Source of the DNA: Ectocarpus siliculosus
Taxonomy: Eukaryota; Sar; Phaeophyceae; Ectocarpales; Ectocarpaceae
DNA length: 64,000 nucleotides
NCBI GenBank assembly: GCA_000310025.1
Contig: FN649735.1
Span: forward strand, 2,407,389-2,471,388
Direction: 5' to 3'
How positions within the stretch are numbered: the first letter of the stretch is position 1; each line of letters opens with the position of its first letter. The notes beneath the pieces were generated by a model. That model was given only the letters and a program-made list of their open reading frames with translations. It had not been told where the DNA came from and made no database searches. Position numbers and translations under genes: made by a program. Of the stretch, positions 1 to 64,000 are shown in pieces.

Positions 1-1049
1 TGCAGAAGGCAGCAGTCGTGATAAAGTTGAGCAGTCTCTGAGTCCCTGCATATTGAACAACTAGCATAGCAGACAATCGGAGTATTGTAAAATTCTTCCC
101 CCCCTGTGTAGCAAAGTCGACGAGCAGTTGGCGTTGTAATAGCCTCCATGTTAGACCAAGTATTGTTAGACCAAGTAAGCAGGGTCTCCAGCATCAAAGG
201 CACCGCTCGTCTGTCGTTGTGCCCCACCTGCCCGACCTCTGCCTACCCCCAAAAGAAGCGGCGCCTCCTGATCGTACATGCGGTGTGTTTGTTTGTGCAA
301 TTAATTTGTGCGTGAAGAGCGTAGGATGCACCAGCAGAGAACTCTCGGGAAACGCTCCTTGCTGCTGTGTCGGCTAAAGCTCGTCGTGTCCCTACAAGTA
401 TGCATTTTACGTGCAATATTTAGCCATGTGTGGGGAAGCAACTTGTCCCAAGAAACAGCACACCTGTTGTTGGTACAGCAGTGAATTGTTGCGGTCTTCG
501 TTGTGTCCTCAAATCCAGCATCTCCTCGTCCCTGGAAAGTATGTTAGACTAATCGTCACCCTGAGGGAAGAAACGACTGTTGGTTGACATTGTATGTCAA
601 GTTGACATACAACAGCAGTTGTAGACTTCGACTGTGGGTATATCTCGAATGGGTAGTCTTTCTGTGTGTGTATTTATTTTTCCTTAAGACTTCCAGATAC
701 AACGTATCCGTTGTCGCGATTTACCCAACACCAGGCACATCCTAGACAACGACCAAAGAGTGGACAATGGTAATTCTGAGGTTACGCCAACGCGTAGTCG
801 TGTTACACCATCCCGCATGTAGACCCGGAACACTGAAGAACAAGAGTTTTGCTCAAGCAGTCATGCGTTGGCAGGTAGACATGTTCTTGCATGCGTTCAG
901 AACTTTTTGTGCACTATTTACTGTACTCCGGATACCTTCTCGACACTTACATAAAATCTGGCTGAGTGCAAGAACCAAACGCCGGTCGCCTGTCGTGGTA
1001 CTAAATTCTGCCTCACGCACCTGCTTGCTATTGCTACGGGGCGTCGCAG
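1..1049. other. Left-edge spacer or intron of the YKT6 gene, no exon recognised
   Basis: The 5' exon(s) of the YKT6 gene should lie here or further left, because the first recognisable exon starts at 1050 in the middle of the longin domain. I searched for the conserved longin N-terminus and the Phe-Phe-Gln-Arg stretch in all forward frames and did not find them, so this is probably intron or upstream sequence. The only local structure noticed is a 23-base palindrome at 590-612 (TTGTATGTCAA, then G, then its reverse complement). Confidence 0.4.
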
Positions 1050-4000
1050 AATCAAGGAGATGTGCACTTTCTTCAGCAAGACCATCGTTAAGCGCACGCA
1101 ACCGGGGCAGCGGCAGAGCGTACAGCACGAAGGTGGGATGAACTGCCACCACGGCGCGCTTGTGACATCGAGCTGTAAAACTGCTGTTAGGGCATGAGGG
1201 TTGTTTCTGCGGCATGTCTTGTGAGCTTGTGGGCTTTGGTACTAAAGTTCACACTATAGGACATCCGCTGAACACTGGGTAGGTGAATCGCCCTAAACCC
1301 ATCTTAGAGAATCCACCTCAAGTGTATTAGCAGATTATACTCCCCAAGTGTATCACACACGAAGCGGCGGGTTAGCTGTGTGTGGCGCGCCTGTTGTGTG
1401 CAAGCGCGCAAAGATCGAAGTCCCTTGCGGTACTTGAAGAAAAGTCGTGCCTGCCCAATGGGAAATGTTGTGTTTGGGTGGTCGCGATGCCCAATCGACC
1501 CATGGCATATCCGGTTTGGCACAGCCAACGCAACGATGGTGGCCAGCTTCTGGTTCATCTTCGTGAAACGTAGCCTGAGCCGGCGAAAACCCGGCACATG
1601 CCTCCGTCCCGGCATTGCAGGGATGCGAGGTCAATGGTCTACCGACTTCGACGTGCGTTTACATGAAGTGCACTCCCTCCCCCTGGTGCTTCGCACATTT
1701 CGCCGTCACGCAATAGCCGAAGAATCCGTTAGACAGGATATGTAGATGTAGGGTGGCAAATTGCGCCAAGCGAACCCGTTCTATTTGCCAGCGACTGACG
1801 CACTCCAGGTATCGCAGCGGCAAACACGCAACGAATGACCCCCCCTCACTCCGCGCAAAGGGGATGATCGCACCACGTTGTGTTAAAATGGTCAAGCACC
1901 CTCGAGGCAGTTACACAGCGCTTCCAACTGTCTCTGGAAGTGAAAGCACCAGAAAATAAATAAGTCATACGCAGCTGTCATCCGTACGCAAGGAAGTAAG
2001 CACATGATGCCGAACACCCTTAACAGGATGCGCTTCTTGCGACTCGCCGAATACCTCACGGCGCTTCGCGCTTGGTGATGTGAGAGCCTGGTCCGGTGAG
2101 AACCCGGCGTGCTCCGTCCCGGCTTTGTAGGGATGCGAGGTCAATGGTCTAACGACTACGGCATGCACGACTATGAGTACACCCCCCCCCCCGGTTCCCC
2201 TCCCACGATGATGTGACATCGGCATAACACTACCGTGGGCGATCTACTGCCACTGCACGCGTAGACTACAACGTGCACGTGTACATGCGGCAAGACGGAT
2301 TGGCGGGGACGGTAACGGCGGATCTCGAGTACCCACCACGAGTCGCGTTCGTGCTGCTCACGCAGGTGAGCGGAGTTGGGGATCGGTGTGTATGCGTGTG
2401 TGTGTGTGTGTTTTCTTAATTAGCATCGGCCGCTCTAACCGACTGACCAATGAAGAGACGTCAGTCTTGTAGCGGGATAACACACAAGGACGGTTTGTAA
2501 TCAAAGCGTACGGGTTCTACCGACAGTTGTGTGTATGTGTGTTTTATTTTTGCTGTGTACCGCCGTGTGTAGGTGATGCCTTCCCAGGCCAGCAAACATT
2601 GTTAGCGATCAAAAGGCTTGACTGGGGGCACGAGTTCGAGTTTTGGGACGACTGAACAAGATACAATGCGTGAGTGAGTTGTCTGCTTGTGTGAGTACAG
2701 TGTGACGATTGATTACGCCCGGTTTTATTCGACAGCTCCACCCGAAGGCCTTGCCTTGGTAGTCGCAGCGGTGGCAGCAAGAGCCCAACGCCTAGGTTCC
2801 TCTGTGGCACGCATTGGCTCTCCGGACACGTAATCTAATGAGTCGCGCCCCGTTCTCCCTCTCGCCGTGGGTGCTCTTGACACCCTCGCTATGTTTGTGT
2901 TATCTTTTTTCCCTCAGCTGTTGGAGCAGTACGCGGAGCAGGTCTCGTGGCAGTCCGAGATCAGACACGAGGCCATTCGATTCCCTCCGATGGACAAAAT
3001 GATTGTGGACTACCAGGTAGGAAGAGCAGTGTGACTGACACCACAGCGGCGAACGGCATTTGGCCGTGTATCTGGGCTTCTGTACCTAGTTCTCTGGCTA
3101 CGCCCGCACCCTTGCGGGCGCACGGGGGAAAAATGCCGTACTACCAGCGGACCGTGGCCTGTTCTTGCGCGGCCGTTCAGTACAGTAGCCCCGCACGTTC
3201 TCGTCCCTGGTGACGATTTAGAGCAGTACTGTAATAGTGATTTCACGATCGTGCTTATTCCCGACGCGGTTTCTTCCGCGCTACTATACGGTATATGGGA
3301 ATGGTGTGTCGGGGTGGCTGTCGTTGAAATATGTTTGTTCAGTAGCCCTTGAGATGGTTAATGTTCTGTTTCCACTCGTGAGCTGTCAAAAGAACCGCGT
3401 TGATTGGGGGGGGGCGATTTGTTCTGAGACGTTGTGATTCTGTCCGTCCGCTGATGTTTTTTGTTCAAACATCCTAACAGGACCCGGCGAAGGCGGACAA
3501 GATCACCAAGATTCAGCGCGATTTGGACGAGACGACCGAAGTGCTGGTGAGATGACGAGCTTGCCGTCATGGCCACTGTGTCTGTACTAACCCCCACAGT
3601 ATCGTTCGTCGTGTCTAGGGTCAACACCTACGTGTTGGCGGCGCAATACCGTTTTGTGTCACACAACACCTGTTTCGATTGGAAGCGCTTATTGCATTGT
3701 GGTCTTAACTCCCGGTTCGAGCCACAGAGGGATATATGAGATACTTCGCACGGATTTTGGTCTCCACTGAACAAAGAGCGTGGCCGGACCGCACGGGTTA
3801 CCTGGTTGACACGGAACGTGCCAGTAGCTTTGTTCACGCCTGGTGGAAAGTGAAAATGGAATTGAAAGTGGATAGACCCACAACGAAGACGCCCCCCGTA
3901 ACCAACGTTCACGCTCGCGTTCGTGGTCGACGTAACAACACTGCCGGTTGTGAACGGCAGCACCGAACCATCGACAACGTGTTGGAGAGAGGGGTAAGGC

Positions 4001-4098
4001 TGGATGAGCTCGTGGACCGATCCGACGACTTGAGCCGACAATCCAAGATGTTCTACAAGCAAGCGAGGAAAACGAACAGCTGCTGCGTGGTGAGCTGA
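1050..4098 (+). CDS. YKT6: YKT6-type longin R-SNARE, 5' end missing
   Basis: Five exons join in frame: 1050-1132, 2265-2365, 2918-3016, 3481-3546 and 3961-4098 (TGA). All junctions are GT-AG. The product is a vesicle SNARE for ER-Golgi, endosomal and vacuolar fusion. Seen in the sequence: the longin-domain end ([10 protein letters not shown], then [15 protein letters not shown]), the join into the SNARE helix ([19 protein letters not shown]), and the R-SNARE core ([20 protein letters not shown]), whose central Arg is the ionic-layer residue. The C-terminus is NSCCVVS. Its last four residues, CVVS, form a CaaX prenylation box, and the Cys just before it is the usual palmitoylation site. The protein therefore attaches by lipid and needs no transmembrane helix. 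The first exon(s), about 40 residues, lie outside the recognised part. Exon 1050-1132 begins on the third base of a codon, so a preceding exon is required. Assignment to the YKT6 family is firm; the 5' structure is unknown. Confidence 0.93.
1579..1645. repeat. Direct repeat, copy 1, in YKT6 intron
   Basis: About 65 bp resembling 2095-2160 in the same orientation. Both share the core GGGATGCGAGGTCAATGGTC, preceded by an AACCCGGC...TCCGTCCCGGC stretch. Both lie in the 1.1-kb intron between YKT6 exons 1050-1132 and 2265-2365. Read on the minus strand both give similar peptides ([10 protein letters not shown] and [10 protein letters not shown], each followed by AGFSP), so they may be relics of a dispersed element. 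Confidence 0.7.
2095..2160. repeat. Direct repeat, copy 2, in YKT6 intron
   Basis: Partner of 1579-1645, same orientation, about 515 bp downstream. It ends roughly 100 bp before the acceptor of the YKT6 exon at 2265. Differences between the copies are scattered substitutions and small indels, so this is not a fresh duplication. Confidence 0.7.
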
Positions 4099-5842
4099 TT
4101 GGGAAGGGCGTTGAGCGGGTGGCGGGAAAGGGGCTTCTCCGCGCGAAGCCTTGGACAAGTCGTCGCAACGAGAAAGAAAGGGTGGCCACGATCGTTTGTC
4201 TTTTTTGTCTTGTTTTTTTTCGTGGCATTCCCGTCCTAGGGCCTGGGTATGCACTTTTTGCGGGTCCAACGATTGTACATTGGTAAAAGCCGTTCAAGTT
4301 GAGCTCGCGGGGTTACATTGGGTCTGCTTTTTTGTGTTTTTTTTTTCCCCAAAGGTATCTAGCGCCCTCGCCGCCACCACGGCGGCCGCCGCCGCGCTAC
4401 CGCCATCCTTGTTGTTGCGCTGAACTTTTGGGCGTTTTTTTTTCGACTTTTGTGGCCTGGCGTCGGTGTTCCGTAGCTGCGTTAAGGGTTGGGGGTTGTT
4501 CTGGCCTCTTGTCTTGCCTTCCGGCAGAAGAACAGAACTCAGCTTGAACGTTGGTGTGTGTATCGTACTCGACCCGGTGTGTCGGAAGCGCTTGTTGTAT
4601 TTGAAAAATAGTATGGCGCTTAGTTTGTCAGAGACCTGTCCGCTCTCTTCGTGAGCTGTGCGCGAGCTGTGCGGTAGGTGTCCCGTTGTGGTCCGCGAGA
4701 AAGGTTTTCACCGCGGTGCCCTTGTAGGATAGCGAAACTAGACCTAGCAGGCAACCCGATGGACGGCTTGTTGGAGCCCAGACGGCGAGTAGGGGCGCCT
4801 ATTTCGCCAAGGTTGTTTGTTGTGGCGATGCTGCTGCAATGTTGAGGTTTAGGGTATATAATTAGGAAGTGAGTTCAGCGATCGCACGGGGGGGTGATGA
4901 CCCTTTGTCCTTCTGTACTATAACAACCTCTGCGAATCCTGGGTCAGGACAAGGACATTGTTCCAGTAGACCCAAGTCCGCCGGGGATGAACCCTTCCAG
5001 TTGGGGAAGCGTCAGGGGTTGTTCTGAAACCACCACCCTTGCTGGACACTCTCGGAAAAGTCGTAGAAATTAAGTTGAACTCACACACAAACGCGACCTA
5101 CGAATGACGTGACAAGATACCTCTTCAGCACGTTTGTTCAAGTCCCCGAGCGGTGGATTTTGATGTATTCCGACGACCAAAGCACCGAAGAGACACAAAC
5201 GACAAACCAGCGGGGAGTGTTTTTAAGTTTGAAAGGGCACGGAGCGCGGCATCCTGTGTACCTGGGTATTTTTACCACGGGAACACGCTTTCCTCTCGCC
5301 TCTCGAGACGGATCGCCCTTTCCATCCCTACGTAAAAGGTACCTCCAGTACCTTATGGCAAGTGTTGTTTTGCCCCCGCTGTTTGCACAAATCGTCTTGC
5401 CAGTGCTGTTCCCTGCATAAACCACCACCTGTCGTAGGCACGCACACCCGTCTTTCCCTCCCATCTCCTCAGGCAGGACTTTACGTTCACGAACCTCATG
5501 AGCTCTGCTTGGCTCTGCTTACACACACGGCGGATAATTAATTGATTCCTTGGTTAGAGCGTGAGCTACTTAACTGCTGCAATCCTTCTCCGGGCAGAGG
5601 GGGCTTTCCGGTTGTTTTCGACAACCACTACCCCCAATTCCCGGGAACAAAACGTTTCTAGGGGGGGGGGCGTCGCGAAAGTAGTTGACAAAATCATGCT
5701 CCGATGTTCAACAGGCAGGACGCGGGTCTCCAGAGAAAATCGCATACCGAGTGCAATTACAAGTCAGGCATCAGGCATCTCTGGCACGCTCTGCAGACGA
5801 GAAGAAAACACTGCAGGCTACTACCGCCTGCTGGAAAAGGCT
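4099..5842. other. Spacer after YKT6, no gene recognised
   Basis: This should include the YKT6 3' untranslated region. It is T-rich, with several poly-T runs around 4200-4450 and G runs near 4890 and 5661. Open frames are short, present on both strands, and without recognisable domains. Nothing else can be supported. Confidence 0.5.
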
Positions 5843-6874
5843 CTACAGGGATCGGATGGTAGCCAAGTCCAAGGTCAGCTGGTCGTTGCTTCTCCGCTCC
5901 GCCGGGCTCTGTCCTCTTGACAAGCGCGCTGACCCCGGCCCGCCCTCACCCGGGGACCGTCGCGTACAATCTTCAGGAGAAGCCGTTTTTTTCACGAAGC
6001 CCTCCGTTCCTGCTGTCGTGGCTCTTGCTACCCCTTGAGTCTGCCCCCTGCCGCTGCTCCCTCCAAAGTCCGAATGCGAACGAGTCAGTCCGCGGCTCCC
6101 CCTCCTCGCGCTTCCGCTTGTAGCGGAGAGAAGCCTCTCTGCAAAAACCGACCCAGCACCCCGGCCACCTTCTCCCCCACTACCCGTGTGCCTTCTGCTA
6201 CCACCTCCCGGACTTGGCGATCGCATGGGGGAAGACTTACGGAGTGGTGTGCCTGTGCCCACTTCCGCCTTGTTCTCCGGGCTCCGTATGGTCGGGGTGC
6301 TGCGCGACCCGCAGAGCCGTTTGCAGGGTGCGATCCCGGCAACAGTCGCCCCACCTCGACCCCCAACGGTGCTGTGGTTTCCGAGCCCGTTCGGGACGAC
6401 TCGAAACACGGTGTCCAAGGCACCTGGCGACGAGCACGACCGTTGACCACTTTTTTCTTGTCCCTGCCTTAGCGGAGGAGTATCGTCGCGTGATGCGGCC
6501 GCCGCCCGTCGAGCCGAGGTCACCTTGCGCGGCGTGTAGCGCCCTGGGAAGCACGTTTCCACTAGACCCTCGACGGCGCACGTCTTAGCGGGGTCGTATA
6601 TCGATTTCGAAAACATGTCGTTGGCACCTGCCGACGCGAGATCGGCAGTTCCTACCCCGAGGAGGGTGGACTTTTTGGGCTTGTTGAGGCCCTCTCGCTG
6701 CAGGAGATCCTGGCGCTCGTCGTGGTTCTTGCCGCTGCAGTCATCATCAAACGGGGCAATAAATAGATTGTTTGAGGATTGCAGAACGAGATGGCCAGGG
6801 GAGTTTCCAGACATTAGAGGTGATACAGTAGAGCGATCGTTTAGAATATCAGCCCTTGTCGTGTGTGTGTACAC
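5843..6874 (-). CDS. Hypothetical disordered protein (single open frame)
   Basis: An uninterrupted 343-codon frame on the minus strand, ATG at 6874-6872, ending in TIRSL and a stop at 5843. I do not recognise a domain. The N-terminal third has mixed composition (for example NKPKKSTLLGVGTADL). The middle and C-terminal parts are Ser, Gly and Arg rich with SPSP, SRR and SHSDFGG stretches, typical of intrinsically disordered, possibly phosphorylated regions. No intron or partner exon could be assigned. Long frames arise easily by chance in this GC-rich stretch, and shorter frames overlap on the other strand, so this may not be a gene. The absence of stops over 1 kb, while flanking DNA is full of stops, is the main support. 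Confidence 0.42.
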   Translation of the reverse strand: MYTHTTRADILNDRSTVSPLMSGNSPGHLVLQSSNNLFIAPFDDDCSGKNHDERQDLLQREGLNKPKKSTLLGVGTADLASAGANDMFSKSIYDPAKTCAVEGLVETCFPGRYTPRKVTSARRAAAASRDDTPPLRQGQEKSGQRSCSSPGALDTVFRVVPNGLGNHSTVGGRGGATVAGIAPCKRLCGSRSTPTIRSPENKAEVGTGTPLRKSSPMRSPSPGGGSRRHTGSGGEGGRGAGSVFAERLLSATSGSARRGSRGLTRSHSDFGGSSGRGQTQGVARATTAGTEGFVKKTASPEDCTRRSPGEGGPGSARLSRGQSPAERRSNDQLTLDLATIRSL

Positions 6875-8831
6875 CGTTCCTTAGATGTTGGTAGACGGTA
6901 GAGGCAACAACGGCTGCCGAGGGGTCGTCGCTACACTAGGCCAGTCCCGGATCAAATGACCTAGAGGAGTAGCCAACCCACGTGCTACACAGCAGCATGC
7001 GCCAACCACACGGCTCACCTCCAGGCAGGTGCGTGAAATTTGTACTCCGAATCACGGAGGAGAAGGTATTCCGCGCGCTCCGCTACTTCGGACAACGACC
7101 CCGTCTCCCTCTGCGAAAAAAGTGACAACATGTCATGTAGTTGAGGAGAAGGAATGGCACGCCACAAGGCTCTCGCGATAATTGAAAGATTCGGGTTCAG
7201 CCGCTGTATACGTCCCAGTGGCGCCGTTTCTCAGTTGTACCTTTCTCGTCGCTGGCAGGCTACACAGTTGTAGTACAGAACCAACATCACGATCGTTCCG
7301 CGGGAAATACGCTCCTGGTCGACTTTTGGGTATTGCACTGCGTGTATCAGCACGTCCTAATTCGGTGGGACACGTTTGCGGCTGTGTTCCTACTGTAGTG
7401 CCACATACGCTCGGCGTGGAGTATCGACTCACCGTCCTAGGCTGCACATGGAACGGTGTCGTGCATCGACGATTGGCGTCGAACTGTCCCGTTATGAGGT
7501 TAAAACCATTACGCTTGTCGAGACTGCCAAGTCTCTGCCGCCGTCTTTCGAGGTGGAGCACACTCATGTGCTGCTTCAAGGCCTCTCTTTGCAGTCTGGA
7601 CTCATCCTGCCTGATATTCGACTGCTTCCGCCGTTGGAACCCTTGGTGGAACCGGGTCGTAGAAAGCCCTTTCAGGAACATTGCCTTCTTCTCCCAGAGT
7701 TATACACAAACACCGGGCGTTGAAAATGGAAGTTTGATAGAGTGAGTTTTGCTATTCAAGTAGGCATGTCAATTTTACAGCACATAAATAAAGGGCACGC
7801 ATGTCATCGGTGGTCTGTTATAGCCTACAGAATGCTTCATTTCCCGCTGTTGATCCGGAGTCCCCAAGGTTCGAGCTTGAGCAATCGCGCTGGATGAGAA
7901 AGCCCCATGGGACAAGGGACTGCAAATTCGGAACCCAACTACTTGCAGGCCTCGTTGTCATTGGTTGCCTTGTCGTTGCCGTTGGGTGACAAGCAGAGTG
8001 TACAATTTCACATTTCGATCAGAGCGTGTTCGTCTCCTTCTTGGTGTGACCCAAGGTTCCAAAGTCTGTGCATATCAGTGTTCTTATAGTCGCAAGCTCT
8101 ATTGTTTCTCAGCACACCGCTACCTGGTGGACGCGAAGAGCTCCAGAAGGAAGAACCTCCACGCCATCGGAGTTCTCTCTGGAGTAGCTCCTACCGTCGT
8201 TGTGGCGAGTATATTCCCATCCGACGAATTCGTGCTTGATCGGAAAGTCGGTCTTCTTGGATGCCGGGTGCTGGCTTTGTGCATGAAAAACCTGCCATCC
8301 AACACGCGTAGTACGAAGCTCTATTAGGAACTTTCTGCCGCAAGAAGCTTACAACTACAGCAGTACAATAGGTTGTCTTGCAAGCTTCGACACGGCACAT
8401 GAACATGAACACCCATCTCCAAAAGTCCCGCCGCATGTGCTTCCCAGCTCCAGGGTGCTTACCCTCCCCCAGAATGTTTCACCGACGTCCAGGTTCTGGT
8501 CAAGGATATCCATTTCGCCCAGCAACTGTGTTCTTCCTTGTCGATTCGCTGTTTTTTTGCCCCACAAGCCCTACTGGCGCGCCCACAGCGTGCTCGATTT
8601 CTTGATCGTGCCGGCGGCTCAAAGAGCGAAAGAGATCAACGCTGTCCGAACCGGCACGTGGTCCGCGCGCGGACCGGGAGTTCCACCAACGGATTAACTG
8701 ATCTGTTTTTAATTCACCAACGGACAACACACGGGCCACCCCGCCCGCGGCGATTATCGCGAAACAGATCACGAGGACCAATCCCCACGCCCGTACACGC
8801 TAGCAGCAAAGAACACACGCACCACATCACG
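6875..8831. other. Spacer with ambiguous open frames
   Basis: Two overlapping frames, 7182-7745 (+, 187 codons) and 7133-7681 (-, 182 codons), and a shorter one at 7376-7723 (+) cover the same stretch. None shows a domain and the frames conflict, so none is called. The last few hundred bases before 8832 should hold the promoter and 5' untranslated region of the SAP-SURF2 gene, but I see no clear core promoter motif. Confidence 0.4.
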
Positions 8832-10333
8832 ATGGAAGTACCGCCAGAGAACTTCGAACGGTTTTCCTACCGCCAGCTGCAAAAAATGGCCAAGAGCAGA
8901 GGGCTAAACGCGGGAGGGAAAAAACAGGATATTCTTTCACGTCTCCAAGGGCAGGTGACGATACAGACAGACACCGCACTCCGAGGGCGCTCGGTTAGCT
9001 TGATGCACTGTTGAAACCACACTCCGACTGGGCATCGGTTGCGGGGCTTTCCAAGTTAGGCCAGTTGCGGGGAAGAGGTGTTGATCGTCGTTGTTGGTGT
9101 TGGTGGGACCGAGCAGCGGGAAACCTAACGTATGTACTTCTAGAATCCAACGCGTACGTTGCGGAAAGAGCAGGCCCGACTGCCACTCCGGGCCCAGGTA
9201 ATATACTCTCAACTGCTGTCACATATGCTTCCCGGCGTCTTCATCTCGCCCCTCTAACAACGACTGCAATCAAACTGCGCACCTGTACGTGATGTGTGAG
9301 GTGGTTCGGCGCGGTGGGCAAGCACGTGCTGGTGTTGTGTGCACACGCAGCCAATTGCAAAATGGAGCGGCGCGTCGTGAATGCTCATTGTGCAGCGGTA
9401 CAACCATTCCACATCGCACGCACTCGTTTACACTCGACGTTGTTTCTGGTGTCAACCTGCTTCCCTTGCGCCACGCGACACACGCAACCTTTCTGTTTCA
9501 CAGAACACTGCCCAGCAGAAGGAGAATGCCGTGCCGAAGCCAAAGTATTCCACAGCAGCAAAGCCTCAGCACCAGCCGTCCGGCAAAGAAAATGACACCC
9601 ACGCCGGCCCGCGAAAGACCAAAACCTTGGCATCTTCAGGGGCATCACCCCGCCTGGTCAAGAAGGCCCTCGGGCAACTATCTCTCAACTCCCCGAGGTT
9701 GAATCCGCCGATGGTGATCTCGAGTCACAAGAACAAGCCTCTTTTCAGTCCTGCCGCCGATGCCCAGAAGGGACAGGTCGACAACTGCAAGCCCTCGGAT
9801 GCTGCCGTTGCTGCTGTCCCGCAAGCATCAGCGTCTGCGCCCGAGCCGAAGGTGTCGCCGGCTGCTTCGCCGTTCGGTTCAGCTGGCCTCAAGCTCAACC
9901 AGGACGACGATGTCTCGATCGAATCATCGACGGCGGCGGCCAACGAGGATGGCACGAGCGAAGTTGTCGCTGCTGCTGCTGCTGCTGGCATGCCGGTCTC
10001 TGAAGAAAAGACGACGACACAATATGTCGCCTCCGAAGAGAGTACATCAGCGGTAACAACAGCAGTGGAGGAGGAGCCGGGGCAAGAGACGGCGGCGGCA
10101 GTGCAAGGGCGACTAAGCATGATGGTGGTGGCGGCGAACCCTCGTCTTCAAGAGGTGTCTGCTCTGCCGCGCGGAACAGTCGTGAAGGCAAAGCTCTTCG
10201 TCGAGGAGGAGGAAGATGAGTCTTGCGCGCCGGAAACGATGGAGCACACTACTGCTGCTGTGGACGTTACGGAAGGTGATGATCTCGCTGGAACTTCTGT
10301 CGTTGCTCCTGCTGCTGGGGGGAAGGAGGACTC

Positions 10334-10373
<40 letters not shown>

Positions 10374-12175
10374 GATGATGAAAACATGGCGGCGGACGGC
10401 CAACCCAAGGACGTTGTTGAATTGCCTTCGGCAGACATGAAACAAGACGAAAGCGTGGTGACAATCATAACTATCCCAGAAAAGGAAAACCATGTGTTCT
10501 TGGGAGCTTCAGTAGCAATCGCGGTTTCTACAGAACCGGCACACATGGAGGAGGAGCGTGACGATAACCCGGCATCTTCTCTGCGGTCCGAGGGAGAAAG
10601 GCAGGAAGAAACCCGGTCGCAGGGCGCGGTAGTTGCTCCCGACGAAGGGCAGGATGAGCAACAGCAGGTGAACGAGGCCGGTGCTTGTACCGCCGACCTT
10701 GCCAAACAAGGGTCAGGTGATGCTCAGGCAGCCCCTCAGGTGGTCATGCAGCCAGCATCGGGGGAAGAAGACGAACAACAGCAACACGTGGTTCTGGTTC
10801 AAGAAACTGGTTCTGCTTCCGGTACCACTCAATCGGCTTCTCCTGCTCATGTCGTGATGCCGGAGGAGGAGCGAGAAGAAGAACACAGTCGTACAAACGA
10901 TGATCCGATGCCGTCTGTGCTTCCGCAGAACGAGGGTGACCTCGCTCCGCTCTTGCCACCGCAGGAGGAGGACCCCGAGGCGTCGGTGATGCCATCGCAG
11001 CCTGAGGCCGAAGCCGACATCGCTCCGGTGTCACAGGGATGCGCTGTCGTGACGGAGAACGCGCCCCGCGTGGCCGGGGAGCCTGGAGCTGCGGGAAAAC
11101 TAGAGGCGGCGGCGGACGTCGGGTTCGGCGAGGAGAGGACCGTCGCCGTGCCGGGGCATGCCGGGTTGGTCGTGGACGAAGAAACCAGGAGTCTCGTGGA
11201 GGGAAGCAAGTACCTTCGGTTCGAGGACGACGAGAGGACCGTGCTGTGCACCCTCACGGGCAAGAAGCTGGCCCCGGACTACATAGGCATCCTCAAGTAC
11301 ATGGGCAGCAGGAGGGTGCAGCAGCTCGTCGTTGAAGGACCCGTATCCATGTCGGTAAGCCCCCACACCTCTGTGTTGTGTTGTCACCTGTTGTAAGGAG
11401 CCGAATGCTGACGCAAGCGCGGGCGGTGGGGCAGGTGCGCTCGTTCTTTCTTTTTTCGTGCGATGGTGGATGGAAACCAATCGTAGCCGGGCCTTGACCG
11501 GGGGCGGGGGCCTATTTACGTTGTGTCGCTGCAGGACTTGGGAAAGCAAGGAACACCTGGAGGGCAAACCGACCAGTGGAAATGACACCGGTTTTGTATC
11601 TCACCCCATGCTGCGAGGTCAGTTTTGACTCGAGAATTTCATGAACTATGTAGCAGGACTGGTGAAACATGTACAATCATTCACAATTCGACCACGCATG
11701 GAAAAATGAAGCGTTCTTTGTCCGCGCAGCAATTGTTTTAGTGGGCGCGAAAGACGTGCTCCTTGCCCTCTTTGACCACCGGGTCCAAGAGATGACGTGG
11801 ATAAGCTGACAAGCAAATGACATCGATGTACTTCGCCCCCCCTCCCCTCTCAGCCATAGCGAGCAGCAATTGAAAGCTGATCACACTGCTACAGTTGTAA
11901 AATTGCTTGCATCAGCAGAATTGTTTTCACACGTTAACGTCCATGCCCCGCAACAACAACCGCTTTTAATTCCTGGAACTACAAAATAATGGTATGGATC
12001 TATTTAGGACTACGACGGTATGTTCCTGGTGGAAGACCCTGCCGACGACGGTTTCGTGTTCTGCGAACTCACCGGCGTGCGGATGTTCAAGAGCAAGGCG
12101 GCCGTGGACCAGCACATCAATGGCCAGCCCTTCAAGGAGATGATGGCCATGCTCCGCGCAAAACTCGAATCCTAG
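8832..12175 (+). CDS. SAP-motif protein with C-terminal SURF2-like domain
   Basis: Three exons in phase 0: 8832-8954, 9504-11354 and 12008-12175 (TAG), giving 713 residues. The ATG at 8832 starts a short exon whose residues about 9-38 match the SAP helix-extension-helix DNA-binding motif (FSYRQLQKMAKSRGLNAGGK, then KQDILSRL). Residues about 42-605 form a long low-complexity linker rich in Glu, Ala, Gln and Val, with an 11-Gln run near codon 320. The last roughly 105 residues resemble surfeit locus protein 2: VLCTLTGKKLAPDYIGILKY followed, across the last intron, by FVFCELTGVRMFKSKAAVDQ and HINGQPF. Both halves have the Cys-x-Leu-Thr motif spaced as in SURF2. SURF2 is a poorly understood nuclear/nucleolar protein; the SAP motif suggests chromatin or nucleic-acid binding (inference). 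In-frame sequence 9381-9503 upstream of exon 2 is read as intron because a CAG acceptor at 9501-9503 joins phase 0 with exon 1. The stop codon directly abuts a GTGAGC donor-like sequence. Confidence 0.85.
10338..10370 (+). repeat. (CAG)11 polyglutamine tract
   Basis: Eleven uninterrupted CAG codons inside the linker of the SAP-SURF2 gene, encoding 11 glutamines. Pure CAG repeats are prone to length change, so this is a likely polymorphic site. Confidence 0.95.
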
Positions 12176-14943
12176 GTGAGCGTATTTCTGAGTGTTTTGT
12201 TGTCTTTGGTACTCTTGCCGGATATATTGGGTAGTGCGTAGTGCGCCGAATGCAGTTGCGGCCGCACGATGGCAGCGGGACGTCTGCTCAAGGATTGTCC
12301 AAGAACCGCCTTTTTTTTACGTACACCCAGGCTGCTCATAGTTAACTTCTTGATTGTGTGGTTGACCTCTAGTTGGTCGTGCCGTGACTCTGTGCTGCGG
12401 TTGGGAGTGGTCGATGTTGCTTAACATTTTCTTACATGGCGTTGGTGTATTTTGCTCCCCAACTCTCTTTACTTCCACCCCTCTCTGAAATACCTCCAGG
12501 CACGCAAGGATGCCAAGGGCTATTGCTCCACACCACGCCTAGCGGACGGGATTCCGAGAATCTTACGGCGATCACCTACGCCGAGCGATGACGGTTGGTT
12601 GCAGTGCAACCTTCACGCACCGACAAGGGCAGGGATGCAGGGAGACGGCCAGGTGTTTCCTCTGCTATATCGCGACGACATCCTTGACGCGGGCGCTATC
12701 TCACTGAAGTATCTCCGCGTGGGAGGGTGGCGTGGGCAGCCGGTTGGCTAGGGTGGTGGTATCATGATTTGGCATGTAATAATGTACAGTTTGAGCAGGT
12801 AGGGAGGAGGGGGTTGAAGAGGAGGGTACAGTACATAGAGACGTGGGCCCCAGTGTGGATTGATTCCCCACGTTGAGTATGGTGCGTTGTTCAAGGAACA
12901 GGCGCTGGTTGTAGCATGTAACCTCTTACATGGGAAGGCCAGAGTCATTGGGTGGGAGTCCTTCCTGTATTTCATGAGGATGCAGTAAGCGTTACTACAA
13001 CGCTTTTTATCTTTTGGCCTCTTACTGACTACCACCCCGAGTAAATAGGATTTCCTGTACTCTTTTGACAAATATGTTTTTCAGGATTCACGGTAACGGA
13101 TTATACATACTGACGTCGAGTGCTGGCACCAGTATTGTACGGTCTCTCTCTGCAAATTTAGTAGGTAAATAGTGAGATAACCGCCCATAACAAGCTATCC
13201 CCACGGGTTGCCCCGTCTAGAGGACTGCCTGTGCTTTTTTTTCCCCCGTCCTGAAATGTATGCAGCATGTTTATTGCGATCAGATCGGGTGCCTATCGTT
13301 CGTAGCGACCGTGGCATGACAGGAGCGCAGGAAAAACCGAGAACCAAAATATGAGAACGGTTTGACATTGGTCTTTGTCTTGGTGGGTGAGCAAGAGGCA
13401 AGGGGTAGGCAAGGGCTAAAATAGGGTGATTTTTTCCATTTTCTAATGTTGTCCGGTCAGTTGTCTTGGGGGTGCGAATGAATGGATGAATTGATGATGT
13501 TTTTCCCTTGTCTTGGCGTCGATGATCGAACGACCGCATATGGCGGTAGCCGAGGAACAAAGACGATGCACGTACATTCGTTGCAGCATTGGCCTGACAG
13601 TCAAGAATATAGAAGTACGACGGTGTAGCTCTCATCGTTCACGAAACGTTGCTCGGGTAGTCCTGTCTCCCATGGGGACGTACATATTTTGTATAGATAG
13701 GTGGCGTTTCGATTCAGATTTGGACATTGCCAAGGCCATTGTGTACAGAGGGTGACGTAGAAACAGTTGGACGACTGTCCTGTGCAAAGCGTTTTGTCTG
13801 TGCTTGGCAGTGTTGCATATCGGTTGTCGATGCAGAACCAGTCGGGCGTTCTATTTGCTTGTCACCCTTTTTTGTGTCTCGAATGTCAGTCTTTTTGCAG
13901 TATCCCCCTTAGTGCCGTCTCGGCGTGTTGACCACTGTTTGTGTAGAAAAGCAGTGTAGAAATTATTAGACCGTCATATCCCGAACAAGCGGAGGTGAAC
14001 ACTAAAGCCATCCCGGAAGCTTAGGGGTTGGTTGGCAGAAACAATGTAAAACGCAACGTGAGTGGGGGGACAGGTCGGGCCCTGTTTATGTGCAGCAGAT
14101 CGTGGGAATGGATCAGGACGACGAAACCGATTGTGGCAACAAGATGCCGGCCGGCTTGTGTACATGTTGCTGAAGGCAAGAAAATTCTGCAAAACTCGGT
14201 GGTGGACCCAGACGGGTCCCACTGCACGAGAATACTGCTGTACGTTGAATCCCCGTAGTGCAGATTCGGGCAGAAAAGGAAGCCTTGCCTTGGCCGCTTT
14301 GGATGTCTTCAACCATGAGTAGTCTTTAGTCCACCCAGGGGCTTGAAACTGCTGCACGGCATTCGACCAACCCGAGCCTGTGCCGGAGGGACAGCATGTT
14401 GATGATGCACACAGACCTCGTCCACGACATTGGTTCTGACTAAAAACAACAGAGAAACTACTACGGCAGATTTGCGTTTTGAGGAAAAGGAGCCGGCGGT
14501 CGAGAAAAATCGAAAAACCGCCGTATCACCTCCCCTCTCTTCTTCACGTTTTCTGTCTACACGAGAATCACTTGGTGCGACCGCTACTCTGTGCGAACAG
14601 AGTTGTGTACCAGCACAACGCTGCTTCTTTCGCTCCTGTCGCTACTACATACTTGCACTCTCGCCATCCTTCTATACAACAAGTCTTCTGGACGTGGCAG
14701 GGGGGGGGGGCACTGCCACCCACCTTCCCCTCCCAACCTCCTAACGCGTCAACACAACCAAAAACACTAAAACAACACCACGTTTCCTTGGGCAGCTCTA
14801 TAGACTCTCCCCGCACCATGCAAAACACAGCATGCTCTTTACACAGAAACACGCGCGCCGCTGCTACTTCTACATAAGGGTTCTGGTTTGGACGAACCTC
14901 GTCCCAATTTCCACACCCATTTTCTTCCTAAAGATGAAGATTT
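12176..14943. other. Convergent intergenic region
   Basis: This lies between the 3' ends of the SAP-SURF2 gene (+) and the Tat-SF1-like gene (-) and should contain both 3' untranslated regions. A possible 3' UTR intron of the SAP-SURF2 gene would run from the donor at 12176 to a CTCCAG acceptor near 12500. Open frames here, such as 13195-13635 (-), lack domains and look incidental. A poly-G run sits at 14700-14710. Confidence 0.45.
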
Positions 14944-17900
14944 TCACGCTTCTGTTCGTGGCCGAAGCTCCTCCGGAAGCTCTTGTTCCTCCAGCCAATC
15001 ACCGAAAGCGTCCAATCGCTGGGCCTGAACCGCGTCCAGCCAATCGGAATCAGATATGGCAAACTTGTGTTAGTAGAGGAGGGCGGGGGGCAAACATAGC
15101 TCTAATGGCGCACGGGTCTGAGAAAGCTGAACGACGTGAGAGCGGCACGTAAATCATTTTGTCGGTAAATAAAGAGGGCTCAGGGCGTTGCGAACGGTGG
15201 CGTGTGCTGCTGGACGAGAACACGCCGAGTGTGGCAAATCTTCAGCACGCAGTCCCGAAGCAGCGATATCGCAGTTTGGCCGAGTTCAGGAGGGTCGGCC
15301 AGCGCCTTGAATCTGCTTCTTATTAACGAAACCTGTAATACTCTGTCTGGGGCACAGCTCATCGTTGTGTCATTTTGTTGTGTCTTTCACCAACGCTGCA
15401 CCCTCTCTTACGGTTGATATCGTCGTTGATATCTTTGCAACAGAATGTAGCTTTCTTCAGAGAGGGTGGGACGAAACCACAACACAAGAAAACATCCCAA
15501 CAACAAGGGCCCTATTATTAAATAGCTGCGTTAAGAAGCTGCGAGCAAAAACAGCCCGCCTTTACTTCACTGTACCGCACCTCTTCTTTCTCGTCCTCTT
15601 CCTTGATCGTGTAGTTCGTCACTCCATCCCAGAAGTGGCACGACAGCTTGCGGCCGCCGAAAAATCGCCCGTCGAAGACCTTTACGCACTCGGAAGCCGC
15701 GTACGCCGTCCCGAACTGCTCATGATCGGAGCGCAAAAAGCACGCGACACGTTGTACGGGAAAAGGGGACACCAAGAGTGGCAGGCACGACGGGTTTCCG
15801 TTAGATACACAGGCTTCTTTTCCAGCCCAGTCTGTGTTCAGGCATAATTTGCTTTTTACTTGTTCTTCCTGCTGTGACGACGCTCGCGACAACACTCAGG
15901 ATACGCGCTCCGCAATCTCCTACGTTGTTTTGTTTCTCTGGACTTTCGTCTCTCTCGAGATTTTTTTTTGTTTCGACTTACGTCTTCCCAAGCGGTGGGA
16001 CTCTCTCCCAGTCTGATGTATATTTAGACCGTGGTTTTGGGTAGGCTTGTGGTCGCACGGAAATTGGCAATATCCGCCTTTGAAGAGCGGGGAAAGAGAA
16101 AGTTCTGCATCGAGGCAATCGAGGCGGAACCATTCTCAACGCGAAAACAAGGGTCCATTACCGCGGGGCGACGTGGATTCGACAAAGTTGGGGGGGGGGG
16201 AGCAGATGTTAAGTCATCCACAACGAGCGCCTGAGGACACGAGCCATTTCCGAGTGACTCCCACCTTGACTACCACGGGCCCCTTGTTGTTCTTGGCGAA
16301 CACCGTGATCTTCTCCACGGGTCCGAGCTTCTCGCCCTCCGCCAGCAGGTCGGCCTCCAGCTCTTCGCCAAACCTCTCGTTTGCCTGCGCAAGTCGAGCG
16401 ACGACGACGACGGAACGGAACGGAACGGAACGGAAAAGCCGGAGCGAAACATACCCGCGAGAAGAGGACTTGGAGCACCGAACCAACATCAAGACGAATC
16501 TAGCAAATTCGTGGACCTGCTCTTCCATCGAAAGGTGGCTACCTCCCCCCACCCCAAAAAAAAAGAGTTGAACGGTGGGCCAAAGTTTGGTGCAGCGGTG
16601 GAGGGAAACCAAACTCTACGCCAAAATGCCAAAAAAAGAGCAAGTACCATCCGCACTGGTGAACAAAAACTAATGACGTTGGGGGTCCAACATCCGGTCC
16701 AGTGGTGTCTCTGACCTGCCACCTACGGTAATCCGTCTTTCGTGCTGCGTACAGTATATAGGCCATAAACCGACAGTTGGGTCAATCTGTTAGGCACGGT
16801 AGCGCTGAGGAGGCTCCCTCGTGGGTTCTACCACGGTCACAGGATTCCCCCCCCGAATCATTTACATGGGAGGATGTGGGCCTTCTGCGAGGACCCCGAT
16901 TTCGCTTTTCCGGTTCGCACTTGGTGCTCGCATATCAAGAGAGCAGCAACGCCTTGTGTCCACGCAAACTTTCTTGGTAACGAGATGGTGCCACATAGCT
17001 CCCCCACTAGTCTAATCACTTTTGTACGTTCCGCACACACCCAACTCTATGTTGCACTGGAATAGCGGCTTACATGCTCGGGTGGACACAAGGCGTGTAC
17101 AACCGCAATGAACCAGGCTCTAAAGTTGTGGCTCTTCGACGGGGGTGGTGGGGGGGGGTGGGGGGGGCGGAAGGTCTTGTCCTAGGCATTACCAAAGGGT
17201 GCGATTGAATCACCAAGTACTAACCTCGAAGTCTGACGGATGGAACATGTTCTCCACGACGACGATCTTAAGCCCCCCCTTTGTTGCGCCCGTGTCGTCG
17301 TTCTCCGCCCACGACAAGGCCTGCTCCGCCGCCGCTCTTGCCACCTGCAGAGAAACCATGAATAAAAAAAAAGGCCCACACCACAGAACGAAAGATCGGG
17401 TCCCGGAGGGAAAGGGAACGGTCAGTCCTGTTCCCTCTCGAACAGCTATTTAGTGCGGTCCAACTGAGCATAGGTGGCGAACTTGACATGTGCGCCGCAT
17501 TTCTCATAGCCAGGAATAACAGTGAGCAAACACCGGGGCAAAAACCTGTCCGCTGAGCCTGGTACATCACGCTGGTACACACAAAATAACAAACCGCGGG
17601 ATACCGTACACATCCCAATCCCCGTCCCAACCGAGTCTCCCCAATCACACAGGTACAGTTCTCCACGTTCTTGGCTCTAGCGCCGCACGCCCTATACGGC
17701 GATATCGCAACGTGCAACGTGCCACTCCCGCCTCGCCCCCGTGTAGGTAAAACGTAAATTTACTTCGGTTGTTGGGTCAAAAGAGGCGCATCTCCGTGAC
17801 ATTCAGCGCGAGAACTCCCGCCTGAGTGACAACCTCAAAACCATCGGGAAACACATGATGTACTACATACACGAAGTCGATATCGACACAGAACTTCGTT

Positions 17901-20900
17901 TGAGGCACGCTTGACTTGGATCTACAGTAAAGGCTCAAGAGGCAGTCCATTGAACACAAGCTGGTCACACAGGAATGACACTGTTATCAGTGTCACTGGA
18001 CGTCACCGGGAACAATCCTGTTTCGGCTTTCCCCCTGTTGGGTTCGATGTGGCCACAGATCCAAGAGTTTGGGCTATTTGATGGCGTGAAATAACAACAG
18101 CTGGACAACACACAAAATATTTGCCGCGCCATACCCCACCTTAACACGGGCGTCGTTGACCTTGAGCCGCTTGGTGTTGTCGAAGCTTTGCCCCTTTTGC
18201 TGGAAGACAGCCTTCGACACCTGGGTATACAAGTAGCAGATGTTCCACAAAGATAAACGAACACGCCCGATTGAAAGCAGTTAAAAGCGACAGAGAGTGT
18301 GTGGCAACAAAAAAATGAACAGGAGAGACATAGAGCGCTCAGGAGAGCACTGTGCGAGTTGTGGAAGGAAGAACACGAAGAAGAGCTAACCCAGAAGAAA
18401 ATCCGTCAATGTTTCAGTGGTAGGTCAGCCAAAAGCCTTTCATCTCTGACCTCACCGTATGGCTCCAAGAGCAATTTCGCATACTCCCTCCCGCAGACCC
18501 CACTGTTGTTCCTATTAAGCACAAGAATCACACAGCAACGGCAGTCTGCACAAAAGCTCCCTCCACCCCGAGCGGGCCAGCCATTCTTCAGCCCGGTAGT
18601 ATACCACGCAACATAGGGGGGTGCTGCAGCAGGGCAGCAGGAGTACAGTGGTGAAGTCAGCCCTCGTCTCGTCGTCAGTGCGACGTCTACCACGGCAGGG
18701 AAACGACCCCACTTGATGGGGATGGGACACGTGGAGCCACGCACCTCGATGGTCACTCCCGGCCTCAGCTGTCCCTCGTGTAACACGTTGATGGCCATCT
18801 CCACCGACTCTGCCTTGGCGTAGCAGACGCTGCCGTCGCCCTTTGGGTGTCCCTCGTCGTCCCTGACCAACAAAAACAAAAAACAACAAAACACGGTTAC
18901 TACGGTGACAGCACGAGTGGCCAACCCCCGCCAGGTTGTACCAGCACGGCCGCCCGCCCGGCATATATGCATCAAGACAAGCCAAGGCGTCAACCGATCA
19001 GCCAGGTAGAGGCCTTGTGAATCGACGCGATGCCAAACTACAGCTGTTGCTTGACGAAGCAAGCGATGGCCGCCATTGTAATGTGATGGGGGATGGGGGT
19101 GATTTTGCCCGTGCCTGCTCGAAACCCGAAAGAAATGCCACAGGCGTGTGTGACGGGTATGCCACACCATCACGTTCGCCGGGTAACCATACGACACAAG
19201 TAAAACGTATCACGTGTGCATATGCATGAATAGGAGAACGGTTAATACCGTTGCCGTCAAGAGTATAAGTGTTAGCACACCACAACAGCGGTTGGTGCTA
19301 GGACACAACATTTCCAAAACTTGTACGGTGGGTTGGGTGAGTCTTTAGTCTCATCTTTGCCTTCACAATACTACCGAGACAATTACAGTGCAAGCACTAT
19401 AGGAAGCGCGGTTTGTTCGCGAAAACTAGAGGCAAGTGGCGCCATACTAAATACAACGCGAATTCAGGTCTACCAGAACGGGCGTTGCACGTGCCGCAAA
19501 ACTATCAGCCGAGCTGCCTCGCTTTGCGTGTAAATACCTATCTTACTCTTCGAATCTCAACATTGCTAGCACGTCTATTCCGACCGCATATCGACCTCAC
19601 TTATCAATGTATAAACGTTAGTCTGTCTCACTTGTAAATCTTGATCTTGGGTTGTTGTGTTAGGGGGTCCGTAGCGATGATGCCGCACTTGCTGAAGTGC
19701 TCCCTGACCTCCTCAACCTCTATGTCCACCGGAAGACCTGCAACAGACGCAACAACAACAACAGCAGAAGCATCAGGAAACCAGGCCAAAAAACAAAAAA
19801 GGCACGTTCAGGCGGACTTGAACTATGCCCACACGGACACCAATACACGAGATCACATCCCCGGATAAATCTGACGTCATTGCTGACTACTGTACAATCA
19901 GAGACACTTGACCATGTTCCTGGACACACCCGTACATTGCACTTCCACGACTTGAAGGACAGGAAACGGCCTGTTGTCCCGCGATAGTGAGTGAACCACA
20001 AGTCAAACGGCGATGGTCACCCGCCTACCACTAACTCGACTATTTGACTCATACAGCTACGCGCGAAGGCATGCACAAGGCGCTGAGACACTGAGGTCGC
20101 GGAGGCCTGAACGTCAACACTTTTTCGTGAGCAGGACGACAGAAGATCCAAAGGCACACGGTTACAAGATTCGCGCCGGTTCAAATTTGACCAAGGTACA
20201 ATAATCATCGGTTTTCCAAAACCCCAACATCGAACGGAACTGCAGAAACCACAACAAGAACAGTACAGATGGCCATCAACACCACTACAACGGCCATGCT
20301 CTCACCCTTTACGTAGACCCAGAGATTAGTGGCCTTCTTGTTCCACTGGAGCCCTCGCTTCTTCTTGTTCTTTTTCTTGGCCTTCTTCTGTTGCGCCGCT
20401 TCGCTAGTGTTATCACTACTCTCTCCCGCACCACCCGCCTTCTCTCCCCCCCCCCCCGCCCCCTCGGCCTCCCTCTTGGCATCCTCTAGCAACTCCCCCC
20501 AGTGCGCCGTGTCGGGATCGTCATCACCGCCTGCCGCTACGGCGGCCCCCGTACCACCCTTCTGGCCGGCGGCGGCGTCCCTGTTGGCCTTCTTGTCCTC
20601 CTTGGATTTGGCTTTGAGCTTGGCCTGCTGCTTGGCTCTTCGAATTTTCCAAGGTTCTTCCTCCTGCAAAAAGCAACAATGGAGGAGCGAGGGTTGCTTA
20701 GGATGGGTTCCACGGGGGTAGACGCTGTTGGGGAACTCGAGGGTGTCCGTGCTGAGGAGTTTTCGGAGCGGTCTGCGGAGCCAAACTGCGTACAGTGTAG
20801 CATACCACGACACTGCGACCACGTAAGCACGACGGAGAGGGCAAGGGGAATGACACGCCAAGATGGGACAACCATCATACGCATTGCACAAGCCAGCGAC

Positions 20901-23900
20901 GACAGCAGCAGCAGCATCAACAACAACGGCAACAAACAACGCCAAACGCCAAACGCCAAATCAACATCTTCAGCAACAAGCAAACAACAAGCTCACCTCT
21001 TCCTCTTCCTCTAACTCCTCCTCCTCATCTCCCTCTACCTCCTTCCAGTCCCCCTTCTCCTCGTCCCAAGCAAACTTGGTACCGTCGTCAGCCATGAAGC
21101 TCCGCTTGCTCTGCCACCGTTACCACGCGACGACAACAGCGTGCACCACCAAGTTTGTGCGTCAGTCTGTTAACAAGCAAACGTTAGGGGGCACCGTCCA
21201 CAACGACAACACGAACAAACCGCATGCCCCTTCACCGGGACGAGCTGCGGCGGTTTCATCGCGCCGCTTTCTTGCTTCCCGCCGACGGTATGTGCAACAA
21301 TGCCAACACCAGCACAACAGACCGCAAACACACACACGCGCGCTTCGTTCGAATCCGTGAGAATACAAATTTCACAACAAGCTGTCCAAGCCCTCTACTC
21401 TTCACAGCGTGTACGGTGTCACTGAACCTGCTGACATCAGTGCTCTCGAGAAAACAACCGAACAGCCGCCAAAGTTCACCAGCATGCCGAAACGGCGAGT
21501 CAGCCACTCTCACCTCCTTTTTCGGAGGCGGCTCATATGCGGGCTGCGCCTCATCGTCTGCCTCGAAGACCATCATCTTCTCGGGAGCGTCGTCCGTCCC
21601 CATCCCTTCCTCTTCCTCCTCTTCGTCATCCCCATCTTGCAACAGTGGCCGCAACTCCGATACCTGCAAAGGTCGCATAGTCGATCGGCCCGCAACCAAC
21701 AAAGGTGGCCATTTAAGGTCGAGAGAAACGAACTGCAATCTTTATACCTTAGTTGCCTGTGCTTCTGTACCATGCATAGCCGCGCACTTGAATGCTCTTT
21801 CCCACTGAACGTGCTTGAAGACGTCTATGCATAGAACCGAAAACGACACAGGGTTGTAGAGCTCCGTCAGCAAGATCAAGAATTCGCTACGCGGCGCGGG
21901 GGAGGTCCCTCTGCCGTGTGCCGAACGCTCTTAACGTACAAAATGCGGCTTACCTCGCCAAGGGGCTTCCAGTCTCCCATTCCCGTGGTCCAGGCCATGG
22001 TCATCCCGTCCACCTCCCCCTGTCGAAGCAGCCGCGACAGAGCGGCGGCGCTTACCGGCCTGAGAAAAAGGCACCCCGCAACGGCACACGGGTGCGGTAG
22101 ATGTAAGCAAACGAAACCAGGGGTGACGAGAAATACACGAGGCAACGGAGGAAGCACATGACATGAAACAATAGAGGTCGATGCATGTATCTATAAAGGC
22201 GGTGGAACAAACGTGGTAGAACAAACATGGGCGAGTGAGATTGTTGTGAAGATCAAATGACAGCCACTGCTGGTGAACGGCAGACGAACGCGGTAGAAAC
22301 AATCAACCATTAGTAAGCCCGACGAAATACCCGGCGTAAAAACCCCTGCCTGTTCGACTCCAGTGCCGATTCGGGTCGATTTGGATAAGCCCCCCTCTGT
22401 GCGTTGAGCTTCCTTGGAGAAGGAAAAACGAGCTGAAAGGGGAACACTTGATGTACTGTAGGTGTCATTCTGTACAGGTTGGATCGGAGGGCCTCCAGCC
22501 CACTGCCTGCGGTCTACGACTAAGTGCCATTGAGGGTCACCATCGAGCGAGCTCCCGTTGTTGAATGCGAATGACTAGCTCTTGAGCTTGACGCTGGCTC
22601 GAGCTGCATGGCTCCTACCACGCTGTTGTGGCACCCGTAGAAGGTTTCACATAATCGAACTGCAGAAGACATGGCCTGCTGGGACAACAACAATTTAATA
22701 ATTTTCTCACCCTCGTTGTTCCGAGTTCTCTCCCAGGTAGAGCCACGGGGTAGCGGCGAGTTCGCTGGTTTCTCGGAATGCCTCGATCTGCGAAAGAACG
22801 ACAAGCGATAAGGACGTTGAATAAATTATGAGGAAATGTGTTCATCTAAGTGTACGGCGTTTATGGGTTGTGAACGGGTAAAAAGACAGGTGGGGCTGGG
22901 TATCTATACCGACAAGACACGGCAGACCAGGGTAGCGCCTCGATCTATTTGTATGCATACAGGGATCCAGACTGTAGGCGTAGTGAAGTCGCCACACCAG
23001 TCGCGAACCCTCTGCGTCAATTTCGGTCAATTCGCTACAGTGGCGGCTACGGTTTAAAAAAGAGACTATTTTAAGAGAAAGTACCGATTTAAGAGATTCA
23101 AACTGGCTTGTCACGACCATGAGAAATTCATACATTTCACAGCAGTACGGTTTAAGAGAAAACCGGATTCAAGAGAGAAATACTGGCTTATCACGACCCT
23201 CTCTTAAACTATAGCCACCACTGTACTGGAGAGGCGCGACGAATCAACCGAACATCCTTCGGGGCCTGGAAAAGGTGTTGTCGACGGCGTCCCTGGCAGT
23301 CAGCCGGAATTCCGGATCTATGTGGAACTCATGGGACGTTTGTGGTTTTGCCAAACAGGGCCGCAGGACAGATAGTCTACACAGCAGGAAATAGCCCAGA
23401 AAAACTAACGCAGCCAGACGACCAGTTAGGCACGAGGTATGGCTGCTGCAGTATCGTACAGCAGCAGTGTTACGTCGGTACGGGTATGCATTTTGGTCGG
23501 CGAGCAGGATTGGAGAAGGCGAGGTACAGCAGTAGGTTCCGGAACAAAGAGCCTGTGCCTTATAGTCTCGCACAGCAAGATCGGAGCGATAGACTATTTA
23601 TAATAATGTGCATAGACTACCGTATATTGCTGTACAACGTCAACAGCACACCCAAAAACAAAGTAATAAATAAAGAATCCCGTTCAGACGAGATGCTCCT
23701 GGGCTGAGACCCACCTGTGCGAGCGGCTGCCACTCAGACATGCCCTGCGACCACGCCATCATATCTTTGTGGGCTGTCCCGATCCTCAGGAGCTTGAGCA
23801 TGAGACTCTCCGTCAACGGCCCGTGCTGTGTGGGATTGGCTCCGTCCAGATACATCCACATCCCAGCGGCGTCACCACCTTCGTCGTCCCCTTTCGCTTC

Positions 23901-24056
23901 GTCCTTGCTTGGCGATTTATTTTCTTCTTCTCTTGCTCCTGCTGAAGCGCTCTGCTGTGTGTCTGCTGCTGTGGGAGCCTGCTGTATTGATGGCGAGGCT
24001 GTCCCTGCTGTTGTCGCCTTGCTCTTGTCCTCGACCTCACCCTGAGCTTGCTCCAT
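14944..24056 (-). CDS. HTATSF1: Tat-SF1/CUS2-type splicing factor with two GYF_2-like domains and two RRMs
   Basis: Thirteen exons, all GT-AG, phases closing to 648 residues: 23715-24056, 22711-22787, 21954-22059, 21514-21663, 20997-21110, 20306-20663, 19632-19737, 18745-18862, 18140-18220, 17225-17344, 16265-16384, 15581-15715, 14944-15063 (TGA). The family (human HTATSF1, yeast Cus2) remodels U2 snRNP with SF3b1. Domains in order: acidic/Ser N-terminus; GYF_2-like domain 1, residues about 66-114 (MWMYLDG, MMAWSQGMSEWQPL); domain 2, about 129-175 (WLYLGE, AWTTGMGDWKPLGE); the family block RSFMADDGTKFAWDEEKGDW (about 228-247); a Lys-rich stretch; RRM1, about 378-455 (NLWVYVKGLPVDIE); RRM2, about 507-600, ending in the hallmark GRFFGGRKLSCHFWDGVTNY; and the C-terminal RLDAFGDWLEEQELPEE. 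The start is the ATG at 24056 (MEQAQGEVED); an in-frame ATG at 24101 is a less likely alternative. Introns contain a MITE. The last acceptor (CACAAG at 15064-15069) is the weakest junction. Confidence 0.93.
23038..23223. mobile_element. 186-bp MITE-like element with TA target duplication
   Basis: The left end CAGTGGCGGCTACGGTTTAA and the reverse complement of the right end CAGTGGTGGCTATAGTTTAA match at all but three positions. The element is flanked by TA on both sides (23036-23037 and 23224-23225), as expected of Tc1/mariner-type or similar cut-and-paste transposons. It has no coding capacity. Internally it repeats TTTAAGAGA-like and GGCTT(G/A)TCACGACC motifs. It lies in the first intron of the Tat-SF1-like gene. 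Confidence 0.72.
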
Positions 24057-24124
24057 TCTTTGCGCTCGTTGGGGGTTGAGGTCCTTCGCACACCAACACA
24101 CACAGGCACAGCTTGGTCTTCCTC

Positions 24125-24128
<4 letters not shown>

Positions 24129-24171
<43 letters not shown>
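24129..24171. repeat. (TC)n microsatellite
   Basis: About 21 TC units. On the minus strand this is a GA tract about 75 bp upstream of the preferred start codon of the Tat-SF1-like gene, so it probably lies in its 5' untranslated region or core promoter. Confidence 0.95.
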
Positions 24172-24175
<4 letters not shown>

Positions 24176-25590
24176 ACTCACCGCTGTGTTCGTCTCTGTC
24201 GTGCTGTGTGGCACAGACAGCAGAGTGTGTTGCAGGTTGGTTGCGGCATGTCTTTTGTCTTTCGAGGCAGGGGGCTCCGCAATGATGATTGCACATAACG
24301 CCAAAGAGCGATTCGCGTCTCCCCTGAGGATATCATGCACTCCTGTCACACCTGCCCCTCTCTGCCTGCTGCCCTTGACAGAGGTCTAGACTAGTCAGAG
24401 GTCTGTCACAGCCTGACCATCTAGGCAAGGTTCACCAGGGTATGGTATCCTTCGGGCGAAGAATCCATGTTTCTGTTCTTGGCGAGAATGACTGGGGAAG
24501 ATCACGACACCGGCTCTCCTGCAGAGAGAGAGCCGGCAGGGGCAACGAACGAGCGTAACGGAGTCTTCTAAGTCCTGTGGACGGCCATGGGGCAGACGTT
24601 TCAGGGTCGCAACGTTGTTTCCTGGATGGACATCTATGGGGATCCACCTTGAGGCAGCGATAAGTGAGTGCCAGCTTCGCATTTGTGAATCCATTCACCA
24701 CATTATTTTGCCTCCTGGGCGGGTCGGGTGCAACATGTCCACGTTTACATGTACCACATGATTCAACTGCTATATAAACCAGATGTACGTGGATAGCCTG
24801 GTGATACCTGGTCGAGAAGGCACGGCCGCCGTTGCTGCAACCCCTCGGCCTCGAATGGTAGATTCAGATGTTTCACGCTGCGGCCTACATAGTGTGGCAG
24901 GGATCCAAAACTACTCCATTTACCCGTGGCAAGATCCACGTGTAGGAATGCTCTTCAGACTACACACATGGGCTGCTGTTGCTCCTGGTGTTCACCATCC
25001 GTGTTCTGCGTATTATCATACAATACCACCTTACAACGAACTCGCAAGGCCGGCTTTCCGAGTATTCCTCTTCTCCTCCGCGGGTGCATGTAGAAAAGCG
25101 CGACGTTTGATTCATGTTCTGCGTAGCTTTCCAAAACATGACCTCACGTATGCATAGGACTGGAACCAACTTTCTGGTGCGACTATCTAGGGATGGATCG
25201 AGCTTGGAAGATCCCATCCACAGGGGTTTGTGGTGCTACTGTACTCTGAAACAATAAAAATTTGGCGCACACTGCTGTCGAGGCTACCTCTCCCCAGCAC
25301 CCATGACGTTGAACCAAGCCTTCCTTCTCGTCTCCATTCCTACACGGCGGCATTTGACCAACAGCAGCGCATTCCTTTGCTTGCTTCGCGCGCGGCCTCG
25401 ACTCTTACCAACGCCGTGGAGGGTTGCCACAGAATAGCTACATACTAACACACTAAGAGTTATGCTGGGTGATCCGCTGCACTCACCACGATCAGGTGGG
25501 GGTCAAGGAGCCGCCCGCCGCCATATCCTGTGGCCGTCTTGTTTTGCGTCGTCGTGTAGCGGTAAACTGATGATACCCTTTACGTCCATC
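24172..25590. other. Spacer between the Tat-SF1-like gene and the duplicated block
   Basis: This probably includes the promoter of the Tat-SF1-like gene. The longest frame, 24783-25157 (+), has no recognisable domain and no matching exon phases. No transposon ends were recognised. Confidence 0.4.
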
Positions 25591-25790
25591 TCCCGATGAG
25601 GTCCGATGAACCTGCCGCCCTGGGAGTTGAAAACAGCAACTTATTTCTAAACGTTGCTTTCCCAAGTAGGAAGGGGCAGGCGCCTCAGCGGAAGCAGCCT
25701 TGTAGAAGACGGCGTATCCCGTCCCCACAATCCCCTCGCCGCGCGGCCTTGCTTGCCCCTCGTCCTCCCCTCGTGCGCCTGCCGAACCAG

Positions 25791-26910
25791 GCAGTGGTGG
25801 CCCTGCACTCGGCCGTTCTGGGCAAAGATTTCCTCCTCAACTCGTCCGGCGGCAAGCCGGTAAGTTTTCTGTTGTCAGCAGATGGTATCCATTGAATAGA
25901 TCAAGCGGCTGATCTGGAATAATGCACCAAGGATTTGTTGAGGATTTGTTGAGTCGTCTATATCATGTCGTTGTAGCACTGGTGGTGTTGGAGAGATGAA
26001 CCGGGCGTCTGCCGAGCAGCTGCTGCTGTCTTGTATTTGGTTTTCAGGAATCGTCAGGCATGAACCGTGGGTTTCATCATGAAGGGAAACCGCGCGAGTC
26101 GGGGAAGAACTGTTGACTGGTTGTTCCGACTGAACCGTGACCTGACCCATTTTGTTCGGGTCGCGGCCTGACGTGCGGATCGGGTTTGGACGCGTGGAAA
26201 GACACGTTAAATACGCGGTTCAGATTCCGGTATGTACTTCAAAGCGGAATCGTTTCTTGAGCTTGCACTACCCGCGCCTCTCGACGTGTTTGTAGAAATG
26301 TTATCGTTGGCAATCACAGGGGGTTGGGGTTTTCACCACTGAGGCCATCGGGGCCCAGGAGGTGGCAGCGGAGCTCGAGGGCGAGGCCATCGATTTTACT
26401 GTGCTGTGCCTCGGCAGAGTCGATACCCTCGCCCTGGAACTCGGTCATTACCTCCTGGGCCGCGATTCCCTTCTGGCGAACGCTCCATGCCCCTGTGATT
26501 GTCAACGTTCTTTCTTCCGCACAAGTTTCGCAAGGTACGGGTGGGGCACGCGCGTGGGATGCACTGTAGTGTGAGCGTGAGGGAAAGATAGGGACATACC
26601 TTGAGTTGTCTCTCAAGGTTCCTACACTCTGCGTAACGGAAAAGACGGAAGGGGAACGATGCGATTTGCTTACACGCCATCACCCAACTACCTGTTGTCT
26701 CTACCCTGCGGTACTTCTGTACTCCCAAAGCTTTCGCATCCATGTTGTATGTTTTCGATTGGTAGTGCGTGCTACGCGTACAACTCAGCTGATGCCTCCG
26801 GGGCAATCCCCGTCCGTGCTTTGAAAAACATGCGTGTAGAAGACGAGCAACGTGGCGCCCCCGGTATCCACGTACTTGTCCTTGGGCAGTTACGATGTTT
26901 TGAAATACTG
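25791..26910 (+). pseudogene. Decayed paralogue of the SET-domain gene
   Basis: The segment 25791-25859 (peptide VVALHSAVLGKDFLLNSSGG) is the counterpart of exon 41164-41233 of the intact SET gene. It has one A fewer at the start (GCAGTGG against GCAAGTGG), which breaks the frame that joins in the intact gene. The next SET exon is represented at 26314-26397 (GVGVFTTEAIGAQEV, where the intact gene has GHGVFADEAIPADTL), but it degenerates after the GEAIDF segment and turns into an inverted copy of itself. Intron-like sequence downstream (around 26730-26910) still aligns with 42540-42700 of the intact locus. The exons carrying NHSCEPN and the post-SET cysteines are absent. It is therefore a truncated pseudogene copy. 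Confidence 0.75.
26304..26492. repeat. Inverted duplication of a SET-domain exon
   Basis: The left arm 26304-26397 reads GGCAATCACAGGGG on the plus strand. The right arm, about 26398-26492, begins on the minus strand with GACAATCACAGGGG and continues with the same exon: GIAAQEVMTEFQGEGIDSAE on the minus strand against GAQEV...LEGEAIDF on the plus strand. The arms meet near 26397 with essentially no loop. They have diverged noticeably from each other. The right arm is closer to the intact exon 42225-42350 (shared GEGIDSAEAQ). Confidence 0.75.
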
Positions 26911-27144
26911 TAGCGACCCTGACCCTTCCAACCAACTACTGAGTGGGTGTGCGAGCATTACATATACTCGGACCCTGTCCATCAACAATGGTGTCTGGTG
27001 GTGTTCAGCGTGGCGCTGCTCTTAGAATAGTGTAAGCCACTCGCCGAAGTGTACACATGTGGTGTGCTCGTCCAAGCGCTTGTGTCCCTCTGTTGCTGTA
27101 TGTCGCTGTGCTGCTTATTTTACCTTCACAATGTTGTGTTCGTT

Positions 27145-27480
27145 TGAGTGTGGTGCCATTTTGGGGAAGCTGACATCGTGTCGAACTGAGGTGATGTGAA
27201 TACTAGCCTAGCGTCTGCGTCTCGTCGGCGGTCACCCATGCTGTGTTGGGCTTTGCGGTGGCGTGGGTTCGCCCATCGTTTCATGAGGTGGAACGTGTGG
27301 CCTCCTCCTTGCACTGTTTCATCACAGCTGGGTTGGTTGTCGTGTTTCTCTGATTATAGAAAATAACTCCTTAATGTTAGTGTCAGTAAAGCGCAGTGCG
27401 CAGCAATTGCAGAACGCCGGCATTTCTGCTCCGAATAAACAGGTGTTCGCTATGACTATGATATCCGTAAACACTTTGAA
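27145..27480 (+). repeat. Dispersed repeat, copy in left block
   Basis: Similar over about 340 bp to 38318-38660 and 38858-39200, and partly to 37239-37440, all in the same orientation. Shared landmarks include CGTCGGCGGT(T/C)ACC, GTTCGCCCAT(C/T)GTTTCATGA, GTCGTGTTTCTCTG, AAAATAACTC and CACGCCGGCATTT. No coding function recognised. It marks the start of the unit duplicated at 38.1-40.9 kb. Confidence 0.8.
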
Positions 27481-27560
27481 CATTTTGATTGTACGGAAAT
27501 CGTCTCAGATGACTCGCTTTTCCTGCCTGTAACTTTCGTTTTGTTTGTATTTTTCCCATA

Positions 27561-27746
27561 CAGTAGGTGGTTCGATATCGTGGCAACTTGAATAGTGGAA
27601 CTGCCGATATGGTGGCACCACAGTCTCTTGTCACAATCTCAACATTTACAAGATACTGAACCCGATATATCGAATAGTGGCACTGCCCTGAATAGTGGCA
27701 TTTTCTCCTCTTGCCCCTACATGCCACCATATTGGGCCACCTACTG
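27561..27746. mobile_element. 186-bp MITE-like element absent from the paralogous site
   Basis: The left end CAGTAGGTGGTTCGATAT and the reverse complement of the right end CAGTAGGTGGCCCAATAT match at all but a few positions. The flanks are TA (27559-27560 and 27747-27748). The paralogous block at about 39250-39290 runs through the equivalent flanks with no insert, so it serves as a related empty site. The length equals that of the element at 23038-23223, and both begin CAGT. Both contain a TTGTCAC motif, but the two differ in most of the interior. Non-coding. Confidence 0.78.
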
Positions 27747-27913
27747 TACGTGCATTGGCTTTCGAAGCGTGAGGCATCTTGTCGGGGTGGTTTAGTGTCC
27801 ACGTTGAAAAACAGTGTTGACTCATTCTGAGAAAAAATAGTAGTACTCGCGCTCATGTCGTTGCTACAAACGAGCTGTGACCCTTGTCCCGCCCTGCCCG
27901 CGCCCCGCCCATC

Positions 27914-28250
27914 CCTGCACCTGTCGACACTGGTTGCAGTTCGTCGTCCAGTGTTGTCGTCTTTCACCACGACGAGAGCACGGGGTGTGTCCCTGTCGGC
28001 CCGGCTCCTTCGCCGAAACCGAAGTTCCATGGGCACATGAAGAACAGGCTGACGAGACAGATGTCGGCTTTCTGCTAGCCTGTTCTTGCTGACAGGAAGC
28101 CGACGTCTGTCCTGTCAGCCTGTTCTTGGTGTGCCCGTGGTGGAGTGGTTCCGGCGAAGGAACCGGGCCGACAGGGACACAGACCGTGCTCTCGCAATGA
28201 TGAAAAACGATAACTCTGGACGACGAACTGGAACCAGTGTCGACAGGTGC
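27914..28250. repeat. Fold-back: inverted duplication with arms of about 160 bp
   Basis: The left arm, about 27914-28075, starts TGCACCTGTCGACACTGGTT. The right arm, about 28085-28250, is its reverse complement starting from the other end (TGCACCTGTCGACACTGGTT on the minus strand at 28250). Both arms share GTGTCCCTGTCGGCCCGG and AAGAACAGGCTGAC. The spacer is about 10 bases. The paralogous region at 39430-39600 has a single, non-inverted version. Confidence 0.85.
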
Positions 28251-28684
28251 ATGGGGGTGAGTCATGCATAGCTCATGGCGTTGCTTTCGAAATGTTCATG
28301 AAGCCCTGGACATGACGCTCACCGGTTCTATCCCTCTTTCAACCATTCACACTCTTGATGGATGAGCGCTCCACACCGACTTTTGGGGTGCGTTGCATTG
28401 CCTTAAATCTTCAATGCTAGCGCTTCTATCGTCGTTGTTGTTGGTGATGATGATGCTGTCTTGACGCAAGAAACTATGTTCATGTCTATGCAAGACCTCC
28501 GCGTGCATTCTCTTGAAGGCCAAGAAACGACAAAAGTAAGAAATTAAGTGTGTGGTCAGAGGCACACACCCCAAAGAAGAGTGGGTGATTGGAATGAAAG
28601 AAAGTTCCTGCTGGTACAGGGACACTGTTAGATGTCGGACTGTACTTGATGACCCGGAAACACAATACTTGAAAGTTTCCTGGA

Positions 28685-29292
28685 GAGGGACGGTGGCCAA
28701 ACTGGAGATCTACAACTCAAGACACTCTGAATGCAGAGAGGAAAACAACGTACAGGTTTATCTGGTACCGATCTTACCTCACCCCGAGCGCCCCGCCGGG
28801 CTCTCGACTTTTCCCTGTGCATTGTGCCGCTCGGCGGGGAACTGGTCGCTTCGACTTGTCGCCGGGCTGCCGCGGCTTTTGCGCTGGACGTGATCTTTAG
28901 TCGTGGGAAAAAGTAACGGGGACGGTGGGCGTTTGGTGCAACGAGTGTCAGCAGCCTGCGTGCTGCTCATCCCAAGACCGACAAGTTGAAATGGGAAGAG
29001 CAGCACGCAGGCTGCTGACACTCGTTGTGCCAAACGCTCACTTTCCCCGTTACTTTTTCCCACGACTGCAGATCCTCGTCCAGCGTTGAAGCCGTGGCAG
29101 CACGGCGACAAGTGGGTGCGACCAGTTGTCCATCGAGCGGCACAATGCAGAGGGACAAGTCCGGAGCATGGCGGGGTTTCTTGAGCGAGGAAAGACCGTT
29201 ACCAGACAAACCCGTACGCTATTTCCGTGCTGCATTCAGAGTGGCTTGAGTTGTAGAAGTAGATCTCCAGGTTGGCCATCGTCGCCCCTGCG
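28685..29292. repeat. Fold-back: inverted duplication with arms of about 290 bp
   Basis: The arms 28685-28974 and 28992-29292 are inverted copies around a 17-base spacer. The innermost 30 bases are almost perfect (AGTGTCAGCAGCCTGCGTGC and its complement). Outer parts share GAGATCTAC, CACTCTGAATGCAG and CGAGCGGCACAATGC but have diverged by substitutions and small indels. Block 40020-40330 is the single-copy relative. On one strand the shared segment reads EIYFYNSSHSEC (here) or NIYFYNPSHSEC (at 40.2 kb), so it may descend from a coding exon. Confidence 0.87.
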
Positions 29293-29299
29293 GCTAGAA

Positions 29300-29900
29300 A
29301 AACGCCCTGCCGACGCGATGACAGCAGCGGCCGAAATCGGTCTCATTTGGTAACGATCTGATTTGGTAACGTATTGTTTGTCTCTTTTCAAGTCTTGTAG
29401 AAAGTACACATGCAATCGAAGAAAGACCACGGTACCCGTTTGAGAATGTATACCACGTTCGAAGGGGATTATGAAACGGCAAAAAGTATATTGCCCTGCT
29501 TGGTGGCAACAGACAGTGGACCAATGCCTTCGAGTTCCAGAAGAGGTCATAGCGTTCGTGTGTGTGATTTTTGGATAATTGTCTGTTTGCCTTTGTGCGG
29601 TACCTTCGGATATTTTCTCTGTCGACGAAGAGTTCACATTCTTGTGCTTTGATTTTATCGAGAATTTTGACGTCTTGGAACACCCCGCCGCCCTCCTCCG
29701 ACTCTTGGCCGCTTGACCGACAACACTTGGCCGACCGCAGCACACTCCGCAGGTCTCCCATTGCTTGGTGGATGGCGGCATCGAACTGCGCGAGAGGCCA
29801 CGGATGAAGAGCGGTCGCTACTTCGAGGCCATGAGGTGAGTAGCAGCGACGACCAGTTTGTTTTTCAGTGCGTATGAATGAAAGTTTTGTGGTGGCTGTG
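29300..29900 (+). repeat. Segmental duplicate of 40340-40920 with exon relic
   Basis: This aligns with 40340-40920 in the same orientation. Landmarks are ATACCACGTTCGAAGGGGAT, TCTGTCGACGAAGAGTT and GGAACACCCCGCCGCCCTCC. Its end, about 29748-29835, has peptide DGGIELRERPRMKSGRYFEA followed by a GTGAGTAG donor. This is the counterpart of the SET-gene exon ending at 40856 (DGGITLRERPPTENGRYVEA). In this copy no SET exons follow within the next kilobases. Confidence 0.72.
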
Positions 29901-30941
29901 AATGTTATTTTGCAATCGTGAATGCGTTGTTGCCGGCCTCGCAGGTGGGGATTAAAATATGGTCCTCTCTTTGTTGTTGTTGTTGATGCTGCTGCTGCTG
30001 CTCCCTTGTTTGTCGACGGAGCACATGCCGTTGCGTGTCACCCAACAGATATTGAGTGCGGTCGGTTGTTTGCTCGCCATGCTAGGGTTAACGCTTGCTG
30101 ACACTCGCTTTGCAACCGATGTTGTCTGTCGATTTTACAGGAGGTGATGGACACGACAGCCCGACCTGTGCTATCCGTGTATCTGCCCCGTCTATTTCCT
30201 GTTCGTACGATTTGCGTTCTGTTTGGTTGGGTTGTTTTTAACAGAGCGAAAGAAGGTGTGCCGTGACACTGAGAACGGTACCTTGGAGCGAAACGGTAGC
30301 CATACTGGCCATCGTCGCGCGCTTGTTGTTTCATTTGGTTTCCATTCTCTCGCTTTCCTGTCGCCCGTAGTTTGACCTACCCTTCACTCCCGCCCCCTTC
30401 AATACAGCTCTAGCTCTAAATCGTCCGGGGCCGCGTCAAAGGGTTGCGACTGACAATTCTTTGTTGTTGTGGATCCTTTGGTTGTGGGTGTGATGAAATG
30501 ACTTCCTACTGCGTCTTACCGCTCAGGTTCCTTCGTTCCTAGGGGTTTATTCCCGATTCCGTGCCATGCAACCCTCGCTTGGCGGGCGTTGAGAGCTGGG
30601 TGTATCGTTCATGAGGTACGAGACTGCCACGCCGCAGCACATGCAAGGTAAGGCTTGGCCTTGGCCTCACCCTGTTCTTGTTTCACGCTCCTGCTGTGGT
30701 AGTAGAACCTCAGAACCTGCTTGTCTATTCGGCCCCCTGCAACCGTTCGACGAATACCGCTGGACAACAGGGACAGGAACCTCATCACGGCAACAAGGAT
30801 TTTTCATGGACAATCCTGATGGCAATTACTGCGCCGCAACTTTCTTTTATGCTCTTCTTCCCACCCCGCCCTCGCCGTGACTCTTCCCTACACCTTTCCG
30901 CACTGCCTGCGCGCCCCGCTTGCTACGACCTGCAACTACAG

Positions 30942-31160
30942 ATCCAGGTGTTCATCGGGCACCAGAACGACTTGCACTCCGAGGTGGACGCGTGCTTTGC
31001 CCCGAACGCGCAGCACGCCCTGTCGTCCTGTCCAGCCCGGACGACAACCAACGGCATCTACCTGCTGTACACCTGGCCAACGGAAGACGGTAAACTTGAC
31101 ACAAGGTTCTCTCTCAAGGGGCTCTCGTCCGCGGTGGGCGAGGCCATCGCGAGCGCGTGA
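30942..31160 (+). CDS. Possible isolated exon of unknown protein
   Basis: After a CAACTACAG acceptor-like sequence the frame reads IQVFIGHQNDLHSEVDACFA followed by a Cys/Thr-rich segment and YLLYTWPTED. It then either meets a GTAAAC donor at 31090 or continues to a stop after GEAIASA at 31160. The composition looks coding-like and unlike the surrounding DNA. A candidate upstream exon, about 30542-30606, ending at GAG before GTACGAG, would join in phase 0. I recognise no domain, and no start or further exons are clear. It follows the left duplicated block, but no copy of it was seen in the right block. Confidence 0.3.
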   Translation: MQVFIGHQNDLHSEVDACFAPNAQHALSSCPARTTTNGIYLLYTWPTEDGKLDTRFSLKGLSSAVGEAIASA

Positions 31161-31433
31161 ACGCACACGGCGCTGCGGATGGACGCGGGTTTGGAACCGG
31201 GGCAGTGGGTTTTCATCCGGAGCGTTGTGTCTGTTGGTCGCTAAGCTTGTTGTCAATTCCCAGAGAAGATTTGGCGCATTTTCATGTCATGTCTAGTGAG
31301 TGTAGTTCGATCAGCTCGGACGCTCTAAATTGGTCACGATGGAAAAGTTCCTTGCATTCTTGTTCTATCTCTGTCTTACGGCAGCGCTGCCTCTGTGTAC
31401 GTAGTCTGCGGTAGGGTCTCTGGATGCGATTTT

Positions 31434-31461
31434 GAATTTTGAATTTTGAATTTTGAATTTT
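31434..31461. repeat. (GAATTTT)4 tandem repeat
   Basis: Four perfect heptamer units with a partial unit upstream. A second small tandem, about three GGTTCAA units, lies near 31790-31812. Both are simple satellites in non-coding DNA. Confidence 0.9.
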
Positions 31462-31997
31462 CGGCAGAAATCAAAGTCCAGTTCCAAAGTCAGTGCTCTC
31501 GTGCATGTACTCCTTGCTGTATCACTTTATGGATCGCGGTGCCGTCCGCACTTGCACTTGCCTACGTCTTTCTCCCGTCTTTGCGAGCTATGTCAACCCA
31601 GAGGGTTGTACGCTGTGGTTTTCGGCGAGTGCGCTTTTTGTTTTTCACAGTTCGGTAAACCGCGCAAGCACCAAACACCTTCACCGTGAGTGAGGCTTGA
31701 TTTCCCTCAACACTGGCCCTTCATATCCCCCCTCCCCGTCGAAGGAGGTCCCCTGGGAAATGTTTAGTCCCCGGGGTACCGTTGTACAGGGTTCAAGGTT
31801 CAAGGTTCAAGGACATTGTATAAGAACAGTTTTAACGCTGGTTCTGTCGCAATCTCGTTCCCGATCGGGTAGAAATGTTTTGGCCGCCGTCGTAGTTCAG
31901 AAACGATGAAAGGATGGAAGGATGAAATGAACCTCGCCACTTCCGCACGACCCACACATCAACACGGCAGAAATTGTTCAAAAGGTAAGTAGGATGG

Positions 31998-32103
31998 CCC
32001 GTGTCCGGTGAAGCTGTTAAGCCACGAACACGTCCCCCCAGGGTTGCCATCCCTGTCATCAGCGCTGTGCTTGCTGGGACGTGTTCGCTTCACCAGACAC
32101 GGG
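31998..32103. repeat. Hairpin-forming inverted repeat
   Basis: The left end CCCGTGTCCGGTGAAGC, a 10-base interruption, then CGAACACGTCCC pairs with the right end, whose reverse complement is CCCGTGTCTGGTGAAGC directly followed by CGAACACGTCCC. The loop is about 38 bases. Either a small fold-back element or a MITE remnant. Confidence 0.8.
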
Positions 32104-32114
32104 CATTAACTTTT

Positions 32115-32183
32115 GTTGAGAAAAAGCACGATAACCACTAGTCAGCGCTGACTAGTGGTCTAGTGGTTATCGTGCTTCTCAAC
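32115..32183. repeat. Hairpin-forming inverted repeat with nested palindrome
   Basis: GTTGAGAA...GCACGATAACCACTAG pairs perfectly with its reverse complement at 32160-32183, apart from a three-A bulge. The inner CCACTAGTCAGC and its complement form a second perfect 24-base palindrome. It lies only 11 bases from the hairpin at 31998-32103. Confidence 0.88.
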
Positions 32184-34501
32184 ACAGACAACTGACCCAA
32201 ACATTTTGAGGTCATCAGGCGTGATGGGCGTTTGTTATTCCGGGCTGCTCGTGGCGAAATGCACAGCAGCCAGCAGCAAGCAGTGTTTGCAGCCCCCAAA
32301 TTCGGCGCGCATGTTTCCTCTCGTTTGGTTCCCGAAGATGTCAACTGCTGTTCATCTTTTCGCCGTGTGGGTTATTTCCTCCTGGTCCTATGCGGCGGAC
32401 TTGAAAGTGAGGGCTACCACCAAGGAGGCATAGCGGGCCTGGCATTTTGCTCCGATGAGTTTGATTTTGGGGGGCGGGAACGAGTCGTAGCAAAGCGGCC
32501 TGGTTGTTACACGACCACACCACACATGTGGAGAAAAAACAAAAATTATTAAGAAAAAAAAAAAAAAAACCAACAGAAGAAACATATCGGATCATTTGCT
32601 GGGTCTCCGCACGGTCCAATCATCGGTTTGACTCTTCGTCTCCTCGCGAGATGGGTACGACACGCACAGATTTGCGCGCGGCGCACCAGCCCCGTCCGCC
32701 CTCTGTCTGATGGTGGCAAATGAGAGAAGAGGCGCGGCAATCTCCGGAGAATCCCGTACCGCAGCAAAACATTTTTGCGACACAGCAGACCGGAGACAAC
32801 AAGGAAACCACATGCAGCAGACCTCCTGCTGTGTACATGTCGGCGGTGCCCATGTGGGCTGGTGTGGATATACACGTGCTTGTACGCCGCCACAGATAGC
32901 CTGCGGCAGGTCAGCGTGCTATCGTTTCCTCTGGCAGTGCTGAGGACAGGAGTGGTGGGCGCCTGGCTGTTGTGTTGGCTTGAGACGACGGAGTGTGTGC
33001 ATGTGTGCATTTGGGGCCAGATGCATCCAGCTGACTGGTGAAATTCAAATTGCCTTCTTTGCTCGATGCTGTTGGTCCTCTCTCTCTTCCGTTTGTTCTC
33101 TTTTCTTCTTACCTTCTTCTTGTTTTCATGAATGCGGCAGAGAGTTGCTGGCAAGACGGCTGTAGCATTCGTCCGCTGTGTGCTGTAACGTGTCATGCCC
33201 AGCACACGCCTGGCTGGCAAGCTGTCTAGCCGCGATGTGATATTGCAAAAACATGATGAGACGTGCCTCCCTGCTGGTTGTATTTTCCATGGCATGGGCG
33301 AGGTGTGCGAAACAGTTTCTCCTCATCAGGTCTCATCTAATTCTGTGTCCCGTCTGTTGTGTGCATTCGTTCATGTTCATGATATCTTCACGTCGCAAAG
33401 AGCTCGCCCTTGTTGTGTAAACACGCAGGAGAGCGACAGAGCCGATTTGTCCAGTACTACAGCAGTATCTCACGAAAATAACACCGCGTACTGGCCGTCA
33501 CCCCGCTGTTTACCTGTGACCGCTGAAGGTGTTTTGCTTTTTGCTTTGCCGCTAGCCATGGCTTGGGAATTGGTCTGGGGCGAGAGAATTCTGGAGAGCC
33601 ATCTGCAGGGAAGGGGTGTGGTAAAATCTGTTTAGCTGGACACGGAGCAGAGAGAAGATAGAGCCAGCTCGGCAAACATGAACGAAGGTAATAGTGCGCT
33701 GCTACATTACAGGCGTGTTGCGTTTGCAAACACCACATGGATATTGTATGCATACTGGTATCTACCATGCTGTTGTATCCTTCTGTGTCCGTTATAGTTT
33801 TGTAACGGATGGTACAGCAGTGGTGAGTAGTGGTGTCGTCGTCTGTGTGCTTACCTAGCGCGCGCGCGCGCGGAGGGGGGTGCGTGATTTGTTTCAGAAT
33901 GAATACAACTCTACCCCCAACTTTGAAAGTGTCTTGTCTTCTCCGAGCAAGTAAGTGCTGTTGCTTCCCCACCTCCTCACAATTTCCACCTTCCCCTCTT
34001 CTCTCTCCTTGCCAACTCGCGTTCACCGGCCAGCACCAGCGAGTGCTGCCTTCTCTGCAGACGACCGCCAGCGGCACCAGCGACCACGGACTGCCTGCAC
34101 AAGAGGCACACTTCCACGCGCCTTCCGTCTCGTCTGTTGGGTCTGCTGGGTCTGCTGTGGGTCTGCTGGTCTACTGTAGATGTGAGTTGTATAGAGCCCA
34201 GAGATTTTTTTTGTCTCGTCATGTACGATGTTTTGTGCTTGTCGACGGAGCTATTGCTGTGTCGATCGACGAAAGCGAGATAGAAACCACTCGTGTTTGG
34301 ATAGCGCGGGCGCCGTGTTGAGCACGAGGTGAATGCCGCTGGTCCCGAATCTTGTTTAGTTTCAATAGTTTCAAGTACCAGCGTGTGGGTTGGCTCGGCC
34401 GTTCCCAAAAGATTTCTCGAGGGTGGCCATGCGTACCCTGATCCCCAAGTGTGTGTGGTTGCCTCACGCAGCTACATGTCTACTATGGTTTCCACGTGTA
34501 G

Positions 34502-34604
34502 TCGACTGCGCTCGCCCCCTCTCCCTATCTCGACCCACGCCCCAGCCAGCCGACTGCGCTCGCCCCCTTTCCCTATGCATATCTCGATCCACGCCCTAGC
34601 CGGT
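34502..34604. repeat. Two-copy tandem repeat of about 50 bp
   Basis: CGACTGCGCTCGCCCCCT begins each copy, followed by (C/T)TCCCTAT, then ATCTCGA(C/T)CCACGCCC. The second copy carries a small insertion. Confidence 0.8.
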
Positions 34605-35815
34605 CCATCCCCCCACCTGCCCAGCGGGCCTCAGTCACCTACCAGATATGAGACGGTATTTAACGTACGTTGCGGACAAAGATATTTTCCGTACATATGT
34701 ACGTTAGACAACCTCCTGGACCATTTTTTCAAAGCTCGACTACGCCAAAGCGAAGAGAGTGGTGGATGCCGAAGACCGCGGCGTTCGAACCGTCTCGTCT
34801 AGAGGTTGTCTCGTCGAGATCTTTTTGTCGTCAAGAGTCCGAAACGTTCTCTCTAGAGGTTTGACCGCTGTTTTAAGGTATAGAAAACATTTTTCTGTTG
34901 AAGATGGATTCGTTGTGCGCGTAAGTTTTTTCCGCCGCTATTCGACGGATGCAATTATTGTTGTGTACAAGTGGCGCGCGCAGGATGGTGATGACTCTTT
35001 TTTTTCTCTCTCTAAAAATACAACGAATTATTCTCTATGTTGTCCACAGACCTCTTCTTCTCGTCGGAAAACATGAGTTGTAATTTATCGATCTCGATCA
35101 ATTTCCGCAGATAGTTTTATAAATACTTTGGAATTGAAGCTCCGTTCAATCTACAATAGGATGGACACCCCGATGCCGGGGTGGCTGTGTGTCTATTTAT
35201 TTAGTCTGCCACTAAGAGGTGCGGGACACCCCTCTGCCACCTGCCCGGCGGAAGCTTATTCCGCCGCACTTTGACGTTACATTATATTATCTGTTTATTA
35301 GCTACTGTTACGCATGTGTGCGCGCGCCTCGCGCTTGCTTGTATGTATTTTTCCTACAAGTAAGAAGTATTTATTTGTTGACCCCTTTCAACTCCTTTTG
35401 AATATTTTTTTGCTGTGTGTGTGACCTGTTTTCTTTTTTTTTCTATTATCTACTTGTCTCGATGTATATCCGGCACACCAGAGACCACCTTGTTTGCCTT
35501 TTGAACTGATTGGGTTTAGCAGTCGTCTCGTTGGTGTGCTGTTTGTACACAGCAGCATTAGGCCGCCGTGGTTGTGTAGCGTGACACAGCACCGTGGTGT
35601 GTGTTGTGTGACGCACGTGTGCGCTGACGATTGACTGGCTTTCTTTTGTTTGGAATGCATCATCACCTGGCTGTCTCTGATCCGTGCACCGGCGGATGAT
35701 GTATGTATGTTCATCCTGTGCAGCGAACGCAGCCGAATGCAACAGGAATTAAAGCACGATTAACTCGTTCACCCAGAAATTGATCGATGATACGCATGCG
35801 AATCTTTATCGCGTC

Positions 35816-35844
35816 TGTTGTTGTTGTTGTTGTTGTTGTTGTTG
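35816..35844. repeat. (TTG)n microsatellite
   Basis: About nine uninterrupted TTG units, in non-coding sequence. Confidence 0.92.
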
Positions 35845-36324
35845 TCTTCACATTAATGAACCGTTCCGGTCTCCGCTGGTGCATATTCCATTTGACCCGG
35901 TGATCCCGTTTCCCTGTCTCTTTGGTTCCATCCACTCTTGACAGAGCCATCCACAACCATGTCCAGTCCCCCCGCTGCCGGGGCTTCCGGGGCAGCAGGG
36001 GCTTTAGGGGCATCAAGGCAAGGGCACTACAGATGGACACATCTCCTACGCACGTCGAGATTATTTTTTTTTAGCTGTGTCGTGTCGTGCTGTACTTCAT
36101 TTTTTGTGCAATTGGCACTAAAAAAGTATAGCCCACACGCAAGTCATCATCGCTGATTTATCTACGGTATTGGTAGTGTTGCAACATGGGCGGCATTAGT
36201 GTCTGTGGGTAACGTTTCTCGAAGGGTAAATGACGCGTGAGGGTATTCCCTGGTCAAAAAGCGACGCGGCTGGGTACGCACGTTTCATCAGCATGACCTA
36301 ACTGGTTGGTAGACACCCACTTTG

Positions 36325-36875
36325 AACCTTCCACGTCACAAAATAGCCCGGAGTTGTCCTTGCCGCGGCTACTTTTCCCTGCATTTTTTTTCCTGATTTT
36401 CGGAAGTGTACCCAGCCCTGACGGGAGATGGGTGTCTTCCGTCGGTTATTTTCTCCGCAGAAATCACTCTCCAAAATATAAACCTTCCAGCTCCAAGCAA
36501 ATGATAGCATCCGACATCCAAGACACACTCTTCCATGATTGAACACAACATGGTTGACAAGTCGACTGAAACAGGAGTGGTGCTAAGGTAGGGGGGTGCA
36601 TTCTTGGGGGGTGAGATCTCACACGTTTGGGGAAAATGAGGAATACGTAGACCTGTTTCGGTGATGTTACGGTGGTTTTGTTTGGAGTTGGAATATTCGT
36701 GTTTTGGTGTCCTTTCGTTGGAACAGAGATTGATTTCTGAGGAGAAAACGGCCAGTGGAAGGGACCCATTTCCCGTCAGGGCCGGGTACATTGCCGGAAA
36801 TCAGGTCTCATTTTGCAGGGAAAAATGGCCACAGCAGGGAGTACTCCGAGATGTTTGGTGATGCGGCAGGTGGAA
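36325..36875. repeat. Fold-back: inverted duplication with long loop
   Basis: The left arm, about 36325-36515, and right arm, about 36665-36875, are inverted relatives. The reverse complement of the right arm shares TTTTTCCCTGCA, CCTGATTT(T/C)CGG, GTACCC(A/G)GCCCTGACGGGA and TTTTCTCC(G/T)CAGAAATCA with the left arm. The loop is about 150 bp. Arms have several indels. Non-coding, unlike the left-block fold-backs in sequence but similar in form. Confidence 0.8.
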
Positions 36876-37238
36876 AGTAGGCGTAGACCAATCAGCTAAG
36901 CTCATGTCACGCTCATGAAGTGTACGTATCCGGCTGAGTCGGTTTTCGACCAGGGTATGCCCTAACGTGTTGTTTACCCTTCCCCGAAATATTCCCGACG
37001 TAGGACATTTCACGCGACTCGCATTTTATAGAGATCGGGTACCTGGGGTAGCACACAAAGTAAATGATCCTGAATCGCAACAATGACATCCGAGTTTCAA
37101 CACCTCAAGTCTGAGCGACTCAGAATAGTAAATTGCGCTTGTCCAACCATGTGCTTAGGTTTTCGAAGTTTGATGTATAGTAGTGTTTGCATGTATCTCG
37201 TGCGCTGTTTGTTTTGGCGTGAACCCCTGTACGGGAAG

Positions 37239-37440
37239 AAGCTTGCGATTGCAACCAAAATCTGCTGATGTGATTATGCTCCTACCCTCTACACCACGTC
37301 GGCGATATACCCTTGCTGTGTTGGACTTTGCGGTGAGTTGGTGGCCCCTATCGTCTCCTGAGACTACACGTGCGGCCTCCTTCCTCATTGCTTTGTTGCA
37401 GCAGCTAGGGCGGTTGTGCTTATCTTCACTGCATAGGAAT
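37239..37440 (+). repeat. Dispersed repeat, partial diverged copy
   Basis: A weaker match to the repeat at 27145, 38318 and 38858: GCGATTGCAACCAAAA, GCTGTGTTGGACTTTGCGGT and GCGGCCTCCTTCCTCATTG are shared. It breaks off before the conserved 3' part. Confidence 0.6.
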
Positions 37441-38317
37441 AAATCCTCGCCGTTTCGTGCTAGCGTTGCGGCAGTCCGGATTGTCGCAATTCCTTGCGCT
37501 CGCTGGTGTTCATGCTCCCGACTGTTATCAAGCGTTGCCTGTGGTAGGTACTCTCACAAGGTAGGGCCGTGTTTGGGGATGTACATTATGTGTAGAGCGG
37601 GGTGGTGGGTTCTTGCACCACGCCGTCCCCGTATTGATTTGTTTTGGGGGACTCTGTCCTTGGTCAGTTTACGATGTTTGAAGGGCGGTAGCGATCCCCC
37701 TAGCGGCAGGTTGAGAGATTGCATACACCCAAAGCAGCGGAGAGTACATCATGACCCATCCTACAGCAGTTTTTTTTCTTGTGTTCCAACGTTAGTCTCC
37801 GACAATCGCCCCCCCGTGCCGTTTATCACGGCTCTAGATGATGATCTGAATCATCTCTAGATGATGATCTGAATCATCCCTCTAGGTGGGTGGGGTGTGT
37901 TGGATCGGTCGGCGGCACTGTACGTCATCGGCGATGGTTGTTTGTTCGAACGGTCATCCCAGGAGACTGAAACAGCGGTCAGCACTGACTGAGGATCTTA
38001 TATCCGTCAAGAGGATCAACCTCGCTAGACTAGCCAACTCTTTGTAGTCTAGCATGACCAAAAGACGCTCTCTGTGCCTCGCTGGTTAGTCTATTATAGT
38101 GTTGTTGCCCTTCCAACCAACATGAGTGGGCGTGCGAGCATTTCGTAGCTCGGACCCTGTCCACTAACCATGGCGTCTGGTCGTGTTGAGCGTGGCGCTG
38201 CTAGTGTAAGCCACTCACCAAAGTGTACATGTAGTGCGCTAGTCAAGCGCTTGTGTCTCTGTGTTGCTGTATGTCGCTGTGCTGTTTGTTTGACCTTTCA
38301 CGCATGTTCCTTTTTTT

Positions 38318-38660
38318 AGTGTGATGCCATTTCGGGGAAGCTCGCCATTGCAACCAAAACTGCTGACGTCGATTAACTTAGGTCATGTGAATATATCTTT
38401 TGACCGGTTGCGTCTCGTCGGCGGTTACCACGCTGTGTTGGACTTTGCGATGAACTGGGTTCGCCCATTGTTTCATGAGGTGGAACGTGTGGCCTCCTTG
38501 TTGCACTGTTTAATCACAGCTGGGTCGGTTGTCGTGTTTCTCTGCTCATAGAAAATAACTCTTAACGTACGTGCCAATGAAGCGGCAGTGCGGAGCACGC
38601 CGGCATTTATGCTCCCATTAAACGGGTGTTCGCTATGACTATGGTATCCGCAAACAAGGA
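38318..38660 (+). repeat. Dispersed repeat, copy B1
   Basis: Same family as 27145-27480. It is preceded by about 200 bp (38105-38317) that also aligns with 26930-27144, so the duplication includes upstream sequence. Confidence 0.8.
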
Positions 38661-38857
38661 GAGCCTTGTATTGGTTGTGTAATGTGTCATGGGGTGGAGT
38701 GTTCTTCAAATGTACACCGTACCCCTCGTGGCAAAGTTTTTGGGGCGTTTGACCTGTCCCTGTGATGTGTGCTTCGGTGCCCACATCACCCAGTTGCCCC
38801 AAGTTGCTGTGTGATTTCTTTTTCCTTACAAACGTCCAAGTGTTCTGTTTGTTTAGT

Positions 38858-39200
38858 GTAATGCTATTTAGGGGAAGCTCGCCATCGCAACCAAACTGCT
38901 GACATCGCGTCTAACAGAGGTTATGCAAATAAGGCCTGACGCTCTGCGTGTCGTCGGCGGTTACCCATGCTGTGTTGGACTGTGCGATGAACTCGGTTCG
39001 CCCATCGTTTCATGACGTGGAACTTGTGGCCTTCTCGTTGCAATGTTTAATCACAGCTGGGTTGGTTGTCGTGTTTCTCTGCTTGTAGAAAATAACTCCT
39101 AACGTTAGGCCAGTGAAGCGGCAGTGCGCGAAATGCAGCACGCCGGCATTTATGCTCCGGATAAATTGGCGTTCGCTATTTCTGGCATCCGCAAACATGA
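38858..39200 (+). repeat. Dispersed repeat, copy B2
   Basis: A tandem neighbour of copy B1, about 540 bp downstream in the same orientation. From here the right block continues in the same order as the left block after 27480. Confidence 0.8.
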
Positions 39201-39204
39201 TGAA

Positions 39205-40760
39205 CGTTCAAGTGTTTTGGCTATCGCTTCTGATGACTCTTCTGCATATATCTTTTCTGTTTTTTTCCATCTGCTTTCGGTTTCGGAACGTGGGACATCC
39301 TATCGTAGTGATGTCGTGCCCCTGCTGAAGACCTGTGTTGACCCATTCTGAGATGAATGTAGTGTTCTTGCTCATGGTCGTTGTTACAAACGAGCTGTGA
39401 CCCTTGCCCCCCCCCGCCCACGCCTCCATGCACCCCTGCACCTGTTGACACTGGTTGCAGTGCGTCAAGCGTGGTCGTGTTTCGGCCATGCGAGAACAAG
39501 GCGTGTGTGCCTATCGGCCTGGTTGCTTCACGGAAGCCGGGCGCACACGGCCACATGTTCAATACAAGGACTGGAAGACTTTCTTTTGCTTTCTGGGGGT
39601 GAGTCATGCAAAGCTCTGGGGTTGCTTTCCAATTGTTCATGAAACCCTTGACATGGCGCTCACGGGTTCTATCCCCTCTTCAACCATTCGCGCTCTTGAT
39701 TCCACTCCACACCGACTTTTGCGGTGCGGCGCATTGCCTTCATCTTCAATGCTAGCACTTTTTTCGTCGTTGTTGTTGTCGGTGATGGTGCTGTTGTTGT
39801 ATGTTCATGTCTATGCAAGACCTCCGCGTGGATTCTCTTGGAAGGCCAAGAAACGACGAAAGTAAGAAATCAAGTGTGTTCAGAGGCACACACCCCAAAG
39901 AACGGGGGGTGTTTGGAAAGAAAGAAAGTTCCTGCTGGTACAGGACACTGCTCTTAGATGTCGGACTGTATTTGATGGCCCGGGCACACACTCCTATACT
40001 ACAAGTTTCCTTGGGATGAGCAGCACGCAGGCAGCTGGCACTCGTTGTACCAAACGCTCACGTTCCCCCCGAATTTTTCCCACGGCTACAGAGAATCCTC
40101 TAGCGTGTACGCCGCCGTTGCCGGACGACAAGTTGCAGGGAGCAGTTTCCCGCCGAGCGGCACCTCTCAGAGGCAGAAGTCCGGAGCCCGGCGGGGTTCT
40201 GGGAGTGAGGTAAGACCTGTACCAGACAAACCTGTATGCTATTTTCCGCGCTGCATTCGGAGTGGCTTGGGTTGTAGAAGTAGATGTTCAGTTTGGCCAC
40301 CGTCGCCCCCTCGGCTAGAAAAACGCCCCTGGAACCTCTTCACTCGCCGACGGCAGCGGCCGAAATTGGTCTGATTTGAAAATGTGTTTGTTCTCTTGTT
40401 AAGTCTTGTAGAAAGTATATCTGCGATCGAAGAAAGACCACGGCACCCGGTTGAGAGTATATACCACGTTCGAAGGGGATTATGAACGGCGATAAAGAAA
40501 TGACCCTGCTGGGTGGAAATAGACAACAAGTGGGCCAATACCTCCGAGTTCCAAAAGAGGGTTTATGGCATTTGCGTGTGTGTGTTTTGGGTAATTCTCT
40601 GTTTGCCTTTCTTTGTGTGTTTTGTTCGGATGTGTTCTCTGTCGACGAAGAGTTGACATTGTTTTGTTTTGATTCTATCAAGAATTTTGACGTCTTGGAA
40701 CACCCCGCCGCCCTCCTCCGACGCTTGGCCGCCTGACCGACAACACTAGGCCGACCGCCG
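39205..40760 (+). repeat. Right copy of the segmental duplication (single-copy form)
   Basis: This aligns piecewise with 27478-29750: GTGACCC at 39397, the CACCTGTTGACACTGGTTGC stretch at 39435, TGCAAGACCTCCGCGTG near 39815, CACACCCCAAAGAA near 39890, and TCGTCGACGAAGAGTT-like sequence near 40645. Here the segments matching the two fold-backs of the left block occur once only, and the MITE at 27561 is absent. The order and orientation are otherwise the same, about 11 kb apart. Confidence 0.75.
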
Positions 40761-40766
40761 GCACAG

Positions 40767-43665
40767 AGCGCGGATCACCCGTGGCCTGAAGGATGGCGGG
40801 ATCACTCTACGGGAGAGGCCACCGACGGAGAACGGTCGCTACGTGGAGGCCATGACGTGAGTAGCAGCGACGGCAAGTTTTTTTTTTTTGCGTCAGTGTG
40901 AGTGAAACATTTGTGGGGGCTGCTGGTTGCAATCGTGAGCAATGTGTTGGTATTGATTAAGGATGGAGATACTCGTGCCTTACGCAGAATTTTGTTATTT
41001 AAAAAGCGCTGCTGTCCACAGTAGGAATGAGTAGGCGCCTCAGCGGAAGCAGCCTTATAGATAGCGGCGTATGTCGTCCACACTATCCCGCTGCGGCCTC
41101 ACTGAAAATTCCTCAACGGGACCTCCCCCCCCCCCCCCCCTCTTGTGCGCCCGCCCGCACCAGGCAAGTGGTGGCCCTGCACTCGGCCGTTCTGGGGGAA
41201 GACTTCCTTCCCTTTTCGTCTGGCGGCGAGCCGGTAGGTTTTTGTTGCTGTGAGCATGGTACCACTACATAGCTCAAGCGGCTGATGATCTGGAGTATTC
41301 ACTCACCTGTATCAAACTGTATTTGTACAATAGCGCGTGTGGTGTTGGAGAGATGAATGAGTTGGATTACTGGCGGGGAGCCAGAGCTAATTGAGGCTGT
41401 GAGAGGGCCGCCGTCGCAAAGTTGAATCAGCACGTGGTACGCGTATGGGTCGAATTATTCCACAACATTTCTGAAAGTCTTGTAGCTCGGTGCCACCATC
41501 CCCTCTCCATCACAATCAGATGGAAGGCGGGCCCCACTCCCCCCTTGGGAGGGACAAGATGCTTCGGGTGTCCACGGTGCTGAGGATGGCGAGGGACACG
41601 CGGGAGAGCAGCAACGACGAAACGGCGGACAGCAGATTTAGCAGAATGGCAGACAACGGGTTTAAGTTGTGCGGTATTTACGTGACAGGAGTCTACCTGG
41701 CGTCGCGGCTCTGCCTGCGCATGGGGAAGTCGGAGGTGCAGGTGCGAGGAAGAGAAGAGAGAGATATCTTAGATATGAGGCGCACAAACGTCTTTGCTTG
41801 GCTTTGTGTTCGCCAGTTTGGTCACGGGTCTGGTCTCTTCTCTTCGGAAGCCGCGGGTTATACACCTGTCTGTTGGTTGTGTATGTTCGTTTTCAATGCT
41901 CGTCGTTATTCTTGCTGCAAGTACGAGGCACTTATTTCATTTCGCGGTGTACAATAAATAGCACCAATGCAAACACCTGCAAGGTTTTTCGTTTTACAGT
42001 ATGCCTAAAAGTTTTTTTTCATGATTTGCTCTGGCTCTCTCTCTCTCTCGGCCTCTGCCTGAAATCAAGGCGTGCCTTTTTGTGGTTCGCGTGTGACCTC
42101 GGAGTTTTTCGTGTGAAACCCATGTTAATGTTGAAAAATTCCTAATGCAGAAAGAAACGCTGCAACACACACGCCGCCTCACCCGTGCCTCTCGTAATTT
42201 TCGTGGAAATGTTGGTAATCACAGGGACACGGTGTTTTCGCCGATGAGGCGATCCCGGCCGACACTTTGATCTCAGACTTCTACGGAGAAGGCATCGACT
42301 CTGCCGAGGCCCAGCAGCGGGCAGATCATTACAGGGACGTGGGGTTTTATGTGAGTCTGAGGGCTAGAGTTGTTTCTCTCTCCAGCGCATGGCTTCTTTT
42401 CTGCATAGCAAAAAAAAGAGATGGAAGTGGAACAAACGTGTTCTGCGGACGCGGGTGCTTCGTTTGCGAGATGCGCTGTCACCCAACTTATGTACGTGGC
42501 TGCTCTACCCAGTGGTGGACGTGTGTACATACGCGCAAAAGCTTTTGCGCGCATGGTGTGTTTATTGGAACAACAGTGCGTGCTACGCGTACACCTCGCC
42601 TGGCGTCTCGAAAGCAAGCCCCGTCCGTGCTCTAGAAAGCACGTGTGTAGAACGAGAGTAACGCGGCAACCCCCGTATTCAAACACTTTCAAGTCCAAGC
42701 AGGGTTGAAGTAGAGGTGTTATTTGCCCTTGTCACTACTACCTCGCTTTGCTGCCAAACACATGCTGCGCACGTCGACAGCGGCAGCAGCAACAATACCT
42801 AACGTCATGGTGGTTTTGTTCAAATCGGGTCGATTGGGGTACACCGATTCTTCAGTCAGCCTTCCACCCCCTCTCTCCGCTCCCGCCCCGCCAGCACCAC
42901 CATTTATTTCCCTTTCCCGGACTCCCCCGATCTCATCGCTGCCGCAGAGAAGCATCGTTAAAGTTGGGGGGGACCCTGGGGAGGACCCCTTGTACGTGGA
43001 CGTAATGAGGCACGGGTACCCCGCTCGTTTTTTTAACCATTCGTGCGAGCCTAACGCCTACCTTCAAACGGTGAGCAGCGTACAACGCTTCCAACAGTAC
43101 AGATAGACTGAATGGATATCTATTATCAGTCAGCTAGATGGGATGGGTGATGCGGTGTCGAGTGTTCCGGGAGCATTATGTGAACGTGTTGGGAGTCCAC
43201 TGGGTGATTCCACAAGGGAGGGTCAGCCCGTAAACGCGGTTGATGCCCCCCACCAAGGAGATTACATAAGCACGGCGCCGTTCCGGGGGACTTTAATTGC
43301 GCGAAACACTGCTGTCTATGTTCAGGGGTCGGCCGGTTGGCGCGGAGGGTGCAAGAAACAAACACGAACACCCCTTTTCCCCTACACAAGGCGCGACTGG
43401 TGCACACGCCTCTCTCGTCTTTTGTAACCTACCCGAACGCCTTGTTTTCGCACCCACCCTTTTGTTGAACACTTGAACACAGATGGTATGCCAGAAGGGG
43501 GATCTCATGTACAAGATCGTGTGGTTCTGCACTTCGCGTGACACCGCGGAGGGCGAGGAGGTTTGTTTCTCCTACCCCGCCCTCCACAGCCAGAGCTCCG
43601 ACAAAGAAGAGCCGGATTGCAATTGCCGCTCGCCATCGTGCCGCGGGAAGATGTTTCAACGTTAA
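40767..43665 (+). CDS. SET-domain methyltransferase, C-terminal exons
   Basis: Exons 40767-40856, 41164-41233, 42225-42350, 42948-43070 and 43483-43665 (TAA) join in frame through GT-AG introns; the last three junctions are in phase 0. SET-domain enzymes transfer methyl from S-adenosylmethionine to lysine, often on histones. All core motifs are visible: GHGVFA (GxG, AdoMet site), SDFYGEG (YxG), ARFFNHSCEPN (catalytic pseudoknot NHSC), then GEEVCFSYPALH with the catalytic-site Tyr, and a post-SET CNCRSPSCRG zinc cluster. The first exon (GLKDGGITLRERPPTENGRY) has no recognised domain, and its 5' boundary is uncertain because an in-frame stop lies just upstream. No ATG was found, so the N-terminus is missing from this model. 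The region upstream is a segmental duplicate of 26.9-29.9 kb. Substrate cannot be inferred. Confidence 0.82.
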
Positions 43666-45741
43666 ATAACAGGACGTTGAAGAGAGGGGAAAACGGGGTT
43701 CTGGTGTGATGTACGTGTATGCTCACGTTTCTTGTGTGGGTGTGCGGATGTAATGCGCATGTGACAGGCATTTATTTGTGTTGTGCCGATTTTGTGTAGA
43801 GAGGGAGGAGAATGTGTGAGAGAGGGACTGCAGCCGGAGGGAACAAAATTAGTAGTACACCACAACAGCTCTCTCTGTGTTTGCGGGCGAGGGTGGAATT
43901 CCTTTCAGTGACTATTGACCACGACATCGAGTAAGTGATGTAGCGTTTCCAGCGGCAGCAGCAGCAGCAGCAGCAGAGCAGCAGCGTCTGGGCTTGGAGT
44001 GGGCGTTGCTGCGCTGGTGCTGTTTCTACTGTTGTTGTGGAAGCTCCAATTATTTTGTTCGTTGTTGTGTACCTAAATAGCGTGTGCAGCTATACAAGTT
44101 TAATTTACTTTACGCGTCACCGCCGCTGTACCCGCATGGTCGGAAAAAAAAACTGCGACGTGTTATTATGTGTTAGGGTTTGTGCTACAGAGATGCTTTG
44201 GTGTGCATGCGAACGCGGTTGGACGCAAGAGCGCAGATGGTGAGAGTTAAGTGCCGAGCCAATGTCAGGTACAAAGGTTTGGGGCGTTTAGTTGATTGTT
44301 TTTTTTGCGGATCGACATTTATTTGCAAGAGAAGAAATAGTATCTCAACTTTGCCATCGAAGAGGAAGGTTCTTGTGCGGTCTCGCCACCGGTAGGTTCT
44401 ACCTACCCACCTTTAACTTCGCCGTGTCTTATCCCTTGAGATGCATATATATATGGTGTAGTCTACAAGTCAAACGACACGACATTCGGAGGTGAGGGGG
44501 GGCGATCCGATTCAAGAAAAAACGGATTCGTTGGCGTCATCACACACACTCATTATCTGTTTCTTGGTCGATACTGCAGCTATGCATACCACTTTAGTCC
44601 ACTCTGTGTCGCGTCATCGGAGCTAGCTCTTACAGACCTTTCAACATCCATCCAAGATAATGGTGTTCGTTGTTTTAAGTCTCACGAACAAAAAGATTAC
44701 TACTGTAGACTACATGCTCTACCTCCCGCGTGATCAAATCTGTCTGCACTGTTTCTATCTCGACAGCTGCAGACACATGATGAGTTTTCTTCACAGAGGC
44801 AGACATTGAAAAAGAACCAAGCAAGGCAGAGAGGAAAAAACGCCGTAATAACTGGCCTAGTAAGTAGCTCAAAAACGGGTCTTGGCACCCACCCATCGAT
44901 GATCCCAAAGCGACGGTTTGATACTCCGCGTAAGTCCACTTCTAAGGATTGTCCCCAACACTATTTATTCACACACACAATCGACTGCGGAATTCCGTCA
45001 CATCCCACAACCAAAGAGCCGTCCCCAACCCATCGTTCGGAAAAGCTCGCTTGTTCCTTTGTTGAAGACACTGAAACGCACTCAACCACCGGTCGCATAT
45101 TGCATGTTCACATACATGCGGTGATCCACAGCTAGCTAACAGTAGCTACGAATCAACAATCAATGTAGGCCAGGCAGAGAGTGAAAGGGAGAAAACAAAA
45201 CAGGAAAAATACAAGTAAGTCTCACTTGCTCAAACAGAGAAACTCGACAACACCATCGTCAGTCATCATTACTGACCATTCTTGATTGAGCGAGAAAACA
45301 ACAAACCCCCAAAATGCACCTCATCCACCGGTTCGTCTACAACACATCATCTGCTAACCGGTTTGCTGGTAGGAAGCCGCATCCGTCCGCGTACTAGAGC
45401 TGGATCTCGAAAGCAAAGCCACTGGAGGTTGACCAATACCCGCTCTTGTAGTCATGGAGCTTCCAGAGGACAGACGTGGAAAGAAGGCGACCCCCCGCCT
45501 CCACTCGTTCGGTAGCCTACAACGTACGGCGGGGTACCTCTTGGACCCCTTCCCCCCCCGTGCAGTCGCCCCGCCTCCATCCGACGGCGTTGACAGCTCT
45601 TTGACCAAGCTACGGATATCAGGCGGGGCGAGGGCGAGCCGCTGGTGCTGGTGCTGGTGCTGCCTGCGCTCGCCCCCCCAACCGTTGCCACCCGTCAGAA
45701 TATCGCTGCCGCTGACTAGTCTAATGGTTTGATTTCGGCTT
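43666..45741. other. Spacer, no gene recognised
   Basis: This follows the SET gene and includes a short CAG-rich run near 43953-43987. Short frames on both strands (for example 45354-45608 minus) have low-complexity composition and no domain. If the M16 gene on the minus strand were complete its remaining exons should appear here, but no M16 motif was found. Confidence 0.5.
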
Positions 45742-48580
45742 CTATAGGATACTGCTGCAGAAGTATGCGTCGGAGAGCACAGCGAGGAGCATCGAAGCGC
45801 TGTTCACGACCGCCTCCGGTGTCCATGCCGAGATAGGGCTGCACGCGCCGTCCCCGCAGTCGGCGGCCTTCGAATCGCTTATTCCTCCGAGATAGTTCTG
45901 GAGCATTTCGCCGCCGCCGCCGCTGCTGCTGCTGCCGCTTGCTCCGGGGAGCACGTTGACGAAGATGGGTTCGACGTCGTCGCTGATTTTTGCCGAGGGT
46001 GGCAAACCGCCGCTGCTTTCGCCGCCGCTGCCGTAGCCGCCGCCGGCACCCGGGCTGCGTTGGGCGAACACCACACTCGGGGAAGAGGCGTGCTTGGGAG
46101 CACCTGGAGCACCACCGGCTCTTGCGGCGCCAGTGCCGCCGACGGCGGCGGCTGACCCGCAAACCTGCCTGCCGGACGGGGAGCTGCGGTGGTAGCGGTT
46201 TGGTCGGTCGTTAACACCGGCTCTTGGTTGCCGGCCAACAGTATCGCCTCCAGCGCCTTGGGCGAATCGTTCAAGGGCGTCGCGTTCTCTTGGGCGGGAG
46301 CCAATCAAAACCGCCGTGTGAGCGGTCGTCGCTCGCAACCCCAGCCGCTGCCCAGCCTTCCGCCCGATCGTCGTCCCAGCTCAGCGAAGACGAGCTGCCG
46401 TCGACGCTGGATTCCGAGCCCGGAGCTGACACGGAGCTCCCGCGACGCGGCACCACCATCCGCGGGTGCGCCGCGAACTTCGCCCCAGCGGTCTCCTCCG
46501 CCGCTGATCGTTTGGATCGCGCTAGGGAGGGGAATTGAGCAGGCAGAGCCGGTGCCACTGGCTGCTGGCGTGCGAAGCGACTGGTGGCGGTGCCGTTGGA
46601 CGGGGAAACAACGGCTGTGGCTGCTGCTGCTGCCGGGGCGGGGCTCTTTACTGCAGGGATCTTCTTCCCACCTTCGTCCTTCCGGTGGTGGCGAGGGCGG
46701 GGCTCCTTCCTCGCCACCTGCTGGCTTGGGTGTCGGCGGCCGGGTGCGGCCGGGTGCTGCCTCTTCGACAACGAAGGCGACGCGGGTGCCACCGCGAGGT
46801 CGGAGAGGGTGCGAGATCAGCCGGTGTGATGGGCTCCGACTTGCCGGGAGGGACGACGGTCCTGAGCGGCGAAGATTGCTGCCGCTGGTGATGCCACACG
46901 GTGTTCGTAGAAGGAGCAGCAGGTAGCGGAAGGTTGCTTCTTCGACGGCTCCTTTGCGGTCTTGCGCCGCTTGATAGGCTTGTCGGCAGTCGTCGTGGAG
47001 CTGATGCTGGTCGTCGCAGTTGCCGCCACCGACTCCCCCGCGAGAGCCTTATGTCCCTTCGGGCCGCCGACGCGTTCGACCTATCCCCATGCTTCGCCAG
47101 GTACGACTTGTACGCGTTTTCGAGGGGGTACTTGGATGTACCTGCAGTTCCACGCGTGGACGCGACAAAAAAAGATAAGGGACGATCAACTACCTTCCCT
47201 CCTCTCTCTGCCGCCTTGAGGTCGTTCAAATTCTCCGAACCTATCAGTGCCCTTTACATATGATCTGTACGGGTACAAGAAAACTTCAAGCAGACTGAAT
47301 GGAAACCTCACCCAATCTCTCGGGTGCCCTCGATGACACAATCTCGGTCAGTATAAACTTGAAGACAACACCAACAGGACAGCAGTGCGGGTTACAACGT
47401 TCTGGACTTGATGAGGTTCTTGGTCACGTGCTACTGTAACTGCTCGTCGCGCGGGGCGTTTCTTTCGTGCACGCCATACTTCATCCCACCCGCGCCAACT
47501 CATCATCCAACCCATGGAGGCGTTCACGGCACACGTCCATCCCTGGTCTCTCCTCGTCGCTCACTGAATGCAGAGCACTCACTGAGGTTCAGCGTGGGCT
47601 CACACGGCGGAATGCCCGCGGTTCGCATTCAGATTTCACGGGAGAAAAGGCCGCAAAGATACGAAAACTTCCCCACTCTCCGGCCCTACAGCAGCAGCAG
47701 CAGCAACCCAGTCACCGATCGACACCATGGAACGACACCCGTCTAAAAAAACGAACACGCTCACTAATTGCTGCTAAACAAGCTAGTAGCTAACTATTAC
47801 GAGAATTCGGCCATCACAAAAAACTCACTCCCCGGCGTCACTTCCTGGCCGTGGCTGGCGCCCGGGTTACAGCGTAGCTGATTGTGTGCCAGGATTTCGA
47901 GTGGCAGCCGCTCAGCTGACGCTAATATCTACTATAGTTTCGGAGCCTCAGACTCCGCCAGTGTACTATGTATGTTCGCTCACCGAGAAAAGCCATGTGT
48001 TCGAGGAAGTGCGCTAGGCCAGGAAGGCCCACGGGGTCTGGTGCTGCTCCTACGTCCACCGACATCGCCGCTGCAGCTTTGTTGGCGTTCGGGTCGCTGA
48101 TGACCATCACCTGCTCGTGTATAGGCCCACATATTGCGGTTGCTTCTTTGAGTTGGGTCCAATTGCGTCAATAGCCAAACCCTGTTGTTTGATGGAGCTC
48201 CTGCCGACGAGGAACTAATGTATCAGACTGCCGGGATAGTGCTGAGTGTTCGTCATGGTCCAGGCCTCGGGGAACAGGGGGTTAGCACTTGCGCCGCCAC
48301 ACACAAAAGTATCTACATCAGCGGGGGCTTAGCTAAGTCTGGGCATTGACAATAGCCATGTCTGATAATAGTGCAATAAAATCACAACCACAAGTAGCTA
48401 CAAGCGGCTGACATCCGATCAGCAACAAACACCGCGGGTATACTGTATAGTAGAAACGGTCCGAAAAATAAGATCAAGCACCCGGACCTGCAGACCGTTT
48501 GGCAAGAGCAGCCATCGGTAGTGGCGTTTCTCCACGGGCGACACGAGAATTCCTTGAGGATTCTTCCAGGGCCATATCAT
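45742..48580 (-). pseudogene. Truncated M16 (insulinase-family) metalloprotease with low-complexity extension
   Basis: Minus-strand exons 48488-48580 (MIWPWKNPQGILVSPVEK, then RWLLLPNGLQ), 47984-48110 (VMVISDPNANKAAAAM, GLAHFLEHMAFL) and one from 47141 (GTSKYPLENAYKSYLAKHGD) join in frame as the start of the M16 domain. HFLEH is the inverted zinc-binding HxxEH motif of insulin-degrading-type proteases. After RSNAS near 47068 the reading frame loses family similarity. Natural-looking but low-complexity sequence continues in shifting frames, with an in-frame stop near 46826 and others below. M16 proteases usually run to about 1000 residues; the rest of the N-terminal domain and all later domains are missing before the next gene. 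It may be a pseudogene, a gene damaged by sequencing indels in GC-rich DNA, or one with a species-specific insertion. The donor after exon 1 (GTCCGG) is weak. Confidence 0.7.
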
Positions 48581-49463
48581 ACCTCCAGCGCCGCCGCAAG
48601 AGGTTCTGAGACATGACGATACGTTGCAAAACAGACGGCGGTTATTGATCAAGAGATAAACAAAGCACCGCACAGAAACATGGACTATAGTCAGAATGCC
48701 ATCGGACAAAGGCACCCCTGTGGAGTGAGTGCTATGTACGCCAACGCGTGCAGCAGTAAAGACACAACACATGACTGCCACCGTCTGGTATATCATAGAA
48801 GCGTTCAGTACAGCATGTACAACAACAGCTGATGCTGGCACTAGCAGGAGTGTTATGCGTACATCACGCGAGTTCAATGACAGTGTGCCCCCCGTCTCTA
48901 GACCCTCTTGCGACGCAAACCACAAGCTTTGCGCACAGGAATCCGAGAACCAACACCATCACAGCTGCACCCTCAAAACAGGAATGTAGTAGGACGGCCT
49001 CTCGTTCGTGAAACACGACGGAAATGACGACATTTTGGTCTGCTCCAGTGTGCGGCCAACGTACCGGCAGAGGACAAGCCGCGAAAACCTACGATATCCT
49101 CATAAGTCTTAAGTCTTCGAATGTGTTTTTATTATTCCTTAAATCTACATGTACGTCATCGACACCTACATGTACGTCATCGACACCTCCGGGCCACATC
49201 CGCGCACGAAGAGGGTGGTTTCCGCAACCCCATGCTCCGGCCACCAACGTCAACCTTTGTGTTCGACGACGTTACAGCAGTATACCTCAACACCCTGATG
49301 TACCGCCTGATGGTTTCCATGACGTCCCACTGTATCATGGTATGTATTTACAAAGAGGTCAGCAGAGAACAGAAAAGAGGCGTGCCTGCTACTTCGTAAG
49401 TACATACCTATCTACACACCGCCCTGCGCTGGTGAACCACAGCGCGTGTGCATACGACGCTTG
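48581..49463. other. Spacer between the M16 remnant and the Copia LTR
   Basis: No gene recognised. It contains a short direct repeat, TACATGTACGTCATCGACACC, twice in tandem at 49147-49188. Upstream sequence of the M16 gene should lie here. Confidence 0.4.
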
Positions 49464-49986
49464 TGTTGGATATACTCACAGAATCAACAGATTATTGCGA
49501 GCAAGAATTTTCCGAGCAGATGGAGTGGGGAGATTGGGGGTTCAATAGTTGCTATGGATTAGATTTGGTGGTACCAACTTTATCACATATTGCAGGTTTG
49601 AGGGTATGGGTGTCTACAACGGAATTTGTGTGCGTGGCTTGTGGTTCCTCACTTCCTTTTTCTGTGTATAATCAAGTCCTTTTTTCCGGCTCTCACGCCA
49701 ACCCCGGCTTCCACGCCCATACTCCGGCTATCACGCCAACCCGGCTTCCACGCCTTCAGGACTCCCACGTCCCTACATGTACCGTTACATCAGTTCTTCC
49801 ACGCCACCCGGCTTCCACGCCACAACTATATTATACACGAGCTTCCACGCTCCACCACGTAGGAGGGCTTTCACGCCCGCGGATAGTTTCTACATTATTA
49901 CCGTTGGCAGCACCCAGCTGCTGGCACCTTTTGTTTCCCGTCACGGGACCCCGCGCCGAGGCACCCACACACAAAGCTACTCAACA
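49464..49986 (+). repeat. Candidate Copia 5' LTR
   Basis: The sequence begins TGTTGGATAT and ends CTCAACA, the inverted TGTTG...CAACA termini usual in Copia LTRs. It lies about 50 bp upstream of the gag start codon and is 523 bp long. The interior (about 49695-49880) has a degenerate tandem built on GGCTTCCACGCC. I did not find a second LTR in the window or a convincing primer-binding site immediately after it, so the boundaries rest on termini and position only. Confidence 0.5.
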
Positions 49987-50034
49987 CGCTAGCGGTTCGA
50001 TCAAGAGAGTGGCCGCTGTGTCTACGCGCGCAAG

Positions 50035-51012
50035 ATGCCGGATGGAGACGGACGACAGCCTCCGGGGGGACAAGGTCATGGTGACCCTTCCCCGGGAGAA
50101 GGCATCGGCGATGGAGGAACCAACTCTTCGTTCACCGCCGGTGCAGAAGAACAAGACAATCTGGGAGGGAGAGCGGCGGCGGGGGGAGGTCAGCAAGACT
50201 CGATGCGTCAGCTGGTCGACCTTCTCAAGCATGCTTTCACGGCAAACTCCCAGGACCAGGGGCATCGTGCCCATTCAGGAACGTCAAGCGCCCAGACCGT
50301 AGAGTTGAAACAGCGGGAGAAAGTCGAGGTCCCTGTTTGGAGTGATGATTTCCTCAAAAACTCCATCGATGGAGGTTGCGTTGCGGGTTTTCACGAGTGC
50401 GTTTGAAGCATGGATAGAGAACGAGGGAGTGGTTGACGCAATGAGAGGCCCAGAGATTCCTGTAGCTGCAGCTCAAGTGAATGTGGACTGGCTGAAACGT
50501 TCGTTTGGTGAGGAGAGAGTAAAGCAGTCTAGGAAGGTATGGAATTTCATGCTGTCGAAGATCACGGCACAATCTATTCACGGGCAATTGCTCGCAGCGG
50601 AGAGCCCGCAAGCAGGGTACAAAATGTTCTTGGATTACTACCGACGCAGTAAAAACGAGGAGAGGCAGACGTTTGATGATCAGTGGAATGTGCTGTGTCA
50701 GAGGAATGGAAAAAGTTTGATGGACTACTTCGGTAGAGCTAAGGCGCTTTGGATGAGACTGGTGTCATACGGTGATAATCGTGCTGAGGTGTCCATGTGC
50801 AAGCACATCGCTCGGGGTTTTTTGCCAGAGTTCGAGAGAATTAAAGAGCGTGTCCTGTTTCACCCCATGTTGTCGAGTGCACAAATGCAGGAGGCGTTGA
50901 GGACGGCTGAGCACGAGCAGAGGTACGAGCGGAGGTCTGGAGAGAGAGGAGAGGAGACGAGGCACGCCCTCGTCGCTGCCGGCATGGGCCGGGCGGGGCG
51001 GCGGGCAGAGGA
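50035..51012 (+). mobile_element. Copia-type retrotransposon gag, frameshifted, cut by gap
   Basis: ATG at 50035 opens a Gly/Gln-rich N-terminus (MPDGDGRQPPGGQGHG). Around 50370 the frame shifts, and the capsid-like part continues in the 50342 frame: AAQVNVDWLKRSFGEE, SRKVWNFMLSKI, ERQTFDDQWNVLCQRNGKSL, MDYFGRAKALWMRL. This is the UBN2-type Gag of Copia elements, which forms the virus-like particle that packages the element RNA. It stops at a run of Ns. The frameshift means this copy does not encode an intact Gag as sequenced. Confidence 0.82.
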
Positions 51013-51419
51013 NNNNNNNNNNNNNNNNNNNNNNNNNNNNNNNNNNNNNNNNNNNNNNNNNNNNNNNNNNNNNNNNNNNNNNNNNNNNNNNNNNNNNNNN
51101 NNNNNNNNNNNNNNNNNNNNNNNNNNNNNNNNNNNNNNNNNNNNNNNNNNNNNNNNNNNNNNNNNNNNNNNNNNNNNNNNNNNNNNNNNNNNNNNNNNNN
51201 NNNNNNNNNNNNNNNNNNNNNNNNNNNNNNNNNNNNNNNNNNNNNNNNNNNNNNNNNNNNNNNNNNNNNNNNNNNNNNNNNNNNNNNNNNNNNNNNNNNN
51301 NNNNNNNNNNNNNNNNNNNNNNNNNNNNNNNNNNNNNNNNNNNNNNNNNNNNNNNNNNNNNNNNNNNNNNNNNNNNNNNNNNNNNNNNNNNNNNNNNNNN
51401 NNNNNNNNNNNNNNNNNNN
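51013..51419. other. Assembly gap (407 N)
   Basis: A run of unknown bases between two inverted copies of the same gag segment. Its true length and content are unknown. Confidence 1.
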
Positions 51420-51420
51420 G

Positions 51421-51643
51421 GCGTGCCTCGTCTCCTCTCCTCTCTCTCCAGACCTCCGCTCGTACCTCTGCTCGTGCTCAGCCGTCCTCAACGCCTCCTG
51501 CATTTGTGCACTCGACAACATGGGGTGAAACAGGACACGCGCTTTAATTCTCTCGAACTCTGGCAAAAAAACCCGAGCGATGTGCTTGCACATGGACACC
51601 TCAGCACGATTATCACCGTATGACACCAGTCTCATCCAAAGCT
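51421..51643 (-). mobile_element. Inverted copy of gag segment
   Basis: On the minus strand this is nearly identical to 50747-50970 of the gag to its left, with only a few substitutions (for example GAGCGTGTCC against GCGCGTGTCC). It joins reverse transcriptase sequence at 51643 within the shared string GCTTTGGATGAG. Confidence 0.9.
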
Positions 51644-51815
51644 GCCAACATACGAACACCAGACGAAGCTACAGTGGGGGCATACAAATCACCAAAGCCA
51701 ATGTATTCCTTCTGCATATCTCCTCTTGCAACAAGGCTGGTTTTGGCCTTCGTAGGAAAGCCGAACGCATCTACCTTCCAATCAAACAGAAACTTCGACT
51801 TGAACAACTACCGAT
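51607..51815 (-). mobile_element. Copia reverse transcriptase fragment
   Basis: The minus strand reads KSKFLFDWKVDAFGFPTKAK, then LVARGDMQKEYIGF and DLYAPTVASSGVRMLAAL, the N-terminal end of Copia reverse transcriptase (the WK.D..G...KAR.VARG pattern). It is cut short at LAAL, where it runs into the inverted gag copy. A TAG and a frame change near 51810 separate it from the upstream pol segment, so it is inactive as sequenced. Confidence 0.85.
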
Positions 51816-51821
51816 TGGTTG

Positions 51822-52967
51822 CTAGGGTCCAACAACCTTGAATGCATCTGCTTCTAGCAACCCAAACACCTCTCTCTTCGTCGCGTCCATGAACTGGGTG
51901 CTGTGCACGCTCTCCTTCGCCTCCTTGAATGTCTGGGGTACCCTGAGGTCCTTGGCGTGGCAGCGCGGCATGTCGGGGCGCAGAAGGGGTGGCTCCATCT
52001 CAGAGATAGCCGAATCGAGGTCGTCGCGCGTCGCAAGACGCGCTACGAGCCCGAGCGGAACGCCCCGCTCAGAGGGACCGATCGACCAACCATACCCCAC
52101 GTGTCCCTTCTCGCCCGTGTCCCCCTTCGGCGGAATGCCCTTGCTTCCTGCCGCGTCCCCACTCCGAGCGCGCTGCTCGCCTCCGCCCCCCTGCTCATCA
52201 TCCCCCTCCAATCCTGGCCGGAGCATCGTCTTCCCGTTCATGAGTCGCCGAGCATCCAGCATGGAGAGGAGGACATCTTCGTTCGCCTGAGCCAGCAACC
52301 CCATGGTGATCTCGGAAGGAGGGAGAGGAGTGCTGACGGCCTCGTTCGGCAGAGATGGGAATTGCCGGTCCTCCGAAAGAGTAGAGAGCTGCTGCTGTGA
52401 CATGGCGCGCGCATCCGCCCTCGTGCGTCCTCGGACCCGAAGGTCTCCCTTCTCGCCCAGTTGTCTCGAAGCGTGGGGCGTTAGGGGCGTGGCGTACCCC
52501 GGTGCGGTCGGCGGCGGTCTGGTCAGCCTGGTTTGGCGTGGTTGCGGCGCTCTTCTTGGCGGGGACTGTTCAGCCTCGATGGGTGAGGGCGACCATTCCG
52601 GGAGCGGCGGCGATATCGACGGCGACGGTGACGACCCAGCGGCGGCAGCAGCAGCAGAGGACGGAGGTGGAGCGGCGGCGGTCCCCATCGCAGGCGGCCA
52701 CGGGAGCGGCGACACGGCGGCACCAGGCGAAGGTGCAGGCCATGACGCAGGCCCCGGCGGCGGCGACGACGACGACGGCCCAGCGGCGGCAGCAGCGGGC
52801 GGCGGTTGAGCGGCGGCGGTCCCCGTCGCAGGCGGCCACGGGAGCGGCGACACGGCGGCACCAGGCGAAGGTGCAGGCCATGACGCAGGCCCCGGCGGCG
52901 GCGGCGACGACGACGGCCCGGCGGCGGCAGCAGCGGGCGGCGGTTGAGCGGCGGTGGTCCCCGTCAC
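51822..52967 (-). mobile_element. Copia pol segment between integrase and reverse transcriptase
   Basis: A 381-codon open frame on the minus strand ending ADAFKVVGP and a stop just before the reverse transcriptase piece. The C-terminal part (LRVPQTFKEAKESVHSTQFM, then DATKREVFGLLEADAF) is the conserved lead-in to Copia reverse transcriptase. The rest is a Pro/Ala/Ser-rich linker, typical of the variable region after integrase. Integrase itself and the protease are not recognised in the window. The opposite orientation to the gag at 50 kb shows either rearrangement or two elements. Confidence 0.8.
52640..52967 (-). repeat. 138-bp coding minisatellite in pol linker
   Basis: Two full units and a partial third of a 46-residue repeat (GTAAAQPPPAAAAAG, then GPASWPAPSPGAAVSPLPWP). 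The two full units differ by only a few residues. Unit length is a multiple of three, so the frame is kept. Confidence 0.88.
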
Positions 52968-53792
52968 AGGCGGCCATACTCAACAGCTTGCTCGCTTGCT
53001 TGGCGGGGCAATATACCAGATCATGTTTATAACCCAAGTTGAAGAACAATACCACGAAAAAGAACACCTTACAATGCAGAGGTATTGACCAACTGGTTCT
53101 CTAGGCATCCTCCTACAGACTATATCCCCAGTTGGAGCTCTCACTCACCGTCTGCCATCGCTCCCCCGCGGAAAAGTAATGGCTCACCGCTGTTGCTCCT
53201 CCTCCTGCTGCTTGCCAACATGGACAGCGCCGGTTGCCCGGGCGAGCGCCATCCGAAACCTGAGCCCCGGCTAGACGACGAAGAGATCCACCTCGACGAA
53301 GAAGATATCCACTTCGACTGCCCTGGCTCTAGCCCTTGTTGCTGCTGCGACAGATGAACGGTGCCAGACGCTGCGAATGCTGCTCTTGTTATCAAGGACA
53401 AGAGCCTGGTCCTGCCGACCCTAAAGACAACGATGGTGCATCAAGTGTGCCCCTCTGCGACAGGAAGAAGGGCCTCCTAGGAAGGCCGCTGCAAAACCTG
53501 CTCCATGTTTAGAAGCCAACGGAAGGGTACAGAAAATAAGTCGCCTATGCTGCATAGCGGGCTGCTGCCCGGGTTGTTTCGCTCTCCATCAGCCATGCGG
53601 ATCTGCCATGCGGACAAGAAGACCCGCTAGACGCCGCTGGAGGCAGCTGGAGGCAACTGCTCTGCCAAGGGCGCCGCTGTATCGTTTTCGTTTTATCCCC
53701 TATGGTATGTTGTTTCGCGGAGCCACCTCGCGGTTGCTTGTTTGCTTGCCTGCCGACCTGCGACGCATGTGTCATGATCACAGGCACAGAGC
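52968..53792. other. Spacer between the Copia remnant and the phosphatase gene
   Basis: No gene recognised. An imperfect GAAGAGATCCACCTCGACGA-type short repeat lies at 53279-53315. The proximal part should hold the phosphatase promoter. Confidence 0.4.
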
Positions 53793-56700
53793 ATGTCGTA
53801 CGCGTCACCCGTGCGATCACGCTGGTCAGCCGCAGCATCGTTCAGAACACTATTGCGCCTTGCTACCCTTAGCACCGGAATCGTTCGTTGCGGCGCGTGG
53901 CTTGCAGTGGGTCCTCGAGGACGTGCGAGCAGTATCTCCGCCTTTGTCGGCAGCAGCAACTCGGCCGTCGCCAGATCACGCAAGACCAGCGTCAACAGCA
54001 TGGCTGCAAGCCCTCTCATGGAAGGTGCAGGGGATCACATCCAGCGGGTCGATACTCTGGAAACCGAGAGAGCGCTTGTCAGCAAGTAAGGGGACCACCT
54101 TAGCTTGGGTATTGGGTATCAATCAGTCGGACGATTGTTGCAGTAGTCTAGGTCCGCAACGTATGCGTCGGTGCTCGCCGCAGGCAATGCTGCTGCCATG
54201 TAGGGAGGGAGCAAGCAGTGACTGCCGCAGTGCCCAAGTAGAATGTTTTGCACCATCAAGCCCTAGGACATATGAAGTACAGCATACCATAGTCACGTCT
54301 ATTTTGAGCCCATTATTCCTCGAACGCAACGGCCGTGAATCATTAGGTAGGGTTTCGCGAAAGCGATGTACCGCTGTCCTGCATCTTTTACTGCGAAGTT
54401 GTTTCTGAATCGATCGGTCGTTCGTCGCCGTCGGATGGTGTTGGGAACGGTACAGCAGTTCTAGGGTCCGGTCGGGTCCCTCGGGCGGCCTTGGGCAGCC
54501 TTGACCGATCACGCCGTCGTCGCACGCCCTTACCGAGACAAAACGTGCCACGTAGCAGAGTGGTGTGAGCAGCCGCTGCAAACCCGGAAAAGAGATCTGT
54601 ACAGTAGGTCTGGGAAGGCGGAAGATATATATACGGTTCGACCCAGAATTGCGGAGATTTCGGACCGAACTGCTGCCTTCTACAGCACAGCCCGGACAGC
54701 AGTACATCCGGACGAGCCAGCACGCATGTCACTGCTACATGATCCTTTTTATGGGCATGGCAGTTCAGATCGGGACTCCGCACAAGCGAAGGACCCTTCA
54801 AAGCTGCTGCAGGGTTGGCTTGTCTTTAGAGTCGTGAAATGTTTGTTATGCCGTGTACTTGATAGGATTGGTGCCGCTTCAGCACGTGGTGCGTGACAGT
54901 AGAGAACGCCATCGACGCCATCGGCGGCAGCGGAAGACAACAGTTATTTTTTCAAATCGTTGTAAACCGGGCTCTGTGTTAGCTGCACACGTTCTTGTAC
55001 CTCGCTAAAACCTTGTCGTCCATGGTCGACCTCTCTGCCTCAACGTCGCATTGGATGAAAGGTACGAGGCCTTCGTGTTCGATTGCGATGGCGTTTTATG
55101 GGGAGGCAGCCACGCCATCGAGGGTTCACGTGAGTACATGCGCGTCAAGCACAAGGCACCGCTTCCCCTCTACCACGGATGACACGAGAGGGAAAGCTAC
55201 AGCGTGATGCACGAAAAATTGGTGTGTGTCTACAGGATTTGGGAAACATCAACACTTAGGACTTGGAATACGACGAGCTTGGCGGTGGCTCATAGGAGCT
55301 CCTCAGGTCCACCGTGATAATTGGGCAAGTTTAGTTCAATGGCACAGCAGTAATGTGAAACAGGGAATTATCCTACCTTGAGAACACCACTTCATCCCGA
55401 CACATGCCCGTTTCTTTCCGGCTCTTCGCTGTCACATCCCGCCATCGCTGCCGTTGTCATGATGTGGTAACGACGTGCACCAATAGTGGACACGGTGAAG
55501 GCGCTACGGCGCGCCGGCAAGCGCACCTTCTTCGTGACGAATAACTCGAGCAAGAGTCGAAGACAGTACTGTGTCAAGCTCGAAGGATTTGGGGTGCACG
55601 GCGTGGGTGTCGAAGACATCGTCACATCTGGCTCGGCGATCGCTGGTGAGAGAGCAGCGTGGGTTGATCTCCGAACAGTCGCTGGTGGTGTCGCCGACAA
55701 TCCATGCCTGTGTTGGCTCGGGCCCAAGATTTTTTTGTAGCGTAGGCAACAGCATGCGTAGTCACTTCCTCCTAATGTTCATGTGAGAAGCTCGCACCTA
55801 ACCGACGCAACCTCTGTCCTCATTTGGAGACTTGTCGTGCTCAAGCGTTTTCGCGACTTGTACTGTAGCAGACACTATTCCCTCACATGTTCTCGCATCC
55901 AAACAAGGCTCTCATTTCCTTCTCTTGATCGTGTTTGTTGCACGTTGTTGTTCAGCCTACGTTAAACTCTCTCACCCGGATGTACAGACCGTATACATGA
56001 TCGGGGAGGAGGGGCTCGAAGAGGAGCTTGAGATGGTTGGGCTGAGGGTCGTGAAGGAGGAGGCGAGGCCAGCTCCGGGTATGACGGAGGACGAGTTTCG
56101 TGAGAACGTCACGGACCCAGAGGTACGGCATGTTTTAAGTGTGGTACCATGTTGAGCGTGACGCTACATTGGTTGTCGTGGTTTGCTGTAGGTGTTGGTA
56201 TCGGTGGTAACGATGGTGTTTGTAGAGATGAGGCCGCTGGTGCTAGTATTAGCTGGTGTACCGGTGTTTGCATGAGGTGCTCCTCTTAACTCCGCCCGCC
56301 AACTCCCCCCAGAAAACGGAGTAACCAGAGTACGCTCTCGGAAACGAACCCATGCATATCGTGTTCTGCAAATTAGCATTTTTTTTAGCCCTGCTTATCT
56401 CTCCCAACCCACCCACATTCTTGGCGCTCTTCGTCGGCCAAACTAGGTTGGGGCTGTTGTCGTGGGACTGGACACGTCCTTCGGGTTTCGCCAGCTGTGC
56501 GTTGCCTCCAGCTACATCCAGAGCGGGGCTCACTTCTTGGGGACAAACCCGGACGTCGCCGACCGAGTGGGAAGCCTGCTCATGCCTGGAACAGGGCCTA
56601 TGTTGACCAGCATACAAACAGCCTCAGGGGTAAGGCGGCCCCTGCCTGCCCATCTGCAAGACTGTTGGTTGGGGAACGAGGAAGGGGATGGCATTTCGCG

Positions 56701-57541
56701 TGATTCGACGGGAGTTACGACCCACGGGCTTGTTTGTCTCTTCTCGTCTCGGCATGCATCGATTTGCCCGAATATTTGCATTTTCAGAAAAGCGTTCCTG
56801 CGGGTGTTAAAGTGTAGCTCTGCCGTCGCTTGTCTCTCTTTGATGAGTTTCCTCTGTCGGCAGCCTCTCCACTCACGCCTCTCGCGCACCTCGAACTCTT
56901 TTCCAACTGTTGTTCCCGTCGCGTTTTGGCACAAGCGTTACGCAACTCAAGCCGGCGCCTGTTGCTACTATCATTGCGAGTACCCCCCTCGTGCTAGCAG
57001 AACCCGAAACAAGAACCACGCCGGCCTGTTGTACTTCTCTAGGTAACCGAGCACCCCCGTGAGAAAGACGTGCACGCGTTTGCACGCAACTCCGCCCCCC
57101 TCCCTCCCCCCCACCCCGAGGACTAGAAGGCCGACGTTTTTCCTTAAATCGTCCGATTTTCTTTGTCGATTTTTCGATGCCAATTTGAACGAAAAACACT
57201 CGCACACGTAACGCTTGCACGCGCTGCAGGTGGCACCAGTGGTCGTCGGCAAGCCCAACCCTCTCCTCATCCGCCAACTGATGGACCAGAATGGCCTCGC
57301 AGCATCCAAGACGCTCATGGTCGGCGACAGGTTGGACACGGACATAATGTTCGGAAACGCCGGAGGGGTTTCCAGCGCGCTGGTGTTGACAGGGGTCAGC
57401 GAGATGTCCGATGTCGTGGGGCTGCAGGCCGGCGGGGACAAAACGCCCACATATCTCCTGGAAAGGTTGGGAGCTTTGTTGCCCGCAGCGACCGAGGCAG
57501 CAGAGGCGGCGACAGAAACTTCGGCCGTCGCAAAGATGTGA
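53793..57541 (+). CDS. PGP: HAD-family phosphoglycolate / 4-nitrophenyl phosphatase
   Basis: Six exons, all GT-AG: 53793-54085, 55062-55129, 55487-55645, 55956-56122, 56447-56629 and 57230-57541 (TGA), giving 393 residues. The enzyme removes phosphate from 2-phosphoglycolate (photorespiration) or related phosphoesters. HAD motifs are all present: FDCDGVLW (nucleophile Asp105, acid/base Asp107), VTNNSS (138-142), Lys298 in GKPNP, and GDRLDTD (Asp323, Asp328, Mg binding). The insert between motifs II and III is the C2-type cap of the PGP/PLPP branch. The core begins near residue 99, so about 85 residues precede it: MSYASPVRSRW, then a hydrophobic stretch LLRLATLSTGIV, then ISAFVGSS, then a second ATG (MAASPLMEG). 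That order suggests a signal plus transit presequence with an ASAF-like cleavage motif, hence the plastid (inference). Starting at the second ATG would give a cytosolic form. Confidence 0.9.
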
Positions 57542-58349
57542 ACGAAGCATTTCGAGACTTTTTTCGGTTTGTGCTTCGCCATGTAGCTGGGGGGTGCGGG
57601 CGAGTGTCGCTCTCTGTCAGACCGCGGCATTGACATGTTTCTTGTCGATTGAGGGCTTGCAGCACACCTAGATGATGAGCACACGACAACGATACCACGA
57701 TACCATGGCTTGATAGTTTTGTTGCTCCTGGCTAGAGAAAGTTTTCAGGTTCTTCTACGAACATGCCGCTGACGCCACATGAAAAGTTGATATAATTGTA
57801 CTCTCTGGCCATTGGAGGGTTGGATCCCTCGGCCTCTTGTTACAAACGCTCTCCTGAAGCGGCGGTTGTGGGCTATTAGAGCCGTGCGTGTGCACGGATC
57901 GCGGCTACTTTTTTGGTAAGAGGCTACAGGTCTCGAAATTGAGGGGGGGAGATAAAAGTGGTACAGGAGAGAGTTGTGCACGGGGCTCTCCTCTGAGTTG
58001 ACACGCCTAAGGAAGCAACAGCAAAAAAACGTCCCGCCCTGGGCCGAGCGAAACACGCGTACGGAGTGTCTCGAAATCCGCTCACGCGAGAACGAAACTC
58101 ATGTACCCCATTGGCTGCGTTCCACTGAACGAAGGGTTCTCCAAGTAAGGTCATTCCTCAGAGGGGTCGTTCCACAGATTGTTTCGAGGTCATCCTGAGT
58201 ACATAGGAGATGCCGTTTGTGTGTGTTGTTCAGATCATTTCGTTTCTGAAGCACCTTTCTGGTGGTTGAGCGTCTTCTACTGCTACTAAAACAGGCGGTG
58301 AATCGGTTTTAGGTACTAGTGTTCGGCAGTTATACGAAGAAGAGTCTAC
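57542..58349. other. Spacer after the phosphatase gene
   Basis: Presumed 3' untranslated region followed by non-coding sequence. No repeats or domains recognised. Confidence 0.45.
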
Positions 58350-58715
58350 ATGTTTTCGATGGGAAAAGCAATCTCCGTTTACGGGTTCACCGTACCGTTC
58401 AGCCTTATACGGAAACTCGCTTCCTCAGGGGTTCCGCGTTCGTCTTCAGCTGCCGCTACGGTGGCTTCGGTCCTGGATGCTCCCAAGATTTCGACCTACC
58501 TGAGCCAAGGGAAATCACCATGTCCCACCGAAACACTTGTCGGCTCCAACGACGAAGCATCGTCCCAATCGTCCACCAGTAAGTCTCTTAAGCCTGGGAT
58601 GGGAGTCACGGCAATGTTGGCAGGGGCCTGGCCGGCCTATCCACATGCAATGCCTTGTCGTGGTCGAACGATTCCGTGGCCAAAGAAGCTCACCGCCCAT
58701 CGCGACTTGTTCTAG
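58350..58715 (+). CDS. Unidentified 121-codon open frame
   Basis: ATG at 58350 opens a frame with Ser-rich composition (YGFTVPFSLIRKLASSG early, SSQSSTSKSLKPG in the middle) to a stop at 58715. No domain and no clear splice partners. Overlapping frames on both strands show no advantage, so this may be chance. Confidence 0.2.
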   Translation: MFSMGKAISVYGFTVPFSLIRKLASSGVPRSSSAAATVASVLDAPKISTYLSQGKSPCPTETLVGSNDEASSQSSTSKSLKPGMGVTAMLAGAWPAYPHAMPCRGRTIPWPKKLTAHRDLF

Positions 58716-58969
58716 ACAAGAAACACGATATGTCCGGACTCTGCGGTTCGAATAGCACCAGCGTGAATAGCAAGTCTGATGCCATCTTTGTGAACAGAAT
58801 GGGGAACGACAAGAGTAGACGCCATGTGGTGTTGCCTCTCACAGGAGCAGCATCAACAACAACACCCCATGCGCCTGGACCGCGAGGACCGCAAGGTTGC
58901 CTTCAGGTTGACGCAAACGAACTTCTCCTCCTACAGGAAGACTTGGGCGCCGCAAGGTGGTGTGGGGAA

Positions 58970-59151
58970 CATGCAGTGAACGAAGCTCACAATAACGCTC
59001 ACTTTGCTTCGCTCTGTGAACGGAGATGCACCCAACATCATACATACAAACACCCAAGTTCATGCAGTGAACGAAGCTCACAATAACGCTCACTTTGCTT
59101 CGCTCTGTGAACGGAGATGCACCCAACATCATACATACAAACACCCAAGTT
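58970..59151. repeat. Perfect 91-bp tandem duplication
   Basis: Unit 58970-59060 is repeated without visible change at 59061-59151 (starts CATGCAGTGAACGAAGCTCA, ends ACACCCAAGTT). The identity implies a recent event or an assembly duplication. No coding function seen. Confidence 0.95.
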
Positions 59152-62100
59152 CTCGTGGCAATAAAGAATCGCCCTTCCACCCCAATTGAACACAATCAAA
59201 CCTTCCTACACCTCGTGGCGACAGCTTTTCCCATACGTACATATGTACCGGCACTTGGTTGTCCCGGTAAACGCCATCCTTTTATGCAGGCGCCATCGCA
59301 TCTCCGCCAATATATACAAGCCTTCCTCTATGCTCGCGGCTACCGCACGATGACTGTCGGGCGAGCCCGGCACGGTTGCGCTTCCTCGGCATCTGCCACC
59401 CCGCTATGCAGAGATGTAGAGAGATGAAAACAATGTGTATCGCAGGCAGGCACCAGCACTGTACTACACCCGCGGCACAACTCACAAAGGTTCGCAACCA
59501 TGCGGAACTACAGCATTAACTCACAACAAGGTGATTTGGAGGTAGACAAGGCTCCATGCCCGCAACCATTGTCAACGTCATTAGACTTCGAGGGCAGCAG
59601 TGCCTACCGCTTGGATTTTTGGTCGAAAGTGTGGGATTCGATGGTCTCCATGTCAGAACACGACACCACCTGTTTTCACGCTGGCACGCACCATCCAGCA
59701 GGTAGGTGTGCACCAACGTACAGTAACAGTAGCATCCAGCAGGTGTGCACCAACGTACAGTAGCAGCATCTATTCACGGCGCACATCAACCAGTCGTGTT
59801 AGGGTTTTCGTGGTTGGCTTTTTACACAGGTGCCCAAAGAAAGGTGCAAGTTGCGGCAGGTTGGACACCAACCACATCCTGTGGAAGCTTGGGGTTGAAG
59901 GGTAGGAGGACGGGATGGAACCGAACACGTCATTTTACTCTCTCTGTGATGCCAGCCCGCCCTAGTGGTTGTGGATCAAGGTTGCATTCCGCCACGGCAG
60001 AAGTAGCTGTAAACGGTAGCACACCCTGAGGTTTTGGCTATGTGCCAGGTCGTGCTACTGCTGTACCACAACCTTTTACCTCCAGGTCATGACCACCTGT
60101 ATTGGGAATACAAGGGATTCAAACCAGAATAATAATGCAAGTAAAGCGGAGTAAAAAGGACTGCTGTGTCGTCTGCGTCTGGCTGTGCCAACTATTTCTT
60201 TCCAGAAAGACGTAAAGGTTGCCTCTGGAAAGGTATCTAGTAACATCCATTGTCAATGCATAACGATAAGAATATTGTCAATCAATGAATGTATTCAAGA
60301 GGTTGTTTTCGCGCTAAATTTATGCACCATAAATATATTAGAAGGAGCAGCAGTGGATTATGAACGTTTGTATCGATTGTCAATGACAACGTTGAGAGTG
60401 TAGAGTCGATTGATTGATGTACTCGTCGATGCGTCAGAGTCCATGTATCGATGGGCACATGGTACACAACAACGATTTGGATATCAACCGCAACGGCCTT
60501 GTGTTGGCTGAGCAGTGGCGTTCGTGGGTGTGATTTCCATCAATATAATAACTTGACACATTGTGCGAGAACCTCACGAGGGCAACACTATAAACAGAAG
60601 GAAGTGGAGCGCGCAAAAACAAACCACATCACAGCCCATCCATCGATTGTTAAACGTCTGCGGTAGATCAGGATGGACATTGATGGGCAGGTTTGTATCC
60701 TGAATGGGGGGTTGTGGCTTCGGCAGGCGACTATACGTACGTTGTGGTCCATTGCTGGGAACTGACAATATCCATCGCGATTTTATTGCGTTCGGGGTTC
60801 GCATGTTTGCGAAACATAGACTTAACTGGTGTATCGCCGTTCTTCTCGTGATATTGGGGACAAAGGAATATATTCATATTACGAGCCTTAGTCTATATAT
60901 ATGCACACAACCCGACATGTATGTACTGTGGGCAGCAAGTCGACCATTGTTTTCGGGAAAGCCCGTAGTGCCAATATACTGTGCTTCGTGAACATTATTA
61001 GTCCAGGGCGGGTGTAGCAAATCAACCCTTCTCTGCAAACATCAACAGAAGGCAGTCCCAAAAGAAGGCACAATGGTCTATTCATAGAAGCGGACAGGCG
61101 TAATCACGCACAGCGCGTTACTTACTCTTGTCAACTTGCAGTATGGAAGGAACCTTGTACCAGGCAACAGCGACATAGACTAGTCTATGTACAGAGTATC
61201 CAATTGGAGTATTCAAGTTGGGAGAGGTTCCAACCACACTACTATTATCCACCTAAAAAAATAAAACTAAATGCTATGGCGGTTCACATCGATCGTCGAT
61301 GCACTTGTGTACATGCAGGTGCGAAGCCTGCTGGTTGTACAGCCATGGATCATACCTTTGCTGTACGCTGCGTTGCAGCCTGAAAGTCTAATCAGACAAG
61401 CTAGCTAGGTACCACATTGTTTCCAAAATGTATGGCTACACCAGACCAGCCGTCGTCCGCGGTCTTGCTCCTCTTTGGATCTACTGCTATTAATAGTACT
61501 GTGCATGAGGTCACGAGACCCAAGCTACCTCGGTACTTTTTTGTGCCGCACGAAAGGTCCGGAGGTTCGCGAGAATCTGGTTGTTTGTCGAGCTCGCCGC
61601 ACCACAGCAGTATGCATACCAGCAGCAGTGTCTTCGAGGAACGGCTGTCAAAATCCTGATGGTACATACTACTTGGGATCGTGTGAATGCCAATCCTCCA
61701 ATAATAGTTAGTTGCTTATATCTGTTCTTGTATTACGTAGTACAGCAGTGCTGGAGAGTAACGAGTTGCACTGCTGTACACACCCTGCCGGCTGGCAGAG
61801 CCAGTACTAACGCAGAGCCAGTACTGCTACTGCTGTACTACACAGCATACAGCAGTCCTACTGTACAACAAACGGACCATCTCATAGTCTAGGGAAGGGA
61901 TTCTCGACACAGGTAGTACAAAATAAAGTGGTACACTTTTCGATTTTTTTTTTTCACGAAACGCGCTGCTGTGAATCAAAGCAGAGGCTTATAGCATTTT
62001 GGATGCATCGGTGAAGTCATCCCCAGAGAAAACACACACACGACCACGTACCTGGAGAGAGAGGTGTTGGAAACCGCGCGAGGTGTTGTTGCAACTATGA

Positions 62101-62424
62101 TATCCAGAGGGAGAAAGAGATCGAGATGAGGTCGGTGCGGAGAGCGAAAAAAAAAAAAACATCCATCTGGTATCCGTCCGGTGGAAGAAGGAGGGGATGG
62201 AAGTGACAGTCGAGAAAATAACTCGCTGTCGGGTTCAGAGCCCGCATCACAGGGGCAATCGAAGTATCGAAGTCACAGCCGCACCCCGCAGAACACCACA
62301 CCAGCAGGCAGAGACAGACCGGAGACCCTTTGCGCTACCCAGCAACAACAAACCCGCGCCGGAGAAGAACGCTTGCTGCCCCGCCCCCGCCCCGGAGTAG
62401 GAATTCGCTGAGGAGTTCAACATC
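59152..62424. other. Gene-poor stretch
   Basis: No gene supported. A tandem of about 40 bp (CCAGCAGGT...GTGCACCAACGTACAGTA) occurs twice at 59694-59765. An inverted pair ACAGCAGTGC...GCACTGCTGT lies at 61743-61777. TACAGCAGT-type motifs recur around 61600-61870. A T/A run and GA-rich DNA near 62100-62160 precede the possible first exon at 62425. Confidence 0.45.
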
Positions 62425-62436
62425 ATGGCTCCGAAG
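62425..62436 (+). CDS. Possible first coding exon (MAPK, then intron)
   Basis: ATG GCT CCG AAG is followed immediately by GTAAGT, a perfect donor, giving a four-codon first exon in phase 0. Such tiny first exons are common in ribosomal-protein and other housekeeping genes, but no continuation was found before 63740, so no identity is offered. The CAACATC just before the ATG is a reasonable start context. Confidence 0.3.
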
Positions 62437-63741
62437 GTAAGTTGTTGCGCTGATTGACTTCAAGCGTCCGTCCCTCTCTTTAGGTGCAGGAAGGGACTAC
62501 ATACCGACTGTATATATCTACCCACGTTGGGAACTACTTGCAATAGGTACGCTGGCGGCCTTCGTTGCTCGAAAATATAATGCCACCAGCTGGCAATCTG
62601 ATGGGCGCCAGGTGGCCTACGAACGTGACCAACCCTGACCGAAAAGTGCTTGTTGGCGAGAGAGCTAGGTTGCGTGACTGGATTTGCCCATCGGGGTCTG
62701 GGCGTTCGGACCCGGAATCCGGGCGCAGCAGCTCGGCAAAAGGGCGCGCCCTTACCCCAACCAAACAATCTCTGTCGGCTGGTAGATGGACAGCGTTTCC
62801 AGCAGGCGCACCGGACTGACGATTTCGAGCGAGCGCGTGTTCTGCGCGTTAGGTTTGGGAGGAGCTACACAAACACACACGCGTTTCCGGTGGTGACTCA
62901 CACCCAAGTAGCAAACTTTGAAATTTGTTGTTTTTTTCGACAACAATCGCTTGACGCGGATCCGGCCGGTAGGGGTTGGTGACGTGTGCGACATGTGTAC
63001 GGTCCCCCGCCCTCCTGCCCCCCTACACTTTCGAAAACATTTGTATCGTTGTTGAGGTATCCTAGCTGCTCCGGGTTGACGAATTTGACCGCGTTTGCTT
63101 TTACCCCGGCGTTCTGTCGGTTTTTAGAAGAATCACTGACCCCTTGGTGAAAAACCGCTGACCAGCTCGCCTCTTTCGGGAGCACTTTTTTCTTTGCTTT
63201 CGAGACGCGGAGATCGATGTATCTGCCTGTCTGACCATCTTGTACAAAAATCAAAATGACAAGACAAAACCCAGAGCGGCCGCCTTTGTTGGTTGCTAAC
63301 GCAGGATTTAAAAAATAACTCCGAAGAGTGACGGTTGAGGCCGGCCATGAGGGTTAGGTTATTGGGTAACGTGTAATATTAGACTAGTGCTTTAGTCTAC
63401 TGTAGTCAGGTCGTCAGCGTGAAGTGGTGTTTTCCGACGACGGGTAAACAGCAGTATACACACAGAGCAGCTGTTGTCCTCACTTCATAGTATATTCAAG
63501 AGCCTCGGACTGTACAGGCATTGAATAAAAATGTCACAACCCGCCCTGGCAATCTGCCGGTTCGCACGGAGTACTACCCACGTAATCATGCGTGTCATGT
63601 GTAGGTGAAGTTATCATCCATTGTTAAATGACACGTCGGCACAAGACAATGTGGTACCAATCAACAGAAGGGACCAACATCAAATCAAGTTTGTGCGCAA
63701 CACGGCATCGGATAAAAATACCTAATGTACGTGTCTGATAT

Positions 63742-64000
63742 CCCCCCCCCCCCCCCCCCCCCCCCCCCGAAAACAAATTTTGGGGTCCCCCCTTAAAAAA
63801 AAAAAAAAATCAAAAACCCCCTCCCCCCCGGTGAAAAAAAAAAAAAAAAATTTTTTTGGGGGCCCGGGTAATCCCTCTTTTTTTTTTTTTTTTTTTGGGG
63901 CCCAAAACGGGTTTTTTGGAAAAGGGGGGTGGGGGGGTGGGAATTAACAACTTTAAAAAAAATTTTTTTTCCCCCCCGGGGGATTTCCTTCTTTTAAGGT
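63742..64000. other. Low-quality sequence at window end
   Basis: A 27-base C run is followed by alternating blocks of C, G, A and T homopolymers up to the last base. The pattern resembles a failing sequencing trace rather than genomic sequence. No annotation should be drawn from it. Confidence 0.85.

Follow-up and report, generated by a model that had tools for sequence, protein, structure and literature searches.

Two paralogous blocks related to a SET-domain gene lie in the window, i.e. the whole stretch of 64,000 nucleotides of Ectocarpus siliculosus DNA that was analysed (C10:2407389-2471388), and within this pair only the left block carries segments accompanied by a reversed copy of themselves. 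How did these fold-backs form, are they peculiar to this block, and could their transcripts act as hairpin RNAs (hpRNAs) on related genes? These questions are addressed below using the window and searches of the 189-Mb, 492-contig genome assembly. The EsV-1-7 repeat, which is abundant in brown algae, has at least 150 scored matches in this assembly (880 candidates) and none in 14 control genomes, as would be expected for a brown alga close to Ectocarpus.

Fold-backs of the left block and their counterparts

The left block displays three fold-backs, H1, H2 and H3, at 26304-26492, 27914-28250 and 28685-29292, as given in a preliminary description of the locus; their aligned arms cover 88, 162 and 284 bp and are 75-84% alike. 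The H1 sense arm (26305-26393, plus strand) corresponds to the start of SET exon 1 and its acceptor region, and the antisense arm (26420-26507, minus strand) to SET exon 1 copied in reverse, with 75.0% identity over 88 bp. The H2 sense arm (27913-28074, plus strand) includes most of a candidate exon at ~27940-28079 and is 84.0% identical over 162 bp to the antisense arm (28093-28254, minus strand). In H3, the antisense arm (28689-28974, minus strand) is the extra copy and contains a candidate exon (28778-28894) with a donor-like GTAAGA; the sense arm (28992-29283, plus strand; 84.2% identity over 284 bp) is collinear with the right block and has GAAAGA at the donor position. The gap is 8 bp between the H2 arms and 17 bp between the inner arms of H3, and, compared with the right block, the extra arm is the downstream one in H2 and the upstream one in H3. 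Another candidate exon, located 5' of SET exon 1 (25797-25861, plus strand), is single-copy and without fold-back.

The same segments are single and non-inverted in the right block, where the counterparts were found at the positions previously proposed: the candidate exons corresponding to H2 (39461-39598) and H3 (40092-40209) and SET exon 1 (42225-42350), all on the plus strand. Zero inverted repeats of at least 20 bp were detected in the right block (38000-43300). The right gene has two further SET exons on the plus strand, exon 2 (42957-43070) and exon 3 (43477-43662), the latter with a cysteine-rich, post-SET-like end, and all three are open. Once joined, they match PF00856 with 62 bits (cut-off 22.4) and also match solved histone methyltransferases such as KMT2A. 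Only one of the three SET exons, exon 1, was found in the left block, as fold-back H1.

The segments duplicated in H2 and H3 may themselves be exons or include one. The H2 segment is preceded by an acceptor-like CAG, ends at a donor-like GTGAGT and keeps an open frame of identical phase in five copies, i.e. the right copy and family loci L001, L005, L008 and L010. This is moderate evidence that it may be an exon, as the right copy is open in all three frames and L005 and L010 in two, these last two loci being nearly identical. In the left block, the donor-like GTGAGT starts at 28257, 3 bp past the H2 antisense arm, so that one spliced exon could hold the entire hairpin. The H3 segment may likewise include an exon. 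Indeed, the right-copy candidate is flanked by an acceptor-like CTACAG and a donor-like GTAAGA; of the two left arms, the antisense one retains this donor and the sense one has GAAAGA in its place, L001 having GTTAAG, and a similar open frame is found in both left arms as well as in the right copy and L001, the L008 sequence being ambiguous. Both candidate exons were defined from splice consensus and open frames, and drawn while viewing the fold-backs.

All three fold-backs are long inverted repeats able to form double-stranded RNA, their predicted RNA folds going far beyond those of dinucleotide shuffles (z -11 against 200 shuffles for H1, -28 against 100 for H2 and -53 against 20 for H3). 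The right-copy counterpart of H3 exhibits no excess stability over shuffles (z +0.65).

Fold-backs in the SET family and their position relative to exons

Members of the SET family were found at C10:1.82-1.85 Mb, at C10:2.12 Mb, at several places on C26 and on C161. The preliminary description regarded the fold-backs as confined to one of two paralogues, which holds within the left/right pair and fails across the family, since fold-backs also occur in a C10 array (L004, C10:1823.5-1831.3 kb), in the C10:2.12-Mb copy (L002) and in the C161 copy (L010). H1 is common to the left block and L002, which lies ~300 kb away on the same contig in inverted orientation and has one arm interrupted by an insertion. 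The L004 array is degenerate and contains eight fold-backs found by an inverted-repeat search blind to exons, plus three more inverted pairs that each link adjacent fold-backs. A ninth fold-back, carrying exon 3 at ~1827 kb, was recognised only because its exon copies match and its arms align over a short length. In total, 9 of the 11 sense exon copies of the array have an antisense partner, none being detected for those at 1827551 and 1831188. Two pairs of array fold-backs, h1824/h1826 and h1825/h1828.1, look like copies of older ones. A minus-strand gene built from the antisense arms of the array was considered and rejected, the exon order being wrong.

The SET exons are broken, missing or stop-bearing in the left block, L002 and the array. 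L010 carries an exon-1 fold-back with arms 85.9% alike in addition to a single exon 1, and its SET exons 1-3 are open as far as a stop codon late in exon 3, so that this gene may be working. A fold-back beside three largely open SET exons indicates that decay is not required for fold-backs. No near-gapless fold-back (arms of at least 40 bp, gap of at most 120 bp, E at most 1e-6) was found in the loci with open SET exons, namely the right gene, the C10:1.85-Mb gene (L001/L003; 1,093 of the letters of L001, at 7623-8715, are Ns), L024 and L025. Upstream of both the right copy and L001 lies an inverted element whose arms are further apart (gap 254 and 181, respectively). Below, a family gene is called intact when its SET exons are open, a term that says nothing about the remaining gene.

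The rarity of such structures was estimated from ten regions of 9.9 kb spread over eight contigs and hand-picked at round coordinates (99.0 kb in total), and from the window outside 25001-30200 (58.8 kb). Neither set contains a near-gapless fold-back, so that the comparison is 10 in 89.9 kb of family loci versus 0 in 157.8 kb of background, bearing in mind that the family loci were picked post hoc and that the ten fold-backs are not independent. Six of them belong to L004 and one each to L007 and L010, the last two being H2 and H3; H1 falls below the E-value cut of the background searches and rests on direct detection and arm alignment. Left out of this count were three NB-ARC loci, with one fold-back between them (in L028), L022, with one, and L021 and L023-L025, with none. 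The L007 fold-back sits in a family-associated element, off any known exon. When spans of up to 2,500 bp are allowed, inverted repeats appear in 3 of the 10 background regions (two in L012, ten in L013 and one in L018), and a further three are present in the window (26 bp at 32134; 36221-36982, gap 254; 50743-51646, gap 451). The rarity therefore lies in the combination of long arms with a small gap.

The position of the arms relative to exons was assessed by placing the sense arms randomly within the collapsed locus. In the array, 6 of the 8 arms found without knowledge of the exons lie on SET exons (expected 1.6, p 0.0011), and 5 of 6 when the copied types are dropped (p 0.0014); the unguided arms of h1824 and h1826 are intronic and enclose the exon between them. 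Longer, hand-centred arms all lie on exons (8/8, expected 2.0, p 5e-6). In the left block, all three arms fall on exons, whether unguided (expected 0.6, p 0.006) or hand-centred (expected 0.63, p 0.007), a result that hinges on the H2 and H3 exon definitions since these were drawn while viewing the fold-backs; counting the SET exon alone, the score is 1 of 3 (p 0.14). Globally, the fold-backs of the SET family tend toward exons, and neither template switching nor the production of hpRNA alone explains this tendency.

Origin and possible role of the fold-backs

Template switching, repeatedly at work, had been put forward in the preliminary description as one of two possibilities, the other being a source of hairpin RNA, and it is the best-supported origin of H2 and H3, whose arms are closely spaced. 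In comparisons with the right copy and L001, the two H2 arms are sisters (site patterns 10:4:1, FastTree local support 0.90), as are the two H3 arms (9:3:0, local support 0.91), so that both fold-backs arose in cis within the left lineage. Branch lengths of the sense and antisense arms (0.093/0.111 for H2, 0.113/0.087 for H3) do not plainly differ. In the comparison with the flanks, arm identity is 83.2% for both fold-backs versus 80.9-87.7% between left and right blocks in three flanking stretches, which dates H2 and H3 to about the time when the left and right copies separated, or shortly afterwards, and no extra constraint on the arms is needed. The proposal does not extend to all three fold-backs arising in the left copy; as L002 also has H1, the latter is taken as older than H2 and H3.

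The reading that we prefer, and to which we give an even chance, is thus that the left block has decayed and belongs to a SET family whose individual exons, with some adjoining sequence, gained neighbouring inverted copies. In this reading, H2 and H3 arose in cis, as the arm trees show, and the molecular process that we infer is either template switching over a short distance or fold-back replication. The fold-backs of the other family members, mostly decayed copies, would chiefly be by-products of the birth and death of the family; if transcribed, they would yield long hairpin RNAs. Two observations sit awkwardly with this by-product view: template switching has no evident reason to favour exons, and L010 has a fold-back though its SET exons are largely open. 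Furthermore, in h1824 and h1826 the antisense arm clusters with the C10 gene whose SET exons are intact rather than with its own sense partner, so that a simple cis origin does not fit every fold-back.

The most serious alternative, although doubtful, is that the fold-backs are hpRNA genes, whose transcripts would fold and be diced into small RNAs silencing SET paralogues. The tendency of the arms to fall on exons, the portion in common with mature mRNA, agrees with it, as do the very stable folds of H1, H2 and H3. Likewise, among 11 SET-exon fold-backs compared (H1 of the left block, that of L002 and nine of the L004 array, with H2, H3 and C161 left out), the antisense arm is nearer to an intact gene in nine, as expected of a guide-bearing arm; these 11 are not independent, and the score becomes 6 of 8 when copy pairs are counted once by hand. 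The best antisense 21-mer of H3 has 0 mismatches, and that of H2 has 2, to both the right-copy region and L001/L003, and the best one of H1 has 1 mismatch to exon 1 of the L001/L003 gene, whereas 30 letter shuffles of H3 and of h1825 compared with the right copy gave no match with fewer than 5. The searches also located Argonaute at a single position in the genome and RNase III as two pieces, all six Piwi-domain pieces found being located at C2:6872705-6877263 in an assembly whose gaps may hide others; for Ectocarpus, PMC12867755 likewise reports only one Argonaute.

However, the best H3 and H2 21-mers match the right copy at ~40010 and ~39434, outside the candidate exons, and would therefore be absent from spliced mRNA. 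H1 is the only left fold-back that closely matches a paralogue exon, and this exon is part of the C10:1.85-Mb gene. As for the right gene, 0 of 71 H1 21-mers come within 3 mismatches of it. Similarly, 10 of 12 arms have no 21-mer within 3 mismatches of the C26a gene, and 11 of 12 none within 3 mismatches of the C26b gene. Identity between arms is no higher than that of the flanks and, across the whole of exon 2 and its flanks, array arms are only 61.5-72.5% alike (5 pairs). Mismatches of the G:U type are more numerous in the expected direction (103 vs 71, favouring the plus strand, over 12 non-independent fold-backs), a bias that strand-biased mutation would also produce, and the C161 fold-back goes in the opposite direction (2 vs 10 by gene strand). 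A known RNA family or described microRNA family was rejected, since no Rfam 15 family reaches its gathering score in L004, L002 or L010 and the four microRNA-model matches with E <0.01 in the window at 25000-44500 are all under the gathering score. The position of the best H2 and H3 21-mers and the weaker exon test with unguided arms make the hpRNA reading less likely. Its strongest form, in which SET members, above all the L004 array, would now be exon-by-exon hpRNA loci repressing SET paralogues, independently of the fly and plant systems, appears unlikely.

Import of the inverted exon copies from another paralogue, through homology-driven template switching between inverted family members, would account for the grouping of the h1824 and h1826 antisense arms with the C10 gene, and the inverted L002 copy on the same contig would offer a partner. 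The left H1 antisense arm also matches exon 1 of the C10 gene at 72 of 90 positions, compared with 75% between its own arms. Nevertheless, the H2 arms, and likewise the H3 arms, are mutually closest. Moreover, the H2 segment is 61-68% identical between paralogues versus 75-88% in the flank just downstream, which also speaks against import and makes it improbable; the flank downstream of H3 is 61-81% identical between paralogues.

Palindromes are prone to deletion, and the right copy could have lost one arm of each of three ancestral palindromes, H1 being indeed common to the left block and L002. This is very improbable because, in the H2 and H3 trees, the duplication postdates the separation of the left and right copies, and a single H2 segment is present in each of L001, L005, L008 and L010.

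Fold-back transposable elements are present in the genome, the palindrome of control locus L028 being dispersed over at least 40 places (314 candidates). A dispersed fold-back transposon or MITE can hardly be the source of H2 and H3, whose arms bear candidate gene exons: among the matches, copy number is low and no copy lies at an unrelated site. The H2 query retrieved only H2 and the right block, the H3 query retrieved family places on C10 and C26, and longer queries for parts of either brought in family copies only, these copy counts being lower bounds as the search skips very common words.

Finally, fold-back chimeras are a known long-read error, but a recent assembly or read artefact has next to no chance of being the explanation, given arms that are 14-26% divergent and the occurrence of H1 at another locus, where one of its arms is interrupted by an insertion.

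Comparison with known systems

The fold-backs of the SET family share features with several described systems. The papers listed by a search of open-access journal literature include no account of fold-backs over exons of SET genes in brown algae. Regarding Ectocarpus microRNAs, a 2015 study (PMC4513859) found no evidence for an origin from protein-coding genes; hairpins derived from SET exons would be a concrete candidate for such a route from coding gene to microRNA in a brown alga. Should the hairpins prove silent, the leaning of the fold-backs toward exons would still be an unexplained and testable mutational pattern.

As in the Drosophila hpRNA loci Nmy and Tmy, which derive from target duplicates (PMC10292708), an inverted repeat has arisen here from a changing gene family with members elsewhere. 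Unlike Nmy and Tmy as described there, separate exons each have their own fold-back, and the system is known from its sequence alone. The left block also resembles the small-RNA loci generated by inverted duplication, with an inverted gene fragment whose arms are related to another gene, but its arms are of 88-284 bp, with several in tandem, and they too are known solely from DNA. Among brown algae, the ROCO genes, for which exon shuffling is described in PMC11378527, likewise form a family evolving through changes of single exons, whereas the exon copies are reversed here, the word "inverted" occurring 0 times in the main text of that paper. The SET-domain proteins dealt with in PMC13076208, two families of which are specific to brown algae, are another case of a SET-domain family in a brown alga. 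The fold-backs also resemble the hairpin-making template-switch mutations documented in PMC8794818, which similarly consist of a local reverse-complement copy next to its source with a short gap; unlike those mutations as presented there, the fold-backs of the SET family are recurrent within one gene family and tend toward exons.

Element upstream of the SET units

A family-associated element, which takes the inverted form in some copies, lies upstream of SET units: at 36221-37156 of the window and, among the other loci of the family, at L001 2302-3285, L005 3584-4371 and L007 7750-9050, the last being inverted with arms of 92% identity.

Dispersed elements and an insertion

Within the decayed left copy, the inverted-repeat search of the window detected a MITE-like element (27559-27748) with 27-bp terminal inverted repeats, whose sequence matches many other contigs in the genome search. 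The fold-back element of an NB-ARC control locus (L028 2406-2877) is dispersed (40 places scored, ~83–89% identity).

At 2880-3430 of L002, a locus with another SET-family copy, the sense arm of the shared exon 1 fold-back, H1, is interrupted by a ~270-bp insert, apparently with a short target-site duplication.

Other repeats of the window

An inverted repeat of 98.7% identity (50743-51646) flanks a run of N and carries open frames resembling repeat elements, and an exact 92-bp tandem duplication occupies 58970-59152.
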